Below are positions 1 through 36,829 of a DNA stretch of 36,829 nt, one piece after another. How positions within the stretch are numbered: position 1 is the stretch's first letter; each line of letters opens with the position of its first letter. The position numbers and the translations under genes were made by a program. A model generated the notes under the pieces. It searched no databases, was not told the origin of the DNA, and saw nothing but the letters and a program-made list of their open reading frames with translations. This DNA is from a virus, in IMG/VR virus record IMGVR_UViG_3300048997_000351, positions 1 through 36,829 of that record. The stretch is one strand, 5' to 3'.

Positions 1-104
1 GTGGGCTGGACGACGCCGAAGCTTCGGCCGAGGTCGTGGAGGATGCCGCGCCAGCCGGTGGGCAGGTCCTCGATGACGCCGCAATCTGCGTGCTGCTGAG
101 TCAC
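1..104 (-). CDS. Small tagged protein, 5' part (continues across the circular junction to 36784)
   Basis: A GTG start at 104 overlaps the stop of the upstream gene (GTGA). The 34 visible codons begin MTQQHADCGVIEDLPTGWRG and closely match the N-terminus of the gene at 35921-36121. The frame leaves two bases at position 1. Adding the reverse complement of 36829-36784 completes a 49-residue protein that ends HQAQAEDGGPEAGE and a TAG stop. I therefore read this as one gene cut by linearisation of a circle. Function is unknown. It is hydrophilic, with no signal peptide or membrane segment, and carries the EAGE tail shared by its neighbours. Confidence 0.7.
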   Translation of the reverse strand, partial: MTQQHADCGVIEDLPTGWRGILHDLGRSFGVVQP

Positions 105-562
105 TGTCCTGCCTCTAACCCGCGACCGGCCTGCTGCGGCGCCTGTTCGGCGGTGGTCTCCCGGTCGCCGTAGTTGATCATGTGGACGTTGTGGCCGACT
201 GCGCTCTTCTGCACGTTGATCTGGCCGCCGCCGGTGTTCACTATCAGTGGGCCCTGGTGATTATCGGCGCTGGGCTGGCGGTCGCCCGCGTCGCCGCGGC
301 CGCGGCCACCATGCCCGCCCGCCTCGCCCGCGGCCACATTGCGGACTGCGGCGCCGTGCCCGAAGGCCTGGCCGATGATGCTGATGTCCTCAGCGCCGGT
401 GTGGGTGATGCCTCCGGTCTGCGGCTGGCCGGCCTGCGCAGCACGGACCTCGGCCCGCGCCTGCTTTTCGGCATTGTGCTCATCAAGCCACCGCTGGGCT
501 TCCTGCTCTCGTTCCTGGCGCTCGGCTTCGCGTTCTTGCTGGCCTCGCCCGAACAACTTCAC
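101..562 (-). CDS. Tagged protein with Gly/Asn-rich RHIM-like segment (copy 1)
   Basis: The 153-residue protein starts at GTG 562 and opens MKLFGRG. A charged helical stretch (about residues 8-40, rich in E, Q and R) follows, then a Gly-rich region. Near residues 105-135 lies an Asn/Gly/beta-rich segment, IVNTGGGQINVQ followed by AVGHNVHMINYG. That segment loosely resembles RHIM-like or bacterial amyloid signalling motifs (a short hydrophobic-Q/V-G core followed by N and M/I). The C-terminus is GLEAGQ; CAG TGA overlaps the GTG start of the next gene. A near-copy lies at 36118-36561. No enzymatic motif is visible. The amyloid idea is inference only. Confidence 0.75.
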   Translation of the reverse strand: MKLFGRGQQEREAERQEREQEAQRWLDEHNAEKQARAEVRAAQAGQPQTGGITHTGAEDISIIGQAFGHGAAVRNVAAGEAGGHGGRGRGDAGDRQPSADNHQGPLIVNTGGGQINVQKSAVGHNVHMINYGDRETTAEQAPQQAGRGLEAGQ

Positions 563-624
563 TGACCCGCCTCCTTCCCGGCAGGACCCTGGCCGCCGGT
601 GACTCCGGCGGCCAGGGCATTGAT
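559..624 (-). pseudogene. Remnant of a tagged small gene (tail only)
   Basis: In frame on the minus strand, the codons just before the start of the 562 gene read GGQGPAGKEAGQ and end in a TGA that overlaps that start. No ATG or GTG lies at a sensible place upstream in this frame; CTG at 615 would be the only nearby candidate. It occupies the position that the intact 61-residue gene 36558-36743 holds in the other copy of the duplicated block. I read it as the 3' remnant of such a gene, kept perhaps because its end supplies the ribosome binding site for the next gene. Confidence 0.45.
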
Positions 625-628
625 CGTG

Positions 629-805
629 CTACTCGCCGGCTTCGCGGCCGCCGTGCTCGGCCTGACGCTCGGCCACCGCCGCCAGCCGGGCCGCTTCTCC
701 TGCCGAAACGGCCTGGAAATTGCCCCCCGCACTCCACGCCTGGGCGTGCTCAGCCATCCGTGCGGCGTCCCGGGCCCCGGCCGCTGCGCGCTGTTCCTCG
801 TTCAT
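629..805 (-). CDS. Small tagged protein, 58 aa
   Basis: The ATG at 805 is preceded by a clear AAGGA ribosome binding site eight bases upstream, so I prefer it to longer readings of the frame. The product (MNEEQRAAAG...) is Ala/Glu/Arg/Gln-rich, probably helical, with no cysteine cluster, signal peptide or membrane segment. It ends RQAEHGGREAGE. The TAG stop is not overlapped by another start, so the tail is not needed as a ribosome binding site here. The last dozen residues resemble the tails of the genes at 846, 1141, 36558 and the junction gene, while the N-terminus does not. Function unknown. Confidence 0.65.
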   Translation of the reverse strand: MNEEQRAAAGARDAARMAEHAQAWSAGGNFQAVSAGEAARLAAVAERQAEHGGREAGE

Positions 806-845
806 GATCAGTTCCTTTCCGTGTTCCTGAGTGACTGGGGCTGGG

Positions 846-1061
846 TTATTCGCCAGCCTCAGGGCCGCCGGCCTGTGCCTGAACCGCGCCCTGGGCGAGA
901 CCGCCGGGGAGGGCGACCTCCATCCCTCTGCCCACCGCGCCGCCACCGGCCGGCCCCGCGCTCATGTCCAACCCAGACGCCTGACGAGCCGCCTCTGCTT
1001 CCGCCTCTTCGCGCTCCTCCGCAGCGAACTGAACCTTGCTCACGTACTCGAACCTGTCCAT
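846..1061 (-). CDS. Small tagged protein, 71 aa
   Basis: It starts at ATG 1061 (MDRFEYVSKVQF...), with GGAG eight bases upstream; the open frame extends further but lacks a better site. An acidic helical N-terminal half (runs of E, A and R, residues 10-30) leads into a Gly/Ala-rich half. The end is VQAQAGGPEAGE. The next gene downstream begins 40 bases after the stop with its own AAGGA site, so the EAGE tail here is not explained by overlap with a downstream gene. No recognisable domain. Confidence 0.65.
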   Translation of the reverse strand: MDRFEYVSKVQFAAEEREEAEAEAARQASGLDMSAGPAGGGAVGRGMEVALPGGLAQGAVQAQAGGPEAGE

Positions 1062-1140
1062 GACCCGATCTCCTATCTGAGTGCTCCGGCGGCGTGCCTT
1101 TTGCGCACCGCCTCGGTTGTGCGGTTTTCCACCGGCGGGG

Positions 1141-1434
1141 CTATTCGCCCGCCTCAACGCCGCCGTTGGCGGCCTCGGCCTGGTGCTCGGCGGCAATCTG
1201 AGTGAGCCCGCGCTCGGCGTGCTCGCGGACTAGGCCCTCGCGGGCGCTGTGCTCGGCGTAGGCAGGCTGTCCGTGGGCCTGCCAGTAGGTCTCATAGGCG
1301 GCGGCCTCGGCCTCTAGGGCGGCCTGACGGTCGTCCCGGCTGGCCGCCGGGTCGGCGAGTGTGCCGGCACTGCGCATGGTGGCCCGGCTGGCGTCCGCCG
1401 CGGTGGCCACCTCGGGCCCGTAAAAGGTGCTCAT
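1141..1434 (-). CDS. Small tagged protein, 97 aa
   Basis: The ATG at 1434 overlaps the TGA of the upstream gene (ATGA). The product (MSTFYGPEVATAADASRATM...) is an Ala/Glu/His-rich, predicted all-helical protein without cysteines. It ends HQAEAANGGVEAGE. A 79-base gap follows before the next gene, which has its own ribosome binding site, so the tail codons do not serve translation of a neighbour. Function unknown; the shared tail and the operon link it to the transfer genes. Confidence 0.7.
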   Translation of the reverse strand: MSTFYGPEVATAADASRATMRSAGTLADPAASRDDRQAALEAEAAAYETYWQAHGQPAYAEHSAREGLVREHAERGLTQIAAEHQAEAANGGVEAGE

Positions 1435-1802
1435 CGGGTTTGGTCTCCCATCTGGAAGCCGCGCCACTTGGCGTATCGCCGGGCGTGACGCCCGCACAGC
1501 AGGCCGGCCTCCTGAACTTCCCGCCCGTGGGCGCGCATCTGGAACCGGATCTCGTAGTCCGGCCCGCGGTGGCAGAACCACCACTCGCAGTGGAGGCCGG
1601 CCTGGACGTCGGCGGACCTGTCCTCGTCAGTGGCGGCCAGGATGACGTGACCCCAGGACCGGCGCAAAACGTCCTGCACTGGCCACCACCGGGTCTGCCA
1701 CGTCAGCCAGCGGGCATAGATCCCGGCCAGCCCCCGGTGCGGCCCGGGGCCGCTGACAGCCAGGTACCGGGTGGCGAAGCGCCGATAGAGATTCCGGATC
1801 AC
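1431..1802 (-). CDS. Unrecognised Cys/His/Trp-rich protein, 123 aa
   Basis: GTG 1802 overlaps the upstream stop (GTGA) and its own stop overlaps the ATG of the next gene. The first half is rich in Trp and Arg (ARWLTWQTRWWPVQ). The second half carries a possible zinc site: HCEWWFCH, then LLCGRHARR. Unlike most of its neighbours it lacks the EAG tail (it ends GDQTR) although it has the same overlapping stop/start, which makes it a useful control. Function unknown. Confidence 0.7.
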   Translation of the reverse strand: MIRNLYRRFATRYLAVSGPGPHRGLAGIYARWLTWQTRWWPVQDVLRRSWGHVILAATDEDRSADVQAGLHCEWWFCHRGPDYEIRFQMRAHGREVQEAGLLCGRHARRYAKWRGFQMGDQTR

Positions 1803-1927
1803 CGCCCGGCCTCCACTTCGATCTCGCGGACGAACGGCTCACGGCTGGCCTGTTCGTAGTCGGCCTGCTCAGCGAGCTGCGCCTGAGTCACCGGCGGCCG
1901 CCCGGAAGCCTCATGCCCAGCGCTCAT
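1799..1927 (-). CDS. Very small tagged protein, 42 aa
   Basis: The reading frame is bounded by ATGA at 1927 (overlapping the upstream stop) and GTGA at its own stop. The ribosome binding site is the GGGAGG contained in the last codons of the upstream gene. The product starts MSAGHEASGRPPV, is hydrophilic and mostly Gln/Glu/Ala, and ends EIEVEAGR. It is too short for domain assignment. Its support is the unbroken chain of overlapping starts and stops and the shared tail. Confidence 0.65.
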   Translation of the reverse strand: MSAGHEASGRPPVTQAQLAEQADYEQASREPFVREIEVEAGR

Positions 1928-2220
1928 TGCCCGGCCTCCCGGTTCGCCTCGCGGTAGGGCGGATGCGCCCGGGCCGCGCGGGCTTCCTTCGGCCGGTCGT
2001 GGCCGGAGATCCCCATCTCTATCGAGTGGTAGACGTCGCGCTCGAACTGGTTACGGGCGGGCTGCCCGGCGTGCCAGCGGGCTTGCGCCTCGGCCTGGCG
2101 CTCGCCGGCCGCCGGGTCGCTGACCCATGTCCGTGACTGGTGCTGGCGGCCCCGGGCGGCGTCGGCGGCGCCCTGGGCGATACCCGCGGCCCGGTCGGCC
2201 GCCCGGTCGGTGAGCGTCAT
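1924..2220 (-). CDS. Small tagged protein, 98 aa
   Basis: The ATG at 2220 overlaps the stop of the upstream gene, whose final codons supply GGAGG. I prefer this to an upstream start in the same frame. The product opens MTLTDRAADRAAG, is Arg/Ala/Gln/His-rich with no cysteine or hydrophobic segment, and ends YREANREAGQ. The CAA TGA end overlaps the ATG of the next gene. No known family recognised. Confidence 0.7.
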   Translation of the reverse strand: MTLTDRAADRAAGIAQGAADAARGRQHQSRTWVSDPAAGERQAEAQARWHAGQPARNQFERDVYHSIEMGISGHDRPKEARAARAHPPYREANREAGQ

Positions 2221-2492
2221 CGCCCGGCCTCCATCCCGGCTTCCTGCCGGGCCCACCCTCGGGCCTGCGCGCCCTCATAAGCGGCCTGGACACCCTCGAA
2301 GTTCGCCACCGCCCTGGTAGTCTCCCGGGCCCCGGGTCCGTGGCTGACGCTTGCCCAGTGGACGGCGAAGAGGGCGTCCTCGGTGTCCGTCCACGTGGGC
2401 TCTTGCGGCCCGATCTCAGGGTCACGTTCGGGTTCCGGCACTTCCCCGGCTTCCCATGCAAGGTCGGGTCCTATGTCGTCGCGGTACGTCAT
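2217..2492 (-). CDS. Small tagged acidic protein, 91 aa
   Basis: ATG 2492 overlaps the upstream stop. The N-terminal 40 residues are acidic (repeated E/D/P). A helical part then contains LFAVHWASVSHG and ends ARQEAGMEAGR, so the EAG triplet occurs twice within eight residues. The CGA TGA end overlaps the next ATG. It is soluble in character, of unknown function, and belongs to the tight chain 1431-2890. Confidence 0.7.
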   Translation of the reverse strand: MTYRDDIGPDLAWEAGEVPEPERDPEIGPQEPTWTDTEDALFAVHWASVSHGPGARETTRAVANFEGVQAAYEGAQARGWARQEAGMEAGR

Positions 2493-2890
2493 TGGCCCGC
2501 CTCCCGGCCCGTCTCGCGTACGGCGGCCGCGAGCTCGTCGGCCGCGGTCTCCGGGTAACCATCCGGCCAGAACTGGGCGGCCCGCTCCGGGGTGGCCTGA
2601 GACACCCCGTGGAAGTGAGCGTCCAGATCCCGGAAGTCGACTCCGGCCATCGCGGCGTCGTTGTCTTCGCGGGCGATGTCCGCCCGCTGGCCGGCGTCGG
2701 CCGCGAGCTCCGGGAACCCGGCCTCGCGGTACGCCGTAGCGATGTCCTCGAATTCGCCGATCGCCTGGGCGGTCGCCTCAACCAGCTGCTCCTGGCGGAC
2801 TGTGGCCTGGGCCGCGTCCTGGTCGTGGCGGGCGAGGTCCTGCCACGCCTCGGTCTCCTGCATCCGGGCCGGGCCGGCTCCGGCGGCCAT
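2489..2890 (-). CDS. Tagged helical protein, 133 aa
   Basis: It begins at ATG 2890, overlapping the previous stop by one base (TGATG). The sequence is Ala/Glu/Asp/Gln-rich and probably helical, with the distinctive stretch FEDIATAYREAGFPELA near residue 50 and FWPDGYPETAADELA near residue 108. It ends RETGREAGQ. No catalytic motif, signal peptide or membrane segment is visible. It is one of the longer small tagged proteins and might be a real effector if the tail is a translocation signal; that is inference. Confidence 0.75.
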   Translation of the reverse strand: MAAGAGPARMQETEAWQDLARHDQDAAQATVRQEQLVEATAQAIGEFEDIATAYREAGFPELAADAGQRADIAREDNDAAMAGVDFRDLDAHFHGVSQATPERAAQFWPDGYPETAADELAAAVRETGREAGQ

Positions 2891-3105
2891 CAGCCGCCGG
2901 CTTCCGGGCTGTCAGCCTCCGCCTGCCGGCTGCTGGCTTCCATCGCATCCGCGACGGGTGACTCCGGCGAGAACGCGTGCTCGGCGGCGCGTATCCCCGC
3001 GGGCGTCCAGCCCCCTCCGGCGAACCTGTCCGCAAGGGCCGCGTGTGCCTCCTCGCGGGTCTGAGCGCTGCCCTGCCCGGCTCCCTGGCCGTTTGCTAGC
3101 TTCAT
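2890..3105 (-). CDS. Small tagged protein, 71 aa
   Basis: The ATG at 3105 is preceded by AAGG eight bases upstream; the frame stays open upstream but lacks a better site. The product starts MKLANGQGAGQGS and has a short segment FAGGGWTPAGIRAAEHAF before ending QAEADSPEAGG, the only carrier with a final glycine. A 35-base gap separates it from the WhiB-like gene upstream, so it may begin a new translational block. Function unknown. Confidence 0.65.
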   Translation of the reverse strand: MKLANGQGAGQGSAQTREEAHAALADRFAGGGWTPAGIRAAEHAFSPESPVADAMEASSRQAEADSPEAGG

Positions 3106-3140
3106 CGGTGATCCCTTCTGCCTGCTGAGTGGATGTGGAT

Positions 3141-3776
3141 CTAGGCCCGGCTGGACGTTGCTGCGTCCGGCCGGGTCGCTTGTGAGGTGCGGCGGCGCTC
3201 GAAGTCGACGCCGCCCCAGACGCCCCACCGCTCACCGTTGGCCTCGGCGATTTCGAGGCACCGGCGGCGGATCGGGCATGCGAAGCAGATGGCCTGTGCC
3301 TGGGGGACGCGCTGCCGGTGCTCGGCGGCGGTTTCGCCGTCCTGGCCGAAGAACAGATCCAGGGCGGTGGTCCGGCACGCGGCCGCGTGGACGGTCATCC
3401 CGAGTTCGGCCTTGGCGGTGATGCGGCGGTCTGACCGCGGCCGTCCCGTGCGCTCGGCGGCCCGCTCGCGTTCCCGGCGCTTGTCCTCCCGGTCTCTGGC
3501 CCGGCGCCGCTCGGCCTGCTCCGCGGTCTCTGGCTGCGGTGACGTTCCCGGTGGTGCGACGTAGAAGATGCGGGCCTCCTTGCCGATGTGAGGCCGGAAC
3601 TCGGTCTCGTGGATCAGGGTGCCCCGGCGCCACATGCGGTAGATGACGTCGGCGATCGTCATTGAGCCGGGCTTGCGGTAGCCCAGGTGGGCAGCGACCT
3701 CGTAGGCGGTCTGCCCAGGCCGCTCGGCGAGTTCGGCGAGGATACGCGGGCGTTCTTCCGCCGCGTGGACGGTCAT
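3141..3776 (-). CDS. WhiB-family regulator with extra N-terminal winged-helix-like domain
   Basis: The C-terminal half carries the WhiB signature. Cys134 is followed by a C-x2-C-x5-C cluster (C164, C167, C173) that would hold a [4Fe-4S] cluster, then GVWGG at 185-189 and a basic tail. WhiB proteins are restricted to actinobacteria and their phages and act as redox or NO-responsive transcription factors with sigma factors. Typical members have about 80-130 residues. This one has 211 because of an N-terminal module (residues 5-75, 'ERPRILAELAERPGQTAYEVA') resembling a winged helix, then an Arg/Glu-rich linker (85-115). The start overlaps the stop of the primase-polymerase gene. It is a likely regulator of the transfer operon. 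Confidence 0.88.
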   Translation of the reverse strand: MTVHAAEERPRILAELAERPGQTAYEVAAHLGYRKPGSMTIADVIYRMWRRGTLIHETEFRPHIGKEARIFYVAPPGTSPQPETAEQAERRRARDREDKRRERERAAERTGRPRSDRRITAKAELGMTVHAAACRTTALDLFFGQDGETAAEHRQRVPQAQAICFACPIRRRCLEIAEANGERWGVWGGVDFERRRTSQATRPDAATSSRA

Positions 3777-4639
3777 TGTCCGGCCTCCTTGTCCAGTTGC
3801 GGAGTGGTCTGCGGCACCGCGGTTACGGTCTGCTGCGGTGCCTTGTGCTCAAAAGGGCGGGTAGTGGTCCCGGCGCTGGCGGTCCGCTGGGCGGATGCGA
3901 TGGTCCGGTCGATCTCGCGGTCGTCTAGTCCTGCGGCCCGGGCGGCGCTGGCGATGCTGTCCAAGGTGGCTGTGTCGCCTGCTTCAGCGGCCCGGCAGCT
4001 GGCCCAGAACAAACCCGCGTTCCGGTTGCCCTCGGTCTGCTGGCCGACCCAGTCGGCCAGGTGGCCGAGGTCCTTCGGCCGGTCTCCGCGTTCTGGTGCC
4101 CGGTAGGCCTGCCGCTGCGGTGTCGGCGCGAGTAGCTGGCGGGCCTGGCCCCAGTCGAACGTGTCCGAGCTCGGTGAGGTCCTGGCCACCGTGTACTCGC
4201 GCCCGGCGATCCGGGACGGGCTGGCCACGACGTAGCCGCCCTGGCTGCGGAAGTCGACATAGACGCCGGGCAGGTGGCCGTTGGCTTGCTCGGTTCCGGC
4301 GTAATAGGCGTGGAACCCGCCGCTCGGGGTGCGGACCACGGCCATGGGCACTCCGGTCAGCCCGGCTTGCTTGAGCCGTCCCCACGCGCCGAACCCGTCG
4401 CCCTTGCCTTGGTGCTTGTCAACGTCGACCACGTCCGGGCCCGGCAGCCCGGTGGCGATCGCCAGGTTGGATCGCGGCTCGCTTTTCCACCACCGCTCGA
4501 TTGCCTTGTGGTCGGTGGTGGCGTCCTTGAACCCGTGTTCGGTGGCGGGCCGCTTGTTGCCCGGCTGGACGGGGAACACAGGCCAGCCGACGTCGGCGTA
4601 GCGGTGGGCGGCTTCCTCCCGGCCGCGGCTCCGGCTCAC
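3773..4639 (-). CDS. Primase-polymerase (AEP) carrying the EAGQ tail
   Basis: This is an archaeo-eukaryotic primase-type domain of the bifunctional DNA primase/polymerase family. It has the entry motif GWPVFPVQPGNKRP (18-31), the metal-binding DVVDVD (69-74), GGFHAYY near 107, and GGYVVASPS (134-142). GTG 4639 overlaps the upstream stop and gives 288 residues. The C-terminal region is a helical domain, and the protein ends LDKEAGQ. It sits directly behind the coupling protein and DUF4913 genes. Plasmid primases such as RP4 TraC and ColIb Sog are known to be transferred to recipients, and this one could prime complementary-strand synthesis there. A second, untagged homologue lies at 23179. Confidence 0.88.
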   Translation of the reverse strand: MSRSRGREEAAHRYADVGWPVFPVQPGNKRPATEHGFKDATTDHKAIERWWKSEPRSNLAIATGLPGPDVVDVDKHQGKGDGFGAWGRLKQAGLTGVPMAVVRTPSGGFHAYYAGTEQANGHLPGVYVDFRSQGGYVVASPSRIAGREYTVARTSPSSDTFDWGQARQLLAPTPQRQAYRAPERGDRPKDLGHLADWVGQQTEGNRNAGLFWASCRAAEAGDTATLDSIASAARAAGLDDREIDRTIASAQRTASAGTTTRPFEHKAPQQTVTAVPQTTPQLDKEAGQ

Positions 4640-5280
4640 CGGCCACCCCAGCCTGCATAGGCGCGCTGCCGCTGCCGTTCCCGCGCGTGATCGCAGCTGC
4701 TTGTCTCGGCCTTCAGCTGGGCTGCGACGGCCGGCAGGAACCGCGTAGCGAACTCGGCTTGGGAGTTGAGCACACCAGCGGTCCGGCTCGGCCGCAGGTA
4801 CAGCACCGCCCATAGTTCGCTGAACCAGTCCAGGGTCACGAGGCACAGCGGATGCTGGTCCCAGCACTCGGCGAGAGGGGCCGCCAAGTACCCGTAGTGA
4901 GGCCGGTAGATCTGATCGACCCATGCACGAATCCGGGCGAGCGCGGCGGCCCGGTCCTCAGGTGTGAGGTCATCGGCCCACCACTCGACGGACGGCGCCG
5001 GGTTGTGGCCAGGCCCGGGGTTGGGCGGCAGCAGGGACTCAATCGCCGTGGCGAGCTCGGCGAGCTTTTCGCCGAAGCCGTCCAGCGACTCCAGGACCTC
5101 GCCGTGGCCGGTCACGGTGGACCGCAGGTCGTCGACGGACGTACCGAGCCCAGTGAGCGCCTGGCCGACGTCCCGGTAGTGCTCACCTTCACGGTTATCC
5201 AGCGCACCGAACTGCTCGGCGAGCTTCTGCATCTGCAGGAGAGCGGCGGTGACGCCGCTGTCCGGTGCCGGGGTCGTCAC
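4636..5280 (-). CDS. DUF4913-like coiled-coil protein
   Basis: The protein has 214 residues from GTG 5280, which overlaps the stop of the coupling-protein gene. Residues 10-85 form a probable coiled coil (LLQMQKLAEQFGAL, then VDDLRSTVTGHGEVLESL). The C-terminal part, with WVDQIYRPHYG, CWDQHPLCLVTLDWFSELW and a final Arg-rich tail, fits the DUF4913 family. That family is common beside TraG-like and primase-polymerase genes in actinobacterial plasmids. The function is not established; a coupling-protein partner is plausible from position. It lacks the EAG tail. Confidence 0.75.
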   Translation of the reverse strand: MTTPAPDSGVTAALLQMQKLAEQFGALDNREGEHYRDVGQALTGLGTSVDDLRSTVTGHGEVLESLDGFGEKLAELATAIESLLPPNPGPGHNPAPSVEWWADDLTPEDRAAALARIRAWVDQIYRPHYGYLAAPLAECWDQHPLCLVTLDWFSELWAVLYLRPSRTAGVLNSQAEFATRFLPAVAAQLKAETSSCDHARERQRQRAYAGWGGR

Positions 5281-6959
5281 CGGACCCCCGAAGTCCAGGA
5301 GTAAGCGGACTCGGCCCGGGCCGCCACGGTCTCAGGTGAGTCCACGGCAGGCACCGGATCGGGCAGTTCCCCCGGCACGTGATCGGCCAGCAGGACGGAG
5401 GCGTCCCAGGACGCGCGGGCGGCCGCCGGGAGGGTTGCCCAGCCGCGCCGCCGGGCCTTCTTGTAGAGCCGGTCTTTCCAGGCCATTGGCAGGCGGGCGA
5501 TCACCGGCGACAGGCCGCCGCGGATGACGAGGGCGTGCCGGGCCGGCAGCGCCCGGACCATGCCCGGCGTCATCACGTTGTGCATTGACTCGTGCTCCTG
5601 GCCCTTGAGCCGGTAGGCCGCCTGGTCGCACAGTTCAGACGCCATCTTCAGCGTGTTCGGGTCGGTAATGCCGGGCAGCCAGGCCTTGGCTCCGCAGGTG
5701 TCCATCACGATCTGGGCGCCGTCCTTGCCCCAGCGCTCACGCAGCTGCGCCTCGCCATGTACGACGGGGATGATCTGAACGCCCTTGCCGCCGGAGTCGG
5801 CCAGCCAGAACGGCAGCGGCACCGGGCAAATCTGGGTGACCTCGTCCAGTGCCATGAGCAGCGGCGGATCGAGGCGGCCGCCCTTGGAGGCCTGGCCGAT
5901 CTGCGTGGCCACGTAGTGCAGTTCGCTGGTCATCGCCGCGAACAGCGGTGCGAGCGGGGCGTCTTCCTGCCCGGCGTTGTCGGCGATCATGTAGAGCGTG
6001 CCGGACTTGCGCAGGAAGCCGGTCAGGTCCAGCGTGTCGCCCGGGTCAGGCAGCACGGCGGCGGCGAGCGCCGGATTCATGAGGAACCCGAGCATCTGGC
6101 TCATCACGATCTCGTTCGTCGCCGCAGTCTTGTCGGCCGCGTTGCGCAGCTGGGACAGCTCAACCGACCAGTCGACCGCGCCGTGCTCGGTGAGGATTTC
6201 CTCGGCCGGCATCGCGCCGCCGGTGCTTGAGCGCAGCGCCCACATGGCGACCAGCATCATGTCGCCATCGACCAGGGCGGCCGCGTGGAACATCGCCCGG
6301 AGATAGGTCCGGGCAGCGTTCTTGAAGAGTTCGGAGTCCTTGCCGACGTTGACGGCGTTGGCGAACCCGTCCGCGCGGCGGATGGCCACCGCCTTGTCCT
6401 CGCAGCCCGCGATGGGCGACCACCGGAAGGTGCTGGCCACGGCACCGATCGCCGCCGGGTTGAATACCTCCACCGGGCGGCCTCCGCGAGCCCGGATGCC
6501 GGAGGTCAGCCCGTACACGTCGGGCTTGGTGGTCGTACTCAGCACGGGACCCGGGTAGTGCATGACGATCCGCGCCAGCCAGCCCGTCTTGCCGGTTCGG
6601 GGCGGTGCCATCACGAGGACGTGCTCTTCGAGCGGCACCCGCATGCCGTGCCGATAGTGCGCCCGGCCGAGCATGATGCTGTACCCGGCCGCAGTGACTA
6701 TGACCCGGGCCCAGAACGGCAGCGAGGGGCGGATCTTGTCGCTCCGGCGGAACGCGGCCAGCCGGCCCCAGCGCAGCCAGAGCTCAAAGACGGTGGCGTG
6801 CCCGCGGCCCGGGTGAAGCCGGAGCCGGACCCGGATCCGGTTGTGGCGAACCCGATTGCCGGGCAGGCAGCGCTGAGGAATGAACGCCCACCACAGAGCG
6901 CGGCCGATGAGGGCCAGGACGACGAGGACGATCAGGGCGGCGATCAGAAGGTGCATCAT
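5277..6959 (-). CDS. Type IV coupling protein (VirD4/TraG/TraD-like ATPase)
   Basis: This is a 560-residue conjugative coupling ATPase. An N-terminal membrane segment (about residues 3-27) is followed by a possible second one near 82-98. Walker A is APPRTGKT (118-125) and Walker B is LLMALDE (367-373). The all-alpha domain lies between them (about 208-300). Such hexameric pumps bring relaxase-DNA complexes and protein substrates to the transfer channel. It is the best candidate reader of the EAG tail found on relaxase, primase and the small proteins. ATG 6959 overlaps the upstream stop. No VirB4, VirB6 or other channel gene was seen in the window. Confidence 0.92.
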   Translation of the reverse strand: MMHLLIAALIVLVVLALIGRALWWAFIPQRCLPGNRVRHNRIRVRLRLHPGRGHATVFELWLRWGRLAAFRRSDKIRPSLPFWARVIVTAAGYSIMLGRAHYRHGMRVPLEEHVLVMAPPRTGKTGWLARIVMHYPGPVLSTTTKPDVYGLTSGIRARGGRPVEVFNPAAIGAVASTFRWSPIAGCEDKAVAIRRADGFANAVNVGKDSELFKNAARTYLRAMFHAAALVDGDMMLVAMWALRSSTGGAMPAEEILTEHGAVDWSVELSQLRNAADKTAATNEIVMSQMLGFLMNPALAAAVLPDPGDTLDLTGFLRKSGTLYMIADNAGQEDAPLAPLFAAMTSELHYVATQIGQASKGGRLDPPLLMALDEVTQICPVPLPFWLADSGGKGVQIIPVVHGEAQLRERWGKDGAQIVMDTCGAKAWLPGITDPNTLKMASELCDQAAYRLKGQEHESMHNVMTPGMVRALPARHALVIRGGLSPVIARLPMAWKDRLYKKARRRGWATLPAAARASWDASVLLADHVPGELPDPVPAVDSPETVAARAESAYSWTSGVR

Positions 6960-7990
6960 CGCGAGGCCTCCTGCTGGCGCCGGGCCCGCGCGGCCTGCTC
7001 CTGCTGGTCCAAGCTCTCGCGCAGTCGCCTGGCCTCAAGGACCCGCGGCCGGAGCGCCGAGCGGGCAGCGCCGGGGTCAAGGCCGACCTCGGGCGCGAGC
7101 CCGCCGCTGATCCGCGAGACCTTGTCCGGGTCGATCCCGGCCAGGTCGCCATAGCGCTCCTGGACCAGGGCCAGGAACCGGGCGGTCTTGGACTCGCCCC
7201 GCTTGGCGGCCGCGCGCCGCGGGACGGGGGTGGAGGTGGCCACGCTGCCCGGCTTCTCCGGAGCGGCAGGCAGCGCAGCCACGTTGGGGGAGACCAGCTG
7301 GTTGTCAGCAGGCCGGTCAGCGGTACGGCCCGGGGCGACTGGGGCGGCTTCGATGACCCAGGACCGGAACCCGGTCAGCGTTGACCTCGGCGCGAGGGTG
7401 AGCCGCAGTGACCAGAGGATCAGGCCGCCGAGGACGTCCAGGATGGTCCGCCCGTCGTCAGCCTGGTTGCGGGCCGCCATCACGGACGCCTGGATGGTCC
7501 CGATCAGGGTGTCGCTGGCCAGCGCGTAGACCGCCGCCGGCATGACCCACACGACCATGTCCTGCCAGCCTGAGCGGGCGGCCAGGGCGTTCATCCCGAG
7601 CGACAGGCCGACACACACCAGGTTGAGCGCCCGGGCCCGCAACGCCCGTTTGCCCTTCAGGGCCAGGGCGATGCCGAGGGCGGCGAAGATGGCGCTGCCC
7701 ACATCGGGAATGCCGGCCTCGAGCACGGCCGCCCACACGACGTGCTTGGCCAGGTAGACGAGGACGTACTGAGCGGCGAACGACACCGCGGCCGCGGCCG
7801 CGGCCAGCAGGCCGAGCGCCCCTGTTGCGGAACGCAGCCACCGGCCAGCAGAGTCGCCCTCGGCGACGTCCGGGCGCTTGGCGCGGCCACGCCGCCAAGC
7901 GATGTTCAGGACCTTCTGCCCGCGGCCGTCCGCAGACTCGGCGTAAGCCTCGTCGGGGATGCCGAAGGCCTGCCAGGCGTCAGTGCTCAT
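6956..7990 (-). CDS. DUF2637-type multi-pass membrane protein
   Basis: The start at ATG 7990 has GGAGGT seven bases upstream. After a soluble N-terminus (1-50) come about four membrane segments (roughly 55-78, 84-110, 118-138, 145-165), with the PAAVYALASDTLI pattern typical of DUF2637 proteins of actinobacterial plasmids. Some of these are described as spread (Spd) functions. A cytosolic C-terminal part (from about 215) contains an Arg/Ala-rich helical domain. It ends RRQQEASR, close to but not the EAG tail. Its place directly before the coupling protein suggests a membrane partner in transfer. Confidence 0.8.
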   Translation of the reverse strand: MSTDAWQAFGIPDEAYAESADGRGQKVLNIAWRRGRAKRPDVAEGDSAGRWLRSATGALGLLAAAAAAVSFAAQYVLVYLAKHVVWAAVLEAGIPDVGSAIFAALGIALALKGKRALRARALNLVCVGLSLGMNALAARSGWQDMVVWVMPAAVYALASDTLIGTIQASVMAARNQADDGRTILDVLGGLILWSLRLTLAPRSTLTGFRSWVIEAAPVAPGRTADRPADNQLVSPNVAALPAAPEKPGSVATSTPVPRRAAAKRGESKTARFLALVQERYGDLAGIDPDKVSRISGGLAPEVGLDPGAARSALRPRVLEARRLRESLDQQEQAARARRQQEASR

Positions 7991-8198
7991 CGGTGGTACC
8001 TCCACGGATCTGGTCGGCGAGCTGATCAACAGGCGGGAGCGCCTGGTCAAGAACGAGGTCAAGGAACTGGCCGATCGGCATGCGGCGCACGAGGGCGGCG
8101 AGCCGCAGCCGCCGGTCCACGGCTTCGCTGATGCGTGTGGCCAGCCGGACGTCTAGCGGCGGCACGGGTTCCCGCACGGCCTCGGCGGGCGCGGTCAC
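7980..8198 (-). CDS. Small ribbon-helix-helix-like protein
   Basis: The product has 72 residues from GTG 8198, which overlaps the previous stop. The stretch VRLATRISEAVDRRLRLAA followed by MPIGQFLDLVLDQAL has the strand-helix-helix pattern of CopG/Arc-type DNA-binding proteins. The last codons overlap the start of the DUF2637 gene by 11 bases. A role as operon regulator or relaxosome accessory protein would fit, since small RHH proteins do both on other plasmids. Which one applies cannot be told here. Confidence 0.65.
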   Translation of the reverse strand: MTAPAEAVREPVPPLDVRLATRISEAVDRRLRLAALVRRMPIGQFLDLVLDQALPPVDQLADQIRGGTTDEH

Positions 8199-8458
8199 TG
8201 GCTCACCGTGGCGAGCATGGTCGTCTTGATCGACGTCTTGGCTTTCGGCGGCTCGGTGCGGAAGTCGGCGAGCCGGTTGGCGTGAGTGTTCAGGCCGTGG
8301 GCCCGGAGAATTTCCTCCGCCGTGGCGAAGTTGTCGCCGCCGATCCAGGCGGCGACGTTCTGGGCACCGCCGCCGGTCAGGATGGCTGCGGCGAACAGAG
8401 GTCGCAGATAGTCGGCGGCTGTGGTGGCCCAGAAGGCCAGCTCGCTCGTTCGGTCCAT
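8195..8458 (-). CDS. Orphan all-alpha-domain fragment of a coupling protein
   Basis: This 87-residue protein lines up with residues of about 208-290 of the coupling protein at 5277-6959. It has the same pattern of AADYLRPLF, then AAxL...G, a Trp-containing helix, ATAEEILRAHG against MPAEEILTEHG, and a K/T-rich end (KTSIKTTML). In VirD4-type proteins this region is the all-alpha domain that recognises cargo. Here it stands alone without Walker motifs, as the first gene of the operon. It may be a separate substrate adaptor or the remains of a second coupling protein. The ATG at 8458 faces the operators of the GntR gene. Confidence 0.65.
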   Translation of the reverse strand: MDRTSELAFWATTAADYLRPLFAAAILTGGGAQNVAAWIGGDNFATAEEILRAHGLNTHANRLADFRTEPPKAKTSIKTTMLATVSQ

Positions 8459-8505
8459 GCGGTTCCCTCAAGATCGACTAGTGGGAATGTCTCGGCAGGT
8501 TGCTG

Positions 8506-8527
8506 GTTTGTGGGTTTGTCCACAAAC
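8506..8527. promoter_or_regulatory. Operator 1 for the GntR regulator (inverted repeat)
   Basis: GTTTGTGG and CCACAAAC form perfect 8-base arms around a 6-base spacer. Nested in it is GTTTG-TCCA-CAAAC (8514-8527), which matches the second site at 8569. It lies between the divergent transfer operon (start 8458) and the GntR gene, so it could control both. Confidence 0.65.
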
Positions 8528-8560
8528 TGTGAAACCAACTATGACTGACGAGGGCGACGG

Positions 8561-9460
8561 ATGCAAGAGTTTGCCTACAAACCTGCGAAGATGGAGGTCA
8601 TGGATCCCAGACCCACCACCGTGCGCGCGCCGATCCACCTGCGGATTGCCGATGACATCCGCATGCAGATCGAGCGTGGCGACCTGGCACCGGGCGATTC
8701 GCTGCCGACGCTGGCTCAGCTAAGTGAGCAGTGGTCGACGTCGATGAACTCAGCCCGCGGCGCGATCACCCTCCTGAAGGCGCAAGGCCTGATCACCGCT
8801 GGGCGCGGCAAGGCGCCCATCGTCCGCATCCCGGCGGGCCGGGTGATCCGGTCATCCGAGCGCCACCAGGCCGAGAAAGATCAGGCTCTGGGAGACGAGG
8901 AAGAACGCGCTGCAGTCGGCGAGGCTGAGACCAACCTCAACATGGCACTCGCCGACCAGGACTTCACTTCGATTTATGACCTGATCCCGGCAGACACCCA
9001 GCAAGCTGAGATCTTCGGCATCAAGCCAAGTGAGCCGGTTCTCCGGCGGCGCTATGAGTCCACCGACAAGCGCACTGAGATCCTGCTGTCGTCCAGCGTC
9101 TCCTACATCCCGAAAGCGCTGGTAGAGAGCAACCCGGCGCTTCTCGACCAGAACAATGAGCCGTGGTGGGGCGGCACACAGCACCAGCTGTCGACGGTCG
9201 GTATTGAGATCATGACCATGGTCGACCAGGTCACCGCCCGGATGCCGACCACCGTTGAAGCCCAGCAGTGGGCCATGCCTGACGGCATCCCTCTGCTGTT
9301 CTGCCGCCGGATCTCAATCGACGAGGACAACCGCGCCGTTGAGATATCTGATGCTCACTATCCGGCCGACCGGACCGAGCTTCGTTTCATCACTCCGCTC
9401 AGTCCATGGAAAAACCCGCCGGCAGCAGTGCGCGCGCGGCGGGAAAGGACAAGCCAGTGA
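8561..9460 (+). CDS. GntR-family (HutC-like) transcriptional regulator
   Basis: The N-terminal winged helix is clear: HLRIADDIRMQIERGDLAPG, then LPTLAQLSEQW and a recognition helix near residue 65. A C-terminal effector-binding domain of the HutC/UTRA kind follows, with PSEPVLRRRY near residue 150. KorSA-type GntR regulators silence transfer genes in Streptomyces elements, and this one sits divergent from the transfer operon with two matching operators. I chose ATG 8561 because GAGGG lies six bases upstream; ATG 8600 (MDPRPTTV) is a common-looking alternative. The stop overlaps the deaminase start. Confidence 0.88.
   Translation: MQEFAYKPAKMEVMDPRPTTVRAPIHLRIADDIRMQIERGDLAPGDSLPTLAQLSEQWSTSMNSARGAITLLKAQGLITAGRGKAPIVRIPAGRVIRSSERHQAEKDQALGDEEERAAVGEAETNLNMALADQDFTSIYDLIPADTQQAEIFGIKPSEPVLRRRYESTDKRTEILLSSSVSYIPKALVESNPALLDQNNEPWWGGTQHQLSTVGIEIMTMVDQVTARMPTTVEAQQWAMPDGIPLLFCRRISIDEDNRAVEISDAHYPADRTELRFITPLSPWKNPPAAVRARRERTSQ
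8569..8582. promoter_or_regulatory. Operator 2 for the GntR regulator
   Basis: GTTTG-CCTA-CAAAC is identical in arms and spacing to the core of operator 1, 55 bases away. It lies inside the first codons if the regulator starts at 8561, or just upstream of the alternative ATG starts at 8591 and 8600. Two such sites suggest autoregulation by GntR dimers. Confidence 0.6.
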
Positions 9461-9960
9461 GCGGCCTGAGTCACGACGATGCGGCCTACCTGCAGCAAGC
9501 CATTGGCATCTCGCGGCACGCCCTAGAGGACGAGGGCAAGACGCCCTTCGGGGCCCTGGTCGTCGTGGACGGCTCGGTTGTCGGCGAGGGAACCAGCAGC
9601 GTTATGGAGCTCGTCGACCCGACCGCGCACGCCGAAGTGATGGCCCTACGGCACGCGGCCGCACGTCTCGGCCGCCACCTTCTGGAAGACGGGGTGATGT
9701 ACACCAGCAGCGAGCCGTGCCCGATGTGCCTCGCTGCCTGCTACTGGGCCCGTCTCCCCCGCCTCGTGTTCGCCGCGACCAGCCACGACGTCGCGGCGAA
9801 CGGCTTCGAGGACCTGCAGTTCTACCGCGAGATGGCCCGGCCCGCCGTGGCCCGGAGCCTGAGGGAAGACGCCGCCGGGCAGGACCTGCAGGCCGCAGCC
9901 ACGGTCGTGCTCCAGGCGTGGGCGGCCCAGCAGCCGCATTCGATCAAACCCAAGTTCTGA
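9457..9960 (+). CDS. Nucleoside/guanine deaminase-like protein (CDA fold)
   Basis: The zinc-dependent deaminase motifs are present: HAEVMAL and SEPCPMCLAACYWA, where His, two Cys and the catalytic Glu are expected. The 167 residues and the overall pattern (TPFGALVVVDG, a C-terminal QFYREMARPA) are closest to guanine deaminase or tRNA-adenosine-deaminase-like small enzymes rather than APOBEC types. GTG 9457 overlaps the GntR stop, with AAAGGA seven bases upstream. It is co-transcribed with the regulator. Its substrate and its role on a plasmid are unknown. Confidence 0.85.
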   Translation: MSGLSHDDAAYLQQAIGISRHALEDEGKTPFGALVVVDGSVVGEGTSSVMELVDPTAHAEVMALRHAAARLGRHLLEDGVMYTSSEPCPMCLAACYWARLPRLVFAATSHDVAANGFEDLQFYREMARPAVARSLREDAAGQDLQAAATVVLQAWAAQQPHSIKPKF

Positions 9961-10000
9961 GGGCACGGCGCAAGGCAGTCGCAGCCCCGCTGATACCCGA

Positions 10001-10360
10001 TTAGGGGCCTGGCCACCGTGGCGGTTCGTAGCCGCCGGTCATGGTCACGGTGGCGGTTCCCGGGCCCGCCGCCGGTAGCTCAGGGCCTAGCTCGGCCCGG
10101 AGCTCATCGGGCAGCCGCTGGGCCTGCCAGGCCGGATCGCTTTCGCTCCACCGGTAGCCGCAGGAAATCCGGCAGGCGTACCGACCGTCGCCGACCCGGT
10201 CGAAGCCGATGTCCCCGCAGCGCGGGCACGCCCGCCAGAGCTCCCAGCCGGTCCCCTCGCAGCCAGAGCACTCGGTGCCGCTGTCGTAGTGCCCGCGGCC
10301 AGTGCATTCGCCGCAGCGCCGAATCCGGGCTCGCCCGGGCGGGGCGATCTGCTCGGCCAT
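10001..10360 (-). CDS. Zinc-ribbon protein with DnaJ-like CxxCxGxG repeats
   Basis: From ATG 10360 (GAAGG eight bases upstream) the 119-residue product has CGECTGRG and CSGCEGTG, the cysteine pattern of the DnaJ zinc domain, then CPRCGD and a final Cys near residue 67. The C-terminal half is Pro/Gly/Ala-rich and unstructured. It follows the relaxase gene on the same strand with a 55-base gap and is probably co-transcribed. A structural or nucleic-acid-binding role in DNA processing is possible but unproven. It lacks the EAG tail (ends RWPGP). Confidence 0.7.
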   Translation of the reverse strand: MAEQIAPPGRARIRRCGECTGRGHYDSGTECSGCEGTGWELWRACPRCGDIGFDRVGDGRYACRISCGYRWSESDPAWQAQRLPDELRAELGPELPAAGPGTATVTMTGGYEPPRWPGP

Positions 10361-10415
10361 GATCAACGCCTTCCCGTTCACTGGTTCCTCGTTCCGAGTG
10401 TGCGCGCGGCCATCG

Positions 10416-13400
10416 TCAATCGCCAGCTTCCCGCGCTGTTGCCTGGGCCGCGGCCGCCTGGGCGACGGGCCCGGCGGGCTTGATCTCGGGCTTGGGCGGC
10501 TGGATCACCGCATCGCGTTCCCGCCGCACCTCGTCTGGCCACGCCAGGCCCTCGTCTTCCCACTCGTGGTCTTCGCTGGGCACCCGCAGGCCTCGGCGTT
10601 CGTCGATCTTTGCCAGCGCGGCCCGGTTCCGCTCGGCGAGTTCGGCGACCCACTGCGGCGTCTCCTGCTCAGTCCGCTCGGGTTCCGGCTGCAGGGCCTC
10701 CCGCTCAGCCTCGTCCGGCTGCGGCGGCTCAGCCGACCGCAACGGCTCCATCTCGGCGTCCGGATGCCGACGCATGTATTCGCTGTGCGCCGCCACGGCC
10801 AGGTGGCGCCCCTGCTCGGTGGTCTTCTCCCACTCGGCCCGGGCTTCCATCGTCTCGGTGAGCTTGCCGATCAGGCCACCGAAAATCCCCTCGGTGACCT
10901 GGGCTGAGCGGGCGTGTGCCTCGTGCCGGTCGGCGACCTCGGCCTCGCCGCGGGCCCGCGCGGCCCGGGCCTGAGCGGTGGCGAGGCTGGCCGTCTGCCG
11001 GGCCTCATGCTCACCGATGCGGACCTGCCGGAGCTCGGCGCCGACGTACCGCGGCGCCCAGGCGGTCTCAGCCTCGTAGGCGGCCCGCATGTTGAGCAGG
11101 CGGCCGTCCGGCACGCCGCGCAGGTCGACACCGTCCACCGGGCCGAGGGCGGCGAAGGCCTCATGCCAGGCGGCCCGGGCCTCAGGGGAGTTGACCGGCT
11201 CGGGCCCGATCGGCTCAAACAGGTGGCTGTAGCCGAAGGTCTCCCGGTAGGCGGCGACTTTCGAGGCGCGGCCTTCCCAGTCCAGCCGGCCGACCGGATC
11301 CTCGGGCACGGGACCGAGGGCCCGCACAGCCCAGACCGGCTGCTGGCCGGCGGTGTGCTCGCCGAGCCGGTCCGCCCGGGCGTCCATCGCCTCGGCGAGC
11401 TGGGCGACGTACTCGCGGCGTTCGGGGTCTTCGATGTCCGGCACGCGCGAGGTCCACGATCCTGGCGTCTCCGGCACCAGCGAGCCGGTCTGCTCGCGGA
11501 TCCGGGCGTCAATCACCGCGACGACGTCCCTGGAGCCCGTCAGAGGCCCTGAACCGACAGCCCGGGCGAGGACATCGCCCGCGTCCTGCCCAGCCGCTTC
11601 CGCACCGCGAAGCGTCCGCCAGAGCCACGTAGCGCTGCCGCCCAGCTGGACGTCCTGGTACTCGGCGGGCAGGTGCTCGCGCAGCAGGCGCTCATACCGG
11701 CCGCTGATCGCCTCGGCGGTCTGGTCCTGCCAGATGGCGTGGAGCTTGCCGAGGTGGTCGGCGTTGGCCAGGTTGCGACGCTGGACCTCGAGCGCGGACA
11801 GTTCGGCGCCCTCGTTGGCCAGGACGTCGGACAGCACGGCGATCGGTTCGCGGGCCTCGTGGTCGCGTTCGCGGACTCGGAAGAGTTCGGGGTCGGGCCA
11901 GGCTTCCCGTTCCCGGCCGAGCTTCTCGTGCCACTCAAGCTCGGGTGCCGCTCGCGTCCCCGGCGCTGGGTCGGCCACCCGGGCCGGATCGGTAACGGCG
12001 TAGACGGTGTTCCGGTCAACGGCCCGGGTCATGGCCACGTAGGCCCACTCACGGGTCTCGGTGCCGGTAATAAGGGCGGCGGCCTCGGCTACGGTGCGGC
12101 CCTGGGCCGAGTGCCCGGTGATCGCATAGGCGAGGTCGGCGTGCTTCTTGCCGTCCCGGTAGGTGATGGTGCTGTCGGCGTACTGGCGCTGCCCGGTCTC
12201 GCGGTCCGCGTCGAGCAGTTTGCGCAGCACGAGCTCGTCGCCGTTGACGGCCTCAACCCGCCAGGTGTCGCCGTTGGCGACACCGAGGTGATGGTTGTTC
12301 TTCCGGGTGATGACCAGGTCGCCGACACTTGCGGCCGCGCCGTCCTTGAGCGGCGCCTCCGGACCGCGGTCGACCACGCCGAGGTGCCGCAGGTCATCGC
12401 GGATCCGGCGGCTGAGCTCAAGGGTGGTTTCGTGGCTGTGCGCCATGAGCAGGACGTCACGGCCGTCCAGGTAGGCGGCCAGGTAGGCCTTGCGGGCGCC
12501 GTCCAGGGCCTCGTCCGCGGTGCCGCCGCTGATCCGGCCGTGCTGGTCGTAGCCAGTGAGCACTTCGGCGTCACCGGCGCGGAGCCGGAGCGAGGCTTCC
12601 CGCTCCCACTCGGCAGCGAACCGGACCGGCTCAGCCAGCTGGGCGTGCTCGTACTCACGGGCCAGCAGGGCCATGCCGCCGCCGCCCTCCACGGCGGTCA
12701 GCTGGCCATGGTCACCGGCGATCAGAAGCTTGGCGCCGTGACGCCGGGCGAGCTCGGCCAGGTCCCGGATGTCCTCGGTGCTGGTCATCGAGCCTTCGTC
12801 CAGCATGAGCAGTGTGCCCGGGTGGATCTCCTTGGCCCCGTAGTAGCCGCGGCCCTTGGTCTCGCTGTGCCCGAGGAACTTGGCAGTGTTCCAGGCCTCG
12901 ATCTGCGCGGCGCCGGCCAGGACGTTGCGCGCAGCCTGGCTCGGCGCGAGGCCGACGACGCGCCCGGGCCACATCCGCGCGGCCTGGGCGAGAACGTGCG
13001 TCTTGCCGCTGCCGGCCGGCCCGACGATCGTGTAGACGGTGCGCGGCGAGGTCAGCGCGGCATGCACCGCGGCGGCCTGGTCCATCCGCAGGCCATTGGC
13101 CAGCCGGTCACTCGCGTCCTGAGCGCGGGCGCGGCCCGCCTCGGTCAGCGCGGACACCGTCGTGCCCAGCAGGGCGGCGGACTCGTCCTCGTCCAGCCGC
13201 GGGGCGGTAGCGCCCCCCGCCGTGGTGACGAGACGTTCCTCGCGGGTCAGCTGCACCTCGGTGGCGTATCGGCTCGTCCCGGGCCGGGTGTAGATGCTGC
13301 GGCTATCCAGGTCCCGCCGCAGGTGATCGGGCAGCGGCGGCCACTCTGGAGCGTCCAGGCAGAGCACCTGCTCGACCTCGCCGGCGAGGGCCCGGTCGGT

Positions 13401-14801
13401 GAGGTCGTGGACCAGGGCGACAAGGCCGTCGGGAGCCATGGCGTAGGCCTCGGCCGGCAGCACGGTGGCCATCGCGCGCATCAGGTCCGCGCGGGTCCAC
13501 GTCGATTGCGCGGTCTGAACCTGCGTAAGCGCGCGGCGCATCGCGCGGTGCTGCGCATCCACGATCGGCGCGGGACCGCCTGGCACCGGGTTGCGCACCA
13601 GGGCGTCATCGCCGCCCGGGCCGCGCAAGTTGGACACGGCGGGCGCGACCTGCGCGAGCGTGCTGCCATCCGCCGCGTCCCACTTGGCCTGCCACTTGCT
13701 GGCCAGGGCATCCCAGTCGATCGCCCCTTCTTCCTTGCCCTCGCGGGTGGCCACCGTGACTTCCTTGCGGATGTAGAGCAGTTCCCGCCGGTTAGGGGCC
13801 CGGCCGTGCTTGCGGGTCCAGGCCTCCACCGCCGCCGGCGTCGCCTCATTGATGGTCTGCGTGCGCGTGGAGTATGCATCGATCTGCCCGCGCGAGATGC
13901 CGTCGATCTCGTTGCCGGTGCCATCCGGCCGCGCGGACAGCTTCACGCCGAAGCGCCGCGCGAGATTGGCCTCCAGGTGCGCGGTCACGATCGCCTGCAT
14001 CGCGCCGAGCTGCGCGCGCAGCGCCATCGTGTCGGTTGCGCGCCACACGCCATCCCGCGCGGTCAGCGACATCCGCGCAATCTGGTTGTGGACGTGATCT
14101 TGCATGTCGCCGTCCCGGCTGGTGCCCTGCAGCCAGGACGTGACCATCAGTCCGGTGGCCTCGTACCGGCCCGGTTCCTCATCGCCGACTCGCTTGCCGT
14201 GGTAGCCGGTCCGGGTCACCGCCCACCGCTGCAGGTGCTCCAGGCCGGCCCGGTTGGCCTCCTGCAGCATCTCGGAGAACTCGGCCTCGCGGCCATCCCA
14301 CCAGTCGGCGGCCGCGGCGTCGCCCAGCTGCCGGGCCTGGCGGGCGTTCTCCCGGATGCTGGCGTGCAGAATGCTCACGCTCTTGGAGAACGAGACCGTG
14401 ACGTCGGTGTACGCGGGAGACTTCCGGGTGGCCTGGGCGGCCTGGCGCTCGAGCTCGGCCAGCCGTTCCCCGGTCGCGTGCGGCTCTGCGGCCAGCAGTT
14501 TGCCCAGGTGCTCGGCATATTTGGCGTACCCGCCGGGCTTGCGCCCCAGCTGTTCACCCGTCCGCGGATCCACCTGCCGGTAGACCTTCTCGTACGGTTC
14601 CCGTTCGACCCGCTGACCAGGTCTGAAACCCAGGGCCTCGGCGCCGCGGCCGAACCACCGGCCCGGGGCTTCACCCGCCTGAGCGGCGTCGATGTAGTAG
14701 CCGCCGCTCGGTTCCTGCTTACGCTCCGCAGCGGCGCCACCTTGGCCCTTCCAGACATAGCCCAGGTCGAAGCCGCTCTTGGCGGTGACGACGGCGGCCA
14801 T
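10416..14801 (-). CDS. MobF-family relaxase-helicase (TrwC/TraI-like) with EAGD tail
   Basis: The relaxase has 1461 residues. The N-terminal TrwC-type domain shows SGGYYIDAAQAGEAPGRWF (33-50, candidate nicking tyrosines 35/36), VTVSFSKSVSILH and the metal region TSRDGDMQDHVHNQIARM with H236 and H238. The residue where the first histidine of the triad is expected is Q225 or G226, so the HUH site looks altered. A helicase follows: Walker A VGPAGSGKT near residue 590, LLMLDEGS near 663, and late helicase motifs ITGHSAQGRT and VAMTRAVDRNT. The C-terminal third is helical and charged and ends ATAREAGD. It should nick at an oriT and unwind DNA for transfer. The start has GGGAG just upstream. Confidence 0.92.
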   Translation of the reverse strand: MAAVVTAKSGFDLGYVWKGQGGAAAERKQEPSGGYYIDAAQAGEAPGRWFGRGAEALGFRPGQRVEREPYEKVYRQVDPRTGEQLGRKPGGYAKYAEHLGKLLAAEPHATGERLAELERQAAQATRKSPAYTDVTVSFSKSVSILHASIRENARQARQLGDAAAADWWDGREAEFSEMLQEANRAGLEHLQRWAVTRTGYHGKRVGDEEPGRYEATGLMVTSWLQGTSRDGDMQDHVHNQIARMSLTARDGVWRATDTMALRAQLGAMQAIVTAHLEANLARRFGVKLSARPDGTGNEIDGISRGQIDAYSTRTQTINEATPAAVEAWTRKHGRAPNRRELLYIRKEVTVATREGKEEGAIDWDALASKWQAKWDAADGSTLAQVAPAVSNLRGPGGDDALVRNPVPGGPAPIVDAQHRAMRRALTQVQTAQSTWTRADLMRAMATVLPAEAYAMAPDGLVALVHDLTDRALAGEVEQVLCLDAPEWPPLPDHLRRDLDSRSIYTRPGTSRYATEVQLTREERLVTTAGGATAPRLDEDESAALLGTTVSALTEAGRARAQDASDRLANGLRMDQAAAVHAALTSPRTVYTIVGPAGSGKTHVLAQAARMWPGRVVGLAPSQAARNVLAGAAQIEAWNTAKFLGHSETKGRGYYGAKEIHPGTLLMLDEGSMTSTEDIRDLAELARRHGAKLLIAGDHGQLTAVEGGGGMALLAREYEHAQLAEPVRFAAEWEREASLRLRAGDAEVLTGYDQHGRISGGTADEALDGARKAYLAAYLDGRDVLLMAHSHETTLELSRRIRDDLRHLGVVDRGPEAPLKDGAAASVGDLVITRKNNHHLGVANGDTWRVEAVNGDELVLRKLLDADRETGQRQYADSTITYRDGKKHADLAYAITGHSAQGRTVAEAAALITGTETREWAYVAMTRAVDRNTVYAVTDPARVADPAPGTRAAPELEWHEKLGREREAWPDPELFRVRERDHEAREPIAVLSDVLANEGAELSALEVQRRNLANADHLGKLHAIWQDQTAEAISGRYERLLREHLPAEYQDVQLGGSATWLWRTLRGAEAAGQDAGDVLARAVGSGPLTGSRDVVAVIDARIREQTGSLVPETPGSWTSRVPDIEDPERREYVAQLAEAMDARADRLGEHTAGQQPVWAVRALGPVPEDPVGRLDWEGRASKVAAYRETFGYSHLFEPIGPEPVNSPEARAAWHEAFAALGPVDGVDLRGVPDGRLLNMRAAYEAETAWAPRYVGAELRQVRIGEHEARQTASLATAQARAARARGEAEVADRHEAHARSAQVTEGIFGGLIGKLTETMEARAEWEKTTEQGRHLAVAAHSEYMRRHPDAEMEPLRSAEPPQPDEAEREALQPEPERTEQETPQWVAELAERNRAALAKIDERRGLRVPSEDHEWEDEGLAWPDEVRRERDAVIQPPKPEIKPAGPVAQAAAAQATAREAGD

Positions 14802-15104
14802 GCCTCTCCCTGCTTTTGATCTTGACTCAGCCGCCGCTAATGATCTTGGTCGTTTCCATGATCATTTAAATGCAACGGTCTGTTGCTCTGAAGGCAACTC
14901 CGAGAGTGGCACGTAGGGGAGGCATGAAAGCAAGCCGATGTCAGCAGTAGAGCGACGGTCAGGACCATCAATAGATCCAGGTCAGGCAAGAAGGAAGCCA
15001 GCAACCCGGCTACAGAACGTCACCAGGAACCAGGAAGATAGGTACCAGCCACCACCCTGGATTTGCTCACCGTCCGGTGGGATCCGCCGCGCTACGCTAC
15101 GGAC
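14802..15104. other. Intergenic region; candidate oriT and divergent promoters
   Basis: No gene fits in these 303 bases. Just upstream of the relaxase lies an unusually AT-rich patch (around 14855-14872), followed by two small inverted repeats, GCAAC-ggtct-GTTGC and GTTGC-tctgaag-GCAAC, near 14873-14897. MobF origins of transfer are usually adjacent to the relaxase gene and contain such repeats, so this is the best oriT candidate. No nick site can be assigned by eye. At the right end TACGCT (15093-15098) could be a -10 box for a leaderless antitoxin mRNA. Confidence 0.4.
15068..15079. promoter_or_regulatory. Possible operator before the toxin-antitoxin pair
   Basis: CACCG-TC-CGGTG is a perfect 5-base inverted repeat 25 bases before the antitoxin ATG and overlaps the expected promoter. 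Autoregulation by the antitoxin is usual in such modules; assignment here is by position only. Confidence 0.4.
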
Positions 15105-15410
15105 ATGAGCGCTCAACCGGTAGAAGACTTCGACCCGGATGACCCGGTGGAGATCCTGCGCGCTCTGCCCGAGCGCTTCCACGAGCAGTTCCTCACCGAA
15201 TACGATGCGGCCGCCGCATCGGCCCGTCGGCCTGAGGGCTACCGCGCTCTGCACGCCATGCTGCGGCTGTGGCGGCTGTCGGCGGCCGCCTACTCCAATC
15301 CTGGCTTCAGGGATCGCCTCGCAGCAGTCCGGGAGTCCGCCCGAACCGGCAGCACCGAGGGCACCGTCCCGGCCTCAAGCGTCATCCCGGGCTGGCCTGC
15401 AGGTCAGTGA
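15105..15410 (+). CDS. DUF6247 protein, probable antitoxin
   Basis: The 101-residue protein opens MSAQPVEDFDPDDPVEI and has LPERFHEQFLTEYDAA and RRPEGYRALHAMLRLWRL, the pattern of the DUF6247 family found in actinobacteria beside RelE-like toxins. Its stop overlaps the GTG of the downstream gene, as is typical of antitoxin-toxin operons. The possible -10 box TACGCT lies seven bases before the ATG, which would give a leaderless transcript. It ends WPAGQ, a partial resemblance to the EAG tail that I regard as chance. Confidence 0.7.
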   Translation: MSAQPVEDFDPDDPVEILRALPERFHEQFLTEYDAAAASARRPEGYRALHAMLRLWRLSAAAYSNPGFRDRLAAVRESARTGSTEGTVPASSVIPGWPAGQ

Positions 15411-15658
15411 CGTACCGGGTTCTGTTTGAACGCGGCGCCCTGGTCCAGCTCAACGGACTCCCCCGCGATGCGTTCGACGCCCTAGTCGAGCGCGTCCTGG
15501 AGCTTGTCGAGGAACCGTGGGATGCGGCAGTCATGCCGCCCGGTGATGACCCGGCGGTCCGGCAGACCGTCTTCGGCCACGGCTACGGCCTGCTGTCCTT
15601 CTACGCCGACGACGCCGCCGAGCTAATCCGGATCTTCGACCTGACCTGGATTGGCTGA
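15407..15658 (+). CDS. RelE/ParE-like toxin
   Basis: The 83-residue product from GTG 15407 has the size and layout of RelE-type mRNA interferases: YRVLFERGALVQLNGLPRDAFDALVERV (a strand and two helices) and a C-terminal GHGYGLLSFYADDAAELIRIF (strands). Catalytic residues cannot be assigned confidently by eye. Partnered with the DUF6247 gene by a 4-base overlap, it probably forms a plasmid-stabilising toxin-antitoxin module. It is convergent with the minus-strand gene at 15674. Confidence 0.65.
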   Translation: MTYRVLFERGALVQLNGLPRDAFDALVERVLELVEEPWDAAVMPPGDDPAVRQTVFGHGYGLLSFYADDAAELIRIFDLTWIG

Positions 15659-15673
15659 CACGCAGCCCAGCGC

Positions 15674-16009
15674 TCATGAAGTGATCCTGTTCTGGGCTTC
15701 CCGGCAGACCTCACGCCAATCGGTGATCTCAGCGGGAGTGGCACCCTCGTACGGAACGCCGGTAGCCGCCCATTCGCCGAGCACCTGCCTCGCCAGCGCC
15801 CTGACTGACGGTCCGGCCTCAGCGGCCCAGCGCTCGACCGGCAGATCGCCTCTGGGGTCAGCACCACCGGCGAGATCTACCAATGTCTGAGAGCTGGCGG
15901 CCCGGGCCAGCTGGGTGCCGGCATCGCCAGCGCCCGGGGTCGTCTTCCGCGCGCGTTCGATGAACTCGCGGAATGTCAGCTCGCCGAGCCGCCGCCGTTT
16001 TGGGTCCAT
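15674..16009 (-). CDS. Unrecognised protein, 111 aa
   Basis: The ATG at 16009 gives MDPKRRRLGELTFREFIERA; the frame is open further upstream but would run through the neighbouring gene. The protein is mostly helical, with a basic N-terminus and the C-terminal segment YEGATPAEITDWREVCREAQ. No ribosome binding site of good quality is visible, which suggests translational coupling to the gene that ends 18 bases upstream. Family unknown. Confidence 0.6.
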   Translation of the reverse strand: MDPKRRRLGELTFREFIERARKTTPGAGDAGTQLARAASSQTLVDLAGGADPRGDLPVERWAAEAGPSVRALARQVLGEWAATGVPYEGATPAEITDWREVCREAQNRITS

Positions 16010-16026
16010 GACACCCAAGATTCGCT

Positions 16027-16218
16027 CTACCAGGCGTCCGGGCAATGGTCGGGCGGCTCGCGGTCCAACTCGATCTTGCCGCCGGTGACCCAGACCATCA
16101 CGCCCTGGACGCCGCGCCACTCTTCCGTCCAGTAGCCCGCGCCCTTGAGGCCGGTCCGCAGTACCCGGGTCTGACCCCAGCCCCACTCATCCGGTATCTC
16201 GATCCACGCCCCCGCCAT
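16027..16218 (-). CDS. Small Trp-rich protein, 63 aa
   Basis: From ATG 16218 the product is MAGAWIEIPDEWGWGQ..., with seven tryptophans, a beta-like pattern (GVQGVMVWVTGGKIELD) and no cysteine cluster apart from one Cys near the end. It could be a small beta-barrel or strand-rich binding protein. It is paired with the 15674 gene, and the two are divergent from the plus-strand gene at 16470. Not recognised. Confidence 0.6.
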   Translation of the reverse strand: MAGAWIEIPDEWGWGQTRVLRTGLKGAGYWTEEWRGVQGVMVWVTGGKIELDREPPDHCPDAW

Positions 16219-16469
16219 GATTCGATCGTACGTTCGGGCATACCTAGCCAGTCTGCGGCCCCCCGGCCAGGCCACGCGCAATGTCCGCGCTTGGCGTTAT
16301 GGTGCTGACATCGGCGGCCGCGCCCGCCCGCTTCCGAACCGCTCCGCCCACGCCGGGGCCGGTGACGAGGACAAGGGTCCAAGAGACTCGCGCCGGTTCG
16401 TACCTCTGGCCACGGCGTTCGATGTCCTGGCGGGCGGTGCGTGGGCCCCCTGCCGGAAGGACAGCGACC

Positions 16470-17489
16470 ATGACGCAGAACAGGGACCGCAAGCAGAAAA
16501 TCCGTGCCCGGATGGCCGCCACCGCCGAGCCGTACACCGAGGCAGCCCGCCACGTCGGCAACGCCGCAGCCCCGCCGCCCGCAGCGGATTCCACAGGGGA
16601 GCACCTGGTCTGGTCTGGGCCCGACTGGTACGCCTTCCCGCCGGAACCACCGCAGGACACGGCCCTCGGGGTGAGGAACGAAAGGAACCAGCGCTACTAC
16701 TGGGAGGTGCGCCGCCGGTGGGCGCCATGGCAGGTCCGCCAGCACGCCCGGATGGCCGCCGAGCTGACCGGAGGCCGAGCCCGGCACCTGGCCGACTGGT
16801 ATCCCGAGGGATGGGCGCCGTATCACGGCTCTACCCGCGATCTGGCCCTGGAACTGCTGTACGTCATCACACTGCACGACTGGCCCGACCTCGCGCCGGA
16901 CCCCACCCGGCTGGCCGCGCTGATCGCCGCCGGGGATCCCGCGCCCGTCGATGCCGCGTTCGCCGAGTTTGACCGGCACGCCCGACTGCTGACCGACGAC
17001 GGCCTGCATCCCCCGACAGGCGAGCTGGCCGGCCAGGCGACATCGATCCTTCAGCAGCAGGCCGCCAGCACGAACTGGCAGGAGCGGGAGAACGCACAGC
17101 GCGTCCTGGCCCAGCTCGGCCGGGCCATGACCCCCTACGACCACGACGACGACGGCCGCCCGCAGGTAACCGGCATATCCATGCCCGGCGCGCTGGCCAC
17201 GCTCGACGCGATGCTGTGCAGCTCGCAAGGCGGCTTCCCGCCCGCAACCGTGGTCAGCTACCGCGACCGGGGTGCCCGCGTGCTGGCCGAGGTGCAGCGG
17301 TGCATATGGGCTCCGGCCGGGGGTCCGCCCCCTTGCTACGTCCTGACCTGGTCCCGGCCAGCCCCCGGTGACGGCTCCGGCACCTGCCGGGAGGAGATCG
17401 TTCCCTCGCGGGAGGTGGAACTGCCGCCGCGGACGACCGCGCCGTGGCTAGCCTCTCCGCCCCCTGGCGCCCCAGCCGCTGCGGGCTGA
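16470..17489 (+). CDS. Unrecognised protein, 339 aa
   Basis: ATG 16470 has AAGGA eight bases upstream and is preferred over the longer open frame. The N-terminus (MTQNRDRKQKIRARMAATA followed by EPYTEAARHVG) is basic and looks like a short DNA-binding helix pair. The middle contains WEVRRRWAPWQVRQHARM, and a helical region (about 130-230) holds repeated Asp-Trp-Pro features. The C-terminus is Pro-rich. The 250 bases before it separate it from the divergent pair at 15674-16218. No family was recognised. Confidence 0.7.
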   Translation: MTQNRDRKQKIRARMAATAEPYTEAARHVGNAAAPPPAADSTGEHLVWSGPDWYAFPPEPPQDTALGVRNERNQRYYWEVRRRWAPWQVRQHARMAAELTGGRARHLADWYPEGWAPYHGSTRDLALELLYVITLHDWPDLAPDPTRLAALIAAGDPAPVDAAFAEFDRHARLLTDDGLHPPTGELAGQATSILQQQAASTNWQERENAQRVLAQLGRAMTPYDHDDDGRPQVTGISMPGALATLDAMLCSSQGGFPPATVVSYRDRGARVLAEVQRCIWAPAGGPPPCYVLTWSRPAPGDGSGTCREEIVPSREVELPPRTTAPWLASPPPGAPAAAG

Positions 17490-17499
17490 ACGCGAAAGA

Positions 17500-17531
17500 G
17501 CCGCGCCCCGGACATGGATCCGGAACGCGGC
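17500..17531. terminator. Bidirectional terminator-like hairpin between convergent genes
   Basis: An outer stem GCCGCG/CGCGGC encloses an inner stem CCGGA/TCCGG around a CATGGA loop. It lies 11 bases after the 16470 gene stop and 21 bases before the end of the convergent minus-strand gene. There is no T run, as is common in GC-rich actinobacteria. Confidence 0.65.
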
Positions 17532-17551
17532 CCTCGGCCGGTGCTGCCTGG

Positions 17552-18064
17552 CTACTCCCCCGCTTCCACGCCAGCGACCCGCTCGATCGCAGCGTCGTAG
17601 TCGGCGTCACTCATGCCGGCGTACCTGTGCTGGCCTTCTACCCATTCCCGGTACTCGGCCAAGGCCTGGCCCTCGGTCTGCCCGCGCGCGTCGGCGATCC
17701 GCCGCCAGGTCGCCCCGGCCTTGACCGCGCCGTCGACCGACGCCGGGTGCCGGTAGTAGCGCGCCAGCACCTCACCGTTGGCCAGCACCTCCAGGTGCTC
17801 GCTGACGGTCAGCGGCTCAGCGTCCAGCGCCCCATGCCTGGCCGGGTCGTACTCGCCGTGGGCCTGCAGGGTCGCTCGCGAGCGTGCCGTGAGGTCCCGC
17901 TGAGTGAGCTCGTCGTACCGCCTGCGGGCGTCCACTGTGGTGTGCTCGAGCGGGTCGATGTCGTGGTACCTGACCGGGCGCTGTGCCTCTTCGGCGTCCC
18001 GGTGGTCCCGGTAGCCCTGCGTGAGGCCGTTGACCAGACCGGCGGTCTCGTTCGGATCAGTCAT
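17552..18064 (-). CDS. Tagged protein, 170 aa, last gene of its operon
   Basis: ATG 18064 overlaps the stop of the upstream gene. The product is hydrophilic and Arg/Asp/Glu/Tyr-rich (HDIDPLEHTTVDARRRYDEL). A central helix-turn-like piece reads VDGAVKAGATWRRIADARG near residue 115, and the protein ends YDAAIERVAGVEAGE. Only a hairpin and a convergent gene follow, so the EAGE tail cannot be a ribosome binding site for a next gene. It lies far from the main cluster of tagged genes, separated by the relaxase. Function unknown. Confidence 0.75.
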   Translation of the reverse strand: MTDPNETAGLVNGLTQGYRDHRDAEEAQRPVRYHDIDPLEHTTVDARRRYDELTQRDLTARSRATLQAHGEYDPARHGALDAEPLTVSEHLEVLANGEVLARYYRHPASVDGAVKAGATWRRIADARGQTEGQALAEYREWVEGQHRYAGMSDADYDAAIERVAGVEAGE

Positions 18065-18884
18065 GATGCGCCCACCGCCGCCCGCCGTTGATATTCACGA
18101 CTTCGGCGGCCTGGCCCTGGTCGGCCTCCAACTCGGTGAGCCGGGCCCGGGCACCGGCCAGCAGATCGGCCACGTCGATGCCGTACCAATGGTCGCCGTC
18201 ACCGTCCCGGATCATCCGCTCATACATTTCGATCTTGCGGCGGGCGACGCCGATCTCAAGCTGGCGGGTCCGCTCGGTGTATTCGCTCTCCAGGCCGTCA
18301 TCCTGCTGCCGGCGATCGTTTAGCCGCTTCATGATCAGGTTGGCGGCATCGGCGGTCGCCGCGGTGAAATCGTGCACGTCCATGCGATCCAGGCTCGCGC
18401 TGACCGGCCGGTCCCGGGCGGGGTCATCATCGGGCCGGTGAGCCAGGGGGTCGGTGCCCTCCAGGTGACGCAGGACCCACCGGTCAAGCCGGGCAGCGGT
18501 CTCGGCGGGATCACCGGCGCCCTCCGGCACGCCGGGCGTGCGCGGGTCGTCCAGGATCCACGCGGTGGCGATCGCATCGTCCAGGCCGCGGACGGCCTCG
18601 CCGAATCGTTCCTGGGCCGACTGGCGGGAGGTGCCCAGGGGCTCGCCGATCCGCTCCCAGGAGGAGCCCCGGCGCCGTTCGTAGGCCACGGCCAGGGTGA
18701 GCAGCTCGCGGGCTTGTGCGGCCAGCTGGGCCGCGCTCTCGGCGAACTCGCCGCCGTGGGCGTAGCTGTCGGCGTAGGTCGGGACCAAGCCGCGGGCGCT
18801 CTCGGCGATCTCGGCGGCCAGCTCGGACAGGGCGACGCGGAGCCGCGCGGCCCGGCTGTACGTGATGCTGTCACTATCACTCAT
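18057..18884 (-). CDS. HTH protein of actinobacterial plasmids, 275 aa
   Basis: A helix-turn-helix near residues 70-100 (RRRGSSWERIGEPLGTSRQS followed by AQERFGEAVRGL) resembles the DNA-binding region of sigma-factor domain 4 or MerR-like proteins. The remainder is helical, including a long basic coiled stretch near 205-240 (RTRQLEIGVARRKIEMYERM). ATG 18884 is directly flanked by a 19-base operator-like repeat, so the protein may regulate itself and the divergent par genes. It shares an ATGA overlap with the tagged gene downstream but ends WAHHD, without the tag. Confidence 0.7.
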   Translation of the reverse strand: MSDSDSITYSRAARLRVALSELAAEIAESARGLVPTYADSYAHGGEFAESAAQLAAQARELLTLAVAYERRRGSSWERIGEPLGTSRQSAQERFGEAVRGLDDAIATAWILDDPRTPGVPEGAGDPAETAARLDRWVLRHLEGTDPLAHRPDDDPARDRPVSASLDRMDVHDFTAATADAANLIMKRLNDRRQQDDGLESEYTERTRQLEIGVARRKIEMYERMIRDGDGDHWYGIDVADLLAGARARLTELEADQGQAAEVVNINGGRRWAHHD

Positions 18885-18885
18885 A

Positions 18886-18932
18886 TGTCAAGGATCTCCT
18901 GACAACTTGCCAGTGTCAAGGGTTTCCTGACA
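18886..18932. promoter_or_regulatory. Paired 19-base operators before the HTH gene and par locus
   Basis: TGTCAAGGATCTCCTGACA (18886-18904) and TGTCAAGGGTTTCCTGACA (18914-18932) match at 17 of 19 positions, each with TGTCA/TGACA arms. Their centres are 28 bases apart, close to three helical turns. The second is inside a larger inverted repeat CTTGCCAGTGTC/GACACGGCAAG. The first covers the region just before the 18884 start codon. Confidence 0.7.
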
Positions 18933-19004
18933 CGGCAAGTGCTCCGGAGGAATATCAGAGGTACGCGCTCTAATGGATTACAGCAACCGGCCGCCGCGCC
19001 GAAG

Positions 19005-19184
19005 CCTGCGAGGCGAATCAGATCCCGCAACTCTGCTAAGCCAGATAGTTCTGCGAGGTCTGCTAGGCCAATCAGGGCAGGCAGGGGCCACCTAATCGGC
19101 CAACCTGGCAGGCCTGCTAGGGCTGATAAGCCTGATAGCTCGGGCAGGCATGCGAGCCCTGTCAGATCTGCTATTTCCCGCAGA
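19005..19184. repeat. Partition centromere candidate: 20 tandem 9-bp iterons
   Basis: The 180 bases divide without any gap into twenty 9-mers around the consensus YCTGNTAGG. Examples are CCTGCGAGG, TCTGCTAAG, TCTGCTAGG, CCTGCTAGG, GCTGATAAG and CCTGATAGC; the weakest are units 9-11. The block ends 25 bases before the parA start. Short tandem iterons upstream of parA bound by a small RHH ParB are the hallmark of type Ib partition centromeres. The 9-base period also leaves one frame open (18939-19199) with P-x-R tripeptides, which I regard as a by-product. Confidence 0.75.
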
Positions 19185-19209
19185 GCGGCGCTCCTGTAGC
19201 CTCCGGGCC

Positions 19210-19872
19210 ATGGTCGAAGCCCGTACCCGAGAGCCGTGGGTCATCGCGCTCGCATCCCAGAAAGGCGGCGTCGGCAAGACGACGCTCGCCCTCGAGCTGG
19301 CCGCCGTGTTCGCCGACACGGCCGGCCGCGCCCTGGTCGTCGACATCGACCCGCAACGGTCGGCTGAAGAGATCGCCACCGCCTACACCGACGCCGGCTT
19401 TGATTTCACCGCCGAGAATGACCCGGCCGTCCTCAGCCAGGTACGGCAGGTTCGGGACTACGACGCCGTCATCGTCGACTGCCCGGGCAATTTGGAGGAC
19501 ACCGAGGCGCTGCCCGAAGTGCTCAAGCATTCGACCTTCGTCCTGATCCCGATGGTTCCCGAGCGCGCCGCGGTGCAGCCCACGGTCCGGACGGCCCGTC
19601 TCTGCGAGGAATACGGCGTCCCGCACAGGGTCGTGATCAACATGGCCGACCCGCTGCGTGGCGGTGGCCCGGTTGAGTCTGCCTGGGAAATGCTCGACGA
19701 GATGAAGATCCCGCGCATGGTCTCATTCGTCCGGCGGTACGTGGCCCACAGCCAAAGCCAGCTCGACGGCGTGCCGATCACCCGATACCGCGGCGACCGC
19801 TCGGCCACGTCGGCGCTCGGCGACGCGCGCCGTGTCCAGGGCGAACTGCTTCGCGAACTCGGGCGGCTGTAA
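19210..19872 (+). CDS. parA: ParA-family partition ATPase
   Basis: The 220-residue ParA has the deviant Walker A KGGVGKTT (18-25), the Walker A' VVDIDPQRSA (46-55) and Walker B VIVDCPGN. It lacks an N-terminal HTH, so it belongs to the short type Ib group whose expression is controlled by the partner ParB. ATG 19210 follows the iteron block directly. TAA overlaps the ATG of parB (TAATG), so the pair is translationally coupled. It drives segregation of the replicon together with ParB and the iterons. Confidence 0.9.
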   Translation: MVEARTREPWVIALASQKGGVGKTTLALELAAVFADTAGRALVVDIDPQRSAEEIATAYTDAGFDFTAENDPAVLSQVRQVRDYDAVIVDCPGNLEDTEALPEVLKHSTFVLIPMVPERAAVQPTVRTARLCEEYGVPHRVVINMADPLRGGGPVESAWEMLDEMKIPRMVSFVRRYVAHSQSQLDGVPITRYRGDRSATSALGDARRVQGELLRELGRL

Positions 19873-20222
19873 TGGCGAAAACGAACCTGACATCGCTCAT
19901 TCCGGCCGAGGACACAGCACCGAAGCCAGCCGCTACCAGGCCTGATAGAGCTGCTAAGCCTGATAGGCCTGCGAGGAAACCGACACCGGAACCGTCATCG
20001 GCGGCTCAACCTGCCGCACCGGCGACCGCGGCCGCCGACAAGATGACCATGCGCAGCTGGTACATGCCGAAGTCTTCGGCCGACCGGCTCGCGGCCCTGG
20101 TCGACGATGTTCACTTCGCCACGCGGCTGCCCAAGAACCTGATCATGGGGGCGCTGGTGAACGTACTGGGCCGCCATCAGGATGAGGTTGAGGCGGAAGC
20201 CCGGCAAGTGGCCGGCCAGTGA
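19872..20222 (+). CDS. parB: Small ParB-type centromere-binding protein (RHH)
   Basis: The 116-residue protein has a basic, disordered N-terminus (residues 24-37, PDRAAKPDRPARKP) and a C-terminal ribbon-helix-helix pattern: MRSWYMPKSSADRLAALVDD then LPKNLIMGALVNVLG. Small RHH ParBs bind iterons upstream of parA and also repress the operon. The N-terminal P-x-R repeats are encoded by five further 9-bp iterons, so the protein's own gene may contain its binding sites. It ends QVAGQ, close to the EAG tail but different. Its 3' end overlaps the convergent minus-strand gene by 80 bases. Confidence 0.8.
   Translation: MAKTNLTSLIPAEDTAPKPAATRPDRAAKPDRPARKPTPEPSSAAQPAAPATAAADKMTMRSWYMPKSSADRLAALVDDVHFATRLPKNLIMGALVNVLGRHQDEVEAEARQVAGQ
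19932..19976. repeat. Five 9-bp iterons inside parB
   Basis: Units GCTACCAGG, CCTGATAGA, GCTGCTAAG, CCTGATAGG and CCTGCGAGG run in tandem and match the upstream iteron consensus. They encode residues 21-35 of ParB. Their phase coincides with codons. Confidence 0.7.
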
Positions 20223-21210
20223 GCCGCGGCCGCCGGGCCAGCATCGCCCGCGCCTCAGCGGCCCGGGCCCGGTAGTCGCCAGCACCGGCGCGGCCGCGCT
20301 CGTCCCGCTCCCGCCGGGCGGCCTGGTCGGTCAGGACCTGGGCGCGGGCGATGGCCACGCGCTGACTTCGGGACGGCAACGGGATGGCGTCCGGGCCGAG
20401 CCACCCGGCCAGCCGGGCACGGATCCACCCGGCAGGGGAGCGGACCTCGGCCGAGTAGCCGTGCTGGCGGCCGCCGGGCTCGTGGTCCAGGGCGTGGAGG
20501 ACGTCGGCGCCAGTCCAGCCTGCGGCGAAGAACGGCCGGACCAGGTGCCGGAGGTGCTCAGCAGAGATCCGCCGCAGCAGGCGGGCCCGGTCTTGCATGG
20601 CCCGGGCCACCGCCCTGGCCTCGCTGCGGTTCTGGGGGACAGCGCCGAGGGCAGGCTGGCCACCGGGCGGCAGCAGGGAACATCCGCGCGTAGCGCGGGC
20701 CTTCTCCGGTCTGGACTTTGACCGAGCCTCGCGCGTGCGTAGGGCTTTACCAGAGTCCCTACGGGACTCAGCTAGGGGCCCATTTACCAAGGGAGACAAA
20801 CGGGGCCGGCGGCCTGGGATCGTCAAAACGAACACGGCGCTGGTGGCGGTGCGATCGTCCAGCGGCCCAGCCCGCAGCGCCGACGTCCAGCCCTGGGCAA
20901 CCAGGCCGAGGAAGCCGCGTTCCTCGAGGACCTGGCGGGCCCGCTTGTAGGCAGAAATGCTCAAGGATCTGGACGGGTCCCGGCTGGAGCCGATCTCAGC
21001 GCACGTGAGGTCCCGCGGCCGCCAGCTGGTCATGGTCGACCAGTCCGCGTGCCGGGCCAGGATCCGGGCCAGCTCGAGCACAGCGCGCCGGGCGTCGGCC
21101 CGCAGCTCGGCGATGACCGGATCGGCCAGGACCGCGCGGAGGTAGGCCCGCTGCGTGCGGGCCCGCTTCGACCCGGCGGGGACGGCCCGGATGATGGCCA
21201 GGCGGGACAT
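20143..21210 (-). CDS. Winged-helix protein, possible replication initiator or regulator
   Basis: From ATG 21210 (MSRLAIIRAVPAGSKR) the protein has 355 residues. A GTG at 21234 would add eight. Residues about 30-140 resemble a winged helix used in plasmid Rep proteins or regulators (LSISAYKRARQVLEERGFLG followed by a beta wing and VFVLTIPGRRP). A long Arg-rich region follows, then HLRHLVRPFFAAGWTGADVLHAL and a basic tail. Such proteins often sit next to parAB in Streptomyces plasmids. No catalytic motif is visible and a pure regulator is equally possible. It overlaps the 3' end of parB by 80 bases. Confidence 0.65.
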   Translation of the reverse strand: MSRLAIIRAVPAGSKRARTQRAYLRAVLADPVIAELRADARRAVLELARILARHADWSTMTSWRPRDLTCAEIGSSRDPSRSLSISAYKRARQVLEERGFLGLVAQGWTSALRAGPLDDRTATSAVFVLTIPGRRPRLSPLVNGPLAESRRDSGKALRTREARSKSRPEKARATRGCSLLPPGGQPALGAVPQNRSEARAVARAMQDRARLLRRISAEHLRHLVRPFFAAGWTGADVLHALDHEPGGRQHGYSAEVRSPAGWIRARLAGWLGPDAIPLPSRSQRVAIARAQVLTDQAARRERDERGRAGAGDYRARAAEARAMLARRPRLTGRPLAGLPPQPHPDGGPVRSPAPP

Positions 21211-21434
21211 CGAGCCACCCGGCAACGGCGGCACCGAAGCCGCAAACCGCCCAGAAGCAGGTTTCAGGCCTGGTGCTGGGCTTACAGGCAGGCGTGACGT
21301 ATCCTGGCCTCCTAGCTAACGCCGACTGGCAGGCGGGCATGCAACAGCCCGGCTCCTAGCTCGGTGGTGGTCAGGACAGGCGGGGAGAGCGGGCAGGCTC
21401 TGCGATCCGCGAAGTCCTGGCGAAAGCGGTGGAT

Positions 21435-21457
21435 CGCCCCGGCCTCGTGCCGGGGCG
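21435..21457. terminator. Strong hairpin in the 21211-21525 intergenic region
   Basis: CGCCCCGGC-ctcgt-GCCGGGGCG is a perfect 9-base stem with a 5-base loop, followed by TTCG. It lies between the 3' end of the minus-strand RHH gene (21526) and the promoter side of the 21210 gene, as expected of a terminator. The rest of this 315-base gap holds two copies of (C/G)CTCCTAGCT and no gene that I can support. Confidence 0.65.
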
Positions 21458-21525
21458 TTCGCGCGTCTAGCGCGTCCTCAGTGGCGCGTGGCGCTTCCCT
21501 TCACGATCCGGGTCTGGGCAGGCCG

Positions 21526-21753
21526 TCACGCGCTGATGCCGAGGTCGAGCTGCCCGTCCGGGTCGGGCTCGACGTATTCGTCGGCCAGGTCGTCACCTTC
21601 GATCAGGATTTCCAGGTACCGGGCGATCGAGACACCGCGCGCGGCGGCCCCCCGGTCAGCCTTCTCCTTGACTGCCGGGTTGACCCGGCCCTGCAGCAGC
21701 ACGTGCACACCGCCGGTGCTGGCCCGGCGGCGCCTACCTGCGATAGCGGCCAT
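21526..21753 (-). CDS. Small RHH (CopG/Arc-like) protein, 75 aa
   Basis: I start at ATG 21753 (MAAIAGRRRRASTGG); ATG 21765 four codons earlier is possible. The segment HVLLQGRVNPAVKEKADRGA followed by ARGVSIARYLEILIE is a good ribbon-helix-helix pattern, and an acidic tail follows (DDLADEYVEPDPDGQLDL). It is probably a DNA-binding regulator or an antitoxin-like protein and is the last gene of the minus-strand XRE operon. Confidence 0.7.
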   Translation of the reverse strand: MAAIAGRRRRASTGGVHVLLQGRVNPAVKEKADRGAAARGVSIARYLEILIEGDDLADEYVEPDPDGQLDLGISA

Positions 21754-21841
21754 GCCGAAGATCATGGCCGGCCCGTATGCATACCTGTTGGAGGCGCTGG
21801 CCCTCGGCGTGTCGCTGGCCGGGCCCGGCATCCTGACGCCG

Positions 21842-22087
21842 TCAGCTTCGTGGCCGCGTCGCATCCCAGTCGATGAAGACCTCATCGCTGACTTCACGTA
21901 TCGAAGCCAGGTTTTCGAGCAGAGCCCTGGCGTAGCGCTGGTTTGGGACGTAGTTGCCAGGGTCGCCCAGATCGAGCTTGGCACCCGCCTTCGCGATCGC
22001 CTCTTCGCGCGTCTCCGCCACAACCGCCACTAGGCCGTACTCGCTCCCATGCTGTGTCTCAGCGCCGCTGATCCAGAGTTTCTGCAT
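21842..22087 (-). CDS. Unrecognised small protein, 81 aa
   Basis: ATG 22087 follows a strong GGGGAGG ribosome binding site. The product (MQKLWISGAETQHGSEYGLV) alternates strands and helices, with EETREEAIAKA-like helix and YVPNQRYARALLENL, and resembles small single-domain alpha/beta proteins. Its 5' end overlaps the XRE gene by 29 bases. No family recognised. Confidence 0.65.
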   Translation of the reverse strand: MQKLWISGAETQHGSEYGLVAVVAETREEAIAKAGAKLDLGDPGNYVPNQRYARALLENLASIREVSDEVFIDWDATRPRS

Positions 22088-22523
22088 CGGATCCTCCCCT
22101 CGCTTCCAGTTTCTTCAGCTCAGCCCTGGCAGTGCCTAGCTCGGCCAGTGTGTCGTCCAGCAGTACCTGCGTCTCGTGCAGCTGCTTGGTGTACTCCTCG
22201 GCCTGGCGCTCAAGCGACCGGACCTTCAGCTGCGCAGTGACCAGCCGGCCGTGCCCCACGTTGATGAGCTGCCTGAGGTCAATGCCGAGGACCTCGGCGA
22301 ACTGGACACCCTCGCCGATCGACACAATCCGGTCACCGGCCTCGATTTTGGCGATGGCGCTGCGGTGCATCCTGGTCCCGGCCGCACTCATTACGTCGGC
22401 GAGTTGCTGCTGCGTCAGCCCGGCCTGCTCCCGCAGATAGCGCAGCCGGCGCCCGAATACCTTGTCCGGAACCTCGGCTGGATCTTGGGAGCCGGGGTGA
22501 TTCCCTGTGGTGTCCTGAGACAT
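22059..22523 (-). CDS. XRE-family regulator with C-terminal coiled coil
   Basis: A classical HTH-XRE domain (RRLRYLREQAGLTQQQLADV, then MHRSAIAKIEAGDR and FAEVLGIDLRQL) occupies residues 24-90, followed by a long coiled coil (LKVRSLERQAEEYTKQLHET and onward to residue 145) likely used for dimerisation. I choose ATG 22523 because GGAGG sits five bases upstream; ATG 22535 is the alternative. It is divergent from the replication block at 22600 and probably controls it through the adjacent palindrome. Confidence 0.85.
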   Translation of the reverse strand: MSQDTTGNHPGSQDPAEVPDKVFGRRLRYLREQAGLTQQQLADVMSAAGTRMHRSAIAKIEAGDRIVSIGEGVQFAEVLGIDLRQLINVGHGRLVTAQLKVRSLERQAEEYTKQLHETQVLLDDTLAELGTARAELKKLEARGGSDAETLDQRR

Positions 22524-22546
22524 CGCGTCCTCCATTAGGACGCGAT
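22522..22546. promoter_or_regulatory. Palindrome covering the XRE gene start
   Basis: ATCGCGTCC-tccatta-GGACGCGAT has perfect 9-base arms. It includes the ribosome binding site and first bases of the XRE start codon. It may be a DNA operator for the XRE protein. As RNA it would form a hairpin holding part of the ribosome binding site. Either reading implies autoregulation. Confidence 0.65.
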
Positions 22547-22599
22547 TCTACGTTCTGATCTAGGTTGCGTCTAGTGGGTTGCTGTGATTCCATGTGCCC

Positions 22600-22875
22600 A
22601 TGCCGAACACGAAACCGCGTCCCAGACCCGAACATCAAGGGATTGAGCTCTATTCGGTGAATGAGACGGCCCGGCGCCTGGGCGGGTGCTCGGATATGCA
22701 CGTCTACCGGCTCATCGCGGCCGGGGAGCTGCAGACCGTCGACATCGCCACGCCCGGCGCCGGGCGTCCCAAGACGCGCATCCGCAGCGACGACCTGGCC
22801 GCCTACATCGAGCGCAACACCCGCAAGACGGCCGGGAAAGGCACTAGCCCAGGCGGGAGCGCCGATGCCGCCTGA
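22600..22875 (+). CDS. Excisionase/MerR-type HTH protein
   Basis: The 91-residue product has IELYSVNETARRLGGCSDMH, then VYRLIAAGELQTVDI and a basic wing (RPKTRIRSDDLAAYIERN), the pattern of the DNA-binding domain shared by excisionases and MerR-like proteins. The start is ATG 22600 or GTG 22594; no clear ribosome binding site is seen. It opens the replication operon. No integrase exists in the window, so a role in replication or regulation is more likely than excision. Confidence 0.75.
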   Translation: MPNTKPRPRPEHQGIELYSVNETARRLGGCSDMHVYRLIAAGELQTVDIATPGAGRPKTRIRSDDLAAYIERNTRKTAGKGTSPGGSADAA

Positions 22876-23182
22876 CAAAAAAATGGGGCGCCGCCCGGCG
22901 AAGACGACGCACCCGAAGATCACACCAGCTGCAGCCATCATAACCGTCCCGACCGGCAGCACCCGGCGGTCACGGCCTGTCGCGTCCGCGAGCCTGTATC
23001 ACCCGGTACCCGGCCGCACGCTGTTCTCGCTCTCGATCCGCTGCCCGTACTGCCAGGGAACGCACCTCGGCCGGGTCCGCGAGGAACGTCAGGCAGCCGG
23101 CAGGCGCCGCGTTCCGTGCGGGCCTGTGCAGGTCGTTGTCCGGCGCGTCTACCGGCCGGTCAGCGCCGGGCTGGCTGCGTGA
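22865..23182 (+). CDS. Small basic zinc-ribbon-like protein, 105 aa
   Basis: ATG 22865 lies inside the end of the HTH gene (11-base overlap). The product starts MPPDKKMGRRPAKTTHPKI and is basic throughout. It contains CPYCQGTH near residue 60 and a further Cys (VPCGPV) that could complete a treble-clef or half ribbon. The stop overlaps the GTG of the primase-polymerase gene. It is probably a nucleic-acid-binding accessory of the replication block; not recognised as a family. Confidence 0.65.
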   Translation: MPPDKKMGRRPAKTTHPKITPAAAIITVPTGSTRRSRPVASASLYHPVPGRTLFSLSIRCPYCQGTHLGRVREERQAAGRRRVPCGPVQVVVRRVYRPVSAGLAA

Positions 23183-24066
23183 GCGCGGTGCTCGCCGCCG
23201 CGCGAGCCTACATCGGCCGTGGCTGGCCCCCGTTCGTCCTGTCGGCGGGCAAGATTCCCGTGGCCAACTGCGACCCGTGCCGCAGGCAGCACGTGACCGC
23301 TAAGCAGATGGAGGCCTGCACATGCCTGTCGTGCCACGGGTTCTACGCGGCCACGATGGACGCCGGCCGGGCGGCCGAGATGATCCGCCGCTACCCGCGC
23401 GGCCTGCTCGCCATCCGCACCGGAGCGCCCTCGGGAACGGTGGTCATCGACGTCGACGCGCCGCACGGCCTGCCGACCATGCGCGCCCTGATGGATGCGG
23501 GGGAGCTGCCCCGGACGCTGGCCCAGCGAACCGGCTCCGGCGGTTACCACCTGGTCTATGCGCACCCGGGCGTGCGGATCCCGTCCGTGCCCGGGAAGGG
23601 TGGCGTCGGCGTCGACATCAAGGCCGATGGCGGATACATCGTGGCAGCCCCAAGCCTGCATCCCCGAACGCGCAAGCCCTACGAGTGGCGGGCCGACATC
23701 CGCCAGGCACTCACGGCGCTGCCGGAGGTCTGGACTGAACGCCTCCGCGAGCCGGAACGGCCGACACGGGCCACCGTCACCCGGCTGCCCGACCTCGGCC
23801 GGGCAGGACGGTATGCCGATGCCGCACTGCGCGGCGAGGTTCAGCACGTGCTCGACTCGCCGGAGGACGGCCACAACCACGCGCTGTTCACCGCGGCGCT
23901 CAAGGTCGGCAGCCTGGTCGCCGCCGGGGCACTGGACGAGGTCACCGCGGCCGAGGCACTCGCCGTGGCCGCGCAGCAGGTCGGCCAGAAGCCGGGCGAG
24001 ACGCGCCGCACGATCGCGTCGGGGTTCCGTGCTGGCGCGACCTCGCCACGTCAGGGGGCCGCGTGA
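23179..24066 (+). CDS. Replication primase-polymerase (AEP), untagged
   Basis: The protein has 295 residues from GTG 23179. AEP motifs are GWPPFVLSAGKIP (15-27), VVIDVDAP (88-95), GSGGYHLVY (119-127) and DGGYIVAAPS (150-159). A cysteine-rich insertion (C31, C34, C47, C49, C52) probably binds zinc. The C-terminal helical part (DSPEDGHNHALFTAAL) is typical of the family. It is coupled by GTGA to the SF3 helicase, forming a standard plasmid or phage replication pair. Unlike the transfer-operon homologue at 3773 it has no EAG tail (ends RQGAA). Confidence 0.9.
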   Translation: MSAVLAAARAYIGRGWPPFVLSAGKIPVANCDPCRRQHVTAKQMEACTCLSCHGFYAATMDAGRAAEMIRRYPRGLLAIRTGAPSGTVVIDVDAPHGLPTMRALMDAGELPRTLAQRTGSGGYHLVYAHPGVRIPSVPGKGGVGVDIKADGGYIVAAPSLHPRTRKPYEWRADIRQALTALPEVWTERLREPERPTRATVTRLPDLGRAGRYADAALRGEVQHVLDSPEDGHNHALFTAALKVGSLVAAGALDEVTAAEALAVAAQQVGQKPGETRRTIASGFRAGATSPRQGAA

Positions 24067-25523
24067 GCGACGTCGACGGCACCAGCGCGCTCGTGCGTGA
24101 GTTGCGGCGGCCGCTGCGCGACCACGACCCTGACTCCGGGATTCCGCGCACCCAGGACGACTGGGGTCGGCGGTTCGCCCAGGCCGTCAAGGACATGCGC
24201 CACATCCACGGCCTCGGCTGGCACGGGTGGGATCAGACGCGCTGGCGGCACGACGACACCGGGCAGGCCGCGCGCATCATGTCCGACCTGATCCACGACG
24301 GCTACGCCGAGCTCGCCGAGCTGACGAGCGACGCTGCGATCAAGGTGGCGGTGCGCGACCTCGTCTCCATGCGCAAAGCGGCCAGCGTCAACGGGGCGCT
24401 GTACCTCGCCTCGGTGCGGCCAGAGATGGCCGTGGCCGCCCGCGAGATCGACGCGCGGCCGAACCTGCTCAACGTGCCCAACGGCACGCTGGACCTGGAC
24501 ACGCTCGAGCTGCGCAGGCACGACCGTGACGACCTGCTGACCAAGGTCTGCCAGGGCGCGTATGACCGGGCCATCGGCGAGACGCGGTGGTCGCGGTTCG
24601 TGGCTGAGATCCTGCCCGACGAGGACGTGCGCGCGTTCGTGCAGCGGCTCATGGGGGTCGCCGCCTACGGCCGCGTCATCGAGCACGTCCTCGCAGTCAT
24701 GTGGGGGCGCGGCCGGAACGGTAAGTCAACGTTTATTGAAGCCGTCCTGCACGCCCTCGGTGACTACGGGCTGCAGGCAGACTCCAAGCTGCTCCTGTCC
24801 GGCGCGAACGAGAGGCACTCCACCGAGCGCGCCGACCTGCAGGGCAGGCGATTCGCAGTGTGCATGGAAACCGCCAAGGGCAGCCGGCTCGACGCGCCCA
24901 TGGCGAAGATGCTGACCGGCGGCGACACGATCACGGCGCGCCGGATGCGCAAGGACAACATCAGTTTCGAGCCGTCGCACACCGTCGCGCTGATCACCAA
25001 CTACAAGCCCATGATCTCCGGCGACGATGATGCGCTGTGGAAGCGGGTTGTGCTGATCCCGTTCACCGAGAGATTCCTCGGCACCGAAGCCGACAAGAAC
25101 CTGCTCGACACGCTCAAGGCCGAGGCCGCGGCGGTCATCACGTGGATGGTCGAAGGCTGGCAGCAGTACCGGCAGACCGGGCTTGCACCGCCCGAGAGCG
25201 TGCTCGCGGCAACCAGCGCCTACCGGGACGAGTCCGACGCGCTCGGGCAGTTCATTGCCCAGCGGTGCCACCTGGCCACCTCGGCGTACGCCCGGCAGCA
25301 GCCAGGAGATGGATCACAGGTGCTCTACCAGGCCTGGACGTCCTGGTGTCACTACAACGGGGAGAGTCCCGGCAGCAACAAGGAACTGACCGAACAGCTC
25401 ATCGACCGGGGCTGGCAGAAGGCGAAGACGAACACCGGAGCGAAGTGGCTCGGCGTAACCCTGCTCACCGATGCCCAGGAAGACAAAACGGCTGGTCAGG
25501 CGACTAGCGGTGATGGGTGGTGA
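24063..25523 (+). CDS. D5-type SF3 helicase (phage/plasmid primase family)
   Basis: The 486-residue protein has the D5 N-terminal region (LLNVPNGTLDLDTLELR) and an SF3 helicase. Walker A is GRGRNGKST (215-223), Walker B AVCMETAKG (265-273) and motif C TVALITNYKP (307-316) with the sensor asparagine. The arginine-finger region is ALWKRVVLIPF. It belongs to the P4/D5 class that unwinds origins as a hexamer. GTG 24063 overlaps the primase-polymerase stop. The 3' end of the gene carries the first half of an inverted iteron cluster, a possible origin. Confidence 0.92.
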   Translation: MSDVDGTSALVRELRRPLRDHDPDSGIPRTQDDWGRRFAQAVKDMRHIHGLGWHGWDQTRWRHDDTGQAARIMSDLIHDGYAELAELTSDAAIKVAVRDLVSMRKAASVNGALYLASVRPEMAVAAREIDARPNLLNVPNGTLDLDTLELRRHDRDDLLTKVCQGAYDRAIGETRWSRFVAEILPDEDVRAFVQRLMGVAAYGRVIEHVLAVMWGRGRNGKSTFIEAVLHALGDYGLQADSKLLLSGANERHSTERADLQGRRFAVCMETAKGSRLDAPMAKMLTGGDTITARRMRKDNISFEPSHTVALITNYKPMISGDDDALWKRVVLIPFTERFLGTEADKNLLDTLKAEAAAVITWMVEGWQQYRQTGLAPPESVLAATSAYRDESDALGQFIAQRCHLATSAYARQQPGDGSQVLYQAWTSWCHYNGESPGSNKELTEQLIDRGWQKAKTNTGAKWLGVTLLTDAQEDKTAGQATSGDGW

Positions 25524-25596
25524 TGGGTCAACAGCATGACTCTCACATGTGTATGCGTAAGGCGCTCATACCTGAGACCCGTCACTACCCGTCACT
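25509..25596. repeat. Inverted iteron cluster, candidate replication origin
   Basis: Two tandem 10-mers GGTGATGGGT (25509-25528) face two tandem ACCCGTCACT (25577-25596), giving four copies of RGTGAYGGGT in two inverted pairs about 50 bases apart. A further GTCAC/GTGAC repeat follows at 25591-25608. The position right behind the primase-helicase genes, overlapping the helicase stop, fits an origin. It could also be an operator or attenuator for the downstream genes. Confidence 0.5.
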
Positions 25597-25641
25597 TTTG
25601 CGCGTGACCTGCGAAAACCAAAAACGAGAGGCGACGAACCC

Positions 25642-26406
25642 ATGCAGATCAAGTCTCGCCAGCGCCGCGCTGGCCAGCCAGCCGCCGGGCAGGACAGTGC
25701 GACTACCACGAACCCCGGCGAGAGCACTGCCCGCCCGCAGCTGGTACCGCCCCCGGCTGGCCGTTACATCACCATCAGCACCGAGCGGGTAAGCCAGGAT
25801 CGGCTGCAGCACAACTGGGTCGGGCCGCCAACGCCCGGGACCATCACCCGCTACCGCGGTGTCCTTCATTTGCACCGCGGTGGCCAGGAGCAGGTGATCC
25901 GCTGCAGTCACCGCGCGCACCCGCTGCGGCCACCGTCCCTGGTGCACAAGACCGAGGCCGATGCGTTCGCATGCGCCCAGCGCTTGCGCGTCAGCGACTA
26001 CCGGGCGTGGCCGCTCTACGAGCCCGTCCTTCGGTGCCCCACCTGCGGTTCAACGACGCCAGTGGCCCAGACTCCCCGCGAAGCACCGGCCACGCCGTAC
26101 GCGGAGCTCACCGCCCGGCCGCACGACGAGCCCACCACCGTCCTGGGCGCCGATGACGAGCCTGAGCAGGCCGTCGTCCGGCGGTACGTCGGCGGGTTCA
26201 CCGTTCACTACCCGGACGGCAGCGAAACCACCGGCGAATGCGCCCACCAGCAGCCGGGCCGAGCCGTGCCGCTATACCTGCACGGCTCGCAAGAAGATGC
26301 ACTCAGGTGCGCCCGAACCCTGCTCACCACCCGGCACGGCCGCATCGAGATCCGTGAGCACCAGCCAAAAACGCCAGCGGACCAGACTCCCGGCGCTGCC
26401 GCATGA
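25642..26406 (+). CDS. Duplicated-domain protein, 254 aa
   Basis: After a disordered N-terminus (1-38) the protein contains two related units of about 55 residues. One is RYRGVLHLHRGGQEQVIRCS and onward to DAFACAQRL; the other is RRYVGGFTVHYPDGSETTGE and onward to DALRCARTLL. A CPTCGS zinc half-site lies between them. Each unit looks like a short beta sheet with a helix. A third, closer copy is the next gene. No known family was recognised. It starts the operon leading into the packaging genes. Confidence 0.7.
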   Translation: MQIKSRQRRAGQPAAGQDSATTTNPGESTARPQLVPPPAGRYITISTERVSQDRLQHNWVGPPTPGTITRYRGVLHLHRGGQEQVIRCSHRAHPLRPPSLVHKTEADAFACAQRLRVSDYRAWPLYEPVLRCPTCGSTTPVAQTPREAPATPYAELTARPHDEPTTVLGADDEPEQAVVRRYVGGFTVHYPDGSETTGECAHQQPGRAVPLYLHGSQEDALRCARTLLTTRHGRIEIREHQPKTPADQTPGAAA

Positions 26407-26732
26407 CCGGCAGCGCGGAGCCGGCCGGAGCACCGGCCGCACCATACGCCGAGCTCAGCGCCCAGGCGCACGACATGACAGACATCATCGTCCAGCCGTT
26501 CGGCGATGTGGCCCGGCACATCACCCGGCGGTTCATCGGCCGCTTCACCATCCACCGGCCGGACGGCAGCGAGTCCACCGAGGAGTGCATGCACGTGCGG
26601 TCCGGCATCGGCGTGGTGCGGCTGTTCCCGCACCAGACCGTAGACGAAGCACTCGCCTGCGCCCGCATCCTGCTCGCCGACCGGTACGACGGCATCGAGA
26701 TCCGCGAGCCCAGCGCGGCCGGACCACAGTGA
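26403..26732 (+). CDS. Paralogue of the preceding protein's C-terminal half, 109 aa
   Basis: ATG 26403 overlaps the previous stop. The whole protein lines up with the last 115 residues of its neighbour: APAAPYAELSAQ against APATPYAELTAR, FTIHRPDGSESTEEC against FTVHYPDGSETTGEC, and DGIEIRE against GRIEIRE. This is a tandem duplication at gene level. Function unknown. Confidence 0.75.
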   Translation: MTGSAEPAGAPAAPYAELSAQAHDMTDIIVQPFGDVARHITRRFIGRFTIHRPDGSESTEECMHVRSGIGVVRLFPHQTVDEALACARILLADRYDGIEIREPSAAGPQ

Positions 26733-26745
26733 CGGGAGCGGCCCA

Positions 26746-27006
26746 GTGCCCACCATCGGCGACCTGCTGGACGACGACGACCGACAGCGCCTGCGCGAGC
26801 TCCACGGCCGGCCCGCCAGGCCCAAGCCCGAGCCACAACCACGACCGCGGCGGCCCTCACGAGACCGGCGCAGGCACTCCCCGCAGGCTATGGGTGCGAT
26901 CGCAGCGATCGCCCGCGCGACCGGGCAGCACCAGGACCAGGACGGCGGCGGTCAGGCAGCCATCACCGGCAGCGACCACACGCAGCGCGGTCGGCAAGCA
27001 GGGTAG
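26746..27006 (+). CDS. Small basic protein, 86 aa
   Basis: GTG 26746 has GGGAG seven bases upstream. The product opens MPTIGDLLDDDDRQRLRELH, then becomes a Pro/Arg-rich, probably disordered basic region (PKPEPQPRPRRPSRDRRRHS) and a helix with AIAAIARATGQ. It may bind nucleic acid. About 100 bases separate it from the terminase small-subunit gene; they hold a possible promoter but nothing distinct. Confidence 0.6.
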   Translation: MPTIGDLLDDDDRQRLRELHGRPARPKPEPQPRPRRPSRDRRRHSPQAMGAIAAIARATGQHQDQDGGGQAAITGSDHTQRGRQAG

Positions 27007-27109
27007 GGGGAGCCCCCATGCACGGCTCTGTGCAGGCCTGAGGACCCTCCACACGCTTCAAATACTCACCTGGCTTCGTTTGTTTTGGATCATGGCCGGA
27101 GGGCCGTTG

Positions 27110-27349
27110 ATGAAGGTTAAGACTGGCGTTACCCGGCTGCTGAAGCGCCTTCCGGCGGGCGGTCCCGAGCACGATGCGCTCGCGGCGCTCGCGACCACGC
27201 TGGCTGAGGCGCTGGATGGCGACCCTCCGGCGACCGCGACGCCGAATCTGGCCCGGGAGCTGCGCGCGACGATCGCCGCGCTGACCGCGTCGCCGGACGA
27301 GGCCGCCGATCCCGAGGTGGAGGAGCTGCTTCGCGATGTCCGCCGCTAG
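27110..27349 (+). CDS. Probable terminase small subunit, 79 aa
   Basis: I take ATG 27110 (MKVKTGVTRLLKRLP) because GGAGG lies seven bases upstream; ATG 27092 is in frame but weaker. The small helical protein has NLARELRATIAALTASPDEA, a pattern seen in short genes directly before terminase large subunits of actinophages. Its last codons overlap the start of the terminase ATPase by 14 bases. The assignment rests mainly on this position. Confidence 0.55.
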   Translation: MKVKTGVTRLLKRLPAGGPEHDALAALATTLAEALDGDPPATATPNLARELRATIAALTASPDEAADPEVEELLRDVRR

Positions 27350-28220
27350 GTATGCGACCCCGGCCAGTGACCGACCGAACCTTGCGGGGGCGGTCGGCCG
27401 CGTTGCGGAGGCTCTGGGCATGCCGCTGATGCCGTGGCAGCGGCAGGTGCTTGAGGTGGGCACCGAGCTGGAGGCCGAAAAGCTGGCCTACCGCCAGGTC
27501 ACCACGCTGGTACCAAGGCAGAGCGGGAAGAGCAGCTTGACCTGCTCGCTGATGGTCGGCGCGGCGCTGGCCCGGCCGCGGACGCGGGTTGTCTACGCGG
27601 CGCAGACGCGGCTGGACGCGCGCAAGAAGCTGGTGGACGACTGGATGCCGCTGATCGGCGCGTCCCGGCTGGCGCCGCTGGTGACGCCGCGGCGCGGGTT
27701 CGGCACCGAGGCGCTGCTGTTCGCCAACGGCAGCCGCATCGAGCTGGTGTCCGGGACGCGGGTGTCCGGCCACGGCGCGACCCTGGACTTGGCCGTGGTC
27801 GACGAGGCGTGGGCCCAGGTGGACGACCGGCTTGAGCAGGCGCTGCGCCCGGCGATGATCACCCGCCCGGATCCGCAGTTCTGGATCATCAGTACGGCCG
27901 GCGATGACACGAGCACGTGGCTGCGACAGAAGGTCGACGCCGGGCGCCTGGCGGTGCAGCTGGGGGCCGCGGAGGCCGCCGCCTACTTCGAATGGTCGGC
28001 GGCGGAGGGTTCGGACCCGTCCGACCCGGCGACCTGGCACGGATGCATGCCCGCACTCGGCCACACGGTACCGGAGGCGGCCATCCGGGCCGATCTGGAG
28101 CTGATGAGGCCGCCGGAGTTTCAGCGGGCCTACTTGAACTGGTGGCCTGGGGACACCGCGGGCGGCTGGGAGGTCTTCAGCCAGCAGGCATGGGAGCGGG
28201 CCGGTGGGGATTTCCGGTGA
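27336..28220 (+). CDS. Terminase large subunit, ATPase part
   Basis: The packaging ATPase motifs are clear: adenine-binding QRQ near residue 36, Walker A VPRQSGKS (59-66), Walker B LAVVDEA (152-158) with catalytic Glu, and the coupling motif IISTAGDD. Typical large subunits have 450-550 residues with an RNase H-like nuclease behind the ATPase. This ORF stops at 294 residues, just where the nuclease should begin. The nuclease is found in the next ORF, behind an HNH domain and in the +1 frame. ATP-driven packaging of DNA into a capsid is the known role. Confidence 0.9.
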   Translation: MSAARYATPASDRPNLAGAVGRVAEALGMPLMPWQRQVLEVGTELEAEKLAYRQVTTLVPRQSGKSSLTCSLMVGAALARPRTRVVYAAQTRLDARKKLVDDWMPLIGASRLAPLVTPRRGFGTEALLFANGSRIELVSGTRVSGHGATLDLAVVDEAWAQVDDRLEQALRPAMITRPDPQFWIISTAGDDTSTWLRQKVDAGRLAVQLGAAEAAAYFEWSAAEGSDPSDPATWHGCMPALGHTVPEAAIRADLELMRPPEFQRAYLNWWPGDTAGGWEVFSQQAWERAGGDFR

Positions 28221-28965
28221 TCACCAGGCGGTGCGGCGGGCTCTGGTCGCCGCGATGGAACCGGGACAGCCGTGCGCCCGCTGCGGCCGCCCGCTACTGC
28301 CCGGCCAGCCGGTTGACCTGGATCACCTGGTGCCCAGGTCGGCTGGCGGCGAGGGCCCGCGGGCACTGTCCCACGCCAGCTGCAACCGCAGGCATGGTGC
28401 CCGGCTTGGTAACGCTGCCCGCCGGAGGCAGAAGCAAGGGAGGCGCAGGAAGATGATCAGGCTTACGGTCGGCGTGGAGATCTACGCGGACCGCTCAAAA
28501 ACGGCGATCGTCCTGGCCGGGATACCCGAGCCGGGCGTGGGCGACATCGAGTTGCTGCCCCTGGTCGACGGCGCCGACGCCGTACCGGCCGTGGCCGAGC
28601 TGGCCGTCCGGTGCGAGATCGACGCCGTGGCCGTAGACCCGCGGTCCAACGCGGCGACCCTGGTTGAGCCGCTGCGGCGGGCCGGCCTCCCGGTCAAGGA
28701 ACCGGACGCCCGTGACATGGCCGTCGCGCACGGGCGGTTCGCTGACTTGATGACCGCCGGCAAGCTCAGACATCACAACCAGCCGGAGATGACGGCCGCG
28801 GTGCGGTTCGCGCAGGCACGCAAGCTGGCCGGGGCTGCGGCACTGGAGAGGTACGGGACCAGCGCCGACGCGGCTCCGGCCGTCGCCGCCGAGCTGGCGA
28901 TCTGGGCCCTGGGCGATCTGAGCAAGCCGAGCGGCGAGGGTCCGTTCGTGTTGTTCGGCCGGTGA
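28204..28965 (+). CDS. HNH endonuclease fused to terminase nuclease domain
   Basis: GTG 28204 has GGGAG seven bases upstream and overlaps the ATPase stop by 17 bases. Residues 20-70 form an HNH nuclease: CARCGRP, VDLDHLVPRSAGGEG, and SHASCNRRHG. After a basic linker, residues 86-253 match the RNase H-like nuclease of terminase large subunits: VGVEIYADRS, VAVDPRSNAATLVE, DMAVAHGRFADLMTAGKL, and SADAAPAVAAELAIWAL. An internal ATG at 28453, with GGAGG upstream, could give the nuclease alone. HNH proteins beside terminases assist cos cleavage in several phages; an insertion between the two terminase domains is unusual. Confidence 0.8.
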   Translation: MGISGDHQAVRRALVAAMEPGQPCARCGRPLLPGQPVDLDHLVPRSAGGEGPRALSHASCNRRHGARLGNAARRRQKQGRRRKMIRLTVGVEIYADRSKTAIVLAGIPEPGVGDIELLPLVDGADAVPAVAELAVRCEIDAVAVDPRSNAATLVEPLRRAGLPVKEPDARDMAVAHGRFADLMTAGKLRHHNQPEMTAAVRFAQARKLAGAAALERYGTSADAAPAVAAELAIWALGDLSKPSGEGPFVLFGR

Positions 28966-28969
28966 TCAG

Positions 28970-29119
28970 TTGACCGAGGACCAGGGCAGCGGAGCACCGC
29001 AGGAGCCAGATGGCGAGAGTGCCTTGCCCACAGACGACGACCTGGCCCGGCTGTTTTTCCACCCGTGCCAACACCACGACCCGCCGACGATTTCGTGCCC
29101 GCACTCGCGGGATTGGTGA
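28970..29119 (+). CDS. Small Cys/His protein, 49 aa (tentative)
   Basis: A TTG at 28970 opens a 49-residue frame, MTEDQGSGAPQE..., acidic at first and ending FHPCQHHDPPTISCPHSRDW, with Cys/His spacing that could bind zinc. The stop overlaps a GTG of the peptidase gene. No good ribosome binding site is seen. It is supported only by filling the gap between two tightly packed genes. Confidence 0.4.
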   Translation: MTEDQGSGAPQEPDGESALPTDDDLARLFFHPCQHHDPPTISCPHSRDW

Positions 29120-29130
29120 AAGGAGGTGCC

Positions 29131-29790
29131 TTGAGCGCCGACGAGATTTGGAAAACCGCGCTGCATGAGGGCGGGCACGGCTACATGGCGTGGCGTACCG
29201 GGCGGCGGGTCGGAGCGGTCACCGTCGTGCCCAGGGGCCAGTCGGCCGGGGCGACGGACTGCGGGTCGCTGCGGATGCGATGGCGTGAGTTTGACCGGCT
29301 CGACCGGTCGGCGCCGGTGGCGAGCTGGCCCGCCTCCATACGCAGGCTGTACGACATCGTGGCGATGTGCACGGCGGCGGGCCAGCTCGCCGAGGATCTG
29401 TTCTTTTGGCCGGGCCGCACCGGCCGCACCGGTGATCCGGTGATCATGCGGGCCACCGAGCTGGCTGAGGCCACCGTTGCCGAGACCCCCCCGGCGGCCG
29501 CGCCGCGCAACGCTGGCCGCCCGGCAGAGTTGCGGCCGACCCGCGCGGAAGCCGCGAAGCTGGCCGCAGCGGACACGCAGAGCGACGCCGCCGCGCTGGC
29601 CTGGTGGGCTGCCGACATGTTTCCAGGCCAGATGGGCCGCCAGATGGCGTGGCTGGGCCACATCGAAGCGGAAACCCGGGCGTGCCTGAGTACAGCCGAA
29701 GGCCCGGTGCTGCGCCTGGCTCGCGCGTTGCGGGAGTACGGCACGCTGTCCGGCAACGCGGTTCGGGCGGTCCTGGATGCCGACCGCTGA
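29131..29790 (+). CDS. AAA-less FtsH-type (M41-like) zinc metallopeptidase 1
   Basis: TTG 29131 follows AAGGAGG; GTG 29116 is an alternative. The active site is HEGGH (residues 12-16), with the GQLAEDLFFWPGRTGRTGDP segment (83-103) and MRATELAEAT. These correspond to the FtsH peptidase pattern HEAGHA ... AE ... tGa.nDl..AT.iA, so D102 is the likely third zinc ligand. FtsH proteases carry an AAA ATPase before this domain; here it is absent, leaving a 219-residue peptidase. In phages a small protease usually matures the capsid; whether this one acts so is unknown, since no capsid gene is present. Confidence 0.8.
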   Translation: MSADEIWKTALHEGGHGYMAWRTGRRVGAVTVVPRGQSAGATDCGSLRMRWREFDRLDRSAPVASWPASIRRLYDIVAMCTAAGQLAEDLFFWPGRTGRTGDPVIMRATELAEATVAETPPAAAPRNAGRPAELRPTRAEAAKLAAADTQSDAAALAWWAADMFPGQMGRQMAWLGHIEAETRACLSTAEGPVLRLARALREYGTLSGNAVRAVLDADR

Positions 29791-30379
29791 CGACGCGGAG
29801 CACTCGCCCCCAGGTGCCGTCGCCGCCCACGAGGCCGGACATGCGGCTATGGCCGCCTACTTCGGCTTCACCCGCCGCGGCCCGGTGTCGCTGGAGCCTC
29901 CGGTTTGCTTTGCCGGCTGGCATCCGCGGACGCCGCCGCCGGGTGAGCTGGAGGGCCTGACCGAACCCGGCCCGGTGCTACCGGCCCGGATCCGGCGCTA
30001 TGTCGAGGCCACCGTCATGGTCCTGCTGGCCGGTGACGTCGCCGAAGGTATCTGCTACTGGGCCGCCGGGCCCGGCGAGGGCATCGAGGACCCGCCGTGG
30101 CGGCAGGCACCGGCCCTTCCGCCGTGGGAGCGGGCATGGCTGGCTGAGCACGGTGGCGGCGAAGACGATGTGCACCGGATCCGGGGACTGCTGCAGCAGA
30201 TGCACGGCCCGGACTCGGCGGTGGCGGGCGCGCACGAGCTGTACCTGCGGGCCGAGACCCGGCACCTGGTCCGGCGGCCCCGTTTCCGCCGGCAGGTCTG
30301 TGCCCTGGCCACCGAACTGCTGGCCTGCGGCACCCTGCCCGCGTCCCGCTGGCGAGCGGTCCTGGCGAGTGCTCAATGA
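29777..30379 (+). CDS. AAA-less FtsH-type (M41-like) zinc metallopeptidase 2
   Basis: ATG 29777 overlaps the previous gene by 14 bases. The 200-residue protein has HEAGH (18-22), LLAGDVAEGICYW (83-95) and GGGEDDVHRIRGLL (126-139), again in FtsH-peptidase order with D130 or D131 as candidate third ligand. It has only modest similarity to its neighbour beyond these motifs. Two adjacent stand-alone M41-like domains could form a heteromeric protease. There is no membrane segment or ATPase domain. Confidence 0.78.
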   Translation: MPTADDAEHSPPGAVAAHEAGHAAMAAYFGFTRRGPVSLEPPVCFAGWHPRTPPPGELEGLTEPGPVLPARIRRYVEATVMVLLAGDVAEGICYWAAGPGEGIEDPPWRQAPALPPWERAWLAEHGGGEDDVHRIRGLLQQMHGPDSAVAGAHELYLRAETRHLVRRPRFRRQVCALATELLACGTLPASRWRAVLASAQ

Positions 30380-30825
30380 TCCTGCTCGAGGTGACCCTGC
30401 CGACTCGTGCGCACCTGTACCGGGCGATCACCGCGCACATCCGCCAGTTGCGCCGCGATGGCGTGGCGGTGCCGCCCGAACTGGCTGCGCTGACGGCGGC
30501 ACTCGGGTCAGGAACGGTCAGCAGTGGCCAGGGCTGGCCGCCGGTCGCCGAAGTTGAGGTTCCCCGCGAGTGTGACCCCTACGTGGTTTCCGTCCGCGAG
30601 GCGAGCCGCCGGCTGGCCGTGTCAGAGCGGACAGTCCGGCGGCTCACCGCGACGGGTGAACTGCCGTCGCAGAAGATCGCCGGTCGGCGGGTCTATCCCG
30701 TCGACGCCCTGGAGCGGTACTTGGAGGTGGCCAGCCCTGACCAGCCAAGCCGAGCGCGATCGCCTGGTCGCCCAGATCAGAAGCCGTCAGCTGGTCCAGC
30801 GGCACCGACTGGTGGAGAAGGTTGA
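30376..30825 (+). CDS. Excisionase-type HTH protein, 149 aa
   Basis: The ATG at 30376 overlaps the peptidase stop. Residues 68-117 carry the HTH-17/excisionase pattern: VVSVREASRRLAVSERTVRR, then LTATGELPSQKIAGRRVYP and LERYLE. An N-terminal helix pair (LYRAITAHIRQLRRDG) precedes it and a Pro-rich tail follows. It may regulate the packaging operon. It is the second protein of this type in the window. Confidence 0.75.
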   Translation: MILLEVTLPTRAHLYRAITAHIRQLRRDGVAVPPELAALTAALGSGTVSSGQGWPPVAEVEVPRECDPYVVSVREASRRLAVSERTVRRLTATGELPSQKIAGRRVYPVDALERYLEVASPDQPSRARSPGRPDQKPSAGPAAPTGGEG

Positions 30826-31207
30826 GGCCCGCCAGGAAGAGGCGGCGCGGCGGCGGCTGGCGGAGCGCCGGGCGAAGGTGGCGTCTGCCTGGGAAGACCC
30901 GGCCGTGGACGTTCATGAGGCCCAGGCCCGGGCGTTTGCGGCGGTCGCGGAGGCCACACTCGAGCAGAACGGCGCCGAGGATGACCATGAGTCCGCTTGC
31001 GAGTGGATCCAGGACCTCCGCGCCGACGTGACCCGGGCCAGGCATGGCCGTTCGCGGACACCGTCCGCCGAGGGTGCCGCTGAGCTTCGGGCTGCGGAGG
31101 AGGCCGAGCGGCGGGCGTCCCTTCGGCTCCGGACGGCCCGCGAGCGGACCCGCCGGGCCCAGGAAGAGCTCGATGACCTGATGGACCCGTCCCGCGTGAC
31201 CTGGTGA
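30737..31207 (+). CDS. Charged coiled-coil protein (start uncertain)
   Basis: The frame encodes a long helical, Arg/Glu-rich protein (AERRAKVASAWEDPAVDVHE, then ERRASLRLRTARERTRRAQE) ending DLMDPSRVTW. No ATG exists near the 5' end. CTG 30737 with GGAGG nine bases upstream would give 156 residues, GTG 30812 would give 131. The first part overlaps the HTH gene. A scaffold, head-morphogenesis or tail-chaperone-like role would be a guess; I make no assignment. Confidence 0.55.
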   Translation: MTSQAERDRLVAQIRSRQLVQRHRLVEKVEARQEEAARRRLAERRAKVASAWEDPAVDVHEAQARAFAAVAEATLEQNGAEDDHESACEWIQDLRADVTRARHGRSRTPSAEGAAELRAAEEAERRASLRLRTARERTRRAQEELDDLMDPSRVTW

Positions 31208-31214
31208 GGCCCGG

Positions 31215-31520
31215 ATGGGACGCCGCTCGCATCGCCGCAAGCCCCGGCAGGCTGCCAGCCGGGTCAGTCCCACCACCAGCCTGCCGGTTACAACCCGCGC
31301 CCGGCCGCCTGCGGCCACCGCGCCGCTGCCGTATGACGCCGCCGAGGGGGCAGCCCGCCAGCTGGTCGCTGCGGCGGCCCTCGATGACGGCGGGGCCCGG
31401 CTCGGCGAACTGGCCGGGCAAACCGCGCTGGACTGGCGGCTGTCCGGGACGACCATGGCGACACTGGCCAACGCGGTCCGGTCCCTAGCCAATGAGCTCG
31501 CCGAGCGAGCGGCCGAGTGA
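31215..31520 (+). CDS. Small protein before the tape-measure gene, 101 aa
   Basis: ATG 31215 has GAGG five bases upstream. The product is basic at the N-terminus (MGRRSHRRKPRQAASRV), with an Ala-rich helical C-terminal half (AARQLVAAAALDDGGARLGE). Its stop overlaps the GTG start of the tape-measure gene. Position would suit a tail assembly chaperone, but it has no slippery frameshift arrangement that I can see and no recognisable homology. Confidence 0.6.
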   Translation: MGRRSHRRKPRQAASRVSPTTSLPVTTRARPPAATAPLPYDAAEGAARQLVAAAALDDGGARLGELAGQTALDWRLSGTTMATLANAVRSLANELAERAAE

Positions 31521-34500
31521 GCACCGCCACCGTCATCTACAACCTGGTCGGGCGCGATTCCGCCTCATCCGCATTCAACAAGGTGGGCTCGTCGGCGGGG
31601 CGGCTGGAGAAGACGGTCGGCCGGCTTGGCAAGGCCGTTGCCGTCGCCGGTGCCGCAGTCGTCGGCTCGGCCGCGGCGATCGCCGGGGAGAGCATCAAGG
31701 CCGCGGTCTCTTTCCAGGCCAGCATGGAGAAGATCAAAACCCAGGCCGGGGCGTCGCAAAAGGACGTGGACTCGCTCACGAAGTCCGTGCTGAAGATGGC
31801 CCCCGCCACCGAGCAGGGGCCGCAGCAGCTCAGCGAAGCCCTCTACCACCTGAAGTCGATCGGCCTGGACAACGCCGACGCGATGAACGCGCTCAAGACC
31901 GCCTCTGACTTGGCAGCGGTCGGCGGCGCGAACCTCGAGGACACCACGAACGCGCTCGGCGGTGCGTGGCGCAGCGGCATCAAGGGTGCCCAGTCGTTCG
32001 GCCAGACCGCTGCCACGGTGAACGCGATCATCGGCGCCGGCAACATGCGCATGGAGGATTTCACCGCCGCTATTGGGACCGGCATCCTGCCCGCGGCGAA
32101 AACCTTCGGGGTGAGCCTCCAGAGCATGGGTGCCGCGCTCGCGCTCATGACTGACGAAGGCGTACCGGCCGAGGACGCGGCGACCCGGCTGAAGATGTCC
32201 CTGTCGCTGCTCGGGGCACCGTCGATGCAAGCGCAGAAGCAGCTCAAGACGATCGGCCTGACCGGGCTGCAGCTCGCCGACGCGATGCGCGGCCCGCAAG
32301 GGCTCATCGGGGCCATCTCGCTGCTGAAGTCCCATCTGGACGCGAGCGGCCTGTCCGCCTCGCAGCAGGCGGCGCTGCTGTCGCGGGCGTTTGGCGGCGG
32401 CCGGTCCAGCTCGGCGATCCTGACCATGATCAACAACCTGGACGTGCTGCGCAAGAAGCAAGACCAGATCAACACCACCACCGGCAGGTACGGCGGCGCG
32501 GTCGCCGCGCAGCGGAAGACCGCCCAGGCCCAGTTCGACCTGCTCAAGTCGAGCCTGGACACGCTGGGCATCCGGCTCGGGCTGGACCTGCTCCCGCCGG
32601 TCACGAAGTTCACGCACTGGCTGTCCACGACCGGGATCACCGAGGTCAGCAAGTTCACCACCAAGGTCCGGTCGATCATCCCGGTCTCCGCGATCGAGCA
32701 GGACGTCAAGAAGGCCGAGCAGTGGGTCAAGAACCTGTTCGGCATGGGCGGGGAGAAGGCCCCGAAGATCACACCCCGGATCGACCTGAGCAACGAGGGC
32801 CTGTTCACGAAGACGGCGACGCTCAAGGTCAAGCCGCAGGTCGACATCCAGAACGAGGGCCTGTTCACCCACACGCCAGTTCTGAAGACCACACCGCAGA
32901 TCGACCTGCAGAACGAGGGGATCTTCACCAAGACGGCCCCGGCCGCGAGCAAGAACGCCGGGAAGTCCATCGGGGCAATGCTCAAAAACGTCGACTGGGG
33001 CAGCATCGTCGCCGACGCGATCGACTCGGCGGTGAGCGCGGCCGGGAAGATCGGCGCCGCGTTCGGCAAGCTGCTCGGCAAGATCAACTGGCTGCAGGTC
33101 GGCAAAGAGGCCGCGTTCGTCCTGGTGCCGCTGGCGGTCGGGCTGGTCAACAACCTGGTCACCGCGCTGATCATGGAGACGATCCACCACCCGCTCGACA
33201 TGCTGCTGTTTGTCGCGTCCCTGTTCCCGATCGGCAAGCTGGCCGACGCCGCGATCTGGATCTTCAAGGACATCCCGCTCATCGGGCCGATCGTGGAGGC
33301 ACTGCTCAAACCGCTGAGCAAGGCCGGTGACCTGGTCGGCAAGGGTTTCGGCAAGATCCTGAAGAAGATCTTCGGCCCGGTCGGCGACCGGATCGGCGCG
33401 GCGGTCGGGGATGCCCGTAACTGGCTGCTCGGCAAGGGTGAAGAGGCCCTGCTCGGAATGGCCCGCGGGCTCGGTATCGGCTGGCGGTTCGCGGTCCGCT
33501 GGCTGGGCAAACTCGGCGACCTGGTGACCGCGCCGTTCGCCAAGGCCGGATCCTGGCTGCTCGGCAAGGGCCGCGACATCCTCGACGGGCTGCTGTCTGG
33601 GCTGCGGTGGGTGTGGAACAAAGGCGTATCGCCGTGGCTCGGCAAGATCGGCGGCTGGATCGGCGGCCTGTTCAGCAAGGCCGGTTCCTGGCTGGCCAAA
33701 GCAGGTCAGTGGATCATCGACGGGCTGCTGAACGGCTTGCGGTGGGTCTGGAACAAGGCCCTGTGGCCCTGGCTGGGCAAGATCGGCGGATGGGTGACCG
33801 GCCTGTTCTCCAAAGCCGGGTCGTGGCTGTCGCGGGCTGGTCAGTGGATCATCGACGGGCTGCTGAACGGCTTGCGGTGGGTCTGGAACAAGGCCCTGTG
33901 GCCGTGGCTGGGCAGAATCCCCGGCTGGATCGGCGGCCTGTTCAGCAAGGCCGGGTCGTGGCTGTGGAATCACGGCTGGGACCTGATCCAGGGCCTCTAC
34001 AACGGGATCAAGAACCGGATAAAAAACGTCGGCTCCTGGGTCAAGAACAACATCGTCAACCCGTTCATCAAATGGATCAAGCACCACTTCGGCATCAAGT
34101 CGCCGTCGACCGTGATGCACGGAATCGGCGTCCAGATGATCGCCGGCTTCCTGCGCGGCATCCTCATGAGCGACCCGCTCGACTCGCTGAAGTCCATCTT
34201 CGGTGGGCTGCCGCAGGCCCTGGGCGGCATGATCGAGCACGGCCTGATCTCCGCAGCGAAACTGCCCGGCAAGGCGATCTCCGCGCTGAAGTCGCTGGGC
34301 TCGACGGCCCTGTCGGCGATCGGCTCGGCCCTGTCCGGGGTCAAGGGCCTCGGCTCGGACGTGCTGGGCCTATTCGGTCTCGGAGGCGGTGGTGGCGGTT
34401 ACTCGGCAGTGCCGGCCAAGTCGGGGTCGGCCGCAGCGGCGCAGCGGTTCGCCGCCGCCCACCTGGCCCAGTTCGGGTGGGGCCAGAATCAGATGGCCTC

Positions 34501-34960
34501 GCTGATCCCGCTGTGGAACCAGGAGTCCGGCTGGAACGCCAACGCGGTCAACCCGTCCTCAGGCGCGTATGGCATCCCCCAGTCGCTCGGCCACGGCCAC
34601 CCCTACAACTTGGGCGACTACGCCAACCAGGTGCTGTGGGGCCTGTCCTACATCAAGGGCCGCTACGGCAGCCCGGCTGCGGCGTGGGCGCATGAGGAGG
34701 CGTTCAACTGGTACGCCAAGGGCCTCCCCGGGCAGATCTTCAGCACCCCCACCCTGATCGGTGTCGGTGATGGCACGCGGCCGGAGAAGGTGACCGTCAC
34801 CCCGCTCGGAGCCAATTACGGCGGCGGCGATGGGGCCGCGGCACCGCTGATCGGCACGGTGAACATCAGTCCGCAGGAGGGCCCCACCGTCGACGAGGCG
34901 ATGGGTGCGCTGCTGTTCACGATGCGCCGGGCCCGCCAGGCCGGATTCCCCCGGAGGTGA
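31517..34960 (+). CDS. Phage tail tape-measure protein with lytic transglycosylase domain
   Basis: The protein has 1147 residues from GTG 31517. The N-terminal part (about 45-330) is a TP901-type tape-measure core (FQASMEKIKTQAGASQKDVD; FTAAIGTGILPAAKTFGVSL). Three 20-residue repeats follow (about 415-475, consensus xITPxIDLxNEGLFTKT), then hydrophobic segments. Four 45-residue Trp-rich repeats span 676-855. Near residues 970-1070 is an SLT/lysozyme-like domain (WNQESGWNANAVNPSSGAYG then IPQ) with the catalytic Glu. Tape measures set tail length, and their muramidase opens cell walls during DNA entry. No tail tube, portal or capsid gene accompanies it. Confidence 0.9.
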   Translation: MSTATVIYNLVGRDSASSAFNKVGSSAGRLEKTVGRLGKAVAVAGAAVVGSAAAIAGESIKAAVSFQASMEKIKTQAGASQKDVDSLTKSVLKMAPATEQGPQQLSEALYHLKSIGLDNADAMNALKTASDLAAVGGANLEDTTNALGGAWRSGIKGAQSFGQTAATVNAIIGAGNMRMEDFTAAIGTGILPAAKTFGVSLQSMGAALALMTDEGVPAEDAATRLKMSLSLLGAPSMQAQKQLKTIGLTGLQLADAMRGPQGLIGAISLLKSHLDASGLSASQQAALLSRAFGGGRSSSAILTMINNLDVLRKKQDQINTTTGRYGGAVAAQRKTAQAQFDLLKSSLDTLGIRLGLDLLPPVTKFTHWLSTTGITEVSKFTTKVRSIIPVSAIEQDVKKAEQWVKNLFGMGGEKAPKITPRIDLSNEGLFTKTATLKVKPQVDIQNEGLFTHTPVLKTTPQIDLQNEGIFTKTAPAASKNAGKSIGAMLKNVDWGSIVADAIDSAVSAAGKIGAAFGKLLGKINWLQVGKEAAFVLVPLAVGLVNNLVTALIMETIHHPLDMLLFVASLFPIGKLADAAIWIFKDIPLIGPIVEALLKPLSKAGDLVGKGFGKILKKIFGPVGDRIGAAVGDARNWLLGKGEEALLGMARGLGIGWRFAVRWLGKLGDLVTAPFAKAGSWLLGKGRDILDGLLSGLRWVWNKGVSPWLGKIGGWIGGLFSKAGSWLAKAGQWIIDGLLNGLRWVWNKALWPWLGKIGGWVTGLFSKAGSWLSRAGQWIIDGLLNGLRWVWNKALWPWLGRIPGWIGGLFSKAGSWLWNHGWDLIQGLYNGIKNRIKNVGSWVKNNIVNPFIKWIKHHFGIKSPSTVMHGIGVQMIAGFLRGILMSDPLDSLKSIFGGLPQALGGMIEHGLISAAKLPGKAISALKSLGSTALSAIGSALSGVKGLGSDVLGLFGLGGGGGGYSAVPAKSGSAAAAQRFAAAHLAQFGWGQNQMASLIPLWNQESGWNANAVNPSSGAYGIPQSLGHGHPYNLGDYANQVLWGLSYIKGRYGSPAAAWAHEEAFNWYAKGLPGQIFSTPTLIGVGDGTRPEKVTVTPLGANYGGGDGAAAPLIGTVNISPQEGPTVDEAMGALLFTMRRARQAGFPRR
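33542..34081 (+). repeat. Four tandem 135-bp units inside the tape-measure gene
   Basis: Units begin at 33542, 33677, 33812 and 33947, each encoding 45 residues starting KAGSWL and containing WIIDGLLNGLRWVWNKALWP or variants. Units 2 and 3 are almost identical in DNA, so the expansion looks recent. The fourth unit is diverged. Confidence 0.85.
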
Positions 34961-35052
34961 GCCTCGGCGGCTCCGCTTGCGGCAAATGCGCAGGCGCGCC
35001 GTGCATGTGATCATCCGCGATCCGCAGCACGCCGGATGCCAACGTCACCAGC

Positions 35053-35379
35053 GTGAACGTCCCAGACCTTTGCCCGAGCGCAATCAACTGCACTCGCTGC
35101 GGCGGGACCGCAGACAGTCCCGCAACCGACCAGCACGCGGCTCATAAGCCGAGCTGCCCGGCGCTCGCGGACTACGAGACAGCGATGGCCGGGGCCCGGC
35201 GGCTTGAGTCCGGTGCCACGTGGGATCTCGCCGTCACGGCCTCCCAGCAGGGGACCGGGGCCGTCGCTGAGGCGGCGTTCGTTCCCGGCGGCCCGCCCGT
35301 CGGCGACCTGCAGGCGGCCTACGAGGACTTGCAGGCCGCTACTCGCGTCTTGCCCGGCCCGACTGCTTGCCGGAGCTAG
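35053..35379 (+). CDS. Small zinc-finger-like protein, 108 aa
   Basis: GTG 35053 opens MNVPDLCPSAINCTRCGG, with Cys residues at 7, 13, 16 and a later HKPSCPAL that could bind zinc, followed by two helical stretches (YETAMAGARRLESGATWDLA; DLQAAYEDLQAATRVL). It is the last gene on the plus strand of this operon. The 90 bases between it and the tape-measure gene hold only a 17-codon frame. Not recognised. Confidence 0.6.
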   Translation: MNVPDLCPSAINCTRCGGTADSPATDQHAAHKPSCPALADYETAMAGARRLESGATWDLAVTASQQGTGAVAEAAFVPGGPPVGDLQAAYEDLQAATRVLPGPTACRS

Positions 35380-35391
35380 CAGCCTGCTAGC
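35375..35391. terminator. Weak hairpin at the end of the phage-like operon
   Basis: GCTAGC-agcct-GCTAGC forms a 6-base stem overlapping the stop codon of the 35053 gene. No T tract follows. Its CCTGCTAGC also resembles one partition iteron, probably by chance. Confidence 0.3.
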
Positions 35392-35702
35392 GGCCAGCTT
35401 GACATAAAGAGACTTAGCGGCCAACCGAACCCGGCTCTGACATGCATCAATGCGCGGGCGAACCGTTATCAGCGGCGAGCAGTGCGCCGTAACCCCGGAA
35501 AGCCAGGTTTCGGTCACCGCGGTGGGCCGCCGCCAGCAAGCAGCGGCATCCCGGCAAGGGGCCCCTTCGGCACATCTTGCTGCGGTCAATCTCACCGCGA
35601 TATCTCATGGTGATATACCGGGCTCTGGCCGGGGCCTTAGACGGGTGCGTGGTCTGCCGGTGGATGGTCGGCCGCGCACCCCTCATTGGCTGCTGCTGGT
35701 CG
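35380..35702. other. Intergenic region between convergent operons
   Basis: These 323 bases separate the end of the plus-strand phage-like operon from the end of the minus-strand tagged-gene operon. Open frames exist on both strands (35450-35767 plus, 35447-35788 minus) but overlap real genes and lack ribosome binding sites. The only structure I see is an imperfect palindrome, ATATC-tcatggt-GATAT, near 35600. Confidence 0.5.
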
Positions 35703-35924
35703 TCAGTCGCCTGCTTCGGGTGATGTGCCCCGTTGCGCCTCTTCTTGCCGGGCTTCGGCCTCCCTGACCCGGGCTTCCCGGGCCTCACCCTCGGCGAACC
35801 TGTCGCCCAGGAACGAAACGATGCCCTGGCCGTTGGGGAGCCGCATCACTGGCCGATCTTCGCAGTGGGCGGCTCGCTCCACCGCGGCTTCGTAGCTACG
35901 GCCGCGGTCTCCGTCCTGGCTCAT
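35703..35924 (-). CDS. Small tagged protein, 73 aa, last gene of the transfer operon
   Basis: ATG 35924 overlaps the upstream stop. The product opens MSQDGDRGRSYEAAVERAAH, has MRLPNGQGIVSFLGDRFAEG, similar in feel to the MKLANGQGAGQ and DRFAGGGW segments of the 2890 gene, then a charged helix and the end RGTSPEAGD. No gene follows on this strand for at least 250 bases, so the EAGD tail is not tied to a downstream ribosome binding site. Function unknown. Confidence 0.7.
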   Translation of the reverse strand: MSQDGDRGRSYEAAVERAAHCEDRPVMRLPNGQGIVSFLGDRFAEGEAREARVREAEARQEEAQRGTSPEAGD

Positions 35925-36121
35925 GATCCCGCCTCCTTGCTGTTATCGGCTTCCCGTTCGCGCTGGAAGCCGACGCAGTATGTTCCCTGCCGGGCTTCGG
36001 CGGCCCGTTCGCCGGGGGTGGGCTGGACGAGGCCGAAGTTCCGGCCGAGGTCGTGGAGGATGCCGCGCCAGCCGGTGGGCAGGTCCTTGATGACGCCGCA
36101 ATCTGCGTGCTGCTGAGTCAC
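35921..36121 (-). CDS. Small tagged protein, 66 aa (paralogue of the junction gene)
   Basis: GTG 36121 overlaps the previous stop. The first 34 residues (MTQQHADCGVIKDLPTGWRG and onward to VQPT) are nearly identical to the gene at 1-104. After VQPT the two diverge completely: here PGERAAEARQGTYCVGFQRE and an EAGS end, there a short EAGE tail. This shows that tagged proteins exchange or lose their C-terminal parts while keeping an EAG end. It has two or three Cys but no clear domain. Confidence 0.72.
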   Translation of the reverse strand: MTQQHADCGVIKDLPTGWRGILHDLGRNFGLVQPTPGERAAEARQGTYCVGFQREREADNSKEAGS

Positions 36122-36561
36122 TGTCCTGCCTCTAACCCGCGGTCGGCCTGCTGCGGTGCCTGTTCGGCGGTGGTCTCCCGGTCGCCGTAGTTGATCAAGT
36201 GAACGTTGTGGCCAACCGCGCTCTTCTGCACGTTGATCTGGCCGCCGCCGGTGTTCACTATCAGCGGGCCCTGGTGATTATCGGCGCTGGGCTGGCGGTC
36301 GCCCGCGTCGCCGCGGCCGCGGCCACCATGCCCGCCCGCCTCGCCCGCGGCCACGTTGCGGACTTCGGTGCCGTGCCCGAAGGCCTGGCCGCTGATGCTG
36401 ATGTCCTCGGCGCCGGTGTGGGTGATGCCTCCGGTCTGCGGTTGGCTGGCCCGCGCTTGCTTTTCGGCATTGTGCTCATCAAGCCACCGCTGGGCTTCCT
36501 GCTCCCGTTCCTGGCGCTCGGTCTCGCGCGCTTCTTCGCGGCCGCGGCCGAACAGCCTCAT
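36018..36561. repeat. Second copy of a tandem duplication (first copy 1-562)
   Basis: Bases 1-562 and 36018-36561 are highly similar and collinear apart from an 18-base deletion in this copy. Across the circular junction the two copies lie 812 bases apart, so this is a tandem duplication within the tagged-gene operon rather than terminal repeats of a linear molecule. Single-base differences scattered along it show that it is not an assembly overlap. Confidence 0.8.
36118..36561 (-). CDS. Tagged protein with Gly/Asn-rich RHIM-like segment (copy 2)
   Basis: The 147-residue near-duplicate of 101-562 starts at ATG 36561 with MRLFGRGREEARETERQERE. It lacks six residues in the linker after NAEKQARA but keeps the whole ITHTGAEDISISGQAFGHG segment, the IVNTGGGQINVQ/AVGHNVHLINYG segment and the GLEAGQ end. 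Conservation is strongest in the Gly/Asn-rich parts and weakest near the N-terminus, suggesting that the former matter. Function unknown. Confidence 0.75.
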   Translation of the reverse strand: MRLFGRGREEARETERQEREQEAQRWLDEHNAEKQARASQPQTGGITHTGAEDISISGQAFGHGTEVRNVAAGEAGGHGGRGRGDAGDRQPSADNHQGPLIVNTGGGQINVQKSAVGHNVHLINYGDRETTAEQAPQQADRGLEAGQ

Positions 36562-36743
36562 TCGCCAGCCTCCGGCCCGCCCTGCTCGGCCTGGTGGCCG
36601 CGCTGGCGGTCTTCATGTGCGAGCACGGCCTCGCTGGACAGCAGGCACCGGCTGTCGGCGATCTCCTGGTCGAGCGCCGTAGCTTCGACCTGGCCTTGGC
36701 GGTCGGCGTGGAAGTCCTCAATCTGCTGCTGGACGTTCTGCAT
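36558..36743 (-). CDS. Small tagged protein, 61 aa
   Basis: ATG 36743 has AAGGG ten bases upstream. The product, MQNVQQQIEDFHADRQGQVE and onward, is Gln/Asp/Glu-rich and helical with one Cys, and ends GHQAEQGGPEAGE. GAA TGA overlaps the ATG of the next gene. It takes the position held by the remnant at 559-624 in the other copy of the duplicated block. Not recognised beyond its tail. Confidence 0.65.
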   Translation of the reverse strand: MQNVQQQIEDFHADRQGQVEATALDQEIADSRCLLSSEAVLAHEDRQRGHQAEQGGPEAGE

Positions 36744-36783
36744 GGTGCGGTTTCCCTTCGGTGTTCTGGAGTGGCGGGGCTGG

Positions 36784-36829
36784 CTATTCGCCAGCCTCGG
36801 GGCCGCCGTCCTCGGCCTGGGCCTGGTGC
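36784..36829 (-). CDS. Small tagged protein, 3' part (starts at 104 across the circular junction)
   Basis: The last 46 bases of the window read, on the minus strand, as HQAQAEDGGPEAGE and TAG. Joined to the gene that runs off position 1 they are in frame. The stop is followed by a 40-base gap before the 36743 gene, so this tail does not overlap a start. Confidence 0.7.
   Translation of the reverse strand, partial: HQAQAEDGGPEAGE

Follow-up and report, generated by a model that had tools for sequence, protein, structure and literature searches.

An intact phage packaging set and an orphan tape measure gene on a predicted MOBF plasmid

Overview of the packaging and tape measure operon

The window analysed here is the whole of the metagenomic IMG/VR record IMGVR_UViG_3300048997_000351 (36,829 bases), in which no tRNA gene and no Rfam match was found. 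On its plus strand lies an operon of phage-type genes, annotated as follows.

27110-27349, plus strand: 79-aa small ORF, candidate small terminase (TerS), overlapping the large terminase gene (TerL) by 14 nt (ELRxT motif, position)
27336-28220, plus strand: TerL ATPase chain (phrog_9, E=2.8e-41; PF03354)
28204-28965, plus strand: HNH domain fused to the TerL nuclease chain (phrog_1808, phrog_9, nuclease alignment)
29065-29790, plus strand: zinc peptidase-like protein (HEGGH), M41-like (PF01434, E=3.2e-7)
29777-30379, plus strand: second HExxH protein (HEAGH), no family (sequence motif only)
30376-30825, plus strand: HTH_17/excisionase-like DNA-binding protein (PF12728, E=9.3e-11; phrog_66; weaker match to phrog_57, TerS)
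30755-31207, plus strand: all-helical coiled-coil protein, start uncertain (AlphaFold2 pLDDT 78, four helices)
31215-31520, plus strand: 101-aa ORF, no family; its stop overlaps the start of the next gene (GTGA) (sequence, profiles)
31517-34960, plus strand: orphan tape measure protein (TMP) with a C-terminal transglycosylase/lysozyme-like domain (PF10145, phrog_1533, phrog_12661)

The genes from TerL to the TMP are mostly coupled stop to start. The sequence-only reading had called them tightly overlapped, which holds for most gene pairs but not across the 100-nt gap between 28965 and 29065. Of the two peptidases that it had counted, the first (29065-29790) is supported by PF01434, but the second (29777-30379) has only its HEAGH motif and no family match. 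Relatives of the M41-like protein were found in no plasmids, phages or viral contigs, and one weak match within a longer frame came from a phylum sample. Further upstream, 25642-26406 and its neighbour 26403-26732 share repeat units of about 90 nucleotides with 71-73% DNA identity and belong to no known family.

A large terminase in two genes

The ATPase chain has intact Walker A (PRQSGKSS), Walker B (LAVVDEA) and motif III (STAG) sequences and is about 45-56% identical to those of the closer phages with a split TerL; one comparison with split-TerL phages gave identities of up to 54%. In the protein encoded at 28204-28965, the HNH domain occupies residues 5-80 (phrog_1808) and the TerL nuclease domain residues 86-240; the phrog_9 match of residues 121-239 falls on profile positions 548-666, and in relatives both TerL halves align in order. 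A terminase and an HNH protein had been read as separate genes; profiles support both, but they are one TerL split over two genes, with the HNH domain fused to the nuclease chain. The 79-aa ORF that precedes the ATPase gene has no profile match, and its ELRxT motif recurs in 37 of 81 relatives, in a small ORF immediately ahead of TerL.

When viral contigs were scanned with the nuclease-chain alignment and only loci with both halves detected were counted (n=81), the ATPase and nuclease ORFs were separate in 81/81 comparable loci; on these alignments the split is therefore clade-wide. A two-ORF TerL has already been described for Arthrobacter cluster AY phages (PMC12820723). The split loci (L006-L206) form a large soil phage clade in which TerL consists of two proteins. 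The first acidic position of the nuclease is E in 36 split proteins, A in 30, Q in three and D in none, versus D in 14 and E in four single-chain proteins, and the histidine of the AVAHG motif, present in 69/69 split proteins and in the window, is absent from single-chain proteins. The window nuclease carries the residues of the split clade: glutamate at the first acidic position, the invariant histidine and a conserved aspartate.

An HNH domain of the same type was found in 16 of the 81 split loci, always upstream of the ATPase gene, and fusion to the nuclease chain was seen only in the window among the loci examined. In one Actinacidiphila prophage that encodes a related TMP, an HNH with 56% identity directly precedes TerL. 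The gap between the TerL halves, where the HNH lies in the window, contains a DNA methyltransferase-like ORF (TDPPYG motif) in L136 and L162. A recent break of TerL by the HNH acting as a homing endonuclease is disfavoured because the relatives are all split at the same linker, and also because other genes, such as this methyltransferase, occupy the gap. With an HNH domain on the nuclease chain, this naturally split TerL would offer a testable case of division of labour in the packaging motor.

The tape measure protein and the origin of the cassette

The 1147-residue tape measure with a transglycosylase that had been recognised from the sequence agrees with the profiles: PhageMin_Tail (E=1.7e-18), phrog_1533 (E=1.2e-37) and the transglycosylase family phrog_12661 (E=2.3e-19). 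The muralytic domain keeps its conserved Glu and Gly. Close relatives among viral contigs, 58-59% identical over the full length, are encoded by L086 and L087, which are normal phages. At the DNA level, the TMP gene of another contig, L092, is 80% identical to that of the window in its N-terminal part and 92% identical over the last 300 bases; tail assembly chaperones normally accompany a TMP, and L092 has chaperone-like ORFs upstream of its TMP gene as in a normal phage. The homology of L092 and other phages to the window begins and ends at the edges of the TMP gene, the GC content of which is moderately below that of the neighbouring genes. The dN/dS ratios of the TMP and TerL relative to phages reflect mainly divergence before capture and do not decide function.

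In the four phages with a related TMP for which a TerL was found, this TerL is single-chain and only 25-30% identical to that of the window. Conversely, none of 18 longer split-TerL contigs has the N-terminal part of this TMP, and several share its C-terminal domain. Because the TMP phages have a single-chain TerL and the split-TerL contigs lack the TMP N-terminal part, TerL and the TMP are judged to come from different phage lineages. No type of helper that fits both proteins was found among the phages examined, and no second instance of the cassette was found in related plasmids or contigs. Other plasmids with TMP matches that were inspected, pAmyja1 and pS1D4-14.2, carry portal, capsid or tail-tube genes. 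Derivation from a single decaying prophage was rejected because the sources of TerL and the TMP differ and the genes are intact (the ATPase motifs of TerL are complete and the TMP is full length), in line with the sequence-only reading, which had described the genes as intact and unlike a decaying prophage.

Absence of recognisable virion genes

Searches of the operon and the other main ORFs of the record with PHROGs and Pfam profiles found no portal, capsid, connector, tail tube, tail chaperone or receptor-binding gene, and for the genes of no family the matches listed up to E=10 included no head or tail family (26746-27006 had one meaningless match at 0.26). As positive controls, two phages that carry a TMP related to that of the window were searched with the same profile library, which detected in L087 a portal, a capsid-protease fusion, a connector, a tail chaperone and minor tail genes; in L091 it detected a major tail protein. 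The earlier failure to find portal, capsid, connector, tail tube or receptor-binding genes is thereby borne out. Structure prediction for capsid or portal folds was uninformative for 25642-26406 (AlphaFold pLDDT 36); the predicted all-helical fold of 30755-31207 had no significant match to viral folds, in what is a weak test.

As in a phage satellite, packaging genes (TerL, HNH) and a TMP are present without a whole virion. The portal, capsid and head-tail connectors that a capsid-forming PICI would encode had no profile match in either the operon or the record's other main ORFs; instead of the integrase and chromosomal attachment of a PICI, the record has the ParA of a plasmid, with no integrase match among the scanned ORFs; and it departs from a phage-plasmid, defined by complete virion genes, in its absence of head, connector, tube and chaperone genes. 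Nothing in the record was recognised as a capsid-size or helper-interference gene, nor was a cos or pac site identified.

Plasmid backbone

The remainder of the record encodes transfer, replication, partition and regulatory proteins.

3773-4924, minus strand: second primase-polymerase (PrimPol), C-terminus EAGQ (PF09250, E=2e-34)
5277-6959, minus strand: TraG/VirD4-like coupling protein (PF12696, E=2.2e-14)
6956-8062, minus strand: DUF2637-like membrane protein adjoining the coupling protein (PF10935, weak, E=0.024; same position in related plasmids)
8561-9460, plus strand: GntR/UTRA regulator, KorA-like (PF07702, PF00392)
10416-14801, minus strand: MOBF relaxase (TrwC) with TraI-type helicase (1461 aa; PF08751, E=5.2e-35, and AAA_30, E=3.1e-44, within one protein; PF13604; mobF plasmid relatives)
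19150-19872, plus strand: ParA partition ATPase (phrog_164, E=4.5e-28)
22059-22535, minus strand: XRE-type repressor-like regulator, divergent from the replication and packaging operon (HTH_31/HTH_3, phage repressor profiles)
22594-22875, plus strand: excisionase/AlpA-like HTH protein, first in the plus-strand cluster (phrog_66, E=8e-7)
23116-24066, plus strand: PrimPol (PF09250, E=3.7e-32)
24063-25523, plus strand: P4-family primase/D5 helicase (PF08706, E=2.4e-25; plasmid relatives)

WhiB is also encoded (Pfam), and a cytidine/deoxycytidylate deaminase-like protein (9406-9960, PF00383, E=4.5e-21) lies beside the GntR regulator. Genes for autonomous replication and partition are present (ParA, PrimPol and the P4-type primase); neither VirB4 nor any other gene for the body of a type IV secretion system (T4SS) was detected among the scanned ORFs of this record, which may be incomplete. 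No relatives of the relaxase, the coupling protein or the D5 helicase were confirmed in viral contigs. Judged by its gene content, the replicon is otherwise an ordinary mobilizable MOBF plasmid of actinomycetes, and the primase/helicase at 24063-25523 is annotated as a replication gene of the ordinary type found in Streptomyces plasmids. A PICI-like layout (divergent repressor, AlpA-like HTH, PrimPol, D5 helicase, packaging) was considered and set aside because the module of HTH, PrimPol and P4 primase is ordinary in Streptomyces plasmids.

The plasmids of S. tendae (NZ_CP043961), S. longwoodensis (NZ_CP108979) and NBC_01102 (NZ_CP108658), and pA387, are circles of 28-35 kb with the same kind of MobF relaxase-helicase and a TraG-like coupling protein or FtsK-type protein. 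The 35-kb circles of S. tendae and S. longwoodensis share the arrangement of DUF2637, coupling protein and MobF, and the NBC_01102 plasmid shares MobF, GntR, PrimPol, P4-family primase and ParA with the window. Unlike the window, none of the four has an annotated terminase or tape measure gene; VirB4 is not annotated either in those of S. tendae and S. longwoodensis or in pA387.

A C-terminal EAGx, directly followed by the stop codon, is found in eighteen minus-strand reading frames that are mostly unrelated to each other, those of the relaxase and one PrimPol among them (minus-strand positions 115, 573, 643, 860, 1155, 1813, 1938, 2231, 2503, 2904, 3787, 10430, 17566, 35717, 35935, 36132, 36572 and 36798). 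No plus-strand frame has this ending, nor do the coupling protein and the DUF2637-like protein. Among ORFs of at least 40 codons it occurs in 17 of 321 here versus 3 of 2689 in the related plasmids and phages used as controls. The third codon positions of Ala and Gly vary freely, which points to selection on the protein. The GAG codon may double as the ribosome-binding site of an overlapping downstream start in about ten frames; of those that lack such a start, five have GAA in its place while retaining EAG in the protein. We can only guess at its role: EAGx may mark proteins at their C-terminus for passage through the T4SS coupling protein, or may be a tag that affects stability.

Ends of the record

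Both ends of the record sit inside an array of related small minus-strand genes, and positions 1-578 are 91% identical to 36018-36595; a near-duplicate gene is found at either end (101-562 and 36118-36561) among small tagged genes. Joining 36829|1 keeps a minus-strand frame open and creates a gene of about 50 codons, the start of which (VTQQHADCGVI[E/K]DLPTGWRGILHDLGR) resembles that of the gene following 36118-36561, and the C-terminus of which, GGPEAGE, is the same type of tag as in the gene next to 36118-36561. Because the ends join in frame into a small gene, the record is suggested to be a complete circle. The sequence-only reading had taken the replicon to be apparently complete, and the join supports this but falls short of proof, a matching frame being expected by chance about one time in three.

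Possible roles of the operon

From its annotation, the plus-strand operon is an intact phage packaging set with an orphan TMP and no recognisable particle-building gene, on a MOBF plasmid, and the plasmid may travel in particles made by another virus. Mobilizable plasmids and phage satellites have mostly been treated as separate hitchhikers with different helpers, and the combination of a relaxase with a whole terminase but no virion would make this plasmid a candidate hitchhiker of both kinds of helper. We tentatively favour, at somewhat less than even confidence, a hitchhiker with two routes, which would have conjugation genes as well as a packaging enzyme of its own and would borrow virions while contributing its own TMP. 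The relaxase and coupling protein would let the plasmid be mobilized by conjugation; upon phage infection, its terminase would recognise plasmid DNA and pump it into procapsids made by the phage, and the tails borrowed from the phage would incorporate the plasmid TMP, which would set tail length and provide an ejected muralytic domain. The full version of this proposal, a plasmid that conjugates, packages itself into helper capsids by means of a two-chain HNH-terminase and swaps in its own TMP, is considered unlikely as a whole; if true, it would be a new type of satellite, one that takes its heads from a helper and modifies the tails rather than producing heads itself.

The hitchhiker with two routes is favoured because TerL retains intact ATPase motifs together with the nuclease residues of the split clade; because the components of the packaging enzyme (HNH, small ORF, ATPase, nuclease) are all together; because the HNH is related to packaging HNHs that relatives encode about 1 kb ahead of TerL and to the one beside TerL in the Actinacidiphila prophage; because the TMP is full length with the conserved Glu and Gly of its muralytic domain; because the genes from TerL to the TMP are mostly coupled; because head genes are absent although the control phage L087 shows them; and because the backbone matches mobilizable plasmids. 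It is also favoured by the precedent of known satellites that encode TerL and HNH themselves and borrow other parts (PMC10690885). It is weakened because the window is a single instance with no related plasmid or contig that has the cassette, because tail assembly chaperones are absent, and because no capsid-size or helper-interference gene, integrase or cos/pac site was recognised. The main difficulty for a simple single helper is that TerL and the TMP have two sources. We know of no satellite with a lone TMP; such a satellite would exploit borrowed tails in a new way. The sequence-only reading is supported in that the cassette is capsid-less, intact and not a single decaying prophage, and the element may be the satellite that it proposed, but not a typical one, being a mobilizable plasmid of the MOBF type.

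Passive capture is nearly as likely as a hitchhiker with two routes, though likewise doubtful: the packaging genes and the TMP would have been acquired from two phages by recombination as recent, intact cargo with no role in transfer. The two different phage sources are what such recombination would leave, as are the confinement of TMP similarity to L092 and other phages within the gene edges, with 92% nucleotide identity in the last 300 bases, the normal-phage tail chaperones upstream of the L092 TMP, and the moderately lower GC content of the TMP gene; the region downstream of the replication genes would be a plausible accessory site. The main point against mere debris is that a complete packaging set has been kept together, in frame and mostly coupled to its neighbours, and in addition the HNH is fused rather than truncated and a TMP gene of 3.4 kb would be an expensive neutral load. 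Less probable is that the record is incomplete or chimeric, with particle genes on unassembled DNA or with phage and plasmid wrongly joined. It is one metagenomic record without a replicate, it ends in a repeated gene array (1-578 and 36018-36595) and no second copy of the cassette was found; however, the 36829|1 join gives an in-frame small gene with a shared start and C-terminal EAG tag, the head genes would normally lie between TerL and the TMP in a stretch that is contiguous here, and the TMP homology ends at gene boundaries, the TMP start overlapping the preceding stop.

It is quite improbable that TerL and/or the TMP are expressed as decoys which disrupt particle assembly by infecting phages and thereby shield the host of the plasmid. 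Satellites and prophages do block tail assembly through Tai systems (PMC11364771), which provide a precedent, and orphan structural proteins could conceivably poison assembly, but no defence profile matched among the operon genes tested, and a decoy would need neither an intact two-chain terminase with HNH nor a 1147-aa muralytic TMP. Least likely, and by our estimate very improbable, is a use outside the virion, in which the plasmid would be transferred through a cell wall opened by the muralytic TMP, with the TerL motor serving in the same apparatus. Although VirB4 or another T4SS body gene was not found among the scanned ORFs and the TMP has a transglycosylase-like domain, the plasmids of S. 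tendae and S. longwoodensis and pA387 have neither an annotated VirB4 nor a TMP, so that none is needed for the backbone, and TerL keeps the residues of its packaging clade. The TMP in wall penetration had been raised as an alternative from the sequence; its sole point in favour is the muralytic domain, but the related MOBF plasmids without annotated VirB4 have no TMP. Here the TMP is without chaperones and tube, and we know of no TMP in that state that forms a channel.

Comparison with known systems

The window can be compared with three further kinds of known element. Phages with a two-ORF TerL (Arthrobacter cluster AY and many soil IMG/VR contigs) have separate ATPase and nuclease genes as in the window; unlike the window they carry head genes (in L007, ORFs resembling portal and capsid genes follow TerL), and where they have the HNH upstream of TerL, the window has it fused to the nuclease chain. 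The phage-plasmids pFP3 (Streptomyces F2), the NBC_01335 plasmid and pAmyja1 have a related TerL and/or TMP on a plasmid, and pFP3 also has ParA, GntR, WhiB, DUF2637 and FtsK; these three differ from the window in having portal, capsid and/or tail genes, and a MobF relaxase is not annotated in the parts of them that were seen. Capsid-forming PICIs and the Streptomyces satellites MulchRoom and MiniFlayer (PMC10690885) are helper-dependent elements with a small and large terminase and HNH, but they encode a portal and capsid and borrow tails or replication, whereas the window has a TMP and no head gene on a conjugation-type plasmid. On this comparison the window would resemble capsid-forming PICIs, MulchRoom and MiniFlayer in reverse, for those elements make heads and mostly borrow tails.

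Follow-up and report, generated by a model that had tools for sequence, protein, structure and literature searches.

Two adjacent genes of a viral record, here called A and B, encode M41-like peptidase domains that stand without the ATPase motor and without the membrane anchor of FtsH, and similar lone domains form a wide set in phages and plasmids. The reading that we favour, and hold to be moderately probable, is that A and B are duplicated, motor-less zinc metallopeptidases of the M41 type, accessory to the mosaic actinobacterial plasmid-phage element in which they lie, and that they would act independently of ATP on exposed protein segments. The DNA studied is the IMG/VR virus record IMGVR_UViG_3300048997_000351, positions 1 to 36,829, called the window in what follows; its features are collected in Table 1.

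Table 1. Features of the window that bear on genes A and B, in map order.
Feature	Position	Strand	Basis or remark
MobF/TrwC relaxase-helicase	10416..14801	-	Pfam TrwC 121.9 bits, AAA_30 151.4 bits
Terminase large subunit, ATPase part	27336..28220	+	phrog_9 E 2.8e-41
HNH domain fused to terminase nuclease part, other frame	28204..28965	+	phrog_9 on residues 121-239 E 1.6e-11; HNH phrog_1808 E 3.2e-9
Gene A, predicted stand-alone M41-like zinc-peptidase domain	29131..29790	+	219 aa, TTG start
HEGGH zinc-binding motif of A (predicted)	29164..29178	+	sequence
AE motif of A (AGQLAED)	29389..29394	+	alignment A6
D101 of A ('TGDP'), rival third-ligand position	29434..29436	+	favoured only by FtsH-including alignments
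D151 of A ('TQSD'), probable third zinc ligand	29584..29586	+	27-protein profile, A6 column
Gene B, predicted paralogous stand-alone M41-like zinc-peptidase domain	29777..30379	+	200 aa, ATG start
HEAGH motif of B	29828..29842	+	sequence
AE motif of B (AGDVAEG)	30041..30046	+	sequence and alignment
D131 of B ('EDDV'), probable third zinc ligand	30167..30169	+	profile alignment, A6 column
HTH_17/excisionase-type DNA-binding protein	30376..30825	+	Pfam HTH_17 42.3 bits, TIGR01764 32.2 bits
Tail tape-measure protein, lysozyme-like C-terminal domain	31517..34960	+	PhageMin_Tail 67.7 bits; PHROG tape measure E 1.2e-37

The start of gene B overlaps the end of gene A by 14 nucleotides, and the GC content by codon position is of the coding type in both (0.72/0.61/0.83 in A, 0.80/0.58/0.84 in B). 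The TTG at which A begins is preceded, at normal spacing, by the Shine-Dalgarno sequence AAAGGAGGT, a strong ribosome-binding site; a longer frame, starting at the GTG at position 29065, was judged less likely. The two products align with 32% identity over 93 amino acids (blastp) and are, on this evidence, paralogous. In each of them a HEXGH motif, an AE motif and a downstream Asp follow one another in the order of FtsH (M41), just as the initial annotation of the window had described for two adjacent genes at this place.

The conservation of these residues was evaluated in an alignment, A6, whose 29 rows are 27 M41-like proteins together with A and B. Its H, E and H columns are invariant because the set was picked on that motif; the third Asp played no part in the picking, and its column holds Asp in 28 of the 29 rows, or in 26 of the 27 homologues when A and B are set aside, so that a loss of zinc ligands among homologues, one of the outcomes that could have overturned the M41 assignment, is not what the alignment contains. 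Both D151 of A and D131 of B lie downstream of the AG..AE helix and fall in this column. For A, we infer the exact third ligand rather than read it off, since the FtsH-based alignment offers D101 as a rival: D101 fitted that alignment, but the independent 27-protein alignment points to D151, and D101 was dropped as first choice; its position is not conserved within the stand-alone set. The AE motif is less constant, with A conserved in 24 of the 29 rows and E in only 16. The predicted zinc ligands, H-H-D, are kept in both A and B.

A HEXGH motif by itself is cheap: most of the 74 motif-bearing frames that the pattern AxHE[AG]GH picks out in 71 viral stretches are not M41-like. The Pfam family Peptidase_M41 gives 30.8 bits to A, over its cut-off of 29.9, in a match that covers only the surroundings of HEXGH and the following strand, and 12.8 bits to B, under the cut-off; HEGGH and HEAGH both stand in the helix context of M41. 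A profile of the 27 M41-like proteins, built without A and B, yields 46.9 bits for A and 42.4 bits for B. When each protein is shuffled 500 times with the HEXGH helix held in place, the best shuffles attain 18.9 bits (A) and 26.0 bits (B), and none reaches the real score. The same controls were applied to narrower profiles: one of nine FtsH/AAA-type rows only (A 26.4 bits, B 13.3) is matched by none of the shuffles of A and by 4 of the 500 of B; one of ten stand-alone proteins (A 24.5, B 22.1), by none and by 3; and the combination of these 19 rows (A 38.7, B 26.7), by none in either case. The profile of FtsH/AAA rows thus supports A and leaves B unsupported beyond the HEXGH helix; judged by the whole series, the remainder of the two domains beyond HEXGH is not the work of chance.

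The search in the opposite direction gives the same family. When the PDB is searched with a profile of A, B and 13 further short stand-alone proteins, 15 in all and none of them an FtsH, the peptidase domains of bacterial FtsH, YME1 and AFG3L2 are recovered with E between 2e-16 and 1e-8, and six phage FtsH loci align to A with 26-31% identity over 112-166 residues. The assignment of both genes to M41-type peptidase domains is borne out by this search and by the profile built without A and B, and from these comparisons A and B are best described as homologues of the FtsH peptidase domain. Membership in a different HEXXH family, the other outcome that could have undone the assignment, was also looked into: the stand-alone profile recovers FtsH and not M50, the M50 peptidase RseP appearing only at E 0.47. 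The M50B family was considered because A scores 23.8 bits with it, against a cut-off of 26 (B has no match). M50B peptidases have several membrane helices around the active site, and this identity was rejected on the E value of RseP and on the lack of a membrane segment in A or B. A library of defence systems gives no match for either protein.

A structural model of A was built on 21 alignment rows, 12 of them stand-alone and 9 of the FtsH/AAA type, and has a pLDDT of 74.7 and a pTM of 0.69. Foldseek finds the FtsH family among the PDB matches listed, and VIA-align gives Z scores of 15.1 with E. coli FtsH, 12.4 with 2di4, the isolated FtsH protease domain, and 10.5 with entry 5iqj; the next, unrelated PDB row has Z 3.8, and among the rows compared no family besides the FtsH type and 5iqj lies above it. 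The predicted fold of A is that of M41, a result that is supporting and partly circular, and not independent evidence, because 9 of the 21 alignment rows are themselves FtsH/AAA-type. A model from the sequences of A and B alone has a pLDDT of 38 and is useless.

A and B thus have in common with FtsH (Pfam PF01434, TIGR01241) the order HEXGH, AG..AE, Asp and a helical C-terminal half with V..LA..L...G.L, and A shares the fold in its model. They differ from it by some 25-50 extra residues, inserted ahead of the third Asp (counted from alignments), by an identity of only 13-24% (in the structure alignments of A with the FtsH family), and above all by what is missing. Family PF00004 (AAA) has no match over its cut-off in the whole record, its single sub-threshold match, of 13.8 bits, lying inside the relaxase/helicase gene, and the highest 19-residue Kyte-Doolittle mean is 1.02 in A and 1.36 in B, which leaves no membrane segment. 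Neither the AAA+ module in the same chain nor the N-terminal membrane segments that mark FtsH proper are found: the profile search and the hydropathy agree with the initial annotation, which had seen neither.

How common are such genes? A pattern designed with the help of FtsH led to nine phage loci, all of them FtsH genes, eight with the AAA module and one cut at a contig end. The 74 frames found with AxHE[AG]GH were judged to be 10 short M41-like proteins, 3 long AAA-type proteins and, for the rest, other proteins or non-coding; with Pfam M41, the 10 short ones range from 37.5 bits, the only score over the cut-off, down to no match in two (L120 and L150). Two further patterns picked out 27 and 21 stretches, which overlap with those of the first, and contributed 12 more stand-alone proteins, once a duplicate (L216, of L203), a truncated frame (L218) and two AAA-bearing genes (L192 and L213) had been left out. 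The set of 27 is completed by L179, L189 and L190, from a Pseudonocardia plasmid, and by L180 and L212, which are longer and probably of the FtsH type (the L212 frame has 699 amino acids in the full record); 25 of the 27 are taken as motor-less. As a separate observation, apparent viral contigs carry long AAA-M41 genes of the FtsH type (L163, L165, L176, L192, L213 and L099-L107), and the M41 parts of L163, L165 and L176 have clearly diverged from ordinary FtsH.

The profile of A6 matches 24 of the 50 records searched: the window, 21 viral records in which the gene stands alone, the viral record G066, whose gene is of the AAA type, and the Pseudonocardia plasmid p1. Since the 21 viral records had been found beforehand by pattern, they show existence, not frequency. 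The other 26 have no match; 9 of them have a related terminase, and 17 are plasmids. PF01434 likewise has no match in 43 related-terminase records (41 from IMG/VR and 2 plasmids), nor in 17 plasmids (of which the relaxase led to 13 and the terminase to 2, the remainder being the 2 related-terminase plasmids). A search for the pair in other mobile elements, which the initial annotation had proposed, succeeds in part: it yields the stand-alone genes and one second tandem pair, but no close relative of A or B. None of either was found in the viral contigs searched, and none of A in genome contigs; tblastn against phages and plasmids gave no close relative of A or B, and for A at E up to 10 returned only a match of 20% coverage, with E 4, in Rhodococcus phage Finch.

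The second pair, in IMGVR_UViG_3300049139_000233 (L197, 3962-4567 and 4598-5272), is the only other tandem arrangement. Like A and B, it consists of two adjacent stand-alone M41-like genes on one strand; it differs in lying on a 92.6-kb contig near sugar-metabolism genes, with glycosyltransferase and epimerase genes within about 3.5 kb, and is not close in sequence. Plasmid p1 of Pseudonocardia sp. DSM 110487 is an actinobacterial plasmid with short M41-like domains, WP_220263404.1, WP_220263371.1 and WP_220263492.1, all named 'hypothetical protein', which have HEAGH, HEAAH and HEVGH as their HEXXH motifs, plus the Asp; these are three dispersed copies of 145-205 amino acids, not in tandem, and only distantly similar to A and B. 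A lone M41 protein of an uncultured Caudovirales phage, A0A6J5RJ76 (BFVD; 214 amino acids), is already named 'Peptidase M41 domain-containing protein', and matches with E 6.6e-4 and a TM-score of 0.52-0.53 at 11% identity to A. The entry 5iqj is an uncharacterized lone protein of Vibrio cholerae with an M41-like fold, aligned with the model of A over 112 residues and retrieved by the stand-alone profile with E 0.0088; it is shorter than A and B (125 residues in its model, 134 in its chain), and is a solved structure given without a function, for which no paper was found in the mainly open-access literature searched. Among the papers listed by a search of the same literature, none deals with M41 domains that stand alone in a phage or plasmid, and the lone domains across both are almost all unnamed.

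The element that carries A and B is a mosaic. Its left half is the backbone of a MobF conjugative plasmid, with WhiB, PrimPol, a TraG/TraD-type coupling protein, the MobF relaxase and ParA; the best 20 relaxase matches listed are all on actinobacterial plasmids, at no more than 35% identity, and comparable backbone genes are found in pPaSha3 and, among the terminase relatives, in pFP3. The right half has PrimPol, a D5-type helicase, a split terminase, A, B, the HTH gene and the tape-measure gene. A terminase and a tape measure on a MobF backbone may be what is left of a phage, or a hybrid whose particle has gone unrecognised.

Several side observations concern this element. Each half has its own PrimPol-domain gene (3773-4924 on the minus strand, 23116-24066 on the plus strand). 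Among eight related IMG/VR terminase loci, the two parts of the terminase lie in different frames in five (L002, L003, L004, L007, L009) and in one frame in three (L005, L006, L008), and none has a CxxC..H motif in the frame of the C-part; the split terminase possibly belongs to a clade of two-chain terminases. The tape-measure gene contains three in-frame repeats of 135 nucleotides, at 33578-33982, that are 76-78% alike. Near both ends of the record, minus-strand frames finish in GG[PRV]EAGE-stop (629-961, 846-1229, 1141-1626, 36558-36827, and 36784-36828, where the contig boundary leaves no more than the last 14 residues of a gene), and the minus-strand frame 17552-18094, the sixth, ends in VAGVEAGE; GGxEAGE-stop does not occur in 1.89 Mb of other fetched loci, and GG[PRV]EAGE is a shared C-terminal tag. 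Positions 1-580 and 36018-36579 form a stretch that is 90% identical, with indels, and 96% identical over the first 300 nucleotides: either paralogous genes lie at both ends, or a circular replicon is seen with variants.

What A and B do has to be weighed against this background. The initial annotation had placed them where a capsid-maturation protease and portal would lie in a phage map, and as a position this stands: A and B lie between terminase and tape measure, the slot expected of an HK97-type prohead protease (Peptidase_S78), and in pFP3 and NZ_CP108372.1 (terminase shared at 45%) portal, HK97 protease, capsid and tail genes are found where A, B and the HTH gene sit here. The functional reading does not follow from it. 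The HK97-type protease is of another class and fold than M41, the record has no match to Phage_portal, Phage_capsid or Peptidase_S78, and its left half is the MobF backbone. Besides the window, the search for these three families covered 2 plasmids and 10 of the 21 other viral records; head-gene matches occur in 4 of the 10, two of which have an S78 of their own, and between these matches and the M41-like gene lie about 21 to 66 kb (portal, S78 and capsid at 43.6-48.0 kb and the M41-like gene at 78.4 kb in G046; capsid and portal at 24.1-29.4 kb against 2.8 kb in G051; capsid at 49.9 kb against 83.7 kb in G042; S78 at 4.7 kb against 70.8 kb in G049). Of 80 fetched loci, 41 IMG/VR records having a related terminase were searched for M41, and none has a match. 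With no head-gene match, a plasmid backbone and distant head genes in other records, it is very unlikely that A and B mature heads or tails in place of the S78 enzyme, as a protease acting on capsid, scaffold or tape measure. The incomplete look of the phage part, with terminase and tape measure but no portal or capsid match, would also fit genes that are decaying remnants without function in a mosaic element; both frames are open, with codon GC of the coding type, A has its strong ribosome-binding site and neither copy has lost any of the three predicted zinc ligands, and we consider decay improbable.

Two other alternatives were considered. ImmA cuts its repressor in ICEBs1, and by analogy A and B might form a regulatory pair that cuts the downstream HTH_17 protein, or another regulator of the element, and so switches excision, replication or transfer. 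The HTH_17 gene, with its 42.3 bits, overlaps the stop of gene B by 4 nucleotides, and another record (G047) has an HTH_17 gene about 110 nucleotides upstream of its stand-alone M41-like match; but HTH_17 genes are common in such elements, and an HTH_17 match within 1 kb passes the cut-off in only 1 of the 11 other records searched and falls below it in one more (G043), on which count a conserved HTH partner was rejected. That A and B cleave the HTH product is a guess, attractive but unsupported, and the regulatory reading as a whole is unlikely. A further proposal would have the two domains dock on an ATPase ring of the host, that of FtsH or of another AAA protein, either supplying it with peptidase subunits or acting as decoys. 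The peptidase domains of FtsH form its six-fold disc, and A and B retain the C-terminal helical half; against this, neither a linker nor a segment facing the AAA module can be seen, A beginning directly at the first peptidase helix, and the divergence from FtsH noted above is large, so that docking earns little credence.

We return to the preferred reading, that of motor-less accessory peptidases. Counted in favour of the accessory character are the stand-alone genes in 21 other viral records and in the Pseudonocardia plasmid, the second pair near sugar genes, and the distance from head genes. A and B would be active zinc peptidases that need no ATP; having no ATP motor, they would cut a protein only where its chain is already exposed, as in flexible tails, linkers or regulators; the initial annotation had suggested the tagged proteins or the tape measure as possible substrates. 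Their most likely task would be the limited processing or removal of a particular protein of the element or of the host, not general degradation, and the two may act as separate enzymes or as a mixed oligomer. The pair would have an accessory role in the dealings of the element with its host or with its own regulators. A bolder version, offered as a tentative and rather doubtful proposal, is that mobile elements carry a large, fast-diverging and undescribed clan of ATP-independent M41 peptidases, freed from the AAA motor and duplicating locally, within which A and B would form either a mixed ring of peptidases or a pair that processes in two steps, disarming or trimming particular proteins of the host or of the element.

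The finding is tempered by the fact that databases already name lone M41 domains and that one such structure has been solved; what is described here is the M41 domain without its motor, and duplicated. To our knowledge, M41 peptidases are taught as inseparable from the AAA ring that unfolds their substrates. With lone, soluble M41-like domains that keep the predicted zinc ligands, the action of the peptidase in the absence of the motor could be addressed directly, and a scatter of phage and plasmid genes now called 'hypothetical' may be flagged as likely proteases.
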